Made by a program: the position numbers and the translations under genes. A DNA stretch of 64,000 nt from contig NZ_JAATVV010000012.1 in assembly GCF_013184775.1 (NCBI RefSeq), forward strand, positions 124,001 to 188,000. Direction: 5' to 3'. This document shows, in pieces, positions 1-64,000 of this stretch (positions are counted from its first letter, which is position 1; every line of letters begins with the position of its first letter). Origin of the DNA: Martelella sp. HB161492 (GTDB lineage Bacteria; Pseudomonadota; Alphaproteobacteria; Rhizobiales; Rhizobiaceae). The notes under the pieces are model-generated. The model was given only the letters and a program-made list of their open reading frames with translations, was not told where the DNA came from and did not search any database.

Positions 1-2523
1 GACGGTTTCCGCCGCGTGGCCGTTCCCGCGCGCGCCAGCCGGATTTCGCTTGAGGGAGAAGACCTGTTTGTTTTCGATGCCGATTTTGGCCAGACCGATG
101 CCAGGCTGACAGCAGGCTTTTCCGACGATGGCGCCCAGCTGGCAATCCTTGACAATGATGGCCGGATCATCGAGGAGAGCCAGGGCTTTGCCGCACTCAG
201 TCTCGACCCGTCCGATCTTGCCGCTATGCGGCTGGCACTGCAGGACAGCGACGCCCCCAGCCTGCAGCGCCTCACCGATTCTGCGGCCGGAATATGGCAC
301 GCGACCCTTGCCCGCCTCGATGACGAACGCCTGATGCTGTATGTCTCCGGCCAGCATGCCGAGCCCGTACCAGACCCCGTCCCGGCATTCGAAATCGCGC
401 CGGAACCGCAGGAAACGGCGTCCCGCTCGGTCATCGACATGATTGCAGCCATTGACCAGGGCTTTGCCACGATGACGAGCGACGCCCCACAGGCTGAGGC
501 CCCGGTCGTTGCCAGGCGCCCCTTGCGATTCGTCTGGCAGAGCAATGCCGAAGGACGCTTCACCGAAGTCTCGCGTGAACTCACCGATGCCGTTGGCGTG
601 GACGCTGCCGACATTATCGGCCTGCGGTTTGAGGATCTCGAAGATCAGCTCGGAGTGCGCGGCGCAAAGGCAATCGCCGGCTTGCTGCCACAGGCCAGCA
701 CCTGGTCCGGCAAGACGGTCGAGTGGCCCATCGCCGGAACGGACAGGCGCATTCCGATCGACCTCGCCGCCCTGCCCAGCTTTTCCCGCGACCGGATCTT
801 CAATGGTTATCGCGGTTTTGGCCTCGCGCGGATCGGCGACACCCGACAGGACCCGGATGCAACAGGACTGGCGCTGGTGACGGCGGAACAGCCGCCGCTT
901 CCGGGCCTCAATGACGCCGAGCGCCAGGCCTTTGATGAGATCGCGCTGACACTCTCCGGTTCACCGACGGCAACGCCAGAGATGAAGGAGAAGCGCTCTC
1001 CGGTCCTCAGGCGCACGGTCACGCCTGAAGCCGTCAGCGAGGCATCCCCGCCCGCGCCGGAGAAGCGCAGCGACAGACCCACGCTTGACCGTCGCGCCAT
1101 CGATGCCCTTCCCGATGCCGTGCTGATCCAGTCCGGTGAGCAGATCATCCATGCCAATCCGCACATGATGTCGCTCAGCGGCTATGACAATCTCGATGAA
1201 ATCACCGCTGCCGGCGGGCCGGATCAGCTGCTCCAGCGTGATGGCCAGAACCACCTGATCCTGATGCGTGCCGATGGTTCGGTGCTGCCGGTTTCGCTTC
1301 AGCTGCAGTCCATCCGCTTTGAAGACAGCCGTGCCCTGTCGATGACGCTCCGGACTGAGCCGAGCGATCACGAAATTCTTGCCCTATCCGGCAGTGCGCC
1401 CGCGCTGGCTGCTCCGGCCGTTTTTGACGCCAATGATGAAGATGGCGAAGCGCTGCAGGCCATTCTCGACACCACCACCGACGGCATCGTCATCATTGAT
1501 GCTGACGGACGCATCAGCTCGCTCTCGGCTTCGGCCCTCGGCCTTTTCGGCCGCGAGAGCGAGACCGTCTGCGGCAAGCGCTTTACCGTACTCTTTGCCG
1601 AAGAATCGCGCCGCGATATCGAGGATTATCTTGACCGGGTGATCGACGGGCAATCACTGGCATTGATGCATGAAGGCTGCGAGGTCATGGGGCGCGAGGC
1701 CGGTGGCGGCCTGTTGCCACTGGTGATGACGCTCGGCCGGCTGCCACGTTCGGGCGGCGCCTGCGCGGTGCTGCGCGACATTTCCGAATGGAAGCGCCAC
1801 GAGGATGAGCTGCGCGCCGCGCGCCGCAGCATGGCCCGCATCGAGCAGGAACGGGAAGGTTTCCTCACCATGCTGAAGCTCGAGCTCAAGATGCCGCTTG
1901 ATGCCATTATCGCGCTTGGCGACACACTGCGTCATGAACCCTACGGCGCGCTCGGCGACCAGCGCTACAAGGAAATCGCCCAGGCGGTTTCGGAGAAAAG
2001 CCGGCAGGCCCGCAATGTCGTCGGCGACATCCTCGGCGAGATGCCGGCGCCGCGCGTCGCGGAGGAAGAGGCCATGTCAGCTTCCGGCATCAACGATGTG
2101 ATCGCCGAAAGCGTGAGCATCGTGCAGCCCCGCGCCAATGCCCGGCGGATCATCATCCGGGCAGCGCTTTCGCCCGGACTGACCGACACGCTCGCCGATG
2201 CCGGACGGCTGAAGGAAATCGCGCTCGACCTGCTTTACGAAGCAGTGCATTTCACCCCCGCAGGCGGACAGGTCGTCGTCTCCACAGCCAGGGCACCGGA
2301 TGGCGGAACGCTGCTGCGGTTTCGCGACAATGGCATTGCCCCGGTGCGCCGCCGCCCGGCCGCAGCAACAGCAAGCGGCAAGACATCCGAACCGGAAAAT
2401 GCCCGGATCGCCCATGCGCGTCAGCTGGTGGAGAGCATCGGTGGCACCTTCACCATTCATGCCGTGCCGAATGAAGGTATGCTGGTGCAGGTATTCCTGC
2501 CAGTCAATGCCGATGCCGCATGA
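1..2523 (+). CDS. PAS-domain sensor protein, PdhS/DivL-like histidine pseudokinase (5' partial)
   Basis: The frame is open from base 1, so the start lies upstream; the first start codon inside is GTG at 16 (numbering below is from there). About three PAS-like segments are visible near residues 170-260, 365-450 and 480-590, followed by a HisKA-like helix pair at 605-680 and an ATPase-like domain to the end. The layout and the sequence after the H-box resemble the PdhS/DivJ/PleC/DivL kinases that set cell polarity and CtrA control in alphaproteobacteria. The phosphoacceptor His is replaced by Leu622 (KLELKMPLD in place of SHELRTPLN) and the N-box Asn by Glu742 (LLYEAVHFTP). The G1 box reads DNGIAP and no clear G2 glycine box follows. 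It is therefore probably a non-phosphorylating regulator; the partner is unknown. No membrane segment is seen in the visible part. Confidence 0.85.
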   Translation, partial: DGFRRVAVPARASRISLEGEDLFVFDADFGQTDARLTAGFSDDGAQLAILDNDGRIIEESQGFAALSLDPSDLAAMRLALQDSDAPSLQRLTDSAAGIWHATLARLDDERLMLYVSGQHAEPVPDPVPAFEIAPEPQETASRSVIDMIAAIDQGFATMTSDAPQAEAPVVARRPLRFVWQSNAEGRFTEVSRELTDAVGVDAADIIGLRFEDLEDQLGVRGAKAIAGLLPQASTWSGKTVEWPIAGTDRRIPIDLAALPSFSRDRIFNGYRGFGLARIGDTRQDPDATGLALVTAEQPPLPGLNDAERQAFDEIALTLSGSPTATPEMKEKRSPVLRRTVTPEAVSEASPPAPEKRSDRPTLDRRAIDALPDAVLIQSGEQIIHANPHMMSLSGYDNLDEITAAGGPDQLLQRDGQNHLILMRADGSVLPVSLQLQSIRFEDSRALSMTLRTEPSDHEILALSGSAPALAAPAVFDANDEDGEALQAILDTTTDGIVIIDADGRISSLSASALGLFGRESETVCGKRFTVLFAEESRRDIEDYLDRVIDGQSLALMHEGCEVMGREAGGGLLPLVMTLGRLPRSGGACAVLRDISEWKRHEDELRAARRSMARIEQEREGFLTMLKLELKMPLDAIIALGDTLRHEPYGALGDQRYKEIAQAVSEKSRQARNVVGDILGEMPAPRVAEEEAMSASGINDVIAESVSIVQPRANARRIIIRAALSPGLTDTLADAGRLKEIALDLLYEAVHFTPAGGQVVVSTARAPDGGTLLRFRDNGIAPVRRRPAAATASGKTSEPENARIAHARQLVESIGGTFTIHAVPNEGMLVQVFLPVNADAA

Positions 2524-2580
2524 GCCTAGCGGCCGGACACCAGGGATGCGCGACCAAAGCGCTGCTGAATATGCCCATGA

Positions 2581-2612
2581 AAAACCCGCCATGCCGAGGC
2601 ATGACGGGTTTT
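2581..2612. terminator. Bidirectional terminator between sensor gene and fba
   Basis: A hairpin with arms AAAACCCG...CGGGTTTT and an inner ATGCC/GGCAT pairing lies between two convergent genes. The A-run on one side and T-run on the other suit termination in both directions. Confidence 0.75.
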
Positions 2613-2632
2613 ACCCATGAGGGAAGCAATCC

Positions 2633-3697
2633 TCAGCCGATCTTCGGCGCCAGCGAACCGTCGGCGTAACGCTTTGCCATATCGGCAAGCGGGATCGGCT
2701 TGATCTTGCCGGCATTGCCAGCCGTGCCGAACGCCTCGAAACGCGCGATGCAGAGCTTGGTCATGGCTTCCATGGCGGGCTTGAGATATTTGCGCGGGTC
2801 GAATTCCGAGGGATTTTCGGCAAAGACCTTGCGGATTGCGCCGGTCATGGCCATGCGATTATCCGTGTCGATATTGACCTTGCGAACACCATGCTTGATG
2901 CCGCGCTGGATTTCCTCCACCGGCACGCCCCAGGTCGGCTTCATCTCGCCACCGAATTTGTTGATGATCTCCTGTAGCTCCTCAGGCACCGACGACGAAC
3001 CATGCATGACGAGATGCGTGTCGGGCAGGCGGCGGTGGATCTCCTCGATCACATCCATGGCCAGCACTTCGCCATCCGGCTTGCGGGTGAACTTGTAGGC
3101 GCCGTGGCTGGTGCCCATGGCAACAGCCAGTGCATCGACCTGCGTATCCTTGACAAACTGCACCGCCTGGGCCGGATCGGTCAGCAGCTGATCGTGATCG
3201 AGTTTGCCTTCAAAGCCGTGACCGTCTTCCTTCTCGCCCTCTCCGGTCTCAAGCGATCCGAGAACGCCGATCTCGCCTTCAACGGAAGCGCCGGCCCAGT
3301 GGGCCATATCCGAGACGCGACGTGTGATGCCGGCATTATAGGCATAATCGGCCGGCGTCTTGCCGTCAGCCTTGAGCGAGCCATCCATCATCACCGAGGT
3401 GAACCCATGCTGTAGAGCGGTGACGCAGGTCGCTTCATTATTGCCGTGATCGAGATGCATGACGACCGGGATATGCGGATAGATCTCGACGAGACCGTCA
3501 ATCAGCTTGGCCAGCACCACATCATTGGCATAGGCGCGGGCGCCGCGCGAGGCCTGGATGATCACGGGCGAAGAGGTCTTGTCCGCCGCAGCCATGATGG
3601 CCAGCCCCTGCTCCATGTCGTTGATGTTGAAGGCGGGAACGCCATAGCCATATTCCGCCGCGTGATCGAGCAATTGCCTGAGTGTGATGCGTGCCAT
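2633..3697 (-). CDS. fba: Class II fructose-bisphosphate aldolase
   Basis: This 354-residue enzyme cleaves fructose-1,6-bisphosphate to dihydroxyacetone phosphate and glyceraldehyde-3-phosphate in the cytoplasm (glycolysis, gluconeogenesis or Calvin cycle). Family marks are visible: VMHLDHG with the zinc-binding His and catalytic Asp, EGEIG, GTSHG, MHGSSS and KVNIDTDNR. The length and C-terminus fit the Calvin-cycle (CbbA-like) subtype of class II. The open frame extends 47 codons upstream, but the start at 3697 is preceded by AGGAGG and gives the family N-terminus [10 protein letters not shown]. It is divergent from a DeoR-type regulator, and the shared intergenic region carries a repeated candidate operator, so control by that regulator is likely (inference). 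The gene stands alone, with no other glycolytic gene adjacent. Confidence 0.96.
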
Positions 3698-3827
3698 TTG
3701 AATGACCTCCTGAAATGAGTACGCCTGCCCGGTTCCGGATCGGCAAGCCGATTGCCATTCTTGCCCGGAGCGGACCCGCATTCTTGTAGAATAATAGTGT
3801 CTTGGATAAAAATCACAATATGGTTTT

Positions 3828-3878
3828 ATAAATATCACATTCCATGTTATTTTAACCGTTTATTGATGTGATATTTAT
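3828..3878. promoter_or_regulatory. Candidate operator: perfect 13-bp inverted repeat between fba and the DeoR regulator
   Basis: ATAAATATCACAT (3828-3840) is perfectly inverted as ATGTGATATTTAT (3866-3878), arm starts 38 bp apart. An imperfect third half-site (ATAAAAATCACAAT) lies near 3805-3818. Multiple spaced half-sites suit oligomeric DeoR-family repressors. The site lies in an AT-rich stretch that must contain both divergent promoters. Confidence 0.65.
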
Positions 3879-3925
3879 CAGCTAATGTCGTGTTACATCA
3901 AATCTGGTCACACAGGAGCCCGTTT

Positions 3926-4690
3926 TTGAGAGCCGAGCAGCGCCGCCAAACAATGATGGAATTGCTGATGGAACAGGGAACGGCAACCATTGAGGCGCTT
4001 GCCCAGCGCTTTTCTGTGTCGAAAATGACGGTTCACCGTGATCTGGACGAATTGGAGGCTGCGGGGCAGCTGCGCAAGATACGCGGCGGCGCATCGGTAC
4101 AATCTTCGGCGATGTTCCAGGCCGATTTTCGCTATCGCCGCAAAATGGCTGCCGCCGAAAAGGCGCGACTGGCAGAAGCGGCGGCAAGGCTGATTGAGCC
4201 CGGCATGACGCTGATCATTGATGACAGTTCGACGGCTGCCAATCTGTCCCACCACATGGCAGAGCGCCTGCCCCTGACCGTGATCTCCAACAATCTCACC
4301 GTCATCACCGACCTCGCCGGCATGGCCGGCATCGAGCTGCTGGCACTTGGCGGCCAATATTCGGGCAAGTTCAACGGATTTTTCGGCCTCTTGACCGAAG
4401 ACGCGCTGCGCGGGCTCAGGGCCGACCTCAGCTTTATCTCCGTCTCGGCCGTCTATCGCGGCGAGGCCTTTCACCAGGACCCCGAAGTGGTGCAGACAAA
4501 GCGGCTGATGGTCACATCCGCCGAGCGCTGCGTCCTGATGGCCGATCATACCAAATTCGGCCGGCCGGGCCTGCATTTCCTGACCGGCCTCAACACCTTC
4601 CACGCCGTCTTCACCGGTGATGAACTTGATCCCGGCCTGCGCGAAGACCTTGAAGAAAAGCAGATAGCGCTTCATTGTGTGCCCGGCTGA
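3926..4690 (+). CDS. DeoR/GlpR-family transcriptional regulator
   Basis: A 254-residue DNA-binding regulator. An N-terminal DeoR helix-turn-helix (IEALAQRFSVSKMTVHRDL) is followed by the DeoR C-terminal sugar-phosphate sensor domain, with LIIDDSSTA, ISNNLTVI and GG motifs and a MADHTKFGR segment near the end. I chose TTG at 3926 because AGGAG lies 7 bp upstream and the protein then begins RAEQRRQ as usual in the family. A GTG at 3890 in the same frame has no ribosome site. It is divergent from fba and probably represses it in response to a phosphorylated sugar (inference from family and from the operator repeats). Confidence 0.9.
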   Translation: MRAEQRRQTMMELLMEQGTATIEALAQRFSVSKMTVHRDLDELEAAGQLRKIRGGASVQSSAMFQADFRYRRKMAAAEKARLAEAAARLIEPGMTLIIDDSSTAANLSHHMAERLPLTVISNNLTVITDLAGMAGIELLALGGQYSGKFNGFFGLLTEDALRGLRADLSFISVSAVYRGEAFHQDPEVVQTKRLMVTSAERCVLMADHTKFGRPGLHFLTGLNTFHAVFTGDELDPGLREDLEEKQIALHCVPG

Positions 4691-4716
4691 ACATCCTTCA
4701 TCAATCAGGATCACAC

Positions 4717-5109
4717 ATGGAAAAGCTGGAAACCATCAGTCTCTATGATGCAATCGGTGGCGAAGCCGCCGTCAGGCGTCTGACGAAACGTTTCTACGAA
4801 TTGATGGACACACTGCCGGAAGCCCAGCATTGCCGCGCCATCCATCCGGCAGACCTCGCCGGTTCGGAAGCGAAATTCTATGATTACCTGACGGGCTATC
4901 TCGGCGGCCCGCCGCTCTATACGGAAAAGCACGGCCATCCGCGCCTCAGAATGCGGCATATGCCAGCGCCGATCGGGCCGGCAGAACGCGATGAGTGGCT
5001 GCTATGCTTCCGTCAGGCGCTGGGCGAAGTGGTCGATAATCCGCGGCTCTACGATATCATCCTGCCGCCGATCGAGCGGCTCGCCCATCACATGCAAAAC
5101 AAGGTCTGA
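4717..5109 (+). CDS. Group II truncated haemoglobin
   Basis: A 130-residue haem globin of the 2-over-2 fold, which binds O2 or NO in the cytoplasm. Diagnostic residues are visible: Phe26-Tyr27 (B9/B10), the proximal His81 in RLRMRH, and Trp94 at G8 in RDEWLLCF, the Trp being typical of group II. The start at 4717 follows TCAGGA and removes 14 unsupported codons. It begins 26 bp after the DeoR gene and ends 4 bp before the next gene, so the three may be co-transcribed. Its link to sugar metabolism is not evident; a stress or oxygen role is the usual inference for the family. Confidence 0.93.
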   Translation: MEKLETISLYDAIGGEAAVRRLTKRFYELMDTLPEAQHCRAIHPADLAGSEAKFYDYLTGYLGGPPLYTEKHGHPRLRMRHMPAPIGPAERDEWLLCFRQALGEVVDNPRLYDIILPPIERLAHHMQNKV

Positions 5110-5113
5110 CCGC

Positions 5114-5485
5114 ATGCAAAGCCTCGCCCTTCCCGGCCGCATCCTGTTGTTTTTCGCCGGCCTCATTGGCGCATCGGGTGTCGCGCTTGCAGCCGCCGCC
5201 TATCATGGCAGCAATCCGATGCTGCAATCGGCGGCGCTCATCTGTCTGGCGCATGGTCCGGCTCTGATCGGGCTCGCAATGCTGTCGGCACGTCTCAAAG
5301 CGGCGCTTGCAGCAGGTATTGTGATGATTTTCGGCACAGCGCTTTTCGCCGGCGACATTGTCGCCAAGACCTATGCCGGCACCAGCCTGTTTTTTCTGGC
5401 CGCGCCCATCGGCGGCACGGCCGTCATCTTGAGTTGGGTTCTGGTTGCCGTTGCGGCCCTGATCCCGTCGCGGAGCAATGCCTGA
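5114..5485 (+). CDS. DUF423 family small membrane protein
   Basis: A 123-residue inner-membrane protein with about four hydrophobic segments. The N-terminal pattern (segment with FAGLIGASGVALAAAAYHG, then a second with LAHGPALIGLAML) matches the DUF423/YgdD family, whose function is unknown. The start at 5114 is 4 bp after the haemoglobin stop, so translation is likely coupled. No ribosome site stronger than the overlap context is seen. Confidence 0.85.
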   Translation: MQSLALPGRILLFFAGLIGASGVALAAAAYHGSNPMLQSAALICLAHGPALIGLAMLSARLKAALAAGIVMIFGTALFAGDIVAKTYAGTSLFFLAAPIGGTAVILSWVLVAVAALIPSRSNA

Positions 5486-5716
5486 CGGGCATCACAGCGC
5501 TCAGGACGATCACCTCGGCCGTCTTGCCAGCCAGATGCCGGACAGGACGCCGCCCGGCTGGCGGAAAGACCAGAATCTCTGCCGAAGCCCGAAGGGTGCA
5601 TCCGCAGTGCCCGGCAAGGCCAAGAAGGGGCGACGCAAGCGATCCGTCTTGATTGAAACCGGTCGCGCGGTGCAGGCCAATCAGGCAGGCAGAGTGCCCG
5701 TCACAGCCGGCCCGGA

Positions 5717-6112
5717 TCAATTATTGCGCTCGCTCATGGTCTGCAATGCACGCTCAAGCGAGGATTTTGATCCGTTTCGGAGCGGCACGAACGCCTTGCC
5801 GAACTTCTTGCAGCCGGATTTCACCCGGACACAGGCATCATGGCTGATGCAATCGATTGGACAGAAAACGCAATCGACCGATGGCAGCACGCGATCGATC
5901 CGCGAGACGGCTTCGCGCAGCCCCCCGTCGTGATGCAGAAGCTCAGCGCCAAAGCTCTCGGCAATCTGGCGCAGATGGGCAACCTGGCAGTCGCGTCCAC
6001 CAACATAGAGAAAGCTGCGGCCGGAAAGCCCGTCATCCGTCGCCTCCATCGGCGCAACCAGCTCCGTTGCATCTTTGCGCATGTCATCCCTGCGCTTGTT
6101 CTTCTTCGCCAT
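5717..6112 (-). CDS. DUF2325 domain protein, cysteine-rich
   Basis: A 131-residue soluble protein. After a charged N-terminus (MAKKNKRRDDMRKD) it has one DUF2325 domain: FLYVGGRDCQVAHLR, LLHHDGGLREAV, VDCVFCPIDCISHDACV and AFVPLRNGSK. The function of the family is not established; the GG-R-x-x-Q motif and conserved His and Cys residues suggest ligand or metal binding. There are six Cys, clustered in the core. The start at 6112 has GGAGG upstream; an in-frame ATG at 6127 lacks one. It is divergent from the SpoIIAA-like gene and convergent with the DUF423 gene. Confidence 0.85.
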   Translation of the reverse strand: MAKKNKRRDDMRKDATELVAPMEATDDGLSGRSFLYVGGRDCQVAHLRQIAESFGAELLHHDGGLREAVSRIDRVLPSVDCVFCPIDCISHDACVRVKSGCKKFGKAFVPLRNGSKSSLERALQTMSERNN

Positions 6113-6289
6113 CCTGCCCTCCATCATTGCGGCATTTCATGTCGATGATGTGAGGCTACAAAACTTGACTAAAAAGGTAAAGTATAAAGATGAGGAATTT
6201 TATCATGTTTGAATTTCGCCGCGAATTTGCGCCAAAATCGCGGAAATCCGGCTATACTGGACCGGGGGATTACGCTGGAGGATAGCCTG

Positions 6290-6652
6290 ATGATTTCGTT
6301 CATTCCCGACCTGCCCGATAACTGCCTTGGTATTTCGCTGGCAGGCACCCTGACATCAGACGACTATGAGGACGCTCTGATTCCCGCCATGGACGGCATG
6401 CTTGCGCGTGGCAAAGGCCGGCTTCTCTGTGTCATTGCTGAGACCTTCGAAGGTGCGGATGCAGGCGCCCTGTGGGACGACACCAAATATGGGCTCAGTC
6501 ATTTCTTTGATTTTGAGCGCGTCGCCATCGTCACCGACCACACGACCTATGGCCGGCTCGCACATCTTTTCGGCTTCATGATCCCTGCCAAGGTCAAAAT
6601 CTTTCCGATGGAACAGATTGCCAACGCCAAGGCGTGGATCATCGCCAGCTGA
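6290..6652 (+). CDS. SpoIIAA-like STAS-fold protein
   Basis: A 120-residue soluble protein matching the SpoIIAA-like family (PF11964): MISFIPDLPDN, a D-Y-x-x-x-L-I-P-A segment, LLCVIAETFEG, WDDTKYGLSHFF, ERVAIVTDH and a C-terminal AKAWI helix. Members have the STAS fold but usually lack the phospho-accepting serine context of anti-anti-sigma factors, and their role is unknown. The start at 6290 follows GGAG; an upstream ATG in frame has no ribosome site. It is monocistronic, and convergent with the extensin-like gene 6 bp away. Confidence 0.82.
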   Translation: MISFIPDLPDNCLGISLAGTLTSDDYEDALIPAMDGMLARGKGRLLCVIAETFEGADAGALWDDTKYGLSHFFDFERVAIVTDHTTYGRLAHLFGFMIPAKVKIFPMEQIANAKAWIIAS

Positions 6653-6658
6653 GGGCTG

Positions 6659-7474
6659 TCAGCGGCAATAGCGATAGCCGCCTTTTCGCGGCATCACATC
6701 CAGATGCATGTGATCCTGATGGGTCGCATCGCTGCCGGGCGAGAGCACCGTCGAAAAATAGAGACAAGCTGACGCGCTCGTCGTGCGCTGAAAGGCGCCA
6801 ATCAGGGCGCTGTCGGTTTTGCGCGGTTTCATGATGACCTCGCTGCCATCGGAGAATTCGAGCGATCGGATATCCACCGCATTGCCCTTGGCGTGCTCGG
6901 AAATCTTGGCACCGGCCACACTGTTGCGACTGCGGCAGGCATAGGTCGAAGCCTGATTGATCGTGGTCAGCTGCACTGACGGACCGAAGGCTGCACGGGC
7001 TGCCGGATCAACAAAGCCGCGGGCCCAGTCGGCCAGCGCCAGTGCCGTCTTGCAACGCATCGGCCCTTCCGGCTTGAAGGCAATGCCGCGCGCCACCTGT
7101 TTCAGGACAATCGGCCTGGCGATACCACACCCGCCGTCATCACGGATCGGTTCGGCCTCATCGAAGATGGCACCAAGCGCCGACAGAGCGGCGAGACAGG
7201 CCGCATAGGCTTGAGGATCTTCGGCTGGCGGCGCTGCGGATTTGGCGGTTTCCGAAGCCTTTTCCGGCGGATTGTCCGCCCGCGCATCCGGCACTGGCGG
7301 CGTATCTTCCGGCGTCACCGCCGCATCGTCTGCAGCGGCAGCTGGTGGCGAGACGGTCTCCGGCGCGGGCCGCCGCTGCGGAATGGGCGGATCGTCAGGA
7401 AGCGCAAAAGCCGACAGGAGGAAAATCGCGGTGATCAGCAGGCAAGCCTGACTGACGATCTGTTTTCCGGTCAT
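6659..7474 (-). CDS. Extensin-like C-terminal domain protein, exported (LAS-metallopeptidase-like)
   Basis: A 271-residue periplasmic protein. It has a signal peptide (about residues 1-25), a Pro/Ala-rich linker (about 27-95) and an Extensin-like C domain to the end, with several Cys that may pair. The motifs SEHAKGNAVD and QDHMHLD match the S-x-H-x-x-G-x-A-x-D and H-x-H zinc-binding pattern of LAS peptidases (VanY/MepA type), so a peptidoglycan carboxypeptidase or endopeptidase role is plausible. The family is common in Rhizobiales but not well studied. GGGAGG lies before the ATG at 7474. Confidence 0.85.
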   Translation of the reverse strand: MTGKQIVSQACLLITAIFLLSAFALPDDPPIPQRRPAPETVSPPAAAADDAAVTPEDTPPVPDARADNPPEKASETAKSAAPPAEDPQAYAACLAALSALGAIFDEAEPIRDDGGCGIARPIVLKQVARGIAFKPEGPMRCKTALALADWARGFVDPAARAAFGPSVQLTTINQASTYACRSRNSVAGAKISEHAKGNAVDIRSLEFSDGSEVIMKPRKTDSALIGAFQRTTSASACLYFSTVLSPGSDATHQDHMHLDVMPRKGGYRYCR

Positions 7475-7600
7475 AGAGTCCTCCCTTCAGGCGGCATGTC
7501 CGCATCGATTACGTGTGGAAGGATAAAACGTCTTAAGGGGAAGCCTTGTTCCGGCGGCGGCCAAAAGATCAATTCGGGCCGCCGCCGGAGAGCGCATCCG

Positions 7601-9217
7601 TCAACGGCGCCCGACTATCTGGTTTTCAACATCAGCGCGGCCATATTCCTCTCGCTCATAGACCTTCTGCTCATGGATGAAACGGTTGAACACGTCCTGC
7701 GTGATCCGCCCCTTCACCGCCATGAAAAACATCACGAGCCCAAAGACGCCGGCAATAGTGCTGTCGAGCGGATGCGGCACAACACCGATGCCGCCGCCAT
7801 AGCCGCCGAAATAGGACAGCACTGTCAAGCCGACCATATAGATGCCGAACCAGATCGCACTTTGCGGCTCCAGATCCTCACGTCCGATGAAGGCGAGGCG
7901 AAGGAAGAACAATGCAGCACCGACAGCCAGAAGCAGATCGAGCAGCCACATTGTGCTCCATCCGGACCAGTAGATCATCAGCGTGGCAATGACGAAAGCC
8001 GCACCGCCGAGCGTCTTGACAGCCGGAACACGGAACGGACGATGCGCCTCTGGCACCAGCATGCGGAACGCCACCATGGAGACAGGCCCGGCAATGAAGG
8101 ACAGCACGACGGCGGAGCCATTCAATGCCAGAATCGCGTTGAAGGGCAGCAAAATCAGCATGGCCAGCGCGATCACATAGTTGAGCAGCAGCGCCCAGGC
8201 GGGCACGCCGAAGACATTCAGCCTGGCGATCAGACGCGGAAAGACGCCGTTGTTCGACATGGCCAGTGCCAGTCGCGCATTGGAACTGGTCGAAACCAGA
8301 CCACTGCCGGCAGGCGAGATGATCGCGGCAACATTCAGGAGGCTCACCATCCACAAAATGCCGAGCGAGGTTGCCAGAGCGCCCAAAGGCCCGAGATGGT
8401 GCGCGGCCTCAAGCTTGGCCCAGCCACCGGAAATATCGGCCGGGCTCTGCGCGCCGATAAAGGCAATCTGCAGGCCGATATAGACGAACAGGCAGATCAG
8501 CACCGAAAGGATCAGAGCCAGCGGAATGACGCGCTGGGAATTGCGAACTTCCCCCGCCAGATCGATGGCATGGCGGAAGCCGATAAAGGCAAAGACCACG
8601 CCGCCGGTGGCAACGGCGGAGAAAATCCCGGCCGTACCAAAGGGCGCAAACCCGCCAGCCGCCGCATCGGCGAAGTTGCCCTTCTCAAAGCGTGAAGCAA
8701 TCAAGACGACGATGAAAATCAGCGGCACGATCAGCTTGAACCAGGTCAAGCTCGTGTTCAGCCGGGCAAACCAGGTGACACCAAACAGGTTGACGACGGT
8801 CAGCACCGCCAGAAATGCCGCCGCCGCCAGCATGCCTTCCACCGTCAGGTTGCCGGAAGCATCGGTGAGCCACGGAAGGTAGGATGATGCATAACCGAGC
8901 GAGGCCTTCACCTCGATCGGCGCCGTGGTGCAGTAGCCCACCCAGGCGCTCCACCCCATGGCCAGCGCCAGAAGCCGCCCATGCGAGAATTGCGGAATAC
9001 GGGCCAGACCACCGGCAATCGGAAAGAGGGTCGCAATCTCGGCATAGGTCAAAGCGATCAGCAGCATTGCAACCGCACCGATCAACCACGAGATCAAGGA
9101 GGCGGGGCCGGCCATCTGCGCCGTATCGAGCGGTGCAAACAACCATCCGGATCCCAGAACGCCGCCCACAGCGACAAATGTCAGGCCAGTCAGGCCAATT
9201 TCGCGTCGCATTGCCAT
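7601..9217 (-). CDS. APC-superfamily amino acid permease
   Basis: A 538-residue inner-membrane transporter with about 12 hydrophobic segments. The N-terminal helix holds GLTFVAVGGVLGSGWLFA, the unwound G-S-G motif of APC amino-acid/polyamine transporters, and a second conserved region (TYAEIATLFPIAGGLARI) follows. The substrate cannot be read from sequence. The start at 9217 follows AAAGGAG. The C-terminus ends in a charged tail (YEREEYGRADVENQI). It is monocistronic, running toward the extensin-like gene. Confidence 0.9.
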   Translation of the reverse strand: MAMRREIGLTGLTFVAVGGVLGSGWLFAPLDTAQMAGPASLISWLIGAVAMLLIALTYAEIATLFPIAGGLARIPQFSHGRLLALAMGWSAWVGYCTTAPIEVKASLGYASSYLPWLTDASGNLTVEGMLAAAAFLAVLTVVNLFGVTWFARLNTSLTWFKLIVPLIFIVVLIASRFEKGNFADAAAGGFAPFGTAGIFSAVATGGVVFAFIGFRHAIDLAGEVRNSQRVIPLALILSVLICLFVYIGLQIAFIGAQSPADISGGWAKLEAAHHLGPLGALATSLGILWMVSLLNVAAIISPAGSGLVSTSSNARLALAMSNNGVFPRLIARLNVFGVPAWALLLNYVIALAMLILLPFNAILALNGSAVVLSFIAGPVSMVAFRMLVPEAHRPFRVPAVKTLGGAAFVIATLMIYWSGWSTMWLLDLLLAVGAALFFLRLAFIGREDLEPQSAIWFGIYMVGLTVLSYFGGYGGGIGVVPHPLDSTIAGVFGLVMFFMAVKGRITQDVFNRFIHEQKVYEREEYGRADVENQIVGRR

Positions 9218-9540
9218 TATTATTCTCCTTTGTGCTCTACGCGCTTGGTTTTGCGGCAGCCTCCCCTGTTAGGCCTGCTCACGACATCGCGTGGCCGCAG
9301 ACCCCACTATTCTGGTTGTATCTGATATATGTCAATCGCTTTGGTTTATCAGAACGAGATTTTCGTTCATATCATGGGTTGCAACAAAATGCCCGGCGAA
9401 TGCGCTTCGCCGGGCCCGTGTGCCTTCCTTCCGTTCGGACGCCAAAATGCGCCATGACATGCTCGATGAACGCACCGTCCGAAACGCGTTTTTTTGATCC
9501 GGGTGCAGCGCCAGCGGCGTCACCCCCAATGCGGTGTCGA
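9218..9540. other. Intergenic region with terminator and hairpin, no gene
   Basis: These 323 bases hold the upstream region of the permease and the 3' trailer of the glutamate-synthase-like gene. Besides the terminator described separately, TTCGGACG at 9434-9441 pairs with CGTCCGAA at 9476-9483 around a 34-base loop and is followed on the plus strand by a run of seven T. This could be the end of a small RNA, but no promoter is convincing. No coding frame with a ribosome site is seen. Confidence 0.5.
9391..9415 (-). terminator. Terminator hairpin downstream of the glutamate-synthase-like gene
   Basis: A perfect 10-bp stem, GCCCGGCGAA paired with TTCGCCGGGC, with a 5-base loop, followed in the minus direction by ATTTTGTTG. 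It lies about 125 bp after the stop of the upstream minus-strand gene. Confidence 0.65.
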
Positions 9541-11199
9541 TTATGCCTGAACGCTGGCGCGGATGCTGACGAGGTCCTCGACCGGGCGGAAGCTGTCTGA
9601 ACTCGCCGCCCGCCACCAGTCGCCGTAAATCGTGCTGTCCGGATCTTCCAGCAGGATATTTTCCGGCAGAAATGGATGCAGCTTGTCGAGCGAGATCGTT
9701 CCGGACGAACCGACCCGATGCATCAGGTGATGCGGTTGCAGGTCCTGAGGATGCTTGAAGCCGGCGGCCGCGACGATATCGGCCAGCGCCTCAAGGGTTT
9801 TCTTGTGGAAGCGGGCCGCGTGACGCCCCTGCTCTTCCGGCACCAGCGCGCGCTGGCGCCACTTGTCCTGCGTTGCTACACCGGTCGGGCAGGTTCCCTC
9901 ATGGCAGCGCTGCGCCTGAATGCAGCCGACAGACATCATGAAGGCGCGGGCAGCGTTGCACCAGTCAGCGCCAAGCGCCAGATTATGCGCAATACCCATG
10001 CCGGAGAACACCTTGCCACTGGCCGCCAGACGCACATGTTTCTTCACGCCGCCGCCAACAAGAGCGTTACGCATCAGAAGCAGCCCGTCCCAGAGCGGCA
10101 TGCCAACCCAGTCGGCAAGCTCCAGCGGCGCAGCGCCGGTCCCGCCCTCGGCGCCATCGATAACGATGAAATCGGGATAGATGCCGGTCGTGTGCATCGC
10201 CTTGACCAGCGCAAAGGGTTCATGCGGCTGCCCGACACAGAACTTCATGCCAACCGGTTTACCGCCGGAAAGATCACGCATCTTTGCCGCAAATTCCAGC
10301 AGCTGCGCCGGCGTGGAAAACGCCGAATGCGAGCGTGGCGACAGACAGTTCTCATGCGCGGGAACACCGCGCACGGACGCAATTTCCTGCGTCACCTTGG
10401 CCGCCAGAAGCATGCCGCCATGGCCGGGCTTGGCGCCCTGCGACAGCTTGATCTCGGTCATGCGGACCTGGTCATTCTTGGCCTTGTCCGCAAACATCGC
10501 GGGATCGAATTTGCCATCCTTGTCGCGTGCGCCGAAATAGCCGGAACCGATTTCCCATACGAGATCGCCACCATGTTCGAGATGATAGCGGCTGACACCA
10601 CCTTCGCCGGTATCATGATAGAAGCCGCCCATACGCGCGCCGATGTTCAGCGCCCGGATCGCATTGGCAGAAAGCGAACCGAAACTCATCGCTGAAATAT
10701 TGAGAACGGATGCGAAATAGGGCTTGGAACACTGCTCATTGCCCACCAGGACACGCGGCGATTGTTCCGGCTCCGGTTCCGGGTTCATCGAATGACACAC
10801 CCAGTGATGCGGTTCTTCATAGGTATCGCGCTCGGTCCCGAAGGGGATCGTATCGGGTTCGCCATTGGCGCGGGTCTTGATCAGCTGGCGGGCGGCATAG
10901 GAATAGGGCGTACCATGCGTATCATCTTCCACCGCATAGGCGCGGATAAAGGGTCTGAGCTTGAGCGCGCCCCAGCGAATGCGCCCCGCCACGGGATAAT
11001 TGCGCGTAATGGTCCACTGCGATTGAAACAGGTCATAGGCCGCCAGGCTGATGACCGGGATGGTCAGGATCAGAACCCAGTACCACCCAATCGAGATTGC
11101 GCCCGCCGACAGCAGGATCCCGCCGATCGGTACGATGTTGCGAACGAGAATATCCTTCAATGCCGCCCCCCAAAATTCAGGAAATGTCTTTAGGACCAA
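9541..11199 (-). CDS. FMN-binding glutamate synthase family protein, membrane-anchored
   Basis: A 552-residue protein containing the FMN-binding glutamate synthase (GltS-type) domain after one or two N-terminal membrane segments (about residues 20-55). Visible marks are SAMSFGSLS, GEGGVSRYH, SQGAKPGHGG, IDGAEGGTGAAP and a 3Fe-4S motif C-x5-C-x4-C (CIQAQRCHEGTC, near residues 425-436). The glutaminase domain of true glutamate synthase is absent, so the reaction is uncertain; related archaeal-type proteins are described as glutamate synthase-like oxidoreductases. The frame begins with TTG at 11199 without a ribosome site. A second TTG at 11157 sits after a G-rich stretch and may be the real start. 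Confidence 0.85.
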   Translation of the reverse strand: MVLKTFPEFWGAALKDILVRNIVPIGGILLSAGAISIGWYWVLILTIPVISLAAYDLFQSQWTITRNYPVAGRIRWGALKLRPFIRAYAVEDDTHGTPYSYAARQLIKTRANGEPDTIPFGTERDTYEEPHHWVCHSMNPEPEPEQSPRVLVGNEQCSKPYFASVLNISAMSFGSLSANAIRALNIGARMGGFYHDTGEGGVSRYHLEHGGDLVWEIGSGYFGARDKDGKFDPAMFADKAKNDQVRMTEIKLSQGAKPGHGGMLLAAKVTQEIASVRGVPAHENCLSPRSHSAFSTPAQLLEFAAKMRDLSGGKPVGMKFCVGQPHEPFALVKAMHTTGIYPDFIVIDGAEGGTGAAPLELADWVGMPLWDGLLLMRNALVGGGVKKHVRLAASGKVFSGMGIAHNLALGADWCNAARAFMMSVGCIQAQRCHEGTCPTGVATQDKWRQRALVPEEQGRHAARFHKKTLEALADIVAAAGFKHPQDLQPHHLMHRVGSSGTISLDKLHPFLPENILLEDPDSTIYGDWWRAASSDSFRPVEDLVSIRASVQA

Positions 11200-11308
11200 A
11201 TCAATTGGCGTTTATCAGCTTTATAGGCGATGCCGCCGTCCCGCACCAGCCGTGCCGAGCACCTCCATGCCTTCTTTCGACAGGCACAGCATTGAACGGC
11301 GCACGAAA

Positions 11309-11334
11309 AGGCTGGCGCATTGCTGCGCCAGCCT
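11309..11334 (-). terminator. Terminator of the ftrABC operon
   Basis: A perfect 11-bp stem, AGGCTGGCGCA paired with TGCGCCAGCCT, with a 4-base loop, followed in the minus direction by TTTCG. It lies 25 bp past the ftrC stop. Confidence 0.75.
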
Positions 11335-11358
11335 CCTGTTGCTCTCGTCTTCAGAGGA

Positions 11359-12192
11359 TTATCCGGCGATCGCAGTCCGCCGGCGCGGACGGTAGACAAG
11401 TGCGATGACAACGAACCAATAGGCGCAGAAGGCAAGCAGTTCCATCAGATTTGGCCGGGCACGGTAGCCCGTCATCGCGGCAAAGAAACCGCCGGCCGAT
11501 GTGCCATCCGACAGCAGCGCATTGCTGTTCCACAGGCTCCGTGACAGACGCGGCAGCAAGCCGAGATCGATCAGACCATCGACGCCGGTCATCAACAGGC
11601 CGCAGGCGAGAAACAGAAGCAGGATCTCTGTGACGCGGAAAAACACCCGCCAGGAAATGATCCGGCTGCCGGCCATCAGAAGACCATAGGTGAAAATGGC
11701 GAGCACAAGTCCGCAAAGCCCGGCAAGGATACCCGAAAAAACCGATCCCAGCACGCCGGCGGAGAGGATGCCGTAGAGAAAGACAACCGTTTCGCTGCCT
11801 TCGCGCGCCACGGCCACCAGCGCCAGCAGGAACACGCCCCACCAGCGCCTGGCGGCAACAGCACCTTCAAGCGACGTCTCCAGATCGTGCCGCATGGAAC
11901 GGGCATGACTGCGCATCCAGAACACCATCTGCAGGATCAATCCGGCAGCGACAAGGACGATCACGGTCTGGTAGATGGTCTGGGCATCGTCCGAAAGACC
12001 GTCCCCCAGCACGAGAAGCACTGCCGCCAGCAGCCCGGCGACGATGATACCCGCGCCAACACCAGCCCACAGATAAAGGCGCGGCTGCCGCGACGCGAGC
12101 TGCTGACTGACCAGCCAGGCATCGAGAATTCCGATCACCAGCAGTGCCTCGACGCTTTCACGCCAGACAACAAAGGCAATGGATGCAAACAT
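11359..12192 (-). CDS. ftrC: FTR1-family high-affinity iron permease FtrC
   Basis: A 277-residue inner-membrane iron permease with about seven hydrophobic segments. The two R-E-x-x-E motifs that bind iron in FTR1/EfeU proteins are present: RESVE at residues 11-15 and REGSE at 130-134. The start at 12192 follows GGAGGA; 24 further codons upstream in frame belong to the neighbouring gene. It is the third gene of ftrABC; in Bordetella and Brucella the FtrABCD system takes up ferrous iron by oxidising it in the periplasm and passing ferric iron through FtrC. The four-gene context makes the assignment strong. Confidence 0.93.
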   Translation of the reverse strand: MFASIAFVVWRESVEALLVIGILDAWLVSQQLASRQPRLYLWAGVGAGIIVAGLLAAVLLVLGDGLSDDAQTIYQTVIVLVAAGLILQMVFWMRSHARSMRHDLETSLEGAVAARRWWGVFLLALVAVAREGSETVVFLYGILSAGVLGSVFSGILAGLCGLVLAIFTYGLLMAGSRIISWRVFFRVTEILLLFLACGLLMTGVDGLIDLGLLPRLSRSLWNSNALLSDGTSAGGFFAAMTGYRARPNLMELLAFCAYWFVVIALVYRPRRRTAIAG

Positions 12193-12193
12193 G

Positions 12194-12580
12194 TCAGTCC
12201 TCCGGTTCGACCGCGACGAGCACGGCCGGTGCGGCATCAGGGTGGAAATCATCAAAGAAGGCATATTCGCCGGGATCGAGATACTTGATCACGATGAAGG
12301 TCGTGACCCCCGGCCCGATCACCTTTTCCTTGCGCAGCGGAATGCTCTCAAATTCCGCTGGCGTGGCCCCGTTATTGATCAGCTGGATCTCGAACCGGGT
12401 CTCAGCCGGGACTTCGAGACGCTGCGGGGCAACAACCCCGTCATCAAAGGTGATCGTGAAAACAGGATCATCGGCGCTTGCAGCCGGGCCTGAATATCCA
12501 GCAACAGCAATTGCCAGGCCGGCAGCGACAAGGCCGCTGCCGAGGAACCGGCCCCTATGATGCAGACGATCAGTAGCCAC
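12194..12580 (-). CDS. ftrB: Periplasmic cupredoxin FtrB
   Basis: A 128-residue exported protein with a cupredoxin domain. The signal peptide is at about residues 10-35 (GSGLVAAGLAIAVAGYSG). The mature part has FTITFDDGVVAPQRLEVP, RFEIQLINNGATPAEFES and DPGEYAFFDDFHPD, the P19/EfeO-type cupredoxin pattern; a copper His can be proposed in FHPD. I start it at GTG 12580, which overlaps the end of ftrA; the in-frame extension further upstream is antisense-like noise. In FtrABCD, FtrB is thought to oxidise the iron delivered by FtrA. It ends 1 bp before the ftrC start. Confidence 0.85.
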   Translation of the reverse strand: MATDRLHHRGRFLGSGLVAAGLAIAVAGYSGPAASADDPVFTITFDDGVVAPQRLEVPAETRFEIQLINNGATPAEFESIPLRKEKVIGPGVTTFIVIKYLDPGEYAFFDDFHPDAAPAVLVAVEPED

Positions 12581-13121
12581 CCTTCTTGCCCACCCCGGTA
12601 TAGACAAAATCATAGGTCGTCTCGAACGGCGCAAACCAGGGCGCCACGCCGGTTTCCTCATCCACGTGACGGCCAAAGGCCATGCCATCCGGCGGCGCAA
12701 TGGCAAAGACCAGATGATATTCGCCGGGTCCATCCAGCTTGACATTGTCGCCGTAATGCGGCCCGTCAGAGGCAACCATCGGCATCAGCGGCCCGGAGGA
12801 AACCGTCGCGCCATCCTTGGTCAAAGTGTAGCTTATGACCAGATAGGGCATCCAGTCTCCGGTGGCGAAGCCGTTTTCATTATCCCGTGCCGCATGAATA
12901 TCAGCCTCCAGATGCACGTCGCTGTCTTCGGCAGCGCGCATCATGCCGGGCGGCTCCATCGCGATCGGCTGCAGGTAAACGGCAGCGACTTCCATGCCGC
13001 CAGCCTCCTGCGGCTCGCCGATTGGATATTCAAGCGCTGAAGCGGAGCCCGCGAAAAGAACGGATGCGGCGGTGAATGCGGAGGACAGCAGTACGGTCCG
13101 GAACAACATATTGCGGTGCAT
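12570..13121 (-). CDS. ftrA: P19-type periplasmic iron-binding protein FtrA
   Basis: A 183-residue exported protein of the P19/Tp34 family. It has a signal peptide (to about residue 29, SASA-LEYPIG). Mature motifs are MEVAAVYLQPIAMEP, DVHLEADIHA (acidic and His metal ligands), GDWMPYLVISYTL, PMVASDGPHYGDNV and GEYHLVFAI. These place the copper and iron site ligands typical of P19: the Met in QPIAMEP, the His in DVHLEAD and the His in DGPHYG. AGGAA lies before the ATG at 13121. First gene of ftrABC, divergent from ftrD, with a palindromic candidate operator between them. Confidence 0.92.
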   Translation of the reverse strand: MHRNMLFRTVLLSSAFTAASVLFAGSASALEYPIGEPQEAGGMEVAAVYLQPIAMEPPGMMRAAEDSDVHLEADIHAARDNENGFATGDWMPYLVISYTLTKDGATVSSGPLMPMVASDGPHYGDNVKLDGPGEYHLVFAIAPPDGMAFGRHVDEETGVAPWFAPFETTYDFVYTGVGKKGGY

Positions 13122-13251
13122 TGGCGTTTCCTGGTTGATGACGTCGATGCAGTAAATGTTTCACCCGAAGAAATCTGGAGTCAATAAAGAAAGTTTTAAA
13201 TATCCGACACGACACTTGATGGTTGTCAAATCATTTACTGGTGCGCTGTGC

Positions 13252-13269
13252 TAAACATGAGAATGTTTA
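13252..13269. promoter_or_regulatory. Candidate iron-responsive operator between ftrA and ftrD
   Basis: TAAACAT (13252-13258) and ATGTTTA (13263-13269) form a perfect 7-bp inverted repeat around GAGA, in the AT-rich divergent ftrABC/ftrD promoter region. Iron control by Fur, Irr or RirA would be expected, but I cannot match the site firmly to one of them. Confidence 0.5.
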
Positions 13270-13355
13270 TCCTGATTTAGTTTTCATAACGTCTTGAAGA
13301 CACGACCGGCACCGTTGCTTGCCAAAAGTAGAGACCGACAGCCGAAAGTCTTGAA

Positions 13356-14816
13356 ATGACAGAGATATATCATCACCGGGACTTCCTGCCCGAGCCGAGA
13401 CGCGCAGTGAGGAAACCGCCGGTCGACGCGGCCCTCCCCCCGCGTCCGCTCTGGCTTGAGCGCTTGGAAGGCTTGGCCGTAGGCTGGCGCAGTCATTTCG
13501 GCTGGATTCAGGCCTTGATGTTTGTCGTATTCCTCATTGTGCTCGGCGCGCCGCTTTTCCTGCCGGAACCGAAACCGGAGACGACGCCGCTCTCAGACTG
13601 GACGCTTGCACTGCAATATCTTCTCTGGGGGATCTGGTTCCCGCTGGTCTTTCTGTCTGTCATCGTCTTCGGACGCGCCTGGTGCGGCATATTGTGCCCG
13701 ATGGGCGCAGCTTCGGAACTTGCCAACCGCTTCGGGTTTCAGGCAAAGATCCCGGCCTGGATCAGGTGGGAGGGAACGCCGGCCCTGAGCTTCATCATCA
13801 TGACGCTCTACGGCCAGACCATTGGCGTCCGCGACCACCCGGAGGCCGCAGCCGGCCTGTTTGGCGGCACCATGCTGCTGGCGATTGCGATTGGTGGCCT
13901 TTACGGCCGCAAGAAACGGGTATGGTGCCGGCATCTTTGTCCGATCGGGCGCGTCCTCGGCCTGTATTCGCGCCTCGGTGCGGTGCAGTTCACGCCCAAG
14001 ATCAGGCTGCCCGGCGGCGATGCCTACACACAAAAGGGTGCCTGCCCGACCATGATCGACCTGCCCCGCAAGGCAGAAAGCCGCCATTGCATCGAGTGCT
14101 TTCGCTGCGTCCATCCCAATGCTGCCGGCAGCGTCCGCCTCGACATCCGCCGTCCCGGTCGCGAGATCGAGGACATCCGCGACCACCGCGCCAACCGCGC
14201 CGAAGCCTGGTTCCTGTTCATGGATACTGGCGTTGCCCTTGGTGGTTTCCTCTGGCTCGTGCTGCCGCAATATCAGCAATGGCGCCAGGCTTTCGGCGTG
14301 TTCGCGATCCGCCATCACTGGACATGGGTCACCGAGGTCGGGCCGGCTTTCCTGATGAGCGTGCACCCCGCGCGCGCGGAAGTGTTCCGCTGGCTCGACT
14401 TTCTGATGATTGTCGGCTTCATGCTGGCGGTGATGGCGGTGCTGACGGCGGTTCTGGCCACACTGACCTGCACAAGTGCCTGGCTGTCACGCCGCGCCGG
14501 GGCGGATGCCGGCTTTAGCCAGCTCTTCACCGAACTTGGCTATCAATATGCCCCGGTCGCGCTGATGAGCCTGATCATCGGCCTCGGCGCAGAACTGCTC
14601 GACCCCTTGCGCTATACCGGCCTCGGCGAAGCTGGTGCCGGTGCCATCCGTGGCGGGCTGTTCCTGACGGGGCTCATCTGGAGCATATGGCTCGGCTATC
14701 GCATTCTCGAGCGACAGCAGGTTTCCCCCCTGCGTCGCATCCTGCCGCTTCTGCCCGGCATTGCCGGAAGCCTGTTTGTCGGGCTCGGCTGGTGGCCCGC
14801 CATATTCGGACTGTAG
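13356..14816 (+). CDS. ftrD: Membrane-bound polyferredoxin-like protein FtrD
   Basis: A 486-residue inner-membrane protein of the NapH/FtrD type with about eight hydrophobic segments. Two C-x3-CP motifs follow membrane helices (AWCGILCPMG and VWCRHLCPIG), and a soluble Cys cluster, HCIECFRCVHPN, lies between helices four and five. FtrD is proposed to pass electrons to or from the periplasmic ferrous oxidation step of FtrABC. The third cluster shows C-x2-C-x2-C with no fourth Cys directly after it, so its cofactor is uncertain. It is divergently transcribed from ftrABC, which is the arrangement that suggests shared iron control. Confidence 0.9.
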   Translation: MTEIYHHRDFLPEPRRAVRKPPVDAALPPRPLWLERLEGLAVGWRSHFGWIQALMFVVFLIVLGAPLFLPEPKPETTPLSDWTLALQYLLWGIWFPLVFLSVIVFGRAWCGILCPMGAASELANRFGFQAKIPAWIRWEGTPALSFIIMTLYGQTIGVRDHPEAAAGLFGGTMLLAIAIGGLYGRKKRVWCRHLCPIGRVLGLYSRLGAVQFTPKIRLPGGDAYTQKGACPTMIDLPRKAESRHCIECFRCVHPNAAGSVRLDIRRPGREIEDIRDHRANRAEAWFLFMDTGVALGGFLWLVLPQYQQWRQAFGVFAIRHHWTWVTEVGPAFLMSVHPARAEVFRWLDFLMIVGFMLAVMAVLTAVLATLTCTSAWLSRRAGADAGFSQLFTELGYQYAPVALMSLIIGLGAELLDPLRYTGLGEAGAGAIRGGLFLTGLIWSIWLGYRILERQQVSPLRRILPLLPGIAGSLFVGLGWWPAIFGL

Positions 14817-14874
14817 TCAGCTCATTATGTGCCTGGGTCGGGAGAAGAGCGAGCTTTGAGACCGGCAGGCCCGC

Positions 14875-14944
14875 GGCGCTCTATCTTGTTGAAACTACGC
14901 ATCGTTCATTTCGAAAACCGATTCCGATTTTCGAGCCGATGCGC
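14875..14944 (-). repeat. Rhizobiales-type ~70-bp intergenic repeat, copy A
   Basis: Read on the minus strand it begins GCGCATCGGCTCGAAAATCG and ends in AACAAGATAGAGCGC, aligning with the copy at 51221-51290. The central part can form a hairpin (CGAAAAnCG...CGnTTTTCG). The repeat ends against the 3' end of the solute-binding protein gene. Confidence 0.65.
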
Positions 14945-15738
14945 TAAAGTTTCGAAGGCAGCGGCACATGCAGCCAGCGCAAGGCAATGGCGTTGAGCGC
15001 ACCGGATTTCAGCGCCTTGTCGATGCTGCTGTTGACCGCCTTCAGCAGGGCCGGCTCTCCCTTGCCAACACCGACGAAACAAGGCGAATTGCTGATCAGG
15101 AATTTTGGTTCCGGCCGGCGCAGAAGCCCGGTCTCCATAATGGTCGCGGCAATGATATTGCCGGTTGCAATCGCATCAACAGAGCCGGACAGAAAGGCGC
15201 TGATCGTGCCGCCATTGTCATCGTATTGCATGATTGTGGCCCCGGCCGGGGCGATCTTTTCCAGCGCCGTTTCCTCAAGCGAACCGCGCGTCACCCCGAC
15301 AGTCTTGCCGGAAAGATCCGACGGATCGGTGATCTTGACATCGCCCGGCGCAAAAACGCCGCTGTAAAAGGGGGCATAGGCATGGGAAAAATCAATCTTC
15401 CGGCTTCGCTCCGCCGTCTTGCCCAGTGAGGAAATCACGAGATCGACACGCTTATCGACAAGGGCATCGATCCGGTCACTGCTGGCGACTGGCACCAGCT
15501 CCAGATCGACGGCAAGATCATCGGCGACGATGTGTGCAACATCGATATCATAGCCAATCAGTGTCCCGCTTGGATCCTTCGTACCAAAGGGCGGAAAATC
15601 CTCCGGCACGGCAATGCGGATCGTGCCCTGAGCCTTGATATCGGAAAGCGTGTCTGCCTGCGCCGGCACCATCCGGGCAGACATGCCCAAAGCAAGCGCT
15701 AACGCAACAAGCACACAGCGAATTGCCTTGCCTGTCAT
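14944..15738 (-). CDS. Amino-acid-type ABC transporter substrate-binding protein
   Basis: A 264-residue periplasmic solute-binding protein (SBP_bac_3 family). It has a signal peptide (residues 1-29, ending AQA-DTLSDIK). The mature part starts with the family pattern GTIRIAVPEDFPPFG and has IGYDIDVAHIVADDL, VDLVISSLGKTAERSRKIDFS and a GKTVGVTRGSLEE segment. I start it at ATG 15738 because AGGGG lies 7 bp upstream. No permease or ATPase gene is adjacent, so it is an orphan component; the ligand is probably an amino acid, which is inference from the family. It is divergent from the DsbA-like gene. Confidence 0.88.
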   Translation of the reverse strand: MTGKAIRCVLVALALALGMSARMVPAQADTLSDIKAQGTIRIAVPEDFPPFGTKDPSGTLIGYDIDVAHIVADDLAVDLELVPVASSDRIDALVDKRVDLVISSLGKTAERSRKIDFSHAYAPFYSGVFAPGDVKITDPSDLSGKTVGVTRGSLEETALEKIAPAGATIMQYDDNGGTISAFLSGSVDAIATGNIIAATIMETGLLRRPEPKFLISNSPCFVGVGKGEPALLKAVNSSIDKALKSGALNAIALRWLHVPLPSKL

Positions 15739-15988
15739 ACTCATTCCCCTGATGCGCACTTTGTGCTCCTCATGCCCGCGCGGAACGGGCCTCCGGATTT
15801 TTGTGCGTCTATTACGACCGAGTATGGCCGGGAACGGCCTATTCTTCAAGTTGCAACGCCAATGCAAAATCAAGATAACCCGCAGTCTCGTACAGCTATC
15901 GTGCTTGACTTCAACGAAAGACCACGAAAAATTCGCCCGGCCCCTCACAAACGCCAGCAAAACGTGCGACTGACAAAAGGATCCCATC

Positions 15989-16549
15989 ATGACGACAACG
16001 CCCTGGAAAGCAGAACCGCTGACATTTGGCCACGGGCCACGCGTTCTCGAGATCTTCCTGGAGCCAACCTGCCCCTTCTGCGTCAAGACCTTCAGCAAGC
16101 TGGATGCCTTGCTGGAGGCGGCCGGCGAAGGCCGGTTGACGGTGAAACTGCGGCTGCAATCACAGCCCTGGCACATGTTTTCCGGTGTCATCACCCGCTG
16201 CATCATTGCCGCATCCACCCTGCCGGATGGCCGTGAAATGGCGAAAAAGGTCTTTGCCGCTGTCGGCGACCACCGGATGGAATTTGAATTTGAAGGCCAC
16301 GCCCGCGGCCCGAACATGGATGCTACGCCGAACGACATCATCGCCCGGATCGAGTCCTATTCCGGCGTGCCGCTGAAGGCTGCCTTCGATCAGCAGGGCC
16401 TTGAGACCGAAATCAAATGGCATGCGAAATATGCCCGCCAGAACGGCATCCACGTCTCGCCCACCTTCATGATCGACGGGCTGATTGCACCGAAAATGTC
16501 GAGCGGCGACACGATCGAGCAATGGATCGCCGAGATCGGCCTCGACTGA
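15989..16549 (+). CDS. DsbA-family thioredoxin-fold protein, CPFC motif
   Basis: A 186-residue protein of the DsbA/FrnE-like group with no signal peptide, so probably cytoplasmic. The active-site motif CPFC follows EIFLEPT near residue 28. A helical insert follows, then the cis-proline loop VSPTFMIDG and a C-terminal helix IEQWIAEIG. It should catalyse thiol-disulfide exchange; the partner is unknown. AAGGA lies before the ATG. It stands 250 bp from the divergent solute-binding gene and upstream of a DUF2147 gene. Confidence 0.85.
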   Translation: MTTTPWKAEPLTFGHGPRVLEIFLEPTCPFCVKTFSKLDALLEAAGEGRLTVKLRLQSQPWHMFSGVITRCIIAASTLPDGREMAKKVFAAVGDHRMEFEFEGHARGPNMDATPNDIIARIESYSGVPLKAAFDQQGLETEIKWHAKYARQNGIHVSPTFMIDGLIAPKMSSGDTIEQWIAEIGLD

Positions 16550-16560
16550 CGCGGCCCCGT

Positions 16561-16589
16561 GCCCCGGTTTTTTTTTGCAGGACCGGGGC
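16561..16589 (+). terminator. Hairpin after the DsbA-like gene with a T-run in its loop
   Basis: GCCCCGGT (16561-16568) pairs with ACCGGGGC (16582-16589). A run of nine T begins at the last base of the first arm and continues into the loop instead of following the stem, so it is an unusual terminator if it is one. Confidence 0.4.
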
Positions 16590-16656
16590 AAACCGCCGGC
16601 CGACTTTCAACGTTTGAACAGCTAAAGCGCATGTTCGAACACAGGAGGCGACGGCC

Positions 16657-17040
16657 ATGAAATTCCTTGCAGCAGCATTCGCCCTGATCACCACGGCCGG
16701 TTCAGGCCAGGCAGAAACCGCAAACGAGGCCATGGCCGGCACCTGGGCCCGCGATGACGGCAAGGCGCATGTCGAGGTCAAACCATGTGATGGCGGGCTT
16801 TGCGCCACCAATATCTGGGTCAGGCCCGGCACCGCGCGCGAAAGGGTCGGCGACATGCTGGTGATGGACGTCGCGCCGGTCGATGATGAAAAATACGCAG
16901 GCTCGGCCCACGACGTGCGGCGCAAGCTCAACTACCATATCGACGTGAGCATCAGCGCCTCGGACGACAGCATGACAACGCGGGGCTGCCTGCTCGGACG
17001 GATCATCTGCAAGACGGCAGGCTGGCAGCGGATCAACTGA
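16657..17040 (+). CDS. DUF2147 domain exported protein
   Basis: A 127-residue secreted protein. The signal peptide covers residues 1-19 (ending GQAETANE). The rest is a small beta-rich DUF2147 domain: GTWARDDGKAHVEVKPC, LCATNIWVRPG, YHIDVSIS, MTTRGCLLGRIICKTAGWQR. The family is a lipocalin-like periplasmic group of unknown role. Four Cys in the mature part could form two disulfides. The ATG follows GGAGG. It ends 4 bp before the convergent aldehyde dehydrogenase gene. Confidence 0.88.
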   Translation: MKFLAAAFALITTAGSGQAETANEAMAGTWARDDGKAHVEVKPCDGGLCATNIWVRPGTARERVGDMLVMDVAPVDDEKYAGSAHDVRRKLNYHIDVSISASDDSMTTRGCLLGRIICKTAGWQRIN

Positions 17041-17044
17041 TCAG

Positions 17045-18487
17045 TCAGGCGGGCCTGAAACCGAGGATCGACTTCACTTCCATGAAATCGAGCATGCCGA
17101 ATTCTCCAAGCTCACGGCCATTGCCCGACTGGCCATAACCGCCAAAGGGCGCATTGAAATCGAAGTCCGGGTTGTTGATGAAGACCCGGCCGGCCCTGAG
17201 CTTGCCGGCAATCGCATTGGCATGGTCCTGATCGCGGCTATAGACATAGGCCGCCAGTCCATAGGCGGTGCCGTTGGCAATCGCAACCGCCTCATCCTCA
17301 TCCCGGTAGGTCATGACCGACAGGACCGGCCCGAAAATCTCCTCGCGGGCGATCGCCATATCCGGTGTCACATCGGCAAAGATGGTGGGGCGCACATAAT
17401 AGCCGCGGTTCAAACCGTCCGGCCGACCCGGCCCGCCGGCAACAAGCCGCGCGCCGTCTTCAACGCCGCGGGCAATCATCGCATCAATCTTGTCAAACTG
17501 GGCAATGCCGCTGACCGGACCGGTTGTCGTCTCGTCAAGCGTCGGGTCACCGACGCGGTATTTCTGCGCCTCGGCTTCGGCCATTTCCAGCACCTGTTCC
17601 AGCTGGCTCTCATGCACCAGCATGCGGCTTGGGGCGATGCAGGACTGGCCGGAATTGATGAAACAGCGCGCCACACCGTCGCTGACAGCGAGATCGAGGT
17701 CGGCATCCGGCAGGATGACATTAGCCGATTTGCCGCCGAGTTCCTGATGCACGCGCTTGACCGTCGGTGCTGCGGCCATCGCCACGGCGACACCGGCCCG
17801 GGTCGAGCCGGTAAACGACACCATGTCGATATCATGATGCGCGGCGATGGCATGCCCGACCACGGGCCCCGTTCCGTTGACAAGGTTGAAGACGCCCTTC
17901 GGTACGCCAGCCTCGTGCAGGATCTCCGCCAGCATCAGCGCACTCAGTGGCGCGATCTCGCTCGGTTTCAGCACCACGGTGCAACCGGCGGCAAGTGCCG
18001 GCGCGAGCTTGGTGACGATCTGGTTCAGCGGCCAGTTCCATGGCGTGATCAGCCCGCAGACACCGATCGGCTCATGCACGATCTTCGTCGTGGCAAGCGT
18101 TGTCTGCGGCTGGCGCTCGAAATCGTGCTCCTCCAGCACCCGGGCAGCCTCGCGAAAATAGATCACGCTGGAACCGGTCTGCATCACCCGTGACAGCCAG
18201 CGCGGCGAGCCCATTTCCATGGTGACGGCTGCCATCAGCGCCTCCTGGCGCGCCTCGAGGAGATCGGCGATCCGTCGCAGAAGCGCCACCCGCGCAGCCC
18301 TCGGCGTTGCGGCAAAGACCGGGAAGGCGGCGCGGGCGGCAGCAACGGCGCGGTCGACATCGGCGGCATTGCCATAGGCAACCGTTTCGACGACCTCCTC
18401 TGTCGCCGGATTGACGACCGCGCCGGTTTCATCGGAAAGCGGCGCCACGAAGGCGCCATCGATATAGAAGGAACGCGACCGCATCAT
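17045..18487 (-). CDS. NAD(P)-dependent aldehyde dehydrogenase
   Basis: A 480-residue cytoplasmic aldehyde dehydrogenase that oxidises an aldehyde to a carboxylic acid. The general base Glu249 (HQELGGKSA) and catalytic Cys283 (NSGQSCIAPSR) are in place, with the cofactor motif FTGSTRAG and the C-terminal motif PFGGYGQSGNGRE. Substrate cannot be set from sequence. Its ATG overlaps the stop of the class III aminotransferase gene, so the two are coupled: the pair probably converts a terminal amine to semialdehyde and then to acid (inference). It is the last gene of the 17-31.7 kb catabolic block. Confidence 0.94.
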   Translation of the reverse strand: MMRSRSFYIDGAFVAPLSDETGAVVNPATEEVVETVAYGNAADVDRAVAAARAAFPVFAATPRAARVALLRRIADLLEARQEALMAAVTMEMGSPRWLSRVMQTGSSVIYFREAARVLEEHDFERQPQTTLATTKIVHEPIGVCGLITPWNWPLNQIVTKLAPALAAGCTVVLKPSEIAPLSALMLAEILHEAGVPKGVFNLVNGTGPVVGHAIAAHHDIDMVSFTGSTRAGVAVAMAAAPTVKRVHQELGGKSANVILPDADLDLAVSDGVARCFINSGQSCIAPSRMLVHESQLEQVLEMAEAEAQKYRVGDPTLDETTTGPVSGIAQFDKIDAMIARGVEDGARLVAGGPGRPDGLNRGYYVRPTIFADVTPDMAIAREEIFGPVLSVMTYRDEDEAVAIANGTAYGLAAYVYSRDQDHANAIAGKLRAGRVFINNPDFDFNAPFGGYGQSGNGRELGEFGMLDFMEVKSILGFRPA

Positions 18488-19866
18488 CAGAGAACCCCGA
18501 ACGCCTTCGCCGTCGCATCGAGCGCCTCGCGGGCGATGGCGAAGACGGTCTCAAGCTCGTTTTCCGTGATGATCAGCGGCGGCATCAGGCTCATCGTATC
18601 GCCGTTGGCCCTGAAGGCAAGGCCACGCCGGGCCGCTTCCTGGCTGCAATATTCACCGATCTTCGCGGCCTCCGGAAAAGCCTCCTTCGTTTTCTTGTCT
18701 GCGACGATTTCAAGCCCGCCCATCAGACCGACAACGCGGACATCGCCGATCAGCGGGTGGTCGGCAAAAGCCTGAAGCCCAGCAGCAAAGAGGGGAGCAA
18801 GCACCTGCCCTGCCCGTTCGACCAGCTTTTCCTCTTCGAGAATGCGGATATTTTCAAGCGCCACAGCACAGCTCACCGGATGGCCGGAATAGGTATAGCC
18901 ATGGGCCCATTCACCGCCCTTTTCGATCAGCGTGTCAGCAACCCGGTCGCCCATGACTGAGGCTGACAGCGGCATATAGCCCGAGGTAATCGCCTTGCCG
19001 AGCTGGATGAAATCCGGCTTGATGCCGTAATAATCGCAGCCAAACCATTGTCCGGTGCGCCCGAAACCGCAGACGACCTCATCGACCAGCAGCAGCACAT
19101 CGTATTTCTTGCAGATGCGCTGGATTTCCGGCCAGTAATGCATCGGCGGGCAGATGGCGCCGCCGGCGCTTTGTGCCGGTTCGGCGATGAAGGCGGCGAC
19201 ATTATCGGCGCCGAGTTCCAGAATCTTGTCTTCCAGCCAGGACGCAGCGAGAACGCCAAAGGCCTCAGCCTCCATGCCTTCCGGGGCATTGCGGTAGGGA
19301 TAGGCGGTCTTCACCCGATGGACATTGCCAAGCGGCAGATCGCCGCCGGCACCATGCATCGGCGTCAGGCCCGAGAGACTTGCGGCCATGTGCGTTGAGC
19401 CGTGATAGGCAGCCTCGCGGGCAATGATCAGCCGCTTGTCCGGCCGTCCTTCCAGATCCCAGAACCGCCGGACAGCGCGAATTGCCGTTTCGTTTGCCTC
19501 CGATCCCGAACACTGGAAGAAGACATGGTTCAGCCCCTCGGGCAGCATGCCGGTCAGCTTTTCGGCCAGCAGAACGGCGCTTTGATGGGTCGTGTTGAAG
19601 AAGGACTGGCAATAGGACAGTTCGGTCATCTGCTGCGCGGCGGCGATGACGAGTTCCGGCCGGCCATAGCCAAGGCAGACATTGCCAAGCCCGGACAGCC
19701 CGTCAATCATGCGGTTGCCGTCACTATCGGTCACATAAATGCCCTCTGCTTTCACCGCCACGCGAGCGCCGGCCTGGCGCAACGCCTTGTGATCGGTGAA
19801 GGGATGCAGATAGTGGGCACGGTCCATGACCTGCCAGGCTTCGGTTCCGCGGGACAACGTATTCAT
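18487..19866 (-). CDS. Class III PLP-dependent omega-aminotransferase
   Basis: A 459-residue aminotransferase. The PLP lysine is Lys291 in IQLGKAITSGY, with Asp262 in LLVDEVVCGFGRTG and the cofactor-binding GSEANETAIR. The family transaminates omega-amino acids, diamines or taurine-like amines using pyruvate or 2-oxoglutarate. The start gives MNTLSRGTEAWQ, typical of beta-alanine/taurine-type members. It is the first gene of a coupled pair with the aldehyde dehydrogenase, 170 bp downstream of the deaminase gene. Confidence 0.93.
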   Translation of the reverse strand: MNTLSRGTEAWQVMDRAHYLHPFTDHKALRQAGARVAVKAEGIYVTDSDGNRMIDGLSGLGNVCLGYGRPELVIAAAQQMTELSYCQSFFNTTHQSAVLLAEKLTGMLPEGLNHVFFQCSGSEANETAIRAVRRFWDLEGRPDKRLIIAREAAYHGSTHMAASLSGLTPMHGAGGDLPLGNVHRVKTAYPYRNAPEGMEAEAFGVLAASWLEDKILELGADNVAAFIAEPAQSAGGAICPPMHYWPEIQRICKKYDVLLLVDEVVCGFGRTGQWFGCDYYGIKPDFIQLGKAITSGYMPLSASVMGDRVADTLIEKGGEWAHGYTYSGHPVSCAVALENIRILEEEKLVERAGQVLAPLFAAGLQAFADHPLIGDVRVVGLMGGLEIVADKKTKEAFPEAAKIGEYCSQEAARRGLAFRANGDTMSLMPPLIITENELETVFAIAREALDATAKAFGVL

Positions 19867-20036
19867 GGGGCACTCTCAATCGGTTTCGCCGCTTGCTGCG
19901 GCCTCTCACCGATTTAGCCGTGATCACACGTCAACCGCCAGCAAAGCGGCTGGCCGCTCAGAGCGGCAAAACATGACGGAGAATGCGTCTGGGAAGATCT
20001 GCCGGAAAGATGGTCCGGCAGAGCGCGAAAAGGCAA

Positions 20037-21386
20037 TCACGCAGACGTCGCTGCCTCCAGAAAACGCCTTGCCGCCTTGCCATGCTCTTCCCTGAGCTTG
20101 CCGACATCGACGCCGAGCGGATTGCCGTCGATGACCTGCCACTTGCCGGCCACCATCATCCGGTCCGCCGCATGCGCACCACAGAGAACAAGCGCCGCGA
20201 TCGGGTCGCCGGCGCCGGAAAACCGCAATTCATCCAGCGTGAAGAAGGCGAGATCGGCCTGATAGCCGACGGCAATTTTGCCAATATCGCTGCGACCGAT
20301 ACAGGCAGCAGAACCTTCCGTTGCCCAGCGCAGCACGTCGAGATGGGTGATCGCAGACGAGCCATAGGTCAGCCGGCCAAGCAGCAGCGCCTGACGCACA
20401 CCTTCCATCATGTTGGAATTGTCATTGGAGGCGGATCCATCAACGCCAAGGCCAACGATTGCGCCAGCCGCCTCGAGATCCTTGGTGCGGCACTGGCCGG
20501 AGGCGAGCGTCATGTTCGAGGTCGGGCAATGGCAGACGCCGACACGATGGCGGCCGAGGCGTTTGATCTCGTCATCGGTGAAATGGATGCCATGGGCAAG
20601 CCAGACCCGGTCATTCATCCAGCCCACCTCCTCCAGATAATCGACCGGGCGGCACTGGAAGTGATGCATGCAATATTCATCCTCATCCAGCGTTTCGCCG
20701 AGATGGGTGTGAAGCCGGCAATCATGCTTTTCCGCCAGAATAGCGGTATCGATCATCAGCTGCTTGGTGACATTGAAGGGCGCGCAGGGTGCAAGTGCGA
20801 CCGTCGACATCGAACCTTCAGAGCGGTCATGGAACTTGCCGAGCACACGTTCGCAATCGGCAAGCACTACATCGTAATCCTGCATCAGCCGCTCATCGGC
20901 AATGCCGCCGCTCTTGGAGCCCATATTGACCGCGCCGCGCGTCAGCGCCACGCGCATGCCCAGCTTCTCCGCCTCTTCCGCCTCGATATCGACAGCATCC
21001 GGCATATCGGCGGCAACCGCATAGAGATGATCCGAGGCCGTGGTGCAGCCGGACATCAGAAGTTCGGTCAGCGCGAGCCGGACGCCAAGCCGGAAGGTGT
21101 CGCGGTTCAGATGCGTGCCCCAGAGCGGATAGAGCACTTTCAGCCAGGGAAACAGCTCCTTGTTGATGGCGCCGGGATGCGCGCGCGTCAGCGTCTGGAA
21201 GAAATGGTGGTGGGTGTTGACGAGACCCGGGATGATGACGTGGCGGCTTGCGTCAAACACCTCGTCACACGGGGCGGACGGGCCATTATTGCCCACCAGT
21301 TCGACAATCCTGCCGCCTTCGACAACCAGGCCGCCCGGGGCGTTTTCCGCCAGCATGGCAATGGGGTTCTTGATCCAGATGCGCAT
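20037..21386 (-). CDS. 8-oxoguanine-deaminase-like amidohydrolase
   Basis: A 449-residue metal-dependent amidohydrolase of the TRZ/ATZ/guanine-deaminase branch. Metal ligands are visible in GLVNTHHHFFQT (H-x-H), THLGE, LAHGIHF and GLGVDGSASND. The CHCPTSNMTLASG and GVDGSASNDNSNM segments and the length match 8-oxoguanine/isoxanthopterin deaminases (PA0142 type). The likely reaction is hydrolytic removal of an exocyclic amino group from a purine- or pterin-like ring. A tandem ATG gives the start at 21389 or 21386. It follows the stop of the upstream gene by 1-4 bp, so it is translationally coupled. Confidence 0.88.
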   Translation of the reverse strand: MRIWIKNPIAMLAENAPGGLVVEGGRIVELVGNNGPSAPCDEVFDASRHVIIPGLVNTHHHFFQTLTRAHPGAINKELFPWLKVLYPLWGTHLNRDTFRLGVRLALTELLMSGCTTASDHLYAVAADMPDAVDIEAEEAEKLGMRVALTRGAVNMGSKSGGIADERLMQDYDVVLADCERVLGKFHDRSEGSMSTVALAPCAPFNVTKQLMIDTAILAEKHDCRLHTHLGETLDEDEYCMHHFQCRPVDYLEEVGWMNDRVWLAHGIHFTDDEIKRLGRHRVGVCHCPTSNMTLASGQCRTKDLEAAGAIVGLGVDGSASNDNSNMMEGVRQALLLGRLTYGSSAITHLDVLRWATEGSAACIGRSDIGKIAVGYQADLAFFTLDELRFSGAGDPIAALVLCGAHAADRMMVAGKWQVIDGNPLGVDVGKLREEHGKAARRFLEAATSA

Positions 21387-21390
21387 CATT

Positions 21391-22365
21391 TCAACTTTCA
21401 AGCATATCGGCGGAAAACAGGTCCTCGACAGCAAAAGCGGTCGAGATCAGCCCGTCTTCCAGCATGTAACGGATGATGGTTTCCAGCATAACCCGGTTGC
21501 CGGCAAGGCCCGCAGGCCAGTAATCCTTGCCCATCACCGCTTCGGTTTCCAGAAGCGCTTCCATCTGCCAGGGCAGCATGGTGGAAAGGGCGGCGGCCTC
21601 GAACAGTCTGGCGCGGGCAATCTGCTGCGCCCGTGAAAAAGCATCAAAGAGCGCTGGCACAACATGGGGATGGGCCTCGGCGATCGGACGCTTGATCGCC
21701 AGAACATGCATGGCCGGGAAGATGCCGGTCTTGTTGAAGTACGCTATCTCGGCGGCCTTTGGATCGGCAAACAGCCGGTCGACCTCGGCAGAGGGCCAGG
21801 TGCTCGGCGCCCGGGCGGTATAAAGCGCATCGATTTCGCCCTTGGCCAGAAGCTGCGCCAGCCCCATGTCGCGGCGGTCCTCGAAGGTGAATTTTCCCGG
21901 ATAGAACTGCGGATGTTCATCGCCGGTGCGCGGTGTTTCAAAGCCACCGATCACATAAGTGGGCGATGTCCGGTCAAGGCCGTAAGCATCGTGGAATATG
22001 CCGCGCAGCCAGACGGCGGCGGCCATATCGAACACCGGAATGCCGATGCGCTTTCCGGCAAGGTCGGCAGGCTTTTCAAAGCCGCGGCCGGACTTCACAT
22101 AAATGCTTGAAAAGCGGAAATGCCGCGAGGGAAAGATCGGGATCGCCAGATAGGGCCTTTCAGCCGTTTCCAGCGTTCGAAGATAGGTGGCCAGCGGAAA
22201 TTCGCAAACGTCGAAATCATGGGTGGAGAGCTGGCGGTTGAACAGCGCCTGCACCCCCATCATCGAAATCTCGGTATCGATCCCTTCGATCGGTGCCTCA
22301 CCATTGGCAAGCGGACGGGTGCGGTCGCTGTCGGAAAGCCCCAGCTTCAGTTTGAATGCGCTCAT
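21391..22365 (-). CDS. 4,5-dihydroxyphthalate-decarboxylase-like protein
   Basis: A 324-residue protein of the periplasmic-binding-like fold, close to 4,5-dihydroxyphthalate decarboxylase (Pht5): LGLSDSDRTRPLANGEAPIEGID, FDVCEFPLATYL, AIPIFPSRHFRFSSIYVKSG and GKRIGIPVFDMAAAVWLRGI. There is no signal peptide (MSAFKLKLGL), and no permease or ATPase nearby, so a cytoplasmic enzyme is more likely than an ABC transporter solute binder, although automated annotation often says the latter. GGGGA lies before the ATG. It lies 33 bp after the ArcS-motif gene and runs into the deaminase gene. Confidence 0.78.
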   Translation of the reverse strand: MSAFKLKLGLSDSDRTRPLANGEAPIEGIDTEISMMGVQALFNRQLSTHDFDVCEFPLATYLRTLETAERPYLAIPIFPSRHFRFSSIYVKSGRGFEKPADLAGKRIGIPVFDMAAAVWLRGIFHDAYGLDRTSPTYVIGGFETPRTGDEHPQFYPGKFTFEDRRDMGLAQLLAKGEIDALYTARAPSTWPSAEVDRLFADPKAAEIAYFNKTGIFPAMHVLAIKRPIAEAHPHVVPALFDAFSRAQQIARARLFEAAALSTMLPWQMEALLETEAVMGKDYWPAGLAGNRVMLETIIRYMLEDGLISTAFAVEDLFSADMLES

Positions 22366-22398
22366 CAGTTCCCCGGTTTATTGTTGTCGAGACGTCTT

Positions 22399-23412
22399 CT
22401 AAAGGCCAAGACGTGCCATCAGCACGTCGAGCAGTTCCGGCAGGGCCAGCGGCGTGGCGTTGGCGCCACCACGGGCATAGATTGCCTGGGCATGGCTTTC
22501 GGAAATATCGAGCCGCTGCATCAGCCGCTGAACGGCATCCCGGCACTGATCCAGCGTCGGCAGGCATTCGATCCGCGCGGATTTCGGCAACTGATCATTG
22601 GCGCCTTCAAGCGTCAGATAGACCGTGCCGATCTTGCGCCGGGCGACAACCTTGTTTTCGGACCGCTCATCGGCGGCGATGACAAAGGAGCGATGGGTGA
22701 GACCGGGCGCGACCCATGAAATGACATCATCATAGTTGCCGCCGATCCGGGCAACGACGGCGGCAACGGCATCGGCCATGGCATTATGCATCAGCACATA
22801 GTGGCGCTTTTCCTCATCGCCCCAGCGCCATTTGGTTTCCGACAGCTTCACCGCCGTACAGTCGGCCCGCCAGGGCGAGACCGCATTGCCCCGACCTTCG
22901 AACAGGCCCGGATCGTCATAGGCGCAGGCCGGCGAGGCAAGGCCCTTGTAATCAGCGATATGCTCATAGGGAACGACGCCCATCGGCTCGGAGATCACCA
23001 TGCGGTGGATCACCGTGCCGGCGTCGTTTTTCAGCGGCGACAGATTGAGCACCTCGGGCGCAATGCCGTCTTCAAGCCGCGCCACGAGGTCTTGCGGCAG
23101 GCTCAGTTCATCGGTCGGGCGGAACCCTTCGGCGATCAGCCGCTGATTGATGGCCTGATGCTCGGTTGAAAAGGGATAGGGCTTTGTCTTCGTGCAGGGC
23201 ATGAAGAGCAGGATATGCCGTTTCCCCTCGGGCAGGTCGGGCTGATATTCGTCGCGGACGAAATCGAGCCATGCCGCGATCCGCGGATGGGCAAGCACAT
23301 CGACATTATCCTGCGGGGAATAGATGCACAGCTCCGGATCAACATGGAAAGGAGCCTGAATCTTGCGCTTGGATTCTTCGATCCGCTGCTCACGGTTTTC
23401 AATCGAGACCAT
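22399..23412 (-). CDS. DUF5591 / archaeosine-synthase-motif protein
   Basis: A 337-residue soluble protein. Residues 72-85 read PCTKTKPYPFSTEH, which fits the PC-x3-KPY-x2-S-x2-H signature known from archaeosine synthase ArcS (lysine transfer to preQ0 in tRNA) and from DUF5591. Flanking segments (KRHILLFMPC, VISEPMGVVPYEHI) fit the same domain. The radical SAM, TGT and PUA domains of archaeal tRNA enzymes are absent. There is no known bacterial function for a stand-alone copy. It sits 19 bp after a flavin monooxygenase and 33 bp before a decarboxylase-like gene in a catabolic operon. The sequence family is well supported; the role is unknown. Confidence 0.75.
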   Translation of the reverse strand: MVSIENREQRIEESKRKIQAPFHVDPELCIYSPQDNVDVLAHPRIAAWLDFVRDEYQPDLPEGKRHILLFMPCTKTKPYPFSTEHQAINQRLIAEGFRPTDELSLPQDLVARLEDGIAPEVLNLSPLKNDAGTVIHRMVISEPMGVVPYEHIADYKGLASPACAYDDPGLFEGRGNAVSPWRADCTAVKLSETKWRWGDEEKRHYVLMHNAMADAVAAVVARIGGNYDDVISWVAPGLTHRSFVIAADERSENKVVARRKIGTVYLTLEGANDQLPKSARIECLPTLDQCRDAVQRLMQRLDISESHAQAIYARGGANATPLALPELLDVLMARLGL

Positions 23413-23431
23413 CAGTTATCCGTCATTTCAT

Positions 23432-24895
23432 TTATGAGGCTTTGGCCGCCGGCAGTTCTTCCATCATTTCTTCCGGCAGAACCAGCTCCGGCACGTCATA
23501 GGCCTTCAGGGCTTCAAAGTGGTCATCCGCCTCGGCCAGGAACAATTCACGGGTCAGCCCGCGTGAAACCCGGTCGATGCCGAATTTGAGCGAGGAGATA
23601 CCCGCCGCACCGGCAAGGCTCGGCATGGCGCCGTAGGTGTAGTTGAAGACATGGCGCAGGAAGGGGGCCGTGCCCGGCACCTTCTCGGTCATCTGGAAGC
23701 AATCGGAGAGATAGGGGAAGCCGGCAATCACCGCATCCTTCATCGGCGCTTCCGGTGTGTAACGATCCCCCCAGACCGCAATCTTCTCGGCAAAACGCGC
23801 AAGCTCGGGGCGGGCGGCGAAATCATTGACGAAACCGGTCCCGACGATCAGATAGTCGAATTCTTCCGTTCCATGCGGGGTCGTCAGCAGCACCTTGCCA
23901 TCCTTCTCGGCAAGACCGTCGATCGGGCTGCCGAGCTTCAGCGCAAAATTGGCAAAGTCGGCGCAGCGCTTGTAGGTATCGGCGGGCGGCGGCTGGTTGC
24001 GGTCAAACAGCGTCTTCATGATGCGCCATTTGCGGGCATCGTCGAGATCGCCGAAATGACGCAGGAAGCCGGTATATTCCATCCAGCGATAGGGATTGAC
24101 GACGGGCAGACGCTTGCGGCGGGCAAAGAGCTTCACGCTTGCCGCACCGGTTTCAAGCGCGACGGCGGCATTGTCAAAGGCCGAAGCACCCGCGCCGATG
24201 ACCGCGATCTTCTTGCCCTTCAATGCTTCGAAATCAATCATCTCGGAGGTGTGGCCATAGGCCTCGCGCGGCAGGTTTTCAGAGACGATGCCGGGCACGG
24301 ACCAGTGGCCGGAACCGTCAATGCCGGTCGCCAGCACGATGTTGCGGGCATAAAGCACCTTCTCGCCTTCAGCCGACCTCGTCGTCACGGCAAAGAGATC
24401 ATCACTGAGCGGCTCGACATCGGTGACTTCAACGCCATTTTGAACCGGAATGCCGACCGTCTCGCGCAGCCAGAGCAGGTATTCGCTCCACAATTCCTTC
24501 GGGATCTTGCCGAGCGCATCCCAGCTTTCAACGCCATATTTCGCTTCCCACCAGGCGCGCACCGACAGCGAGCCGATACCGAGTTCCGGCCCTGTCACGG
24601 TCTTCGGCGTGCGCAGCGTGATCATGCGCGCGAAGGTGCACCATGGCCCCTCGGACCCGGCCTCACTGCGTTCCAGAACGGCGATATTGGTGACCTTTTC
24701 GCGCATCAGCTTGAAAGCCACCGTCAATCCGGTCTGACCGCCGCCGATGATAACGACATCCTTGACCTTCTGCCCCTGATATTCGCGCGGGGCGACCCAT
24801 TCACGCGCCGGATAATCGGTGCATTCCAGATCATGGCGGGCGCGGGCCTGCAATTGTGAAAGTCTGGTCTGATCGTTCAAGATTTCATTCCCCAT
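23432..24895 (-). CDS. Flavin-containing monooxygenase (FAD/NAD(P)-binding)
   Basis: A 487-residue oxidoreductase with two Rossmann motifs: the FAD site DVVIIGGGQTG at residues 47-56 and the NAD(P) site KIAVIGAGASAFDNAA in the middle. Layout fits FMO/Baeyer-Villiger-like enzymes, but the usual FxGxxxHxxxW fingerprint is replaced by AYGHTSEMIDF, so the reaction (hydroxylation, N-oxygenation or Baeyer-Villiger) is open. Start at 24895 (MGNEIL) is a choice; an upstream ATG at 24937 also lacks a ribosome site. It begins the operon with the DUF5591, decarboxylase-like and deaminase genes. Confidence 0.86.
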   Translation of the reverse strand: MGNEILNDQTRLSQLQARARHDLECTDYPAREWVAPREYQGQKVKDVVIIGGGQTGLTVAFKLMREKVTNIAVLERSEAGSEGPWCTFARMITLRTPKTVTGPELGIGSLSVRAWWEAKYGVESWDALGKIPKELWSEYLLWLRETVGIPVQNGVEVTDVEPLSDDLFAVTTRSAEGEKVLYARNIVLATGIDGSGHWSVPGIVSENLPREAYGHTSEMIDFEALKGKKIAVIGAGASAFDNAAVALETGAASVKLFARRKRLPVVNPYRWMEYTGFLRHFGDLDDARKWRIMKTLFDRNQPPPADTYKRCADFANFALKLGSPIDGLAEKDGKVLLTTPHGTEEFDYLIVGTGFVNDFAARPELARFAEKIAVWGDRYTPEAPMKDAVIAGFPYLSDCFQMTEKVPGTAPFLRHVFNYTYGAMPSLAGAAGISSLKFGIDRVSRGLTRELFLAEADDHFEALKAYDVPELVLPEEMMEELPAAKAS

Positions 24896-25092
24896 AAACT
24901 TGCGATTCGAAAAAGGGCGCCTGGGTCTCTCCGCCATTGTCAGCCGGATGAACCATGGCCTTGGTGCCTGCTGTTGTTGCTGATGCCCTCATCGAGAACC
25001 GGTCGGAATGACATGGTGCCAACTCTATGCCTGCACCCTGCCCGCTTTCCAGTTTCCTGACATGTCCATCAGTGCGGAAAAGCATAGCCATG

Positions 25093-26073
25093 TTATTTTG
25101 CAACGCAACAAAGTTGCGCGCGACGGTAGTCCCTCGGGGCAACGTCGAAGCGACTGCGAAAAGCGCGGCTGAAATGCGAAAAATCCTTGAAGCCACGCTT
25201 GAGCGCGATCGTGGTGATGGGGAGGCCTGCCTGAAGCGGATCAGCGAGATCCGCGCGGATCCGCTCCAGCCGCTGGGCCTTGATCCACGGCACCAGCCGG
25301 TCATCTTCGCGCTCGAACAACTCGTAGAGCGAGCGCAGCGACAGGCCTTCCGCCCTGGCGATGACGGCCGGCGACAGCGCTGCATCATCGAGATGATCAA
25401 GAATATAGGTCTTGACCCGGCCAAGCTGCGCCTCGCGCCCGGCCGAAAGCGGCAAGGTTTCGGAAAACCCGGTCAGTGCCGTTGCCAGCAGGTCGATCAC
25501 GTGGCTCTCGATCCGGGCCGACAGCATGGCTGTTGCCTCGTCCTGACGCATATCGGCCAGCGCCAGGACGAAATCGTAGAAAAATCGTCCGGGAACGCGA
25601 TCCGCCGGAATGGCGCGCGCCAGCAACCTGTCGACATGCGGGATACGATCGACAATCGGCCGGCGCGGCACTTTCAGCGAGATCTGGCGATAGTGCCCCT
25701 CGAAAGCCATGCGATAGGGCCTGCGACTGTCATAAAGCACCATGGAACGCGGCGTTGTCACCACATCGCGCCCCCCCTGATTGAAGGCGCTGACACCCTC
25801 GACCTGAAGCGTCACTTCAAACCACTGGTCATCGCGGTCAATATGTTCTTCGGCACGGCTGACCACCAGATCATTGGAGACAATATCGGCCATGGTGATC
25901 TCACCGAAGGTGAGCCAGGAGAGGCGTCCATAAAAGCCGGCCGGATCCTTGCGCCGCACGCCGGTTGGCGGAAAGACGGCATTGGTCGCGGCGAGCCAGT
26001 AGTCCAACCGCTCGGAAGCCGCCACGGCATCGGTGGAAAGCCGGCGCCAGCCGGTTCGGACAGGCTCAAGCAT
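25093..26073 (-). CDS. AraC-family transcriptional regulator
   Basis: A 326-residue regulator. The N-terminal part fits the AraC-binding-like domain (FeaR-type, VVTTPRSMVLYDSRRPYRM). The C-terminal AraC helix-turn-helix pair covers the last 100 residues (LSPAVIARAEGLSLRSLYELF and ITTIALKRGFKDFSHFSRAFR, DVAPRDYRR). The start at 26073 follows GGAGG and overlaps the flavin reductase stop by 8 bp. As last gene of the HpaB operon it probably activates the operon and perhaps the next one in response to a pathway compound (inference). Confidence 0.92.
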   Translation of the reverse strand: MLEPVRTGWRRLSTDAVAASERLDYWLAATNAVFPPTGVRRKDPAGFYGRLSWLTFGEITMADIVSNDLVVSRAEEHIDRDDQWFEVTLQVEGVSAFNQGGRDVVTTPRSMVLYDSRRPYRMAFEGHYRQISLKVPRRPIVDRIPHVDRLLARAIPADRVPGRFFYDFVLALADMRQDEATAMLSARIESHVIDLLATALTGFSETLPLSAGREAQLGRVKTYILDHLDDAALSPAVIARAEGLSLRSLYELFEREDDRLVPWIKAQRLERIRADLADPLQAGLPITTIALKRGFKDFSHFSRAFRSRFDVAPRDYRRAQLCCVAK

Positions 26074-26575
26074 GGGATGCAACCTCCATCGGGACGACGC
26101 CATGGGAAAAGCGGCTGGCAAAGAAAACGAGCGGCCGTCCCTCATCGACGCTGAGGGCTGAGACCCGGCCGATCAGAATGCGATGATCGCCGCCATCATA
26201 AATCCGGTCGGTCCTGCAGTCGAAATGGGCGAGCGCCCCGGCAATCAATGGCAGGCCGCTTGCAGCCGCAATCGTTTCCACATCGGCAAAGGGATCGGCA
26301 TGACCACGGGCGAAATGCGCGGCAATCCCGCTCTGGCTCTCCGACAGCACACTGATGGCAAAGCCTTGCGCCGCCTCGAAGACGGCGCGCGAACGGGCAT
26401 TGTCGCGCAGGCTCCACAAGACCAGCGGCGGCTCCATCGACAGCGACGTGAAGGAGGAAATCGTCATGCCGACGCTGCGCCCCTCATGGCGGGCGGTGAC
26501 CACGGCGATACCGGTGGCGAACTGGCCAAGGGCGCGGCGCAGATCCGGCTGGCTCACATGGGAGAGATCAGGCAT
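26066..26575 (-). CDS. Flavin reductase (HpaC-like)
   Basis: A 169-residue NAD(P)H:flavin oxidoreductase of the HpaC/FMN-binding split-barrel family: LRRALGQFATGIAVVTA, GMTISSFTSLSMEPPLVLWSL, FAISVLSE and GDHRILIGRV. It should supply reduced flavin to the monooxygenase encoded at the head of the operon. AAAGGGG lies before the ATG. It overlaps the amidohydrolase end and the AraC start, both by 8 bp. Confidence 0.92.
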   Translation of the reverse strand: MPDLSHVSQPDLRRALGQFATGIAVVTARHEGRSVGMTISSFTSLSMEPPLVLWSLRDNARSRAVFEAAQGFAISVLSESQSGIAAHFARGHADPFADVETIAAASGLPLIAGALAHFDCRTDRIYDGGDHRILIGRVSALSVDEGRPLVFFASRFSHGVVPMEVASHA

Positions 26576-28067
26576 CAAACGAACCCCTTTCCGGACGGAT
26601 GAAGCGTTCGATGGCCAGCGGCGCGCTCATCAGCCTTTCCGCATGGGAAACAGCAAAGGGTGCGAGCCGGCTGGCAAGTGCCGAAAGATCACGATTATCG
26701 GTCCGCAGCTGCGCAACCGCCTCGGAAACCCGGTTCGACAGATCATCAAAAACAGGCGCCGTCAGCACGCCATCGCGCAGGCGGAACCGTCCGCCCACCA
26801 TGACATCTGTAATGGTATCGGCGCCAGCACTGGTGATCAGCTGGTTGAGCGGATCGTTCAGCGGCAGGAAGTCGATATGATCGAGATCGAGGAAAACCAG
26901 GTCGGCATCGGCGCCGACGGCGATCCGGCCCGCATCGGCCCAGCCGATGAGCGCCGCCCCCGCCATGGTGCCCATGCGAAACGTCTCCAGCGCGGTTGGC
27001 CAGTGCGCTGCCGGATCGCCATAGAGGCGGGCGCCGAAGGAAGAAAGCCGCATGGCGCGAAACATGTCCAGCGCATCGGAGGAGTTGGCACCGTCGGTGG
27101 CAAGTCCGACCGTGATGCCACGCTCCAGCATCGGCCGCACATGGGCAAAGCCGACGCCAAGACGCATATTGCTTGCCGGAACATGGGCGATCTTCGCGCC
27201 AGCTGCGGCAATCATGTCAAGATCATCCGGATCAAGCCAGACCGCGTGGGCCGCCACGAATTCCGGCCCCAGAAGGCCAAGATCCTTGAGATAGGCAATC
27301 GGCGACATGTCATATCTGTGGAAGGCGGTAACCCGCTGCAACCGGCTCTCCGCGACATGCATATGGATCGGCACCGAAAATTCAGCCGCGATTTCGGCTG
27401 ACGCCAGCAGGAATGTCTCTGAACAATGGTGCGGAATGGTTGGCGCGATGGCGAGTTCAATGCCCGCTGGCAATTCGTCGCGCCGGGCGAAGATGGCGCG
27501 CACGGCATCCAGCACCACAGCGCCGTCGATCGGCGCGGAAACGGCGGCCTTCAGATCATCAGGCAAGCTATCGGCAAGGCCGGGGATCGCCTGAAAGAAG
27601 GAAAGATCGGAGATCATCGGCGAAAGCCGCGCCCTGATCCCGGCATCGGCATAGGCGCGGGCGCAGGCGAAAAAGCCCTCGACCGTCGGCAACGGATATT
27701 CATAGACGAGATCGAAACAGGCCGTCGCCCCCTTCTTCAGCATCTCGGCAGCCGCGAGAAGCGTCGAGGCATAGATGGTTTCGGGCGAGCGCCGCCCCGC
27801 AAGCCAGGATGCATGGCTGAGCGAAGTCTCCAGCATCCAGCGTTCGGCCATGCCCTTGTTGAGGCTCATATGTCCGTGCGTGTGGCTGTTGATCAAACCG
27901 GGGACCACCATGCGCCGCGAGGCATCGACCACCGTCTCGCCGACAAGCGTGCCGGGCCTGGCAATGGCATCAATCCGACCGGCTTTGACCAGAAGATCGC
28001 GATGTTCGACCGTACCGGACAAGGGATCAGCGACCAGCCCGCCGGAAATCAGCACCGTGTCGTTCAT
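26568..28067 (-). CDS. TRZ/ATZ-type amidohydrolase
   Basis: A 499-residue metal-dependent hydrolase of the cytosine-deaminase/chlorohydrolase branch. Metal ligands: GLINSHTHGHMSLNKG (H-x-H), MHVAES, AAHAVW and GLATDGANSSD. The family deaminates or dechlorinates N-heterocycles or opens cyclic amides. It differs clearly from the 8-oxoguanine-deaminase-like gene in this cluster, so the pathway has two such hydrolytic steps. It overlaps the deacetylase gene by 4 bp (ATGA) and the reductase gene by 8 bp. Confidence 0.9.
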   Translation of the reverse strand: MNDTVLISGGLVADPLSGTVEHRDLLVKAGRIDAIARPGTLVGETVVDASRRMVVPGLINSHTHGHMSLNKGMAERWMLETSLSHASWLAGRRSPETIYASTLLAAAEMLKKGATACFDLVYEYPLPTVEGFFACARAYADAGIRARLSPMISDLSFFQAIPGLADSLPDDLKAAVSAPIDGAVVLDAVRAIFARRDELPAGIELAIAPTIPHHCSETFLLASAEIAAEFSVPIHMHVAESRLQRVTAFHRYDMSPIAYLKDLGLLGPEFVAAHAVWLDPDDLDMIAAAGAKIAHVPASNMRLGVGFAHVRPMLERGITVGLATDGANSSDALDMFRAMRLSSFGARLYGDPAAHWPTALETFRMGTMAGAALIGWADAGRIAVGADADLVFLDLDHIDFLPLNDPLNQLITSAGADTITDVMVGGRFRLRDGVLTAPVFDDLSNRVSEAVAQLRTDNRDLSALASRLAPFAVSHAERLMSAPLAIERFIRPERGSFDA

Positions 28068-28981
28068 GCGCCTGCCTCCGGCGGATGAGTTGCGATCCAG
28101 TGACGCGCGACCTCGGAACGCCCGGCGATCCAGACATCGGGGTGTTGCCCGACCAGATCAAGAAAACGCTGCACCGCCTCGAACCGTGACGGCTGACCGG
28201 AAATGCGGGCATGAAGGCTCACCGTCATCATCCGCGGGCGGCGGGCGCTTTCGGCATAAAGCACACGGAAAGCAGAGCCGAGATGCGCATACATGTCCTC
28301 GGCCGTACCAAGCTTCGCGGTCGCAAGCCGGTTATCATTATGGGTAAAGGAATGCGGCACGACCAGATGCGAGAAACCGGCCGTTTTCACCCAGAAGGGC
28401 AGATCATCGGCATAGCTATCGGCATCGTAGAGAAAGCCGCCATGTTCCACCAGCAGCCTGCGGGTCGCAGCGCTTGGCGAATAGCGGCTCTGCCAGCCAA
28501 GCGGGCGGATGCCGACCGTGCGCTGCAGGCTTTCCACCGTGCGGGCGATCACCTTGCGCTCTTCCGATTCAGTCATCAGGAAATGCCGGGCGAAGCGATC
28601 ACCATGGGCGCAGAGATCGAAACCGGCGGCGGCGATCTCGCGGCCGATTTCCGGCGTCTTTTCCAGCGCCCGTGCACAGGCATTGACGGTGAGTTTGAGG
28701 CCCCGGTCGAAGAACAGCTCAGACAGGCGCCAGAAGCCGACCCGGCTGCCATATTCGTAAAGCGTTTCAGCGACGAAATCGCGCGTTCCGGCCGGCACTT
28801 CGCCGGGAATGCCATCCGTGAGCCCGACCTCGCTTGCGCTGTCACCATCGGCAATGGAGGCCTCTGCCCCCTCTTCGAGATTGAGCACGACCACAAGCGC
28901 CATGCGCGCGCCGCCCGGCCATTGTGGGTCCGGCGGGGTTTTGCCATAGCCGATGAAATCGCGGTCGCCATCGTTGATCAT
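28064..28981 (-). CDS. Polysaccharide-deacetylase family protein, PuuE allantoinase-like
   Basis: A 305-residue cytoplasmic hydrolase of carbohydrate-esterase-4 fold. The start region DFIGYGKTPPDPQWPGGARM and VVLNLEEGAE follow the PuuE-type (cofactor-independent) allantoinase pattern, and FDLCAHG replaces the usual H-x-x-x-H metal site, as in that group. It probably opens a cyclic amide or hydrolyses a C-N bond. The start at 28981 overlaps the amidase stop by 4 bp; the frame upstream of it is inside the amidase gene. Confidence 0.85.
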   Translation of the reverse strand: MINDGDRDFIGYGKTPPDPQWPGGARMALVVVLNLEEGAEASIADGDSASEVGLTDGIPGEVPAGTRDFVAETLYEYGSRVGFWRLSELFFDRGLKLTVNACARALEKTPEIGREIAAAGFDLCAHGDRFARHFLMTESEERKVIARTVESLQRTVGIRPLGWQSRYSPSAATRRLLVEHGGFLYDADSYADDLPFWVKTAGFSHLVVPHSFTHNDNRLATAKLGTAEDMYAHLGSAFRVLYAESARRPRMMTVSLHARISGQPSRFEAVQRFLDLVGQHPDVWIAGRSEVARHWIATHPPEAGA

Positions 28982-30162
28982 GAGCGCTCCACCAGCGGTC
29001 CGAGCGCCTCGGCAAAGGCCAGCAGCCGCTCCTCGCCGCGATGACCGGCGATCACCGACAGCCCGACCGGGCAGTGATCGACCGTGGCCGCAGGGATGGC
29101 GATCTGCGGCAGACGGCAAAGGCTTGCGACACAGGTCAGCGCCAGTGTCTTTTCGCGGAAGACGATCTGTGCAGACACATCGGCGTCAAGGAAAGGCGGC
29201 AGATCATGGGCCGTCGGAATGACGATCATGCCGTCATCGCCGAGCAGATCAAGAAGCCGCGTCGTCAGATGTTCGCGATTGACGACCGCTTTCGCATGGG
29301 CTTCAGGATCGACGGTCCTCGACAGGTTGATGCGCTGGTCGACCGATTCCGACAGCGCCCGGCCCGGCTCCATGCACCAGTTGCCGAGCGTTGCCCAGAG
29401 ATCGTGGAGCTGCAATGGCCGGAAGGTATCGAGCCAGTGCTCGACGCCCTCCTGATAGAGCGTGATATCCTGCGCCGGGCCAAGCATCTGCGCCGCACGC
29501 AGCAATGTCTCGCCAATGCCGTTGACCGGAATATCAAAGGCATCACGGGCAATCATCAGCCGCGGTGCCGCCCTATCGCGCGAAAAAGCGCCGAAATAGG
29601 CCTCGCCGACCCGCGCCAGCATGCTGGCATCACGCGCCAGCCAGCCGACCGTGTCGAAACTCGGCGCCATGGCCATGACGCCGGCGGTGGAAATCCGGCC
29701 GAAGGTGGTGCGCAGTCCATAAAGCCCGCAAAAACTGGCCGGAACGCGGATCGACCCGCCGGTATCCGAACCGATGCCGAAATCGGCGATACCCGCACCG
29801 ACGGCAGCGGCCGAGCCGGACGACGAGCCGCCCGGCGCGCGGTCCGGGGCCGCGGGATTGATCGGCGTGCCGAAGGCCGGGTTCATGCCGAACATGCCGC
29901 AGGCCAGCTCATCCGTGTGGGTCTTGCCGATCAGGCTTGCACCGCTCATCAGCGCCGTCAGCACCGAGGGCGCGGTCGACAGCGAAGGCTTGCCGTCGCG
30001 GGCACGGTCCACATTGCCGCAGGCCGTGACATGGCCCTCGATATCGAAAAGGTCCTTGGCGACAAAGCTGAGGCCTGAAAGCGGGCCAACCCTGCCCTTG
30101 GTCATGGGAGTGTCGAAGCGCGTGATGAAAGCGCTTCTGGCAATCGCGTCAGTCGTCGGCAT
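28978..30162 (-). CDS. Amidase (amidase signature family)
   Basis: A 394-residue amidase, short for the family. The Ser-cisSer-Lys catalytic residues are visible: Lys in LSFVAKDLFDIEG, the glycine-serine stretch APGGSSSGSAAAVGAG and the nucleophile segment DTGGSIRVPASFCG. It hydrolyses a carboxamide to acid and ammonia; the substrate is probably a pathway intermediate. GGAG lies before the ATG at 30162, which is 4 bp after the monooxygenase stop. Confidence 0.92.
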   Translation of the reverse strand: MPTTDAIARSAFITRFDTPMTKGRVGPLSGLSFVAKDLFDIEGHVTACGNVDRARDGKPSLSTAPSVLTALMSGASLIGKTHTDELACGMFGMNPAFGTPINPAAPDRAPGGSSSGSAAAVGAGIADFGIGSDTGGSIRVPASFCGLYGLRTTFGRISTAGVMAMAPSFDTVGWLARDASMLARVGEAYFGAFSRDRAAPRLMIARDAFDIPVNGIGETLLRAAQMLGPAQDITLYQEGVEHWLDTFRPLQLHDLWATLGNWCMEPGRALSESVDQRINLSRTVDPEAHAKAVVNREHLTTRLLDLLGDDGMIVIPTAHDLPPFLDADVSAQIVFREKTLALTCVASLCRLPQIAIPAATVDHCPVGLSVIAGHRGEERLLAFAEALGPLVERS

Positions 30163-30166
30163 CAGC

Positions 30167-31645
30167 TCACTCCGCCGCATCGCTGATCGGCGTCGCGAGG
30201 TCATAGCTACCCATGAAATCCTCGACAAAGCCCTTCACACCATCCCAGTCGTAGAACCGGAAAGCATTGCCGCGCGTGACGAAGGCGGGGCCGGAATAGA
30301 ACATTTCATATTGCAGATGACGCGAGCCGAATTCGGAACCGACGGCATCCCAGGCCAGCTTCATCAGCTTGACCCGTTCATGGCTGTCGCAGATGGCCGA
30401 GCGCTGGGTCTTGCCGATGATCGCTGCGGTAATCGGATTGTCGAAATCCTCGACCGAGGACGGCACCATGATCAGACCGCCACCGGCGAGTGTACGCAGG
30501 GTCTCGACCACTTCCGGATAGGTGGTCTGGGCAATCACCTGCGCGGTGCAAAGCATGGTGCGGTCCGGCACGAAATAGCCGTTATGCACCTCGCCCGAGA
30601 TTTCCATCGCCGTGATCAGCGCTTCGATATTATTGACCTTGGCGGCCATCAGGCCGAGCGTTTCACGCACCTGCGGATAGTTGATGATGTTGTTGGTCTC
30701 GGCAATCTTGCGCATCAGCCCGATCAGAAAACGCAGCTTCACCATCAGCCTGATGATGCACTGGTAGTTCTGATAGACATGGGTACGGGTATTGTGCCAC
30801 TGCGCCTGCGCCAGTTTCAGATCCTGATTGACGAAAACGCGGTCCCAGGAAATCTTCACATCATCGAAATAGACGACCGCATCATTCTCGTCGAACCGGC
30901 TGGAAAGCGGATAGTCGAAAGACGAGGTTGCGTCCTTCTCATAGGAGCGGCGCGACATCAGCGTCAGCCCCCTGGCATTGATCGGCGTCACGGCGGTGAA
31001 GGCATAGGCCTCATCCCCCGGCTGCAGGGCCTGGAAACCCGAGACCAGCAGTTCGTCCGCCAGAACGCCACTGGTTGCCAGCATCTTGGCGCCACGGATG
31101 GTGATCCCCTCGGAATCCTCATCCACGACCCGGCAGACCAGATCGGGATCGGGCTGACCACCGGCGGATTTCGCCTTGTCCGCCTGCGGGTTGATGATCA
31201 CGTAAGACAGAAACAGATCATTGTCGCGGGCATATTCATAATAGGATCTGACCGCCGCAGCCCGCTTGGGATCGAACTCCTCGAAGGCCGGCAGCCCCAT
31301 CCGGAAAGCCGAAATCGTCGAGGCAACATGGTCGGGCGAACGGCCGATCATGCCGCAGGTCTGCGCCGCCCATTTTTCCAGCGCCTTGCGGCGAAAGACG
31401 AGTTCTTCCCACGACGTCGGCAGAAACCAGGATTGCGAAACACGCTCACCGGTCTTCGGCGACGAAAAGGTCATCGCTTCGAGATTTTCAGGCTGCGCCT
31501 GAAAATCGTAAAGGCCTGCGACCGATTTTACCGCGTTCTGAAATGCCGGATCAGTGACGACATTGTCGACCTTGCGCCCATCGATATAAACGGTGCGGTT
31601 GTCGTTGTTGATCTTGTCGAGATAGGCTTGCCCGTTCCTGGCCAT
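30167..31645 (-). CDS. HpaB-type flavin-dependent monooxygenase (oxygenase component)
   Basis: A 492-residue oxygenase of the 4-hydroxyphenylacetate 3-hydroxylase family. Typical features are FLPTSWEELVFRRKALEKWA, the DNDLFLSYVIINPQADKAK segment, MLATSG, YFDDVKISWDRVF and a helical C-terminal domain. The family uses reduced FADH2 made by a separate reductase; a reductase gene lies four genes downstream in the same operon. Some HpaB relatives hydroxylate pyrrole, pyridine or phenol rings. Substrate unknown. First gene of the operon, with a candidate promoter 80-110 bp upstream. Confidence 0.9.
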   Translation of the reverse strand: MARNGQAYLDKINNDNRTVYIDGRKVDNVVTDPAFQNAVKSVAGLYDFQAQPENLEAMTFSSPKTGERVSQSWFLPTSWEELVFRRKALEKWAAQTCGMIGRSPDHVASTISAFRMGLPAFEEFDPKRAAAVRSYYEYARDNDLFLSYVIINPQADKAKSAGGQPDPDLVCRVVDEDSEGITIRGAKMLATSGVLADELLVSGFQALQPGDEAYAFTAVTPINARGLTLMSRRSYEKDATSSFDYPLSSRFDENDAVVYFDDVKISWDRVFVNQDLKLAQAQWHNTRTHVYQNYQCIIRLMVKLRFLIGLMRKIAETNNIINYPQVRETLGLMAAKVNNIEALITAMEISGEVHNGYFVPDRTMLCTAQVIAQTTYPEVVETLRTLAGGGLIMVPSSVEDFDNPITAAIIGKTQRSAICDSHERVKLMKLAWDAVGSEFGSRHLQYEMFYSGPAFVTRGNAFRFYDWDGVKGFVEDFMGSYDLATPISDAAE

Positions 31646-31723
31646 GCATTGGACTCCGTGATGATACAGCGGATTCCGGCGCCAAGCTTTTTACCCATTG
31701 CAGTCGGAATGTGATGTTGATCA

Positions 31724-31752
31724 AAGCTAAAAATTGCCTAAACTTTTGTCAA
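31724..31752 (-). promoter_or_regulatory. Candidate promoter of the HpaB operon
   Basis: On the minus strand TTGACA at 31752-31747 is followed after 17 bp by TAGCTT at 31729-31724, which would give a 5' leader of about 70 bases before the oxygenase start at 31645. Confidence 0.5.
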
Positions 31753-31926
31753 GCCTGCGAAACGGGCACAACCTGCGGCAATTTGCGTGCGCGGTGCTGC
31801 CATCCGGGCAGCAGTTGATGCCTGGGCTTCCCATCGCGCCATTTCGGCCTATCTTAGCTGCGTGGATGCAGGCGGCTTTCCGGCTTCATCCTTCAGAAAA
31901 CCGTCCGTCAAGAAGAGTTTCCCATC

Positions 31927-32982
31927 ATGAAATCGATTGGTTTTGCCTGCACTTCGGCCGATGCGCCACTGGAACCCTATTCTTTCGAACGCCGCGCGCC
32001 GCGCGCCAATGACGTGGTCATGGAGATCCTCTATTGCGGCGTCTGCCACTCCGATCTGCACACCGCGCGCAACGACTGGGGCTGGAGTGTTTATCCGGCC
32101 ATGCCCGGCCATGAGATCGTCGGCAAGGTGATCGCCGTCGGCTCTTCCGTCAGCAAGTTCAAGGTCGGCGATCACGCGGCCGTCGGCTGCATGGTCGACA
32201 GCTGCATGGAATGCGACCAGTGTCGCAAGGGCGAGGAACAGCTCTGCCGCCAGGGCAATACCGGCACCTATAATGGCCGCGACCGCGTGACCGGCGAAAA
32301 CACCCTCGGCGGCTATTCCAAACATCTGACCGTGCGCGAGGAATTCGCGCTTTTCGTGCCGGACAATCTCGATCTCGCACGCGCGGCACCGCTGCTCTGC
32401 GCCGGGATCACCACCTACTCGCCATTGCGAACCTGGAATGTCGGCCCCGGCAGCCGTGTCGGCGTTGCCGGCATGGGCGGACTTGGCCATATGGCGATCA
32501 AGCTGGCCGTCGGCATGGGCGCCAAGGTAACGGTGATCTCCCGCAGCCCGTCGAAAAAGGCAGATGCCATGGAACTCGGCGCCGATGATTTTCTGGTCTC
32601 CGCCGATCCCGATGCGATGCGCGCGGCAGCCTCCTCCTTCGATCTGATCATCGACACGATCCCGGTCCAGCACGATGTTTCGCCCTATATGCCGCTTCTC
32701 GACGTCGATGGCACCATCTGTCTCGTCGGCCAGATCGGCCCCATGGCGGCCTTCAGCAGCCTGCCGCTGCTTGGCGGTCGCCGGCGCATTGCCGGTTCGC
32801 CGATCGGCGGCATTCGCGAAACCCAGGAAATGCTCGATTTCTGCGGCCGCAAGAACATTCTGCCGGAATGCGAGATGATCCGCATGGACGAGATCAACGA
32901 GGCCTACAAGCGGCTCGAAGCCGCTGATGTGCGCTACCGCTTTGTCATCGACATGGCATCGCTGGACATGCCGGCCGCCTGA
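31927..32982 (+). CDS. Zinc-dependent alcohol dehydrogenase (YahK/CAD-type)
   Basis: A 351-residue medium-chain NADP-type alcohol dehydrogenase. The catalytic zinc ligands are in YCGVCHSDLH and MPGHEIVGKV, the structural zinc Cys cluster in CMECDQCRKGEEQLC, and the cofactor motif in GVAGMGGLGHMAIKLA. It interconverts an aldehyde and alcohol; members of this group reduce cinnamyl or other aldehydes. AGAAGAG lies before the ATG. It is divergent from the HpaB operon but has no obvious functional tie to it. Confidence 0.93.
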   Translation: MKSIGFACTSADAPLEPYSFERRAPRANDVVMEILYCGVCHSDLHTARNDWGWSVYPAMPGHEIVGKVIAVGSSVSKFKVGDHAAVGCMVDSCMECDQCRKGEEQLCRQGNTGTYNGRDRVTGENTLGGYSKHLTVREEFALFVPDNLDLARAAPLLCAGITTYSPLRTWNVGPGSRVGVAGMGGLGHMAIKLAVGMGAKVTVISRSPSKKADAMELGADDFLVSADPDAMRAAASSFDLIIDTIPVQHDVSPYMPLLDVDGTICLVGQIGPMAAFSSLPLLGGRRRIAGSPIGGIRETQEMLDFCGRKNILPECEMIRMDEINEAYKRLEAADVRYRFVIDMASLDMPAA

Positions 32983-33006
32983 GCCGCCTTTGCCGATTGC
33001 GCAAAA

Positions 33007-33030
33007 GGGCCGGAGACGATGCTCCGGCCC
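33007..33030 (+). terminator. Hairpin after the alcohol dehydrogenase gene
   Basis: Perfect 9-bp stem, GGGCCGGAG paired with CTCCGGCCC, with a 6-base loop, 24 bp after the stop codon. No T-run follows. Confidence 0.5.
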
Positions 33031-33039
33031 CAGATGACT

Positions 33040-33240
33040 GACAAACTCAATCAGATGGCCTGTTTGAGATGGAATAGCCGCCGCCGTCATCCTCGTGCTT
33101 GTCACGGGGATCCATATCCTTAAGGAATTGAATAGGCCGAGTCTTTCGCCGCAACGGATGCGCGCGTCGGCTGGATGCCTGTGACAAGCACAGGCATGAC
33201 ACCAGAGAAGAAGACGAGGCCTGTCGGCAATCTGAGTCCG
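33040..33240 (+). repeat. Dispersed ~200-bp intergenic repeat, copy 1
   Basis: It aligns with 50247-50469 and 58567-58773 over the whole stretch, from GACAAA to TCTGAGTCCG. Its core (33086-33200) has a hairpin CGTGCTTGTCACG, then near its end TGTGACAAGCACA; the two hairpin regions are inverted copies of each other. This layout resembles the RIME-type elements of Rhizobiales. Confidence 0.85.
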
Positions 33241-33265
33241 CCCGGAGGCAACCGGGCGGGCTTTT
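33238..33265 (+). terminator. Terminator at the end of repeat copy 1
   Basis: CCGCCCGG pairs with CCGGGCGG around a 6-base loop and is followed by GCTTTTC on the plus strand. Confidence 0.6.
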
Positions 33266-33287
33266 CAATGGGCGGTAAATGCCGGGT

Positions 33288-34100
33288 TCAACCGCGCGGC
33301 ATTGCAGCCTTGACGACGATCTCAAAAGCTTCAGCGCCGGCAAATTCAGCCCGGCCGCAGGCGCCAGGCAGCACTTCGTGAATACCGGTGGTCATGCCGG
33401 TCAGCACGATATCGCCGGCATGGAGAATACGGCCGCGGCTGGCGAGATTTTCAGCCAGAAGGCGGACGGATTCGAGCGGACCATTGGCAACCTTGGCAGC
33501 AGAGCCCTCGCCGACAACAGCACCATCGACCAGCATCCGAGAGGTCATCGCATCAAAAGTCAGCCGCTTCCAGCCGTCGATGACCGGTCCGACAACCGCA
33601 CCGGCATTGTTGCCGTGATCGGAGACGACGGCGGTCGGGCCGAGCGCATTCAGCGTTGCAAGCGGGCTGGAGGCAATTTCAGCACCCGCATGGATCGCGC
33701 CAATGGCATTCAGAATAACATCATCGCTGAAACCGTTCGGGCCGGCTTCGAGATCCTTGGCGAAGACCACCGTGAATTCGGCCTCAAGTGCTGCAAAGCC
33801 ACCTTCAAAGACGCTGACCTCTGCCATGCCGCCCTTCGGCAGACGACGGATGTTGTCAGCATAGATCGGGCCGACAATGCGGGTTGCGCCGAGCTTTGCC
33901 CGCAGATCAGGATGAACGCCAGCGACTTTCCAACCACCGATCGGGCGCATGTCCAGTTCCAGCGCCTTGTCCTGCACGCGATAGGCCTCTTCCAGCGTGG
34001 CCGGCAGATCGCCGGGGAAATCATCGAGTTTGGTTGCCTGACGCCGCGCCTCGACAAAGGCTGCGGCAATCGCTTCAATCTCAGTGTCGCTCTTGCTCAT
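33288..34100 (-). CDS. 2-keto-4-pentenoate hydratase / FAH-family protein
   Basis: A 270-residue enzyme of the fumarylacetoacetase-fold hydratase family: YRVQDKALELDMRPIGGWKVA, an acidic metal site in LEAEFTVVFAKDL, AGAEIASSP and GDIVLTGMTTGIHEVLPG. Classic members hydrate 2-oxo-pent-4-enoate in ring-cleavage pathways. Here it lies at the end of an operon with KduI and KduD type genes, so a sugar-acid-derived 2-oxo acid may be the substrate (inference). The start at 34100 follows GAGG; the frame extends upstream without support. Confidence 0.85.
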   Translation of the reverse strand: MSKSDTEIEAIAAAFVEARRQATKLDDFPGDLPATLEEAYRVQDKALELDMRPIGGWKVAGVHPDLRAKLGATRIVGPIYADNIRRLPKGGMAEVSVFEGGFAALEAEFTVVFAKDLEAGPNGFSDDVILNAIGAIHAGAEIASSPLATLNALGPTAVVSDHGNNAGAVVGPVIDGWKRLTFDAMTSRMLVDGAVVGEGSAAKVANGPLESVRLLAENLASRGRILHAGDIVLTGMTTGIHEVLPGACGRAEFAGAEAFEIVVKAAMPRG

Positions 34101-34235
34101 CTTCCCGCTCCTCTTCTGGCCATCGTCGAGACGGCCGCATTCGGGTCTTCCCATATAAAGAATGCAGGCGACGCGAACCGCCGCCTGCAATTGATAAAGC
34201 GTCTATATAACGCGCGTTTTCACGGTGCCAACCGG

Positions 34236-35021
34236 TTACGGCTGCTTGCCGATATAGGCGAGAATGCCGCCATCAACATAAAGCACGTGGCCGTTGACGA
34301 AATCCGAAGCCTGCGAGGCGAGGAACACGGCCGGACCCTTCAGGTCGCCGGTCGTGCCCCAGCGGTTTGCCGGGGTCTTGGCCAGGATGAAGGAATTGAA
34401 CGGATGGCCGGGCTCGCGCAGCGGTGCGGTCTGGGGCGTTTCGATATAGCCCGGGCCGATGCCGTTGCACTGGATGTTGTAGGAGCCATATTCCGAGGCG
34501 ATGTTGCGGGTCAGCATCTTCAGGCCGCCCTTGGCAGCGGCATAGGCCGAAACCGTTTCGCGGCCGAGCTCGCTCATCATCGAGCAGATATTGATGATCT
34601 TGCCGCTGCGGCGTTCCATCATCGACGGCAGGACCGCCTTGGCGACGATGAAGGGGGCCGTCAGGTCGATGTCGATAACCTTGCGGAAATCCTTGGCTTC
34701 CATCTCGTGCATCGGCGTGCGGGCAATGATGCCGGCATTGTTGACAAGAATGTCGACCGGGCCGACATCTTCGGCAATCTGGGCCACCATCTTCTGCACA
34801 GCAGGCTCATCGGTAACGTCACAGATATAGCCCTTGGCTTCGATTCCGGCTTCCTTGTAGGCTTCAAGGCCCTTCTTGAGGAAGTCTTCGTTGATGTCGT
34901 TGAAGACGATGGTCGCACCGGCTTCGCCAAGCGCCGAAGCGATGGAGAAACCAATGCCGTAGGACGCGCCGGTAACCAGTGCAACCTTGCCCTTGAGGGA
35001 GAAATTGTCTGCAAAACTCAT
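34236..35021 (-). CDS. kduD: SDR dehydrogenase, KduD / gluconate 5-dehydrogenase type
   Basis: A 261-residue short-chain dehydrogenase. Cofactor motif TGASYGIG, NNAG (VNNAGIIA), catalytic Ser, Tyr and Lys in ICSMMSE and YAAAKGG are present. Its sequence resembles gluconate 5-dehydrogenases; next to KduI the likely reaction is reduction of 2,5-diketo-3-deoxygluconate to 2-keto-3-deoxygluconate in pectin or uronate breakdown. It lies 59 bp downstream of kduI. The symbol rests on context. Confidence 0.88.
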   Translation of the reverse strand: MSFADNFSLKGKVALVTGASYGIGFSIASALGEAGATIVFNDINEDFLKKGLEAYKEAGIEAKGYICDVTDEPAVQKMVAQIAEDVGPVDILVNNAGIIARTPMHEMEAKDFRKVIDIDLTAPFIVAKAVLPSMMERRSGKIINICSMMSELGRETVSAYAAAKGGLKMLTRNIASEYGSYNIQCNGIGPGYIETPQTAPLREPGHPFNSFILAKTPANRWGTTGDLKGPAVFLASQASDFVNGHVLYVDGGILAYIGKQP

Positions 35022-35080
35022 GGATCGGGTCTTTCCGTTCTTGAGAGATCTTCAGTGGGATGGACGATTAACGTCAGCGA

Positions 35081-35923
35081 TCAGCGCAGCTGGTTGATCG
35101 GGATGACATCCATGTCGTTGAAGGTCTGGTTTTCGCCACCCATCGCCCAGATGAAGGTGTAGTTGGTCGTGCCGCAGCCGGCATGGATGCTCCAGGACGG
35201 GCTGATCACGGCCTGTTCGTTCTGCACCAGAATATGGCGGGTTTCCTTGCCCTCGCCCATCATGTGGAAGACGGACTGATCTTCCGGCAGATTGAAATAG
35301 GTGTAGATTTCCATGCGGCGCTCATGGGTATGGGCCGGCATGGTGTTCCAGACATTGCCCGGCTCCAGCTGGGTCAGGCCCATGGAAAGCTGGCAGGTTT
35401 CCAGAACGTCGGGATGGATGAACTGGTTGATGACGCGCTTGTTCGACGTGGCGGTATCGCCCATCGGAACCTTCTTCGCGTCTGCCATCTTCAGGAAGGT
35501 GGTCTTGCAGGCCTTATGCGCCGGAGCAGAAACCATATAGAACTTGGCAGGCTTGGCCGGATCAGCGCTCTTGAACACGACATTCTTGGTGCCGCGGCTG
35601 ATATAAAGGCAATCCTGGAAATCAAGGGTGTAGGTCTCGTCATCGGCTTCGATGGAGCCAGCGCCACCGAGGTTGAAAATGCCGATCTCGCGGCGTTCCA
35701 GAATGTAGCTGGTGCCGAACGTACCCATGCAGTCGATACCCTTGTCGAGCGACACAGCTTCGCTGACCGGCATGCAACCGAACGTCACCATGCGATCGAT
35801 GTGCGTGTAGACGGCGACGACTGTATCGGCAACGTAAAGGTTCTCGATCAGGAATTCATCGCGCACTTCCTCGGTCGTGTAACGCTTGAAATCCTTCTGA
35901 TTGACGGAATAACGGATATCCAT
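35081..35923 (-). CDS. kduI: 5-dehydro-4-deoxy-D-glucuronate isomerase KduI
   Basis: A 280-residue cupin-type isomerase converting 5-keto-4-deoxyuronate to 2,5-diketo-3-deoxygluconate. The N-terminus MDIRYSVNQKDFKRYTTEE, the FNLGGAGSI turn and the metal-site segment MPAHTHERRMEIYTYF with HAGCGTTNYTFIWAMGGEN are diagnostic. The start at 35923 follows GGAGAG and removes 26 upstream codons. It heads a three-gene operon (kduI, kduD, hydratase). Such operons are normally induced by pectin- or uronate-derived ketoacids. Confidence 0.95.
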   Translation of the reverse strand: MDIRYSVNQKDFKRYTTEEVRDEFLIENLYVADTVVAVYTHIDRMVTFGCMPVSEAVSLDKGIDCMGTFGTSYILERREIGIFNLGGAGSIEADDETYTLDFQDCLYISRGTKNVVFKSADPAKPAKFYMVSAPAHKACKTTFLKMADAKKVPMGDTATSNKRVINQFIHPDVLETCQLSMGLTQLEPGNVWNTMPAHTHERRMEIYTYFNLPEDQSVFHMMGEGKETRHILVQNEQAVISPSWSIHAGCGTTNYTFIWAMGGENQTFNDMDVIPINQLR

Positions 35924-36102
35924 TTCGAACTCTCCACAATGTCTCGGGGGACCGCTTCTCCTCCGCCGGCTGACAATGACGCTCTCGTGAACAGATCGCA
36001 CATTGCGGGTCCCATGGGTGATAGCCGACAGTTTCGCGTGTTAGGGCATAATGCTTTCGTTGAACAAATGACAGAGCAAAACCATCATTAATATGACTGA
36101 TC

Positions 36103-36117
36103 TGCAACTAGTATGCA
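36103..36117. promoter_or_regulatory. Possible GntR/UxuR-like operator upstream of kduI
   Basis: TGCAACTAGTATGCA is a nearly palindromic element 180 bp upstream of kduI in an AT-rich stretch. Similar near-palindromes are bound by GntR-type hexuronate regulators in related bacteria. Weak on its own. Confidence 0.3.
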
Positions 36118-36177
36118 TTTTTCTGACATTGACATCGCATTCGTCAAGGCCTGCAGACCGCGGAAGCGTCCGAAACA

Positions 36178-36211
36178 CAAAAAACCCCCTCGCGCGCCTG
36201 CGCGAAGGGGT
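36178..36211 (-). terminator. Terminator of the RND efflux operon
   Basis: ACCCC and TCGCGC pair with GCGCGA and GGGGT to give a stem with a 4-base loop. In the minus direction it is followed by a run of six T. It lies 28 bp after the pump gene stop. Confidence 0.75.
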
Positions 36212-36238
36212 ATGGTCAAACGGGGCTGACCGGTAACC

Positions 36239-39200
36239 TCAGGCTTGAGGCGAAGGCCCGGAAGCGGCATCCCCCGCACCGTCATCCTGTGGCTTTTCTG
36301 CCTGACCGGCCTTTCGGCGGAACACCTTCGAGACCAGCACGAACAGCAGCGGCACAAAGAAGATGCCGAGCACCGTTGCCGCCAGCATGCCGCCGGTGAC
36401 GCCGATACCGATCGAATTGCGCGCGCCTGAGCCGGCCCCCGTGGCGATTGCCAGCGGCAGCACACCGAGGATGAAGGCGAAGGAGGTCATCAGGATCGGC
36501 CGCAGACGGGTCTTGGCAGCGTTCAGCGTCGCCTCGATCAGCCCTTCGCCATGCTCCTGCCGCAGGATCGCGAACTCGACAATCAGGATGGCATTCTTGG
36601 TCGCCAGACCGATGGTCGTCAGCAGACCGACCTTGAAGTAGACGTCGTTGGTCTGGCCGAAGAGGAGTGCCGCGCCAAGGGCACCCAGCACACCGATCGG
36701 CACCGACAGCATGACGGCAAAGGGGATCGACCAGCTTTCGTAAAGCGCGACCAGGCAGAGGAAGACCACCAGAACCGAGATGGCATAGAGCGCGCCAGCC
36801 TGATTGCCTGACAGTTCTTCCTGATAGGACAGCCCGGCCCAGGCATAGGAATAGCCCGGCGGCAGTTCGCCGACGATACGGGCGACCTCGGCCATCGCTT
36901 CACCGGAGGAAACGCCGTCGGCCGTGCCACCCTGAATTTCCACGGCAGACGAACCGTTGAACCGTTGCAGGTTCGGCGAACCATAGGTCCAGCGCATCGA
37001 TGAGAAGGACGAGAACGGCACCATGTCGCCATCGTCATTGCGCACCCGCCACTTGTCCAGATCTTCCGGCTGCATGCGGAAATCGGGCGCAGACTGCATG
37101 TAGACCGATTTGATGCGGCCATTGTCGTTGAAGTCGTCAATATACTGACCACCCCAGGCTGCCGACAGCGTGTCGTTGATATCCGACAAGCTGACGCCGA
37201 GCGCACTCGCCTTGTCGCGATCGATCTCGACCTTCAGCTGCGGCGTATCCTCCTGGCCATTCGGCCGGGTGCCGGACAGAAGCGGGCTCTCCCCCGCCAG
37301 CTGCAGAAACTGGTTGCGCACCTGCATCAGCTTGTCGTGACCGGCACCATTGACGTCCTGAAGGTAGAAGTCAAAGCCGCTCGAATTGCCGAGTCCCGGC
37401 ACGGCCGGCGGTGCCATGGCAAAGACCTTGGCGTCCTTGATCTTGGCAAAGGCCCCCATGGCCCGCCCGGCAACCGCCTGGGCCGAGAGGGACGGATCGG
37501 TGCGCTGATCGAAATCCTTCAGCCGGACGAAGACCATGCCGACATTCTGGCCGGTTCCGCCAAAACCGAAACCGATAATGGTCATCGTGCCCTCAACCGC
37601 ATCCTTTTCATCGTTCATGAAATGATCGGTGACCTGTTTCAGCACACGTTCGGTCCGATCCTTGGTTGCCCCGACCGGCAGCGTGGCGCTGACCATCAGG
37701 ATACCCTGGTCCTCCTCCGGCAGGAACGAGCTCGGCAGCTTGTTGAACATGAAGCCCATGAGGCCGACCAGAACGAGAAACAGCACGAAGAAGCGGAAGG
37801 AGCGCTTGAGAATGCCGGCATTGGCCCGGAAATAGCCGTTGGCACTGGCATCGTAGAGCCGGTTGAACCAGCCGAACGGCCCGCGGGTTGCCGCGTGATG
37901 TTTCGGCGGCTTCAGGATTGTGGCGCAGAGCGCCGGTGTCAGGATCAGCGCCACCAGAACCGACAGCAGCATGGCCGAGACGATGGTGACGGAGAACTGC
38001 CGGTAGATGACGCCGACCGAACCACCGAAGAAGGCCATCGGAATGAAAACGGCCGTCAGCACCAGCGCAATGCCGATCAGCGCGCCGGTGATCTCGCCCA
38101 TCGACTTGATCGTTGCCTGACGGGGGGCAAGCCCCTCCTCCCGCATCACGCGTTCGACATTCTCGACCACAACGATGGCATCATCGACCAGAAGACCGAT
38201 CGCCAGCACCATGGCAAACATGGTCAGCGTATTGATGGAATAGCCGAAAATCGACAGAACCCCGAACGTGCCAAGCAGAACGACCGGCACGGCCAGCGTC
38301 GGGATCAGTGTGGCACGGAAACTCTGCAGGAAGACCAGCATGACGATGAAGACGAGGACAACGGCCTCGATCAGCGTCTTGACCACCTCATGGATCGAAA
38401 GCTCGACGAAAGGTGTCGTATCATAGGGATAGACGACTTCGACACCGGCCGGCAGCGTCGAAGAAAGCCGCGCAACCGCCGCCTTCACCGCATTCGAGGT
38501 GCTGATGGCATTGGCGCCATTGGCAAGGTTGATGGCAAGGCCGGCGGTCGGAAGACCATTATAGCCGCTGGTGAAGTTGTAGTTCTCGGCACCGATTTCC
38601 ACGGTTGCGACATCGTTCAGACGAACGACGGAACCGTCGGTCGTGCTTTTCAGCACGATGTTGCGGAACTGATCGGCGGTCTGCAGCTGACTGGCTGCCG
38701 TGACGGTGACATTCAGCTGCTGGCCGGCGACAGAAGGCTGGGCGCCGAGCTGGCCGGCGGAAACCTGCGTATTCTGCGCCGAAACGGCTGACGACACATC
38801 GCTTGGCATCAGCTGGTATTTCGCCAGCTTTTCAGGATCGAGCCAGATGCGCATGGCATGGCTGGAGCCAAACAGCTGGGTGCCGCCGACACCATCGATA
38901 CGCTTGAATGTGTCATTCAACGTACTGTCGACATAGTCCGACAGATCTTCCGCCGACATGCGGCCATCGGTCGACACGAAGCCGACAATCATCAGGAAGC
39001 TGGAGGACGACTTGTTGACCGAAATGCCCGAATTGACCACCGCGTCGGGCAATTGCGAGGTGACAAGCTGCAGCTTGTTCTGCACCTCCATCTGCGCCAC
39101 GTCGGGATCGGCTTCATTGTTGAAGGTCAGCGTGATCGAGGACGAACCGGAGGAGGTCGAGCTCGAGGTCATGTAATCAAGATTGTCGAGCCCGGTCATG

Positions 39201-39403
39201 GCCTGCTCGATGATCTTGGTGACAGAATTCTCAACCGTTGTGGCGTCAGCGCCGGAATAGCTGGCATTGATACGCACCGTCGTCGGCGCGATATCGGGAT
39301 ATTGTGAGACAGACAGCGTATTGAGCGCCAAAAGACCGCCCAGCATGATCATGATGGCGATCACCCAGGCGAAGTTCGGTCTTCTGATAAAGAAATTCGA
39401 CAT
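36239..39403 (-). CDS. RND-family multidrug efflux pump (HAE1, AcrB-like)
   Basis: A 1054-residue inner-membrane proton-driven pump. It starts [17 protein letters not shown], the usual HAE1 N-terminus, and has the two large periplasmic loops, about 12 membrane helices, and motifs such as [23 protein letters not shown] (proton-relay aspartates), [10 protein letters not shown] and the C-terminal [14 protein letters not shown]. The start at 39403 follows GAGG; the upstream in-frame TTG at 39415 does not fit. It follows the adaptor gene by 8 bp. No outer-membrane channel gene is present in the operon. Confidence 0.95.
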
Positions 39404-39411
39404 CGGGGACC

Positions 39412-40668
39412 TCAATTCGCCTTGGTTGCGGTTGCCGAGGCTTTGGCGGCAACATCGCTTGACGACTGGGCCGTCCCGTTCAGGCTCTGATCCCGGCTTT
39501 CCACCTCACCGGTGGTCTCATCGATCGTGACCTCGACGGTGTCGACGTCCTGGCCTTCCCGCACATATTGCGAGCCTTCGACGATGACGCGGTCACCATC
39601 TTCAACGCCGCTGCCATTGACCAGCCAGTTATTGCCGACGCTGCGGCCGACATCGAGCACACGCTGCTCGACCTTGCCATCGCCATTGACGAAATAGGCC
39701 GTCGCCTGGCCATCGGTATTGCGGGATACGGCGCGCTGCGGCACCAGGAAGGAATTATCGGCAACACCTTCTTCGACCAAGGCATGGACATACATGCCGG
39801 GCAGCAGAAGCCGGTCAGGATTATCAAAGACAGCCCTGAGCGTGTAGGTGCCGGTGGTCTCGCTGACCGTCGATTCGGAGAATTCCAGCTTGCCATCGAC
39901 GGGATAGACCATGCCGTTTTCCAGCATCAGCTTGACCTTGACGCCGTCTCCGGAGATGCGAACCCGGCCCTCGGCAATCGCCTGCCTGAGGTTGAGAAGA
40001 TTGGTGCTCGACTGGGTCACGTCCACATTGATCGGATCGATCTTGTGAATGGTGGTCAGCGCATCGCTCTGGCTTGCCGTCACCAGTGCACCGACCGTGA
40101 GCGATGACTTGTCGATGCGCCCCGAGATCGGCGCCGTGATGGTGGTATGGTCGAGATCGATCTTCGCGGTTTCGACAGAGGCCTTGGCCGCAGCAACCGC
40201 GGCATTCGCCTCATCCAGCGCCGCCTTGGCGTCATCGACATCCTGTTCGCTGATCGCCTCATTCTTGGAGAGCTTGGCGTAGCGGTCGGCCTTGGCCTGC
40301 GCGCTTGGCACAGCCGCTTCGGCCTGCTGCAACTGGGCCTTGGCGATATCGAGAGCGGCTTTGTAACCGGCCGAGTCGATCTTGTAGAGTGCCGCCCCCT
40401 TCTCAACCTCGCTGCCTTCCTCAAACAGGCGATCGGTGATGATGCCGGTGACCTGCGGACGGACTTCAGCCTCCAGCGAGGCACTGGTCCGGCCCGGAAG
40501 CTCTGCCGTGATCGTCACCGATTGCGGGTGCAGTGTCACGACGCTGACCTGGGTCTTGCTGGGCGCAGCTCCGGCTCCCACCTTGGACGAGGACTGGTCA
40601 CTGCAGCCGACAAGTGCAGCACATAGTCCCAGCACTGCGAGGAGTGTGGTCGATCGGGTCAGTCGCAT
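39412..40668 (-). CDS. RND efflux membrane fusion protein (AcrA-like lipoprotein)
   Basis: A 418-residue periplasmic adaptor. The lipobox LVGC puts the acylated Cys at residue 22. The mature protein has the barrel/lipoyl/coiled-coil layout: [21 protein letters not shown], a long alanine-rich coiled coil ([20 protein letters not shown] to [13 protein letters not shown]), and [11 protein letters not shown]-terminal part is rich in charged and Ser/Thr residues. GGAG lies before the ATG. It heads the pump operon and is divergent from a two-component system. Confidence 0.94.
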
Positions 40669-40788
40669 CTAGTAGTCTCCATGGATCATCCACCCTTGCC
40701 GGGCAGCAGGGACGGCAACGACGAGAACAGGTGCGCTGACATTCAGGAAAGTCGCGGCGGGGCGCTTCGTCGAATAAGAAAACAAGGT

Positions 40789-40843
40789 GGAGCGTTGCTG
40801 CGACATCTGCCGAGGGGGGTCGAGAAATCCGCAACAACGCTCC
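40789..40843. promoter_or_regulatory. Near-perfect 14-bp inverted repeat upstream of the efflux operon
   Basis: GGAGCGTTGCTGCG (40789-40802) matches the reverse complement of CGCAACAACGCTCC (40830-40843) at 13 of 14 bases, with a 27-base spacer. It lies about 120 bp from the adaptor start. It could be an RNA stem in the leader or a spaced operator. Confidence 0.55.
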
Positions 40844-41014
40844 GCACCGGGACCTGTTCCGGCCGGTCCCGATTGGTTTTCGATGCTAGAGGGGCTACGT
40901 TACTGCGATTGGTCCATCGCTCTCGTTTTGTTTCCGGGAGCGGCCATTTTTGTAACTGAACTTTGCCAGATGCCGGCCGGCAATGTTTCGTCGCAAGAAT
41001 TCACTGGTTCGGCG

Positions 41015-41039
41015 ACGCGAAATGCTTCCTATTTCGCGT
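41015..41039. promoter_or_regulatory. Perfect 9-bp palindrome just upstream of the response regulator
   Basis: ACGCGAAAT and ATTTCGCGT pair perfectly around a 7-base spacer, 21 bp before the ATG at 41061. This is a good place for autoregulation of the two-component operon. Confidence 0.6.
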
Positions 41040-41060
41040 GCAATGAGGCAAGCGAAGAAC

Positions 41061-41786
41061 ATGCATAGGGAAGAGCACATACTGATTGTCGATGACGACA
41101 TGGAAATTCGCCGATTGCTGGCCCGTTATATCGGCGGCCAGGGCTTCCGCGTGAGCCTTGCCGGCGATCGGCGCGGCTATGAAGAACAGATCGAGATCAG
41201 CAACCCCGATCTGATCGTTCTGGACGTGATGTTACCGGATGGTTCCGGTCTTGATATCTGCCGCAGCCTCTACAGCCGCGTCCCGCATATTCCGGTGATC
41301 CTTCTGACCGCCCTCAAGGAGGATGTCGACCGCATCATCGGCCTTGAGCTTGGTGCCGACGATTATATGGGCAAGCCTTTCAATCCACGCGAACTGGTGG
41401 CCCGCATCCGCGCTGTACTGCGCCGCAGCCAGCAGAATACGGCACCGTCGGAGGAAGCAAGGCTCTATAGTTTCGGCGAATATACCGTCGACCCGGAACT
41501 GCGCCGCGTCACCCGCGGCGACGGTGCAGATATCGAGCTCACCGGCGGTGAATTCGAGCTGCTTTCGGTGTTTCTCGACCGTCCGGGACGGCTTCTGTCG
41601 CGCGATCAGCTGCTGGATCTGACCCAGGGGCGCGAACGCGACCCGCTGGACCGCTCCATTGATGTGCTGATGAGCAAGCTCAGACGCAAGCTGGGCGAAA
41701 GCGATGCCGGTCCAATCTTCAAAACCGTGCGCAATGGCGGCTATCAGCTGACGCTTCCGGTCAGGACCCAGGCAATCAACCGATGA
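41061..41786 (+). CDS. OmpR-family response regulator
   Basis: A 241-residue DNA-binding response regulator. The receiver has the acidic pair Asp11-Asp12, phosphoacceptor Asp55 (LIVLDVMLPDG) and Lys in YMGKPFNPRELVARI. The C-terminal winged helix is OmpR type (LTGGEFELLSVFLDRPGRLLSRDQLLDL, RSIDVLMSKLRRKLGE). I start at ATG 41061, giving the usual N-terminus; the frame is open further up. Its stop overlaps the kinase start by ATGA. It may regulate the divergent efflux pump (inference). Confidence 0.93.
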   Translation: MHREEHILIVDDDMEIRRLLARYIGGQGFRVSLAGDRRGYEEQIEISNPDLIVLDVMLPDGSGLDICRSLYSRVPHIPVILLTALKEDVDRIIGLELGADDYMGKPFNPRELVARIRAVLRRSQQNTAPSEEARLYSFGEYTVDPELRRVTRGDGADIELTGGEFELLSVFLDRPGRLLSRDQLLDLTQGRERDPLDRSIDVLMSKLRRKLGESDAGPIFKTVRNGGYQLTLPVRTQAINR

Positions 41787-43045
41787 ACTGGCTGCGCAAT
41801 CGCATCATCATTCTTCTGGTCCTGTCGATCGTATCCGTCGTCGGCTTCGCCACCTTTGCCGCCATCAAGGCCCTTGAGCATCCCTTTCCCGCCGCCGTCT
41901 TCGGTCCCATCGCCAATCAGATCCATATCGATTCGACGCTCGCCCTGTCACAGCCAGAACTGGCCGCCAAGCTCGGCATCAAGCTGGAGGCACAGCCGCC
42001 TGACGGCGCCATGGACGAACATTATTCCGAAATGCTGACCAAGGCGATGCGCCACAAGGGACTTTCCAATCAGGTCACCATTTCCGAAAATCGGCATAAT
42101 TCCAGCCTCGAGGCCGCTGTGCAGCTGCAGGACAACCAGTGGCTGGTGCTGCCCATTCCCGACACCAGACCGCCCCGCGATGCGTTGATCGTGCTGGCCA
42201 TCTGGGTGGCGCTGATCGTCATGGGCAGCGCGGCGATTTCCGTCTTCGCCGCCTCGATGATCCTCAGGCCGCTGCGCCTGATCCAGGCCGCGATCGAGCG
42301 CATCGGCCCTGAGGGGGTGCTGCCGCACGTGCCGGAGATCGGCCCGACGGAAACCCGGATGACGGCCACGGCACTTAACCGCCTGTCGGCGCATCTGAAG
42401 GCGGCAACGGAAAGCCGCATGCGCGTCGTCGCCGCTGCCGGCCATGATCTGCGCACACCGATGACACGCATGCGTCTGCGCGCAGAATTTATCGAGGATG
42501 AAGAGGAGCGGGCCAAATGGCTTTCCGACCTCGAAGAGCTCGATTCCATTGCCGACAGCGCCATCCGGCTTGTGCGCGAAGAGGTCAGCACCGACATCCT
42601 GACGGATATCGATCTCGGGGCTCTCATTGACGAAGTGGTCGACGGGTTGAAGCCGCTTGGCATGGACGTAAGGGCCAAAACGCTGAAATCAATACTGATC
42701 TCCGGCGCACCGCTGGCAATCAAGCGCGCATTGTCCAATCTCATCGTCAACGCCGCCACCCATGGCGGCGGGGCAATCATCACGCTTCAGCGCCAGCAGT
42801 CAACGGCCCGGCTGGTGATCGACGATAATGGTCCGGGGATTCCCGACGAGTTGCTCTCCCATGTCTTCGAACCCTTCTTCCGGGTCGATCTCGCCCGCCG
42901 CAAGACCCTGCCCGGCGCAGGCCTTGGCCTTGCCATCGCCAAGGAAATCATCGAGCGCTTCGGCGGTACGATTACGATCGAGAATCGCCAGAGTGGCGGC
43001 CTGCGCCAGACCGTGAGCTTTCCGCTCTGCGCCGATAAAGATTAA
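41783..43045 (+). CDS. Membrane sensor histidine kinase
   Basis: A 420-residue kinase, partner of the OmpR-type regulator. Membrane helices near residues 8-30 and 138-160 flank a periplasmic sensor of about 105 residues; then HAMP, the H-box with His221 (GHDLRTPMTRMR), the N-box LSNLIVNAATHGG, G1 IDDNGPGIP, and G2 GAGLGLAIAKEI. All catalytic motifs look intact. The signal is unknown. Confidence 0.93.
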   Translation: MNWLRNRIIILLVLSIVSVVGFATFAAIKALEHPFPAAVFGPIANQIHIDSTLALSQPELAAKLGIKLEAQPPDGAMDEHYSEMLTKAMRHKGLSNQVTISENRHNSSLEAAVQLQDNQWLVLPIPDTRPPRDALIVLAIWVALIVMGSAAISVFAASMILRPLRLIQAAIERIGPEGVLPHVPEIGPTETRMTATALNRLSAHLKAATESRMRVVAAAGHDLRTPMTRMRLRAEFIEDEEERAKWLSDLEELDSIADSAIRLVREEVSTDILTDIDLGALIDEVVDGLKPLGMDVRAKTLKSILISGAPLAIKRALSNLIVNAATHGGGAIITLQRQQSTARLVIDDNGPGIPDELLSHVFEPFFRVDLARRKTLPGAGLGLAIAKEIIERFGGTITIENRQSGGLRQTVSFPLCADKD

Positions 43046-43269
43046 CCCGGGCGCGAAACAGTCCTGCCAGACGGCATCCAAGTAGATCACACACGGAAAC
43101 CGCCATTCCACGGGAATCGTGCAATGCACACATTTTTCCCAGGAAAAGTCCAGATATTAAGTAACTACCTAAATGAATATACATACAAAATACGTCAATT
43201 AAATTCAAAAAAACGCAAAATCCGATATTCAGTTTGCAACCTTACATGAAAACATAATATTATACTTTC
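43046..43269. other. AT-rich intergenic region upstream of the Cache kinase
   Basis: The stretch 43140-43269 is much more AT-rich than its surroundings and probably holds the promoter of the kinase operon. I see no clear inverted repeat or small gene. Confidence 0.5.
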
Positions 43270-45195
43270 ATGGGAGAAATTCTTAGCCGCTTCAATTCTG
43301 GATCAAGCGTCCCGCACAAGCTGGGGGGCGTGGCGAGCAAACGGATCGTTCGCCTTCCAACTGCCTCCGAAATGAAGCTAACCGCTATGCTTTTCGTGGG
43401 ATTTTCTCTGACAGCGCTGATCATTTGGCAACTGGCCCATCAATTCGACAGTGAATTGCGTATGCAACATGATGAGCTCGTTGCAGCAGCAGCCCTTGAT
43501 CAGTCGAGCCTCTGGATTTCCAGCTTTGTCGATGGCTATGCCGCGGATCTCAAAGTCATCGCCGGCAGCAGCGCATTGAAGACAGTTTCAGGCGGTCCGG
43601 ACGGTCCACCACGCCTTGCCGGCAATTTCACCGCATGGATCGCGAGCAAACGCGACATTGTTCAGCTTCGCTATATTGATGCTGCCGGAGACGAGATTGT
43701 CCGTATCGATCGCAGCGGCTCGGACATTATCGCCACGGCTCCTGACGGTCTGCAGAACAAGATCGGGCGCTATTATGTTTCTGCTGCACTGCAGCTCCCG
43801 GCAGGCAGTATCTACGTCTCGCCATTGGATCTCAATATCGAACATGGGGCAATCGAGGTCCCGTGGCGGCCGATGCTGCGCCTCGCCATGCCCGTGAACT
43901 TTATCGATGGAGCACCATCCGGAATCATCGTCATCAACCTCGATGCAGGCAGGATTATCGGCGGCCTGAACCGCTTCCTCGCAAGTCCGCTCTCAGAAAT
44001 AGCCCTCCTGAACGCTGACGGCTATTGGCTGGCCGGCGCGCCAGAGGAAGACCTGTGGGGCTTCATGTTCAACCGCGATGACAGGCTTGCGACAGAGAAG
44101 CCGGCTTTGTGGGCCAGCATGACATCGCAGGGAGACGGCACGTTCTTCAGCGCCGGTCAGTACGCGGTATTTCGCCGCCTGGCGCCGTCCGACAACGCAG
44201 TGGGCGTCAATACTGCCGATCACCAGAGCTGGTATCTTCTGACCACCTATGCAGAACCCACCGGCATCTGGTCACTGCAGATGTGGCCGCGCTTTCTGCT
44301 GATCATCATCGGCAGCTTTGTGAGCGCGGCCTTTGTGGCACGGTTGATTTCAGCCAGCCAGCGCGCCGATGCACAGGTTCGCAAGGCCGAGCTACAGCTG
44401 GCCCAGTCAGCCCGGCTGGCAAGCCTCGGAGGTCTTGTCGCCGGTGTCGCCCATGAACTCAACACCCCGATCGGCAATGCGCTCACCATCTCGACAACCA
44501 TAACCGATCACGTTGGAGCGCTTTCAGCCGAAACGGCCAGCGGACGCATCGGGCGCAACCGGATCGAAAGCCTGATCTCGGAAATTTCCGACGGCACAGA
44601 CTTGATGCAAAAGGCCCTTGTTCGGGCCGCCGACATCATCCGGAACTTCAAGCAGGTCGCCGTAGACCAGACAAGCGAACGCCGCCGCCGCTTCGTGCTC
44701 GACAGCTATCTCATTGATACGCTTCATCTGCTGTCACCGCTTTTCAATGGCAGATCGGTTTCGCTGCGCTATGATCAGCTCGAGCCATTGCCGATAGACG
44801 GATATCCCGGGCCACTCGCTCAGGTGATCAGCAATCTGGTCGAAAATGCTCTTATTCATGGATTTGGCGCCGAAGGCACCGGTACGATTACGATCAAGGC
44901 CCGCAAAAGCAGTCAGAAGACGGCCGAAATCACTGTCTCTGACAACGGCAAAGGTATGACAGCTGAAGTCCTCGCCCGGTCACTCGAACCATTTTTCACC
45001 ACGAGCCCGCAGGCTGGCGGCTCGGGTCTCGGCCTTTCAATCGTCCACACCATCGTGACAGAGGTTCTTGGCGGCTCGCTGGAGATTTCCAGTCAGGAGG
45101 GTCGCGGAACCTCGGTGACCGTTTCAATTCCACTTGTGATGCCCTTGTCGCCCACGCCCGATACCGTTGAGGAAGATCGCCATGAGACAAGATGA
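43270..45195 (+). CDS. Sensor histidine kinase with periplasmic Cache-type domain
   Basis: A 641-residue kinase. A helix near residues 38-55 is followed by a large extracytoplasmic dCache-like sensor (about 60-335, with LDQSSLWISSFVDGYAADLK and RIDRSGSDI), a second helix near 340-362, then a coiled linker and the kinase core: His395 in GVAHELNTPIGNALTIST, the N-box ISNLVENALIHGFG, DNGKGM and GGSGLGLSIVHTI. The H-box variant is typical of the NtrB/HPK4-like group. The start at 43270 has no clear ribosome site, so a later start is possible. Its end overlaps the next gene by 14 bp. Confidence 0.9.
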   Translation: MGEILSRFNSGSSVPHKLGGVASKRIVRLPTASEMKLTAMLFVGFSLTALIIWQLAHQFDSELRMQHDELVAAAALDQSSLWISSFVDGYAADLKVIAGSSALKTVSGGPDGPPRLAGNFTAWIASKRDIVQLRYIDAAGDEIVRIDRSGSDIIATAPDGLQNKIGRYYVSAALQLPAGSIYVSPLDLNIEHGAIEVPWRPMLRLAMPVNFIDGAPSGIIVINLDAGRIIGGLNRFLASPLSEIALLNADGYWLAGAPEEDLWGFMFNRDDRLATEKPALWASMTSQGDGTFFSAGQYAVFRRLAPSDNAVGVNTADHQSWYLLTTYAEPTGIWSLQMWPRFLLIIIGSFVSAAFVARLISASQRADAQVRKAELQLAQSARLASLGGLVAGVAHELNTPIGNALTISTTITDHVGALSAETASGRIGRNRIESLISEISDGTDLMQKALVRAADIIRNFKQVAVDQTSERRRRFVLDSYLIDTLHLLSPLFNGRSVSLRYDQLEPLPIDGYPGPLAQVISNLVENALIHGFGAEGTGTITIKARKSSQKTAEITVSDNGKGMTAEVLARSLEPFFTTSPQAGGSGLGLSIVHTIVTEVLGGSLEISSQEGRGTSVTVSIPLVMPLSPTPDTVEEDRHETR

Positions 45196-47374
45196 ACGTC
45201 CGCTTGAACTCTATGATGACCTGCAGGAGAGCGACTGGAGCGCCAAGGCGCAGCGGCGCTGGAAGATCCTGATCGTTGACGATGATGAAGACGTGCATCA
45301 GGCAACGAAATTCGCACTTCGGGGCCTCACCATTCTCGGCAGGCCACTTGAGCTCATCTTCGCCGCATCAAGGAAAGAGGCACAGGCCCAGATCGGCGCC
45401 CTCGACGATATCGCCGTAGCCATGATTGACGTCGTCATGGAGACGCAGGATGCGGGGCTCAGGCTGGTTGAGGATCTGCGTGGCGCCGGCCTGAGCGATA
45501 TGCGGATTGTCCTGCGCACCGGCTATCCAGGCTATGCGCCGGAAATCTCTGTGGCCACCAATTATGAGATCGACAATTACCACACCAAGGAAGAGCTGAC
45601 CCGGACGCGGCTGATCGCCGTGCTGACGACGGCAATCCGCGCTTATGACCGTATTCAAGCAATCTCGAAAAGCCGCAAGGGGCTGGAACAGATCATCAAG
45701 AGTGCGCGCCAGATTTTTCAGCGCACAAGCCTCGAGCTTTTCGCTCAGGGTGTATTGACCCAGATCGCGGCCCTGCTCCGGCTGGAACCGTCAGGTTTTG
45801 TCAGCCTCCAGTCCGGCGACAGTGCCGAGATGAAGGTCATTCTGGGCATCGGCAATTTCTGCGCTCTGACAGGCGCCCGCCTGACCGATACCGGAGAAAC
45901 CATGATGCGCCTTTTCGAGACCCATCGCGGCAGCGATGAACCGGTTTTCAGCGACGGCTATATGGGGCTCCATTTCCACAACGAGAATGGCCGCGAAATG
46001 TTCGCCGTTCTTGAAACGGACAGCAGCTTTGACAACGAGGACCTCGATCTGCTGAGACTGTTTGCCAGCAATATATCCATCGGGTTCAGGAACCTGGCGC
46101 TGATCGAGGCGCTTGACCGGCTGGCGTTTCGCGACACGGTGCTGGATCTGCCCAATCAGAATGCCTTTGAACAGGCTCTGGAGCAGGCCATCGCCAAAGG
46201 CAGCGACGGACAGGTCATCGAAATCAAGGTCTCCGCCTTCCAGCCCCTTGTCGCAGCCTTCGGGCGCTCGACCGCAATTCAGCTGATGCAGGAAGCCTAT
46301 CAGCGACTGGACAGGCTTGGCCAAGGTTATTGCCGGATTTCGCTGGTCGCCGAAGGCGCGCTTGGTATCATCGATGAAGAAAGACGCATGACACCGGAGG
46401 GGCTGGCTGAAGCGATGAACCGGCCCTACAGGATTGATGATGTCGAGCTGGCGCCGCAGCCGACCTCAGTTATCGTGCCACTTTCGCAGTTACCGGCAGA
46501 CCCGGTTCAGGCGTCTCGATCGGCAGCAGCCGCCTTTATTCATGTCCGGCAGAACAATCAGGGACAGCATGTTCTTTATGATGCCGAAAAGCATCAAGCC
46601 GTGCTGCGCCAGCAGATGCTGCAAATGGCCCTGAAGGATCACACCCGCGCCTTTGCCGGATTTGAAGTCTTCCTTCAACCAAAGGTCAATCTTGAAAACC
46701 GCCTGATATGCGGTGCCGAAGCTTTGCTGCGATGGACGCTGGACGGCAAGAGCGTCTCCCCGGCCGAATTCATTCCCATTGCAGAAACGATCGGCATGAC
46801 CCGACCATTGACGGATTTTGTGCTGACCCAAATCGCTCAATGGGCAGGCATACGCCGTGCCGCAGGCCTCAGGCTGCCGCCGGTTGCCGTCAATCTTTCC
46901 ATGGCCGACCTCAATATTCCGGCTTTTGCAGAGTGGTTGATTGCCAGGGTTCACACGCTCGGCCTTTCGCCCGACCTGCTGGAATTCGAGGTCACCGAGG
47001 CCGTCGCCATGCATGAGACCGTGGCAACCCGACAGATCGAACAGCTTTCGGCACACGGATTTCGCATTTCCCTTGATGATTTTGGTACTGGCTACTCCTC
47101 ACTTGGCTACTTCGACAGCCTGCCGATCAGCACGATCAAGATCGATCGCCGCTTCATCGGCACGCTCACGGTCGAATCGGTCTACCAGAACCTCTCGGCC
47201 GTGATCATCGCAATGACCGAGCGGCTCGGCGTCGACTGTGTTGCCGAAGGCATCGAGACAGAGGAACAGCTCGAAGCCCTGAAGCTTCTCGGCTGCCGGA
47301 CCGGCCAAGGCTATCTTTTCGGCCGCCCGGAACCGATCGACAGCTTTTCCAGCAAGATCGACATGTCCGGCTGA
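45182..47374 (+). CDS. Response regulator REC-DUF3369-(degenerate GGDEF)-EAL, c-di-GMP phosphodiesterase
   Basis: A 730-residue cytoplasmic protein. The receiver holds Asp34-Asp35 and phosphoacceptor Asp83 (MIDVVMETQDAG). A DUF3369 domain follows (to about residue 315). Then a GGDEF-like stretch lacks the signature loop (ISLVAEGALGIIDE). The C-terminal EAL domain is well conserved: FLQPKVNL, GAEALLRW, NLSMADL, FEVTEAVA, LDDFGTGYSS, IKIDRRF, AEGIETEEQ, GQGYLFGRP. It should degrade c-di-GMP under control of the upstream Cache kinase. GAGG lies before the ATG at 45182. Confidence 0.92.
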   Translation: MRQDERPLELYDDLQESDWSAKAQRRWKILIVDDDEDVHQATKFALRGLTILGRPLELIFAASRKEAQAQIGALDDIAVAMIDVVMETQDAGLRLVEDLRGAGLSDMRIVLRTGYPGYAPEISVATNYEIDNYHTKEELTRTRLIAVLTTAIRAYDRIQAISKSRKGLEQIIKSARQIFQRTSLELFAQGVLTQIAALLRLEPSGFVSLQSGDSAEMKVILGIGNFCALTGARLTDTGETMMRLFETHRGSDEPVFSDGYMGLHFHNENGREMFAVLETDSSFDNEDLDLLRLFASNISIGFRNLALIEALDRLAFRDTVLDLPNQNAFEQALEQAIAKGSDGQVIEIKVSAFQPLVAAFGRSTAIQLMQEAYQRLDRLGQGYCRISLVAEGALGIIDEERRMTPEGLAEAMNRPYRIDDVELAPQPTSVIVPLSQLPADPVQASRSAAAAFIHVRQNNQGQHVLYDAEKHQAVLRQQMLQMALKDHTRAFAGFEVFLQPKVNLENRLICGAEALLRWTLDGKSVSPAEFIPIAETIGMTRPLTDFVLTQIAQWAGIRRAAGLRLPPVAVNLSMADLNIPAFAEWLIARVHTLGLSPDLLEFEVTEAVAMHETVATRQIEQLSAHGFRISLDDFGTGYSSLGYFDSLPISTIKIDRRFIGTLTVESVYQNLSAVIIAMTERLGVDCVAEGIETEEQLEALKLLGCRTGQGYLFGRPEPIDSFSSKIDMSG

Positions 47375-47603
47375 TGGCTTTCATAAATGCGCGATTGCAA
47401 CGGCAATGCCAGGCCTTTTGCGTCTTAACAAAACAGCGCAATCACGACAGAAAAATTATAGATTTCATGCTCTTAACTAGAGTTTCCCGATGGCTCCCCC
47501 TGAGGGGCCGCCACTCTTTTCACGCGTTCGGAAACCAGTGGTTAAGGTTTATTTTCTATTCATAGTCAGGTGTTTCACAGCGTGTTTGATGGTTCGGCTC
47601 ACA

Positions 47604-50183
47604 ATGCCTCTTTCCCGATTTCCCAGCCTGAATTCCAACCCCGCCGATAGCGGCAAGACGGATGACCGTGCCCTGGCGGAACGCCGGGAGGAGGAGGCTC
47701 AGAACGCTTCCAATGCCGTCATTCTCGATCCCGATAAACTGCCGACCTGGCAGCGGCCGTTTGTTCTGGCACCCAATGTCCGTTTCACACGGACACCAAG
47801 CCAGACCTATCCGGCACCGCAGATCCGGCCCGAAGGCCCGGCCCGCGCCCCCCATACCCCGCAAATGCTGGCACCAAATGCCGATGCGGCCGCTGTCCCC
47901 TCCATCAGGGATACGACCGCAGGACCCGCAGCCGAGCTCAGGGCCGCGCCCTCGCCCGCAAGCGATCTGCAGCGCCGCATTGCCCGTGCACTGAGCGAGG
48001 AACCCGCGACAGTCTCGGCGGCTCCTCAACCGCCGGCCCCGTCACGAAGAGCCGTCGATTTCCTGTCGCATCCCCTGGATCGCACAGAGATCACCCATGC
48101 CGCGACAGAAACCGCCGATGCGCCCGAGCCGGAGCAGGTTTCAAAGGCCACAGCCACCGAGGCACCGTCCGCCTTCGGCTTCATTTCCGATGCGCTGGTC
48201 TGGGAGATGATGGGGCTTGGGATCCTGGACGAGGCAACCCCGGTGGCCACAACTGCCCCCGCAGCTGCCGATGCGATAGCCGCTGAAACCGCCGCAGCTC
48301 AGAGCGTTGATGATGTTCCGGCTGACGCCGAGGATGACACGCAGGCAGATGACGGCCTTGAAAGCCCATCGCCGGTCGCACTCTATCGCCAGATCACGCC
48401 GCGTCTTCTGCCGGAACAGAGCCCCGACACCGAAGCACAGATGGCCGATACCGATGATGTCGCTGCCGACCCTATCGCATCGGACGATCAGACAGAGATG
48501 GACGCTGAGACGGACGGCGACGCCGAAGCCGAAAGCACCATGACCGCCGCGCACGACGCCGAAACCGCGAGCGACACCGTGGCTGAGGCCGAGCCGATCG
48601 ACATTCCCGTGCCTGTCCCCGCACGGCGGCTGGCGCTGAAGCATCGTGACCGCTCGACGGAGGATTATCTTTTCCCCTCGATTGACCTCCTGCAGTCGCC
48701 GCGTCCGAACCCGGCCGCCGAAATGAGCCAGGAACATCTGGAGCAGAGTGCCGGCCTTCTGGAAAACATTCTCGAGGACTTTGGCGTCAAGGGCGAGATC
48801 ATCGATGTCCGCCCCGGACCGGTGGTCACGCTTTATGAATTCGAACCGGCCCCTGGCGTGAAATCTTCGCGGGTGATCAATCTCTCGGACGATATTGCCC
48901 GTTCCATGTCGGCACTCTCCGCCCGCGTTGCTGTCATTCCCGGCCGCAATGTGATCGGCATCGAACTGCCGAATGAAGAACGTGAGACCGTTTATCTGCG
49001 CGAATTGTTCGAAAGCCGTTCCTATGTCGGTACGGATTTCCGGCTGCCGCTCTGCCTCGGCAAGACGATCGGCGGCGAGCCGGTCGTTGCCGAGCTTGCC
49101 AAGATGCCGCATCTTCTGGTCGCCGGCACGACGGGTTCCGGCAAATCGGTCGCCATCAACACCATGATCCTGTCGCTGATCTATCACCTGCGCCCGGATG
49201 AATGCAGGCTGATCATGGTCGATCCGAAAATGCTGGAGCTTTCCGTCTATGACGGCATTCCCCACCTTCTGACCCCGGTCGTGACCGATCCGAAGAAAGC
49301 GGTTCTGGCGCTCAAATGGGCCGTGCGCGAGATGGAAGAGCGCTATCGCAAGATGTCGCGTCTCGGTGTGCGCAATATTGACGGCTTCAACGAACGTGTT
49401 GCCGAAGCCCGCGCCAAGGGCGAGACGATCATGCTGAGCGTGCCGTCGGGCTTTGACAAATCCACCGGCGAACAGACTTTCGAAGAGCAGGAACTGGACC
49501 TGACCGCCCTGCCGTTTATCGTCGTCATTGTCGACGAAATGGCCGATCTGATGATGGTCGCCGGCAAGGAAATCGAAGGAACGATCCAGCGTCTGGCCCA
49601 GATGGCACGCGCCGCCGGCATCCACCTGATCATGGCAACGCAGCGTCCTTCCGTCGACGTCATCACCGGCACGATCAAGGCCAATTTCCCGACCCGGATC
49701 TCCTTCCAGGTCACCACCAAGATCGACAGCCGCACCATTCTCGGTGAACAGGGTGCGGAATATCTGCTCGGCCAGGGTGACATGCTGCATATGAAGGGTG
49801 GCGGCCGGATTTCCCGCGTCCACGGTCCCTTTGTTTCCGACAACGAAGTCGAGAAGATCGTCGCCCATCTGAAAACGCAGGGCTCGCCGTCCTATCTCGG
49901 CAGCGTCACCACCGATGAGGAAGACAGCGGCGACGCCGAAGACGACACGGCTGTTTTCGACAATACCGATATGGGCAGCGGCAGCGACGATGGTGACGAT
50001 CTCTACGAACGCGCGATCAAGATCGTCCAGCGCGACAAGAAGTGCTCGACCTCTTATATCCAGCGCCGCCTGTCGATCGGCTATAACCGTGCCGCCTCGC
50101 TGGTCGAGCGCATGGAGCAGGATGGCCTGGTCGGCCCGGCCAACCATGTCGGCAAACGCGAGATCCTCGAGCCGGGCAACTAA
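47604..50183 (+). CDS. ftsK: FtsK/SpoIIIE DNA translocase without membrane anchor
   Basis: An ~859-residue ATPase that pumps double-stranded DNA. The first ~370 residues are acidic, Ala/Pro-rich and low complexity. The FtsK alpha and beta domains follow, with Walker [13 protein letters not shown] near residue 508 and Walker [14 protein letters not shown], then the gamma domain [28 protein letters not shown] that reads KOPS-type sites. No N-terminal four-helix membrane domain is visible, so it may be a cytoplasmic paralogue next to a canonical FtsK elsewhere. The start is uncertain (47589 or 47604); the hydrophobic frame before it has no ribosome site. Confidence 0.9.
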
Positions 50184-50209
50184 CCCTCGTTTTCAGCAGC
50201 GGATTTCAG

Positions 50210-50238
50210 GAGCCGGTCTCGCGCAAACAGACCGGCTC
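50210..50238 (+). terminator. Hairpin after ftsK
   Basis: Perfect 10-bp stem GAGCCGGTCT with AGACCGGCTC, 26 bp after the stop. No T-run follows. Confidence 0.55.
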
Positions 50239-50246
50239 AGACTGTT

Positions 50247-50469
50247 GACAAAGCCGTTCATATTGCATGCTTGAGGTGGAGCGGCCCCTGCCTCCGTCGT
50301 CATCCCCTGCCTCCGTCGTCATCCCCGTGCTTGTCACGGGGATCCAGATTCATAATGCATTGAATAGACAGGTCCTTTCGCCGCGCGGACGCGCGTCGGC
50401 TGGATGCCTGTGACAAGCACAGGCATGAGGTCAGAAAAAGGGGCAAGGCTTGTCAGCAATCTGAGCCGG
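50247..50469 (+). repeat. Dispersed ~200-bp intergenic repeat, copy 2
   Basis: Aligns with copies at 33040 and 58567. Within it, 50285-50303 and 50304-50322 are a perfect tandem duplication of a 19-bp unit (CCCCTGCCTCCGTCGTCAT), absent in the other copies. The core palindromes CCCCGTGCTTGTCACGGGG and CCTGTGACAAGCACAGG are intact. Confidence 0.85.
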
Positions 50470-50495
50470 TCTCATGCAAGCAGACCGGCTTTTTG
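50463..50495 (+). terminator. Second copy of the ftsK hairpin, with T-run
   Basis: GAGCCGGTCT pairs with AGACCGGCTT around a 9-base loop and is followed by a T-run. It repeats the hairpin at 50210 and ends right after the repeat element. Confidence 0.65.
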
Positions 50496-50504
50496 CTGCC
50501 GCTT

Positions 50505-51146
50505 TCAACGCTGCCGATAGCCCGTCATGGCATCGAGCTGTGCCAGAAGCAACGCCAGATGCCGGCTCGCAACGGGTTCGGCGAGCAGATCAATCTGCAG
50601 CATATTGTTCCACGAATAGGCATGATCGACACGGAAGCTGGAAATGGCGCTGATGAGAAAGTGTACATCGACAGCCTCGACACCGTGGCGGAAAAGGCCG
50701 GCTTCGGCACCGCGGACGAGAATGCGCTTCAGCGGAGCGAAGGCCGCATCGCGCAGGCGCGCCGCGCCCGGCAGTGCATTCAGCATCGTGCCCTGCTGGA
50801 AATTTTCCTGAAGCACCAGCCGGGTGAAATCGGCATTGTTCTGGTGGTAGAGAAAACTCTGCCGCGCCAGCGCATGCAGGGCCTCACGTGGCGCCAGCGC
50901 ATCGAGATGCAGGACGTCTTCTGACGCGCGGATATCGTCATAGGCGCGTTCCAGCACGGCGAGATAGACATGCTCCTTATTGCCGAAATAATAATAGAGC
51001 ATCCGTTTGGCACAGCCGGCTTCAGCCGCGATGCGTTCCAGCCTGGCACCATCAAAACCGAAACGGGCGAATTCATGCAGCGCCGCGTCCAGCAATCGCC
51101 GCCTTGTGTCGCCCTCCTGCGCCGGACCGGCAGTCACCTCATTCAA
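50505..51146 (-). CDS. TetR-family transcriptional regulator
   Basis: A 213-residue repressor. N-terminal helix-turn-helix: TRRRLLDAALHEFARFGFDGARLERIAAEAGCAKRMLYYYFGNKEHVY. The C-terminal part is a TetR ligand domain with aromatic residues. I choose the TTG start at 51146 because GGAGGAG lies 5 bp upstream; an ATG further up in the same frame would include that ribosome site. It is divergent from gcd and its own target is not clear. Confidence 0.88.
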   Translation of the reverse strand: MNEVTAGPAQEGDTRRRLLDAALHEFARFGFDGARLERIAAEAGCAKRMLYYYFGNKEHVYLAVLERAYDDIRASEDVLHLDALAPREALHALARQSFLYHQNNADFTRLVLQENFQQGTMLNALPGAARLRDAAFAPLKRILVRGAEAGLFRHGVEAVDVHFLISAISSFRVDHAYSWNNMLQIDLLAEPVASRHLALLLAQLDAMTGYRQR

Positions 51147-51220
51147 TCGCTCTCCTCCACTACAAATCATCATTATCCGGCGCTGAACCGGCGGCGTAAC
51201 CGGACCGGAGCCCAGCCCTG

Positions 51221-51290
51221 GCGCATCGGCTCAAAAATCAGCATCGATTTTCGAAAAGAATGATGCGTCAATTCAATAAGATAGTGCGTC
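51221..51290 (+). repeat. Rhizobiales-type ~70-bp intergenic repeat, copy B
   Basis: It starts GCGCATCGGCTCAAAAATCA and ends AATAAGATAGTGCGTC, aligning with the minus-strand copy at 14875-14944. It contains an ATCGATTTTCGAAAA hairpin half. Confidence 0.65.
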
Positions 51291-51473
51291 CTGTTGCGCC
51301 CAGAAGGACGCACCGGGACGCTCTATCTGTGCCATCCGCAAGCCTGGCAGACAAGCCGCCGGAGGCCGAAAGCCCGTCGAGCCGACAGGCACGACAGCGT
51401 CTGGGCGAAGGCAAGCCGACCCGAAGATAGCGTTCACATTGTGGATCGAGAAAAGAACGCTTTGTTCACATTT

Positions 51474-51501
51474 TTGACACCAAAGCGACGGCGCGAATAC
51501 T
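51474..51501 (+). promoter_or_regulatory. Candidate promoter upstream of gcd
   Basis: TTGACA (51474-51479), 16-bp spacer, AATACT (51496-51501). This lies about 170 bp before the gcd start. Confidence 0.35.
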
Positions 51502-51672
51502 CAGGTCATTGAAAATATTGATGAATTATGTGTTTTCTTTATGTCGCAGCAAAAACTAACAATCTTCAAGCTGGTATGGACTTTATTTCCCATGAGCGCT
51601 AAGTGCGGCAAATAGCCCTGTCTCGGGAAGCCTTTTCGCCGCCCGAATGCAGGCAAAAAGGAAAGAAACCCC

Positions 51673-54111
51673 ATGGAAAAATCAGAAAAAAAGCTTTCCG
51701 CGCTGGCAAAGGCATGGCTGTGGCTGCTCGGCGTCGTGCTGGCAGCAGCTGCGTTGTTCTTTGTCATCGGCGGCGGAAAGCTGATCTCACTTGGAGGAAG
51801 CTGGTACTTCCTGATCGCAGGCATCGTGCTTCTGCTCGCCGCGATCCAGTTTTTCAGGCAGCGGCCCGCCGGTGCCTGGCTTTATCTCATCGCCTTTGCC
51901 GGAACGATCATCTGGTCGCTGTTTGATGTCGGTCTCAATTACTGGGGCCTGATCTCGCGCCTTCTGGCGATGACCTTCGGCGCCTTTGTCATCACCGCCT
52001 CGCTGCCGCTTCTCAACAGGGCGGCCGGCCGTTCTGCTGCAACCGGCAAGAGCCTGGCCGCCGCCGCCGTGTTCCTGGTGGCCGGCCTTGCAGGCTTTGG
52101 CTCGATGTTCAGCATCCACCCGGAGATCACCTCGGCAAAGCCCGCCGCAAGCCGCGTCGCCGTTACCCCGGAAACCGAGCAGAAGAACTGGTCCCATTAT
52201 GGCAATACGGCCGGTAACAGCCGTTTTGCAGCTCTTGACCAGATCAATGTCGACAATGTCGATAATCTGCAGGTTGCCTGGACCTACCACACCGGCGACA
52301 TTCCGATGTCCACGGGTTCGGGTGCCGAAGACCAGCTGACACCGCTTCAGGTTGGCGACAAGGTCTATCTGTGCACGGCCAAGAACAACGTCATCGCCCT
52401 TGACGCCGATACCGGCAAGGAAGTCTGGCGCCACGACGTCAACGCCAATGTCGGTGGCGTGTGGGAACGTTGCCGCGGTCTGGCCTATTTCGATGCAACG
52501 CAGCCTGTTGTCCAGCCGAACGTTGACGGCTCGACCCCGGTTCCGCCGGCAAGCCTGCCGGACGGCGCCGTCTGCGCCACCCGCATCATCATGAATTCGA
52601 TCGATGCCAATCTTTACGAATTCGATGCTCAAACCGGCGAAAGCTGCACCGATTTCGGCACCAATGGCGTTGTCGACCTCAAGACCGGCCTGGGCCCGCT
52701 CGGCAACAAGGCCTATTACACCATGACCTCGGCACCGACCATGGCTGGCACGACGATCGTGCTGGGCGGCCGCGTTGCCGACAATGTCCAGGTGGATATG
52801 CCCGGCGGCGTTCTGCGCGGCTTCGACGTCATGACCGGTGCTCAGCGCTGGTCCTTCGATACCGGCTCGGCCACACCGAACGCAGCGCTCAAGGATGGCG
52901 AAAACTACACCCGCTCCTCGGCCAACAACTGGGCCGGCAGCACCTATGATGCCGCATCGAACACGGTCTATTTCCCTCTGGGTTCGCCCTCGGTTGACCT
53001 TTACGGTGTCACCCGCAGCGATATCGACCACAAATATGGTGCGTCCGTTCTGGCCCTTGATGCCACCACGGGTGAGGAAAAGTGGCACTTCCAGACGGTT
53101 CACAACGACCTCTGGGACTTCGACCTTCCCATGGCGCCGTCGCTGATCGATTTCCCTGAAGCCGATGGCACCAAGGTTCCTGCCCTGGTGATCGGCACCA
53201 AGTCGGGACAGCTTTACGTGCTTGACCGCTATACCGGCAAGCCGCTGACCAAGGTTGAGGAAAAGCCGGTCAAGGCCGCCAATATCCCCAACGAGCCCTA
53301 TGCGATGACGCAGCCGGTTTCGGTCGGCATGCCGCAGATCGGCAACCAGCTCCTGCATGAATCTGACATGTGGGGCGCGACGCCGTTCGATCAGCTGCTG
53401 TGCCGCATCTCCTTCAAGTCGATGCGCTATGAAGGGCTCTATACGGCACCGGGCACCGACCTTTCGCTCAGCTTCCCGGGTTCGCTCGGTGGCATGAACT
53501 GGGGCGGTCTCTCGACGGATCCGAACAACGACCTCATCTTCGTCAACGACATGCGCCTTGGCCTGTGGGTACAGATGTTCCCGCAGGAAAAGAAGGCTGC
53601 CCTGTCTGATGGCGGCGAGAGCCCGAATGCCGGCATGGGTGAAGTTCCGCTCGGCGGCACACCTTATGCCGTCGTCAAGAACCGTTTCCTGTCGCAGCTT
53701 GGCATTCCCTGCCAGAAGCCGCCTTTCGGCACGCTTTCGGCCATCGACATGAAGACCCAGAAGATCGTCTGGCAGGTTCCGGTCGGCACGGTTCAGGATA
53801 CCGGCCCGCTCGGCATCAAGATGGGCATGCCGATCCCGGTCGGCATGCCGACACTGGGCGGCTCGCTCGTCACCCAGGGCGGTCTGGTCTTCTTCGCCGG
53901 TACGCAGGATTTCTATCTGCGCGCCTGGGATGAGGCCACCGGCAAGGAAATCTGGAAGTCCCGCCTGCCCGTCGGCAGCCAGGGCGGCCCGATGACCTAC
54001 AAGTCGCCGAAGACCGGCAAGCAATATGTCGTGATTTCGGCCGGCGGTGCCCGCCAGTCCATGCAGCGCGGCGATTACGTCATCGCCTACGCCCTGCCGG
54101 ATCAGAACTGA
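51673..54111 (+). CDS. gcd: Membrane-bound PQQ-dependent glucose dehydrogenase
   Basis: An 812-residue quinoprotein that oxidises glucose to gluconolactone in the periplasm and passes electrons to ubiquinone. About five N-terminal membrane helices (residues 12-150) precede a PQQ beta-propeller domain: NWSHYGNTAGNSRFAALDQI, TYHTGDIP, GKEVWRHDVNANVGG, STYDAASNTVYFPLGSPS, WDFDLPMAP and GGMNWGG. The length is typical of mGDH. AGGAAAG lies before the ATG. PQQ synthesis genes are not in this window. Confidence 0.95.
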   Translation: MEKSEKKLSALAKAWLWLLGVVLAAAALFFVIGGGKLISLGGSWYFLIAGIVLLLAAIQFFRQRPAGAWLYLIAFAGTIIWSLFDVGLNYWGLISRLLAMTFGAFVITASLPLLNRAAGRSAATGKSLAAAAVFLVAGLAGFGSMFSIHPEITSAKPAASRVAVTPETEQKNWSHYGNTAGNSRFAALDQINVDNVDNLQVAWTYHTGDIPMSTGSGAEDQLTPLQVGDKVYLCTAKNNVIALDADTGKEVWRHDVNANVGGVWERCRGLAYFDATQPVVQPNVDGSTPVPPASLPDGAVCATRIIMNSIDANLYEFDAQTGESCTDFGTNGVVDLKTGLGPLGNKAYYTMTSAPTMAGTTIVLGGRVADNVQVDMPGGVLRGFDVMTGAQRWSFDTGSATPNAALKDGENYTRSSANNWAGSTYDAASNTVYFPLGSPSVDLYGVTRSDIDHKYGASVLALDATTGEEKWHFQTVHNDLWDFDLPMAPSLIDFPEADGTKVPALVIGTKSGQLYVLDRYTGKPLTKVEEKPVKAANIPNEPYAMTQPVSVGMPQIGNQLLHESDMWGATPFDQLLCRISFKSMRYEGLYTAPGTDLSLSFPGSLGGMNWGGLSTDPNNDLIFVNDMRLGLWVQMFPQEKKAALSDGGESPNAGMGEVPLGGTPYAVVKNRFLSQLGIPCQKPPFGTLSAIDMKTQKIVWQVPVGTVQDTGPLGIKMGMPIPVGMPTLGGSLVTQGGLVFFAGTQDFYLRAWDEATGKEIWKSRLPVGSQGGPMTYKSPKTGKQYVVISAGGARQSMQRGDYVIAYALPDQN

Positions 54112-54125
54112 TCCCTCAAAGAACC

Positions 54126-54152
54126 GGCCTTCCCGTTTTTGACGGGAAGGCC
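54126..54152 (+). terminator. Hairpin after gcd
   Basis: Perfect 11-bp stem GGCCTTCCCGT with ACGGGAAGGCC and a 5-base loop, 14 bp after the gcd stop. A T-run is in the loop but none follows the stem. Confidence 0.55.
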
Positions 54153-54225
54153 TCAAAGCATTGGACAAAAGCGACCGCCGGTCCCTGGCGAAACCGATGC
54201 GCCAAACCAAGAAATCCACACCATC

Positions 54226-55122
54226 ATGACCAAAGAGAACGATAGCAGCAAAAGGAACGCGCCGACCGCCCGCAATGACGGCCTGCTGAAAGGCCTGCGC
54301 CACGAGATCGCAGATCTCGGCGATGGCATTGTCGAAGCGGCGAAATGGGTTGGCAGACGGCCGCTGCATGTCTGGCTTCGCGCCGGCGTTCTCATCGCCG
54401 CCTGGTTCATCTGGTCGCTCACCGCAGCGCATCTGCCGCGCGGCTTCTTCACCACGCCAACCGAAACGGCGCGTGCCCTTGCAGACATGCTTCAGGATTT
54501 TCGCCAGCTCTATCTGCGCGCCATCGTCAATACGCTCTACGTCTACTGGACCGGGCTTCTCATTTCCGCCCTGATCGGAATTCCGCTGGGATTGTTTCTC
54601 GCGGCTGTGCCATTGATGGGGCGCACCTTCACCCCTTATGTGAACGCGCTTGCGGCAACGCCGCTGATCGCTCTGATGCCGATGGTCATCCTGATTTTCG
54701 GACTTGGCGACGGCTCGAAAATCCTGATCGTGACGCTTGGCGCCATCATGCCGGTGATCATCAACAGCTATGCCGGGCTGCGCAATGCCGATCCGAAACT
54801 GGATGAAATGGCCCGCGCCTATGGATTCTCCCGCATCGCCCTGTGGCGTCATGTCCGGCTGCCCGCAGCCTTCCCCGTCATCATGGCGGGCCTCAGACTT
54901 GGCGCGACAACCGGCCTTGTCACCGCGGTTGTTGCCGACATCTACATGGCGATGACCGGTCTCGGTGCGCTGCTGATTGCCTATGGCAACAGCTTCCTGA
55001 TGGGCAACTATCTGATCGTCATGCTGACCCTGGCCGCCATCGGCGTCGGTACGACCGCGCTTCTCTCGGCCATCGAACGCCTGTTGACGCCGAAACCGGT
55101 ACGCCGGCGGCTCTATTCCTGA
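54226..55122 (+). CDS. ABC transporter permease (SsuC/TauC-type)
   Basis: A 298-residue inner-membrane permease of the sulfonate/nitrate/taurine class, with about six helices and a long basic N-terminus. The conserved EAA loop (LDEMARAYGFSRIALWRHVRLP) and GLRLGATTGLVTAVVADIY are present. The start at 54226 is chosen because the frame upstream overlaps the gcd trailer. It is first of three genes (permease, binding protein, ATPase), 10 and 5 bp apart. Confidence 0.88.
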   Translation: MTKENDSSKRNAPTARNDGLLKGLRHEIADLGDGIVEAAKWVGRRPLHVWLRAGVLIAAWFIWSLTAAHLPRGFFTTPTETARALADMLQDFRQLYLRAIVNTLYVYWTGLLISALIGIPLGLFLAAVPLMGRTFTPYVNALAATPLIALMPMVILIFGLGDGSKILIVTLGAIMPVIINSYAGLRNADPKLDEMARAYGFSRIALWRHVRLPAAFPVIMAGLRLGATTGLVTAVVADIYMAMTGLGALLIAYGNSFLMGNYLIVMLTLAAIGVGTTALLSAIERLLTPKPVRRRLYS

Positions 55123-55132
55123 AATTTTAGAA

Positions 55133-56158
55133 ATGACTGGAAAAACCATGTTCCGCACATTCATTCTCGCAGCCATGGGCGCGTTGCTGATCTCCGGCGC
55201 TTCGGCGCATGCCGATCCCTTCCGCATCATCGTCACCGAAACGGAAGCGCCGCTGGTCCCCAATTCGCTGATCTACCTTGCCCAGCAGGAAGGCTTTTTC
55301 GAGCGCGCCGGTGTCGACGTCACTCTGGTGCCGGTGCAGCAGACGCCGATGGCGATCGCCGCCCTTCAGGCCGGTGATGGCGACATGGCCAATATCTCCC
55401 TGTCTTCATTGCTTGATCTCCATGCCCAGGGTGCATCCGATTTTGTCGCGGTCCATTCCTCCGACAAGGCGATCCCCTTCATCATCGCCGGGCGTGATGA
55501 CGTGACGCTGAAAAACATGGCCGGCAAACGCTTCGGCATCGGTCGCCCCAACAGCCTCGACGCGACCATGTCGTCTGCCGTGCTCGGCACCAAGGGTGTC
55601 AGCCTTGAGGCCATGACGCTGATGCCGCTCGGCCAGCCGGCGGTGCGCGGTCAGGCGCTGATGGCGGGCCGTGTCGATGCGACGACGCTTTCCATCGGCA
55701 GCTATCTGGCGCTGCCGGACAAGAGCAATCTGCACATTCTGGTGGATGTGAAGGACTATTTCGATGCCGCCCCGGTGGTCACCAAGGTGGATGTTGTCCG
55801 CCGTCCCACCCTTGAAACCCGTGCCGGCGATCTGCAGCACGTGCTTGAAGCGCTGACGCTGGCGGCGCGTGATTTTGCCGAAAATCCCGATCACTGGGTG
55901 ACGGCGATGGAAAAGGCCCGCCCCGACATTGCCCCGGAAACGCTTGAGGCGCTTGCAAAAGCCTATGCCAACAGCTGGACCGTCAATGGCGGTTTCCAGA
56001 AAGACGAGTTGCTCTACGCCCAGACCTGGTATCAAAAGGGCGAGCCGACCAATACCGCCTATCTGGTAGACCCGGCCAACTGGATCGATTTTGCCCCGAT
56101 GGATGCCGTATTGAAAGCGATCGGCCCCTCGGATCTTGGAGACAGCATTTCGCGCTGA
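55133..56158 (+). CDS. ABC transporter substrate-binding protein (NMT1/SsuA-like)
   Basis: A 341-residue exported protein with a signal peptide ending in ASAHA (about residue 27). The mature part has the NMT1/THI5-like pattern SLIYLAQQEGFFERAGVDVTLVP and GDGDMANISLSSLL. The ligand could be a sulfonate, pyrimidine precursor or similar; not determinable. ATGs at 55133 and 55148 are both possible starts. Confidence 0.87.
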   Translation: MTGKTMFRTFILAAMGALLISGASAHADPFRIIVTETEAPLVPNSLIYLAQQEGFFERAGVDVTLVPVQQTPMAIAALQAGDGDMANISLSSLLDLHAQGASDFVAVHSSDKAIPFIIAGRDDVTLKNMAGKRFGIGRPNSLDATMSSAVLGTKGVSLEAMTLMPLGQPAVRGQALMAGRVDATTLSIGSYLALPDKSNLHILVDVKDYFDAAPVVTKVDVVRRPTLETRAGDLQHVLEALTLAARDFAENPDHWVTAMEKARPDIAPETLEALAKAYANSWTVNGGFQKDELLYAQTWYQKGEPTNTAYLVDPANWIDFAPMDAVLKAIGPSDLGDSISR

Positions 56159-56163
56159 TTGAG

Positions 56164-56889
56164 ATGAAAACACTCGCCATTGATCATGTTGCGCTCAGCT
56201 ACGGGAGAGAGCGGCTGGTTCTCTCCGATATCTCGCTTGTGGCGGACAAGGAGCGGATCACCGTCATTCTCGGCCCGTCGGGCTGCGGCAAGACCAGCCT
56301 GCTGCGCATTGCCGCCGGGCTTATCGCGCCCGACAGCGGCACGGTCATGATCGATGGCCGACCGCCGGTTCCCGGCCGTGACACGGCACTCCTGTTTCAG
56401 GATGCCCGCCTGCTGCCCTGGAGAACCGCGCGGCAGAACCTCATGGTCGTGCCGGGGGCAGGCAGGGCAGACACGGCTGATGCACTTCTGGCCCGTGTCG
56501 GTCTTGAAGGCGCCGGCGATCTTTACCCGGAAGAACTTTCCGGCGGCATGCAGCAGCGCCTCGCACTGGCGCGGGCGCTTGCGACACCCGCCCCGCTTCT
56601 TCTGATGGACGAACCCTTTGCAAGCCTGGATGCGCTGGCGCGCGAGGAGATGCAGAGCGAGCTGTTGCGGGTACTTGATGCGGAGAAAGAACGCCGCATC
56701 CTGTTCGTCACCCATTCGGTCGATGAGGCCCTGATCCTTGCCGAGCAGATCGTGGTGATGCGCCCCGCTCCGGGGCATATCGATCAGATCGTCCGGCCCG
56801 CGCTTGGCCCGGCAGGGACCATGCGGCGTGATCATCCGATGTTCGCTGATATCCGCCGCGATCTCGCCGACGCACTGCACCGTTCATAG
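56164..56889 (+). CDS. ABC transporter ATP-binding protein (SsuB-like)
   Basis: A 241-residue ATPase for the transporter encoded just upstream. Walker A GPSGCGKTS, Q-loop LLFQDARLLPW, signature LSGGMQQRLALARAL, Walker B LLLMDEPFASLD and the H-loop THSVDEA are all intact. It ends convergent with, and overlapping by 6 bp, the DUF4186 gene. Confidence 0.92.
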   Translation: MKTLAIDHVALSYGRERLVLSDISLVADKERITVILGPSGCGKTSLLRIAAGLIAPDSGTVMIDGRPPVPGRDTALLFQDARLLPWRTARQNLMVVPGAGRADTADALLARVGLEGAGDLYPEELSGGMQQRLALARALATPAPLLLMDEPFASLDALAREEMQSELLRVLDAEKERRILFVTHSVDEALILAEQIVVMRPAPGHIDQIVRPALGPAGTMRRDHPMFADIRRDLADALHRS

Positions 56890-57249
56890 AGCGTTGCCGC
56901 GCATCTGACTGACGATGAAGCGGTCAATCACCCTGCAGACATAGGCGATCTCGACCTCATCGAGTGCCCGCCCCTTTTCTATTCCATGCCATTTTTCCAG
57001 ACAGCCGCGACAGCAGGTGGCGGTGGCATGCTGGGCGACGAAACAGGGATGGCCGCGCATCGGTGTCTGTTTGCCATCATTGGCCGGGTCGGCAGGCGAG
57101 AGCCGCTGACGGATGAAACCATCGACATGATCGTTGATCTCCGCTCTGCCCTTCTGCATCGCATAGGCCTTGTCGGCCGCAGACAGATGGAAGCGGCTGC
57201 GAAAGCGCGATTTAGACAGCCGGCCGAAAAGTGAGTCGAGTTCGTCCAT
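56884..57249 (-). CDS. DUF4186 family protein
   Basis: A 121-residue protein matching DUF4186: KSRFRSRFHLSAADKAYAMQKG, IRQRLSPADPANDGKQTPMRGHPCFVAQHATATCCRGCLEKWHGI and EVEIAYVCRVIDRFI. The conserved C-C-R-G-C and His residues suggest metal or cofactor binding; the role is unknown. It lies 17 bp downstream of the MalK-type ATPase gene on the same strand and is probably co-transcribed. Confidence 0.88.
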   Translation of the reverse strand: MDELDSLFGRLSKSRFRSRFHLSAADKAYAMQKGRAEINDHVDGFIRQRLSPADPANDGKQTPMRGHPCFVAQHATATCCRGCLEKWHGIEKGRALDEVEIAYVCRVIDRFIVSQMRGNAL

Positions 57250-57266
57250 TGCCTCTGCGGGCAGGC

Positions 57267-58334
57267 TCAGTTGATCCTGTCGCCGCTTTCCTTGTCGAAG
57301 AGATGCATATGGGCGGTATCGCAGGCGATCCTGATCGGTGCGAAACGCTCGAACATCACCCGCTCGGCCGTCAGCAGCAGGATCTGATCGTCGCCGACCG
57401 TCAGCGTCGCATGGGTTTCAGAACCAGTGGTTTCGGTAAAGTCGACCTTGCCGGAAACACCGTCATCGGCCATTGCCACATGTTCCGGGCGCACCCCCAT
57501 GACAATCTGCCGGCCGGCGGCAAGACCATCGGTGACCGGCAGCGGCCAGATCGTTCCGGCTGCCGTTTTCAGCGCCAGACCGTTATCCGCAGGCACCACC
57601 TCGCCCTCGACAAGGTTCATCGGCGGTGCGCCGATAAAACCGGCGGCGAAGACATTTTCCGGCCGGTCATAAAGATCAAGCGGCGTACCGACCTGAATAA
57701 TGTGCCCGTCCTTCATCAGCACGATCCGCTCCCCCATGGTCATGGCCTCCATCTGATCATGGGTCACATAGATCATCGTCGTGCCAAGGCGGCGATGCAG
57801 TGCCTTGATTTCGGCGCGCAGCTGGCCACGCAGCTTGGCATCGAGATTGGAAAGCGGCTCATCAAACAGAAAGGCTTCCGGCTCGCGCACGATCGCACGG
57901 CCCATGGCGACGCGCTGCTTCTGCCCGCCGGACAATTCGCTCGGATGGCGCTCCAGCACATCGGTAAGGCCCAGCATTTCAGCCGCCTTTTCCACCATGA
58001 TGTCCCGCTCAGCCTTGCCCTTGCCGGCCATGCGCAGGGCAAAGCCCATGTTCTTGCGCACCGACATATGCGGATAGAGCGCATAATCCTGAAACACCAT
58101 GGCAATGTTGCGGTCCTTCGGCTGCAGCTTGTTGGCAACCGTGCCGTCAACCAGGATCTCGCCATCGGTCACCGATTCGAGCCCCGAAATCATCTTCAGC
58201 AGCGTCGACTTTCCGCAACCGGACGGGCCGACCAGCACAACGAATTCACCATCGCGGATCTCAAGATCGATACCGTGGATGACTTCGCGGGCGCCATATT
58301 TCTTGACGAGCTTGCTGAGCGCGAGACTGGCCAT
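57267..58334 (-). CDS. Orphan MalK/UgpC-type ABC transporter ATPase
   Basis: A 355-residue ATP-binding protein of the carbohydrate-importer (CUT1) class. Walker A GPSGCGKSTLLKM, the Q-loop in NIAMVFQDYALYPHM, signature LSGGQKQRVAMGRAI, Walker B FLFDEPLSNLDAKLR, H-loop THDQMEAMTMGERIV, and the C-terminal TOBE-type domain (GVRPEHVAMAD). No sugar permease or binding gene is next to it, so it may serve several importers. AGGACAGG lies before the ATG. Confidence 0.93.
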   Translation of the reverse strand: MASLALSKLVKKYGAREVIHGIDLEIRDGEFVVLVGPSGCGKSTLLKMISGLESVTDGEILVDGTVANKLQPKDRNIAMVFQDYALYPHMSVRKNMGFALRMAGKGKAERDIMVEKAAEMLGLTDVLERHPSELSGGQKQRVAMGRAIVREPEAFLFDEPLSNLDAKLRGQLRAEIKALHRRLGTTMIYVTHDQMEAMTMGERIVLMKDGHIIQVGTPLDLYDRPENVFAAGFIGAPPMNLVEGEVVPADNGLALKTAAGTIWPLPVTDGLAAGRQIVMGVRPEHVAMADDGVSGKVDFTETTGSETHATLTVGDDQILLLTAERVMFERFAPIRIACDTAHMHLFDKESGDRIN

Positions 58335-58821
58335 TTTCCTGTCCTTCCGGCGTTTGTCATTGTCGGATCCGGCGCTCTTTTTGGCGCCGAGGGCCGATCA
58401 GATCGTTTTTTTGACGCATCGGGTTATCGAAAAACCGGTGCCCGCTCTTTCGATCGATACTCCAGTCCTTACAGCGCTTCGCGCCGCAAGAAAACCTCCC
58501 TCCATTTCTCTTGTAATCCACCGCCTGTCTTTGACAACAATCAAGCCGGCTCCAAGGCCGAAACAGGACAAAGCCATTCAGATTGCCTGTTTGGGGTGGT
58601 ATAGCCGCCCCCTCTGTCGTCATCCCCGTGCTCGTCACGGGGATCCAGGCTCTTCTGGGCATTGGATTATAAGAGTCTTTCGCCGCGCGGACGCGCGTCG
58701 GCTGGATGCCTGTGGACCAAGCACAGGCATGACATCAGAAAAAGGGGCGAGGTTTGTCAGCAGTCTGAGCCGCAAACCCTGTGGCTCGCGGCTCTCACAT
58801 GCCTCATTCAGGACGATGAGA
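58335..58821. other. Intergenic region with two repeat elements
   Basis: These 487 bases hold a hairpin repeat near 58415-58465 (ATCGAAA...TTTCGAT) that resembles another Rhizobiales palindromic element, and repeat copy 3. No coding frame is supported. Confidence 0.65.
58567..58773 (+). repeat. Dispersed ~200-bp intergenic repeat, copy 3
   Basis: Aligns with the copies at 33040 and 50247 in the same orientation. The core has CCCCGTGCTCGTCACGGGG, and the second stem carries an extra two bases (TGTGGACCAAGCACA), which reads as a drifted copy. Confidence 0.83.
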
Positions 58822-59484
58822 TCAGGCGACCGGCCAGACCTCTTGCAGCTTTTCGCCCGCAAGAATGCGGTCGCGCGCCTTTGCCTCTTCGCGGCCAAGC
58901 TTGTCGGCCTGATCGGCGACCGCCTTGACCTTAGCCTTCGGGATCACGACCACGCCATCGACGTCGCCGAAGATCACATCGCCGGGATTGACTGTCGCCT
59001 TGCCGATGGTCAGCGGCACCTGGCTTTCCTTCGGTTCCTTCTTGCCGGTCACGCCGATCGGGCTTGGCATGGTGCCGAACAGCGGATAGCCGAGCGCGCG
59101 GACCTGGGCGAGATCGCGCACCGTGCCATTGACAACCGTTGCAGCCAGGCCGCGCGTCTTGGCGCCGGAACTCATCAGTTCGCCCGAGCAGGAGCCCGGT
59201 GCACAGGAAGCGTCGCATACCATCACCCCGCCCTTGGGCGCGCGGTCGATGGCGTTATGGTAGACATCCTGCGGCTCGCCCTTGCGGGTGGACGGCGCGA
59301 ACAGAACCGTCACCGCCGGGCCGCAGATGACCTCGCCTGGCTTCAGTGCACTCTGCAGCGAAATCCCTTCAAGGCAGCCCCAGAGGCCGAGCGCCTCCAT
59401 GCTGTCGTGAATATCGCCGGAATACCACTTCTTCAGGCGTTCGATTGCCTCCCAATCGGTGTCCGAATAATCAAAGTCAGCCAT
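58822..59484 (-). CDS. RraA-like aldolase/demethylmenaquinone-methyltransferase-fold protein
   Basis: A 220-residue protein of the RraA / 4-hydroxy-4-methyl-2-oxoglutarate (HMG/CHA) aldolase family. The metal and substrate motif VVNGTVRDLAQVRALGYPLF and the C-terminal DVIFGDVDGVVVIPKAK are visible; the Arg-Asp pair needed by HMG/CHA aldolases is present. It probably cleaves or decarboxylates a 2-oxo acid. The start at 59484 follows GAGG and overlaps the upstream FadR-type gene by 8 bp, so the two are coupled. Confidence 0.87.
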   Translation of the reverse strand: MADFDYSDTDWEAIERLKKWYSGDIHDSMEALGLWGCLEGISLQSALKPGEVICGPAVTVLFAPSTRKGEPQDVYHNAIDRAPKGGVMVCDASCAPGSCSGELMSSGAKTRGLAATVVNGTVRDLAQVRALGYPLFGTMPSPIGVTGKKEPKESQVPLTIGKATVNPGDVIFGDVDGVVVIPKAKVKAVADQADKLGREEAKARDRILAGEKLQEVWPVA

Positions 59485-60262
59485 TTTCATCCTCTTTTCT
59501 GGCCTTTTTCTGGTTTGATTTCTCTATCGCCTGACGCAGATAATCGGCAGAATTGTCGATCTGCGCGCGCAGTCTCAGCTTGGAGCCCTGCTTGTCGCGC
59601 TTCATGATCAGGTCATAGATGTCGGCGTGTTCCTGATACGCATCTTGCAGCGATTTGGTCGGAACACGGCTTGTAATGTGAATCACATTGTTGATGAGAC
59701 CGGCGAGATTGTCGTAGATCAGCATCAGCATCTGGTTGCCGGTGGCATGCACCAGCGCCAGATGAAAACGGGCATCAGCATCGACGAAACCGGCGAAATC
59801 CTCCGTGTCCCGCGCCGCCCGCATCGCCTCAAGCGCGTCTTTCACGTCTTCGGTCAGCGGCGCGTCACGCTCCGTCAGAAGCTCGACCACTTCCGTTTCA
59901 AGCATCCGGCGCACCACCATCAGCTGCAGAAGATAATCCGGATCGGTGGAAAAACGCTGCTGGACCGTCACCGCCAGCGTGTCGAGATAGCCGTCGACAT
60001 CGTCACGCACCACTTCGGTGCGCTCGCCATGACGGCGCTGCACCAGCCCCTTGACCTCCAGCTCCTGAACCGCCTCGCGCACGGCACGGGTCGAGACGCC
60101 GAACTCCTTGGCAATCGCGCTTTCAGACCCCAGCCGGTCGCCGACTTTCAGATCGCCGTTCAATATCCGGCTTTCGAGGACAGAAGACACGACTGAATGC
60201 AGCCGCCCACGCCGGCGCAGCGGAAATTCCGTCCCTTCCGTCATCTCAACGTCATTCGCCAT
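59477..60262 (-). CDS. FadR-subfamily GntR transcriptional regulator
   Basis: A 261-residue repressor. A winged helix (RLHSVVSSVLESRILNGDL, IAKEFGVSTRAVREAVQELEVKGLV) precedes an FCD ligand domain with DADARFHLALVHATGNQ. FCD regulators bind small organic acids. The start at 60262 follows GGGGTGG. It is divergent from a tripartite tricarboxylate transporter, and the shared promoter has a palindrome, so it likely represses that operon and itself (inference). Confidence 0.9.
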   Translation of the reverse strand: MANDVEMTEGTEFPLRRRGRLHSVVSSVLESRILNGDLKVGDRLGSESAIAKEFGVSTRAVREAVQELEVKGLVQRRHGERTEVVRDDVDGYLDTLAVTVQQRFSTDPDYLLQLMVVRRMLETEVVELLTERDAPLTEDVKDALEAMRAARDTEDFAGFVDADARFHLALVHATGNQMLMLIYDNLAGLINNVIHITSRVPTKSLQDAYQEHADIYDLIMKRDKQGSKLRLRAQIDNSADYLRQAIEKSNQKKARKEDENG

Positions 60263-60290
60263 AGCAGCCACCCCGGTGTTTCGATCTGTG

Positions 60291-60320
60291 TTGACAATAC
60301 TTATGTCATGAGTCATAAGT
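60291..60320 (+). promoter_or_regulatory. Candidate promoter with overlapping FadR-type operator
   Basis: TTGACA (60291-60296), 17-bp spacer, CATAAG (60314-60319). ACTTATG (60299-60305) and CATAAGT (60314-60320) form a 7-bp perfect inverted repeat with an 8-bp spacer lying between and on the promoter boxes. On the minus strand the same site overlaps a weak promoter for the regulator. Confidence 0.6.
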
Positions 60321-60389
60321 CAAGTGTTAAGTCTTACCGGGTTCGCGTGGAGGCGTCGTCCGGCAAGACAGCAAACGGGAGGTTAAGTG

Positions 60390-61367
60390 ATGAAATCCAC
60401 TATCAGGAACGTAATTCAGGCATCGGTCGCGGCAGCGGCCCTTCTCGGGCTCGCGGGTGCTGCCCATGCGGAATGGCCGGATCGCGCCGTGACCATTATC
60501 GTTCCCTGGTCCGCCGGCGGCGGCACGGACGCCACCGCACGTGCAGTTGCGGCCGATCTGCAGAAAAAATTCGGAGAGCCCTTCAATGTTGTCAACCGCA
60601 CCGGCGGTGGCGGCCTTGTCGGCCATTCGGCCATCGCCAATGCGGCCCCTGACGGCTACACAATCGGCGTCATCACCATCGAAAGCACCATGTACAAGAC
60701 GCAAGGCCTGCCCGGCGTTGCGCCTGAAGATTTCGACTATATCGGCCGCTACAATGCCGATGCGATTGGTGTCAATGTCAAGGCCGGCTCCAGCTATGAC
60801 ACGGTTCAGGCCCTGATTGACGACGTCAAAGCCAATCCCGGCACGGTGACGGCATCTGGCGCCAATCGTGGCGGTCTGTCGCATCTGGCCTGGGCCGGTC
60901 TGCTGAACACGCTCGGCATCGATCCCAATGCAAGCCCATGGGTTGCCTCTGACGGCTCGGCTCCGGCCCTGCAGCAGCTGGCTGCCGGTGCGATCGATGT
61001 TGTCTCCACCTCACCCGCTGAAGCCCGTGCGCTTGTGGATGCCGGAGAAGCCAAGACGCTGGCGCTGATTTCCAGTGAGGCCAATCCGCTGTTCCCCGAC
61101 ATTCCGACGACGGATTCGGTCTTCGGCATCAAGTTCTCGCCGCTGCCCTTCCGTGGTCTTGCCGGACCCGATGGCCTGCCGCCGGAGGTGGTCGACAAGC
61201 TTTCCGCAGCACTTGAGGAAATCTGCGCCGATCCCGAATTCCAGAAATTCATGTCGTCCCAGGGCTTCTCCGTTGCCTATCAGGATGCGCCGACGTTCAA
61301 GCAGACGGTGATGACCGACTACAATGATCTTGCGGCAACCATGAAAGTCCTGGGTCTGGCGAAGTAA
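60390..61367 (+). CDS. tctC: TctC/Bug-family solute-binding protein
   Basis: A 325-residue periplasmic protein with signal peptide (ending AAHA-EWPDR). The mature start EWPDRAVTIIVPWSAGGGTDATARAVA is the TTT/Bug hallmark. It captures a carboxylate for the TctAB permease. GGGAGG lies 7 bp before the ATG. It leads the operon of three transporter genes, next to the RraA-like enzyme and dehydrogenase. Confidence 0.94.
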   Translation: MKSTIRNVIQASVAAAALLGLAGAAHAEWPDRAVTIIVPWSAGGGTDATARAVAADLQKKFGEPFNVVNRTGGGGLVGHSAIANAAPDGYTIGVITIESTMYKTQGLPGVAPEDFDYIGRYNADAIGVNVKAGSSYDTVQALIDDVKANPGTVTASGANRGGLSHLAWAGLLNTLGIDPNASPWVASDGSAPALQQLAAGAIDVVSTSPAEARALVDAGEAKTLALISSEANPLFPDIPTTDSVFGIKFSPLPFRGLAGPDGLPPEVVDKLSAALEEICADPEFQKFMSSQGFSVAYQDAPTFKQTVMTDYNDLAATMKVLGLAK

Positions 61368-61386
61368 GCCGGCAGGAGTAAGTCTC

Positions 61387-61860
61387 ATGAAAATCAGCGA
61401 CCGGATCACCGGGCCCGCTCTGTCGCTCTTCGGAGCGGTCGTGATCGTGGGGGCCATGCAGCTCCCCACGGTCCCGGGCGTGCGCTTCGGTGCGGATCTC
61501 ATGCCGACCCTGATCGGGATCGGTTTCATCTGCCTCGGCCTTGCCATTGCGCTGGGTGGTTTTCTGACCGAGAAGGGCAGAACCTTCCTCGACGTTTCTG
61601 AGTGGCGTGTGCCGCTGCGCAATTATGCCGCCGCCATCTGGACGCTCGGCGGTCTGGTTATCGGCATTTTCCTGTTCCAGTCCGTCGGCTTCCCGCTCAT
61701 CGGCATCATCTATATGGCCGGGCTGATGCTTCTGATGCGCGCTCGTATTCTGACAACGGTCATTGTTTCACCGGTTGTGGTGCTGATCCTCTATTACGGC
61801 TTCTCCAAGGGGCTGATGGTTCCGCTGCCCGCCGGCATTCTGGGAGGTATCCTTCCATGA
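61387..61860 (+). CDS. tctB: Tripartite tricarboxylate transporter small subunit TctB
   Basis: A 157-residue inner-membrane protein with four hydrophobic segments. The family pattern MKISDRITGPALSLFGAVVIVGAMQLPTVPG fits TctB. It starts 19 bp after tctC and its stop overlaps the tctA start (ATGA). Confidence 0.92.
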   Translation: MKISDRITGPALSLFGAVVIVGAMQLPTVPGVRFGADLMPTLIGIGFICLGLAIALGGFLTEKGRTFLDVSEWRVPLRNYAAAIWTLGGLVIGIFLFQSVGFPLIGIIYMAGLMLLMRARILTTVIVSPVVVLILYYGFSKGLMVPLPAGILGGILP

Positions 61861-63398
61861 GTCTTGACGTCATCGGCCAGGCGCTGGACATAGCGCTGCA
61901 GCCCAATGTTCTGATCGCCCTTGTTCTGGGCGCCATCTACGGCCTTTTCATCGGCGCCCTGCCGGGATTGACGGCCACCATGTCGACGGCACTGCTCGTG
62001 CCCGTCACCTTCTATATGGCACCGGTTCCGGCCATTGCCCTGATCGTGTCATCAACTGCCATGGCCATTACCGCCGGTGACATTCCCGGTGCCCTGATGC
62101 GTGTTCCCGGAACACCGGCATCTGCGGCCTACACCGATGAAGCCTTCCGCATGACGCTGAAGGGCAAGGCCGGCAAGGTGTTGTCGCTCGGTTTCTTCTT
62201 CTCCGCCCTTGGCGGCCTGACCGGTGCACTTGTGCTGCTTGTCACCGGACCGCTGCTCGCCAAGATCTCGCTCAACTTTTCCAGTTTCGAGTTCTTCTGG
62301 CTTGCCGTTCTCGGGCTTTTGACCTGTGCTCTGGTCTCCGGCAATGATGCCGCGCGCGGCCTCACCTCACTTCTGTTCGGCCTGCTGATCTCGACCGTCG
62401 GCCTTGATATCACCACCGGTGCGCCGCGCTTCACCTTCGGCAGCATGGATCTGATGGGCGGCGTTTCCTACATTCCCGTGATGATCGGCATGTTTGCCTT
62501 TTCCGAGATCCTGCGCGGCTTCACCACCAATCAGCATGGCAATGGCGGCGAGATGCCGGCACTCGGCAAGATCGTCCCCTTCAAGGGCGTTCTTGGCCTG
62601 TTGAAGAAGTACCCCTTCTCCTTCATCCGCGGCGCTTCGCTTGGCACCGTGGTCGGCGCTCTGCCCGGCATTGGCGGCGACCTTGCTGCCTGGATTGCCT
62701 ATGGCATGAGCAAGCGGCTGTCGAAGACGCCGGAAAAATTCGGCACCGGTCACCCCGAAGGGCTGATCGAAGCGACATCATCGAACAATGCAGGCCTGTC
62801 CAGTGCCTGGATCCCCGCGCTGGTCTTCGGCATTCCGGGCGACGCCGTCACCGCAATCGCCGTCGGCGTGCTCTTCATGAAGGGCGTCAATCCGGGGCCG
62901 CGGCTGTTTGTCGAGAACCCCTCGATGCCGACCGCGATCATCATGACCTTCTTCATCTCGAACCTGCTGCTCTTCCCGCTCGGTTTCGTGGCCATCAAGC
63001 TGGCCCGCCATGTTCTGGCGGTTCCGCGCAATGTCATTGTGCCGATCATCCTGATCTGCTGCTTCCTCGGCTCTTACGCCGTCAACAATTCTCTGTTCGG
63101 CGTCTGGATCATGCTGGCAGCCGGCGTTGTCGGCTATATCATGGAACGCAACGGCTTCCCGATCGCTCCGGTCATTCTCGGCCTGGTACTGGGCCCCGTT
63201 CTGGAGCGCAACTTCATCATGTCGATGCAGATCGCCAATGGCAATCTGCTCGCCTTCTTCTACCGCCCGATCGCCTGCGGGCTCGGTATCGCCATCATCG
63301 CGATCCTTGTCGCCACAGCCGTGCGGTCGATCCTCACCTATCGCCGTGCCGGAGAACCGGTACCGGACAAGAAGGAACTGGCTGACGAAGCACTTTGA
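61857..63398 (+). CDS. tctA: Tripartite tricarboxylate transporter large subunit TctA
   Basis: A 513-residue inner-membrane transporter with about 12 helices. Family motifs are GALPGLTATMSTALLVP, GIGGDLAAWIAYG, and GIPGDAVTAIAVGVL. GGGAGG lies before the ATG at 61857, which overlaps the tctB stop. The longer frame upstream lies in tctB and is spurious. Confidence 0.94.
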   Translation: MSLDVIGQALDIALQPNVLIALVLGAIYGLFIGALPGLTATMSTALLVPVTFYMAPVPAIALIVSSTAMAITAGDIPGALMRVPGTPASAAYTDEAFRMTLKGKAGKVLSLGFFFSALGGLTGALVLLVTGPLLAKISLNFSSFEFFWLAVLGLLTCALVSGNDAARGLTSLLFGLLISTVGLDITTGAPRFTFGSMDLMGGVSYIPVMIGMFAFSEILRGFTTNQHGNGGEMPALGKIVPFKGVLGLLKKYPFSFIRGASLGTVVGALPGIGGDLAAWIAYGMSKRLSKTPEKFGTGHPEGLIEATSSNNAGLSSAWIPALVFGIPGDAVTAIAVGVLFMKGVNPGPRLFVENPSMPTAIIMTFFISNLLLFPLGFVAIKLARHVLAVPRNVIVPIILICCFLGSYAVNNSLFGVWIMLAAGVVGYIMERNGFPIAPVILGLVLGPVLERNFIMSMQIANGNLLAFFYRPIACGLGIAIIAILVATAVRSILTYRRAGEPVPDKKELADEAL

Positions 63399-63549
63399 AC
63401 AGGTTTGTTCCGGCGGCATCTGAAAAGACCTCCCCCGACGCGCCGACGACAGGAGCGCCATGCCGCCGGAACAGCCCTCTCACAATCAACTGCATGAACC
63501 GAGCGCTGGATGAAGCATATCCGCCCGGCATCACATGAAAGGACGAACC

Positions 63550-64000
63550 ATGGACAAGATGTTTTCCGTTGAGGGACGTGTCGCTGTTGTAACCGGCGGC
63601 CTCGGCCAGCTCGGCACCCAGTTTTCAAAATCGCTGGCCTCTGCCGGTGCCAAGGTGGCGATCTACTCGCGCCGCCCCTTCACTGCCAAACAGATTGCCG
63701 AGAAATTCCCCGGCCTCGAAGACAATATCCGCGTCTATGAAGCCTCGGTCACGGACAAGGCCGGTCTTGCCGCTGCAACGGATCAGGTGATCGCCGACTG
63801 GGGCGTGCCGCATATCCTCGTCAACAATGCCGGCATTGATTCCAAGCCCGACGGTTCCGCCGACCAGAATGCCCCCTTCGAGGTCTATCCGCAGAAATAC
63901 TGGGACGAAATCATCGACACCAATCTCACCGGCGTCATGCTGACCAGCCAGGTCGTTGGCACCAAGATGGCCGAAGAGATGCGCGGTTCGATCATCAATG
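63550..64000 (+). CDS. Short-chain dehydrogenase (3' partial)
   Basis: The first 150 residues of an SDR run into the window end. The cofactor motif VAVVTGGLGQLGTQFSKSLASAG and NNAG (ILVNNAGID) are visible; the catalytic Tyr-x-x-x-Lys would lie beyond the end. AAAGGA lies before the ATG at 63550. It follows tctA by 151 bp and may oxidise or reduce the imported acid (inference). Confidence 0.85.
   Translation, partial: MDKMFSVEGRVAVVTGGLGQLGTQFSKSLASAGAKVAIYSRRPFTAKQIAEKFPGLEDNIRVYEASVTDKAGLAAATDQVIADWGVPHILVNNAGIDSKPDGSADQNAPFEVYPQKYWDEIIDTNLTGVMLTSQVVGTKMAEEMRGSIIN

Follow-up and report, generated by a model that had tools for sequence, protein, structure and literature searches.

According to the portions of the literature consulted, the archaeosine synthase ArcS adds lysine to the preQ0 nitrile in tRNA, or ammonia from several donors in the case of M. 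jannaschii (PMC11298593). The ArcS of T. kodakarensis also accepts the preQ0 nucleoside, though only in complex with RaSEA (PMC11298593, sections available), so that the reaction would not require tRNA. The same nitrile is the target of QueF and QueF-like enzymes, which are described as acting via a cysteine thioimide, with an absorbance near 376 nm reported for that of QueF-like (PMC5485725, excerpts); a nitrile attack of this kind by the motif cysteine of ArcS was not found in the sections of the ArcS literature consulted. Vibrio phage nt-1 encodes an ArcS homologue, and its DNA contains mainly dPreQ0, as well as dG+ and dADG, according to the part of the source available (PMC6884629). In Clostridioides difficile, queuosine salvage is attributed to QueK, QrtT, and QueL (PMC11477304, PMC11130926, in part), and QrtT, the S component for queuosine precursors, is assigned to PF12822 in the latter source.

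No breakdown route for the 7-deazaguanine ring was found in searches of the open-licence PMC literature, and neither was a DUF5591 or ArcS-type enzyme in catabolism. DUF5591 itself went unmentioned there, and AF0587/2Q07 had unrelated mentions only. To our knowledge, the DUF5591 domain is known solely from nucleic acid modification.

A stand-alone DUF5591 protein in Martelella

The window (the whole 64,000-nucleotide stretch of Martelella DNA that was analyzed) encodes a 337-residue protein that an earlier note, made from the sequence alone, had linked to ArcS through the pattern PC-x3-KPY-x2-S-x2-H, which we take to be the motif of ArcS. The motif, PCTKTKPYPFSTEH at residues 72 to 85, was confirmed as the single occurrence of the pattern in the six-frame translation of the window (127,996 residues). 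Each of 15 homologous segments, among them that of the window (777,090 residues in total), had one copy of the pattern, and its Cys, Lys, Pro, Tyr, Ser, and His were invariant in a 12-sequence alignment (A1).

A search with the DUF5591 profile (PF17884), the check that the earlier note had proposed, yielded 33 bits versus a cut-off of 26. Residues 45 to 91 were aligned to columns 2 to 44 of 150, so that this profile alone covers just the N-terminal third of the domain. Three other homologues scored 31, 25.6, and 34.5 bits, the second of these being slightly under the cut-off. Profile-profile alignment with two DUF5591 proteins (from phage nt-1 and a fragment of AF0587) extended over 81 columns that include the motif plus VISEPM..VVPYEH..SPA.AYD-DP, with an E value of 3.7e-4 (one pair compared) and a probability of 36.6 (hhalign), both profiles being very shallow.

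DUF5591 was the sole Pfam family in the 337-residue protein up to an E value of 1, so that neither a TGT-like nor a PUA domain was found, in agreement with the earlier statement that the other tRNA enzyme domains are absent. At the same threshold there was no QueF (T-fold) domain and no PF03883 (DUF328), the family to which DpdC belongs in the available part of its description (PMC12839542). The ArcS equivalog models of NCBIfam scored 24.6 bits (NF040592; cut-off, 440) and 23.7 bits (NF053620; cut-off, 600). With the PF17884 cut-off passed and the equivalog scores this far below theirs, the protein is, on sequence criteria, a member of the DUF5591 domain family and not ArcS, and the earlier label of archaeosine synthase does not hold as a statement of membership.

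The fold of the protein was predicted with AlphaFold2 from the 12-sequence alignment, and the best of five models had a mean pLDDT of 78.3 (range over the five, 78.3 to 48.7) and a pTM of 0.84. When VIA-align 2 was run on the 781 chains that Foldseek had ranked highest (776 aligned), the best match was archaeal AF0587 (2q07), with a Z score of 9.7 over 134 residues at 2.9 Å and 22% identity, versus a Z score of 5.0 over 46 residues for the second-ranked chain. In the predicted model the resemblance to DUF5591 thus extends to 134 residues, beyond the 44 columns of the profile. AF0587 carries the same motif, as PCTARKPYLTSRTH, which was seen by searching with the phage nt-1 relative. In the model of the Martelella protein the motif is contiguous in sequence, running from the end of a predicted strand (residues 64 to 70) to the start of a predicted helix (residues 82 to 93).

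Table 1. Features of the DUF5591 gene cluster in the window
Feature	Position	Strand	Basis
Aldehyde dehydrogenase	17045..18487	-	Annotation of Rhizobium plasmid homologue
Aminotransferase	18487..19866	-	Rhizobium plasmid homologue annotated "aspartate aminotransferase family protein"
Amidohydrolase, 8-oxoguanine deaminase equivalog	20037..21386	-	NF006055, 606.5 bits (cut-off 532)
NMT1/type-2 binding-protein-fold protein, decarboxylase-like, no evident signal peptide	21391..22365	-	Weak NMT1 and SsuA matches
Stand-alone DUF5591 protein of 337 aa (family of the ArcS catalytic domain), ATG start	22399..23412	-	PF17884, alignment, fold match
Motif PCTKTKPYPFSTEH, residues 72-85	23158..23199	-	Translation and pattern scan
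FAD/NAD(P) monooxygenase (flavoprotein)	23432..24937	-	Pfam, NCBIfam, predicted fold
AraC-family regulator, closest to FeaR	25093..26145	-	174.9 bits (cut-off 199)
Flavin reductase, type serving two-component monooxygenases	26066..26578	-	Pfam, NCBIfam
Second amidohydrolase, TRZ/ATZ type	26568..28067	-	Family matches below cut-offs
PuuE-allantoinase-like hydrolase, polysaccharide-deacetylase type	28064..28987	-	TIGR03212, 317.4 bits (below cut-off 424.6)
Amidase	28978..30228	-	NF006169, 397.7 bits (cut-off 391)
HpaB-type flavin monooxygenase, oxygenase component	30167..31645	-	349.4 bits (below equivalog cut-off 480.2)

Genes surrounding the DUF5591 gene

The neighbors of the DUF5591 gene are those that the earlier note had described, an FAD monooxygenase on one side and a decarboxylase-like protein followed by a guanine-deaminase-like enzyme on the other (Table 1). 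The decarboxylase-like protein, which presumably resembles 4,5-dihydroxyphthalate decarboxylase, had weak matches to NMT1 (17.4 bits; cut-off, 20.5) and to the SsuA family (23 bits; cut-off, 163.5). The flavoprotein scored 51.6 bits with PF13434 (cut-off, 21.3) and higher with PF13738. For its predicted fold (model pLDDT, 72.3), the first 45 of the 50 Foldseek rows shown were amine N-hydroxylases, counting SsDesB, which we take to be one. Because YpdA, other FMOs, and N-hydroxylases all fell within about one Z unit of each other in VIA-align, the label of N-hydroxylase is a weak one. MSMEG_0569 flavoproteins are linked to nitrilase clusters; the flavoprotein of the window is not of this type (37.9 bits with TIGR04046 versus 498.35), and neither a nitrilase nor a DpdC-type partner was found among the ten window proteins scanned with Pfam and NCBIfam.

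Several other genes of the window were recorded. On the reverse strand at 33288 to 36001 there are separate genes that read as a KduD-like dehydrogenase and a KduI-like isomerase together with a member of the fumarylacetoacetate hydrolase family; they were taken as uronate metabolism, and of the 15 segments that of the window alone had their families. An RND efflux pump with its membrane-fusion protein (36239 to 40668, reverse strand) and a divergent response regulator with a sensor kinase (40983 to 43045, forward strand) were recognized by reading; two Kaistia-group segments also have an AcrB-like gene in their flanks. A membrane protein of 486 amino acids with cysteine-rich, ferredoxin-like motifs, of the NosR/NapH type by eye, is encoded at 13356 to 14816 on the forward strand.

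Conservation and distribution of the cluster

The window proteins were compared by tblastn with 16 loci, of which four short ones of 3 to 4 kb (L001 and L013 to L015) were left out of the counts. The 12 long loci consist of a copy on a Rhizobium plasmid and 11 related loci whose record titles name Martelella, Kaistia (three), Parvibaculum, Bosea (a MAG), Mesorhizobium, Bradyrhizobium (three), and an unplaced Hyphomicrobiales MAG. There are fewer genera than these titles suggest, because the Bosea- and Mesorhizobium-titled records share match coordinates with genomes grouped with Kaistia, and the M. alba locus is nearly identical to the window.

The flavoprotein, the DUF5591 protein, the decarboxylase-like protein, and the second amidohydrolase were present in all 12 long loci, and the HpaB-type oxygenase, the amidase, the PuuE-like protein, and the 8-oxoguanine deaminase were present in 11, the exception being a 9.6-kb contig (L007). 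The flavin reductase, the AraC-family regulator, and the aminotransferase were found in 9 of the 12 and the aldehyde dehydrogenase in 8 (a 70-residue piece in L008 was not counted); the three Bradyrhizobium loci, which had none of these four genes within reach, account for the absences of the first three. Identities of the cluster proteins with the 11 loci other than M. alba ranged from 41% to 83%. Gene order varied: the deaminase gene lies upstream in the Bradyrhizobium loci but downstream in the others, and the Parvibaculum flavoprotein gene is displaced, its product being just 41% identical. The decarboxylase-like gene was the next same-strand gene after the DUF5591 gene in 12 of 12 loci. 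Thus, the catabolic setting and the recurrence of the same partners across genera, both of which the earlier note had expected, were borne out by this survey.

Further genes were counted in 15 segments, from which L002, whose sequence is almost that of the window, and L009 (the same place as G519) were left out. The Asp/Glu-racemase/arylmalonate-decarboxylase family was represented in 10 segments, a second PuuE-like protein and a histone-deacetylase-fold hydrolase in 9 each, a CobW GTPase in 8, and an asparaginase in 3. These numbers are lower bounds, because the greedy gene caller missed or merged genes such as the DUF5591 gene in L007 and several flavin reductase genes, which were counted by tblastn.

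The closest named relative of the 337-residue protein, with 96% identity, is that of Martelella alba BGMRC 2036, a species of the window's own genus; a genome listed in that genus has its match at the contig coordinates of the M. alba record. The gene was detected in 3 of 61 related genomes and, within the genus, in 2 of 13 (the window's own genome counted); among 397 genomes of the order it was found in 8, belonging to 3 of 142 genera. Exactly these 8 genomes, 6 of which are of one genus, also encoded the decarboxylase-like protein in a close form (at least 68% identity), and 34 further genomes of the order had distant forms only (45% or less). The copy on the Rhizobium plasmid was the only one in 72,556 plasmid records. 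In a sample of 398 Pseudomonadota genomes, apparently the same one for both searches, A1 and PF17884 each matched 1 genome, that of the window. The bacterial form was sought outside the Pseudomonadota by a pattern scan, which picks up close relatives. In IMG/VR, 17 pattern stretches for A1 and 4 for the nt-1 protein were retrieved and none was confirmed as a viral relative, and no relative of the bacterial protein was detected in 50,697 phage records (tblastn, E value of 10).

The conservation of the cluster, the co-occurrence of its genes, and the lack of tRNA enzyme domains in the DUF5591 protein make it very likely that this protein acts on a small molecule. The ring of that molecule is likely to be guanine-like, judging from the deaminase, which scores above the cut-off for 8-oxoguanine deaminase.

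Importers and nucleoside enzymes near related clusters

In three Kaistia-group genomes (3 of 15 segments), the flanks of the cluster contain an inosine-uridine nucleoside hydrolase (296.4 bits in the copy scanned) and parts of an ECF transporter. The ECF S component was matched best by the model for the CD3073 family (126.9 and 125.4 bits versus a cut-off of 180), and the two S components scored 29.8 and 27.1 bits with PF12822, slightly under its cut-off of 30.7. All four matches to the CD3073 model in seven genomes fell in cluster flanks, and there were none in the other four genomes; no confirmation of the role of this family was found in the open-licence literature.

A Bmp-type importer adjoins all three Bradyrhizobium loci, and its ATPase was closest to a "putative B6 ABC transporter" (422 bits; cut-off, 670). 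The type of importer is not the same in all genera, and transporters of these kinds often carry compounds that resemble vitamins, purines, or nucleosides. Creatininase-like and isochorismatase-like ORFs (L047:7825-8799 and 9242-10001), recognized by reading near one Bradyrhizobium locus (L008) and its importer, would be consistent with additional hydrolysis of amides or ureides. Degradation of vitamin B6 was considered because of the ATPase match and of a gene annotated as pyridoxal 4-dehydrogenase near the Rhizobium copy; it was not preferred, because no model of a B6 pathway was among the best 25 matches of each of the ten window proteins scanned.

The earlier note had suggested chemistry on a nitrile, amidine, or 7-deazapurine-like small molecule. 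The small molecule has been strengthened by pointers to a purine-like compound or nucleoside, namely the 8-oxoguanine deaminase, the nucleoside hydrolase and ECF components of the Kaistia group, and the Bmp-type importer of Bradyrhizobium; the nitrile, the amidine, and the 7-deazapurine stay proposals.

Proposed pathway and alternative explanations

The reading that we tentatively prefer, with a probability of about 0.42, is that the DUF5591 protein, as a stand-alone enzyme, has a free base or nucleoside and not tRNA as its substrate, and that it catalyzes one step in an inducible degradation of 7-substituted 7-deazaguanines. Candidate substrates would be preQ0, preQ1, queuine, or a natural-product relative. 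By analogy with ArcS, QueF, and QueF-like enzymes, we propose that Cys73 may attack the nitrile of a free base or nucleoside. What the analysis shows are the homology and motif, the match of the predicted fold, and the conservation and co-occurrence of the cluster genes, whereas we infer the substrate, each reaction, and the order of the steps.

After import, the base would be released where a nucleoside hydrolase is present. The N-hydroxylase-like flavoprotein might oxidize a side-chain amine towards the oxime and nitrile (aminomethyl to oxime to nitrile). Attack of Cys73 on a preQ0-like nitrile would give a thioimidate, which could be resolved by water or an amine, the side chain passing to the amide and then the carboxylate. 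The carboxylate might be lost through the adjacent decarboxylase-like protein and the 2-amino group removed by the 8-oxoguanine-deaminase-type enzyme. The HpaB/flavin reductase pair would then hydroxylate the ring, the PuuE-like, TRZ/ATZ-type, and amidase hydrolases would open it with release of ammonia, and the fragments could reach central metabolism via the aminotransferase and the aldehyde dehydrogenase.

A 7-deazaguanine would fit most of these pieces and none demands it, the most specific hints (ECF components and nucleoside hydrolase) coming from one genus-level group. Degradation of another guanine- or pyrimidine-like heterocycle, such as 8-oxoguanine, a pterin, a triazine, or a vitamin fragment, is a credible alternative, if one short of even odds; the DUF5591 protein would then have been recruited for a Cys-based addition, hydrolysis, or C-N cleavage that does not involve a nitrile. 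The deaminase is called as an 8-oxoguanine deaminase equivalog, which fits plain 8-oxoguanine equally well, and the remaining hydrolases resemble enzymes of purine and triazine degradation at the family level only. The "B6" match of the Bradyrhizobium importer and the differences in importer type between genera point in the same direction. Counting against a 7-deazaguanine are also the restriction of the nucleoside hydrolase and S component to 3 of 15 segments, the lack of a preQ1 riboswitch or any other Rfam family in the window and in six loci, the lack of PF12822 matches in the window's own genome, the three Bradyrhizobium loci without four of the cluster genes, and the lack of a nitrilase or DpdC-type partner among the ten proteins scanned. 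However, the characterized relatives of the DUF5591 protein act on 7-cyano-7-deazaguanine, as far as the sections consulted describe them (PMC11298593), and the ArcS-type motif is present in every one of the 15 segments.

It is also possible that the cluster salvages queuosine precursors for tRNA without degrading them. The window's own genome encodes a TGT (502 bits), and its sole match to the QueC profile (22.2 bits) lies in an ORF read as NAD synthetase (positions recorded for the two genes together, C12:358644-358826 and C12:64975-66036), so that the strain may import a queuosine precursor; the nucleoside hydrolase and S component of the Kaistia group recall QueK and QrtT. However, salvage has no need for ring-hydroxylating and amide- or ring-hydrolyzing enzymes, and the gene is present in only 2 of the 13 genomes of the genus; this explanation is unlikely. 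An archaeosine-like modification of tRNA or DNA in bacteria by an ArcS relative would agree with the DUF5591 homology and with phage nt-1, which has a stand-alone DUF5591 protein and whose DNA contains mainly dPreQ0, as well as dG+ and dADG, in the available account (PMC6884629). Yet the protein has no TGT-like or PUA domain (Pfam, up to an E value of 1), no TGT, QueC, or radical-SAM (RaSEA-like) family was detected among the ten window proteins scanned, and the same catabolic genes accompany DUF5591 in 12 of 12 long loci, which renders such a modification quite unlikely. A chance match of the motif in a protein unrelated to ArcS might be suspected from the hhalign probability and from several searches: with the model of the DUF5591 protein, Foldseek alone gave no match at an E value of 0.001 or better, either in its general search or in a viral structure library, and searches of PDB sequences with the protein (phmmer) and with its alignment (profile) returned chance rows only and missed AF0587. 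The Pfam cut-off that was passed, the profile-profile agreement beyond the motif, and the gap in Z scores between 2q07 and the next chain largely refute this idea, which is very improbable.

Queuosine-type bases are a shared micronutrient, and a cluster that combines an ArcS-family domain with a guanine-type deaminase is a concrete and testable candidate for their degradation. If the 7-deazaguanine reading is true, it would describe a new route by which some bacteria consume such bases, would bring the ArcS-type domain into small-molecule chemistry, and could provide an enzyme for converting heteroaromatic nitriles. A bolder version, which is more doubtful, is that the cluster represents an undescribed bacterial mineralization of 7-deazaguanines (queuine, preQ1, preQ0, or deazapurine antibiotics), in which the DUF5591 protein would be a free-base nitrile hydratase/hydrolase or amidine-forming enzyme and the first catabolic case of the archaeosine synthase fold.

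Comparison with known systems

The deaminase of the cluster passes the cut-off for the known 8-oxoguanine deaminase (NF006055), for which we know of no conserved multigene cluster with a DUF5591 protein. The Rut pathway of pyrimidine degradation brings together a flavin monooxygenase with a flavin reductase and the hydrolysis of amides, and the same types are found here. Unlike in Rut, the oxygenase is of the HpaB type, and the flavin reductase scored 59.2 bits versus a RutF cut-off of 254.75. A likeness to the salvage system of C. difficile is that the three Kaistia-group genomes have a nucleoside hydrolase close to the cluster, along with an ECF S component; in contrast to that system, the S component falls below the CD3073 and PF12822 cut-offs and the rest of the cluster looks degradative.

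With ArcS the 337-residue protein shares the DUF5591 profile, the motif, and, in the predicted model, the fold that the DUF5591 part has in AF0587/2q07. ArcS has TGT-like and PUA domains, whereas the 337-residue protein has no other Pfam family, stays far below the ArcS equivalog cut-off (24.6 versus 440 bits), and is bacterial, being encoded in a catabolic cluster with no RaSEA-like radical-SAM family among the ten proteins scanned.

A DUF5591 domain that stands alone is not in itself a novelty, because Vibrio phage nt-1 has such a protein. Its ORF388 (L025:1369-2049; 226 amino acids), annotated as a hypothetical protein, matched DUF5591 with 43.7 bits and, like the Martelella protein, has this domain alone in one protein. 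Its motif region, LCTTTRPYENSRKW, differs in that the leading Pro is missing, Arg replaces Lys, and Trp replaces His. ORF388 lies between a 6-pyruvoyl tetrahydropterin synthase-like gene and a GTP cyclohydrolase I gene, with an ExsB gene alongside. Thus, the neighbors of the phage gene are those of biosynthesis, whereas the neighbors of the bacterial DUF5591 gene look degradative.
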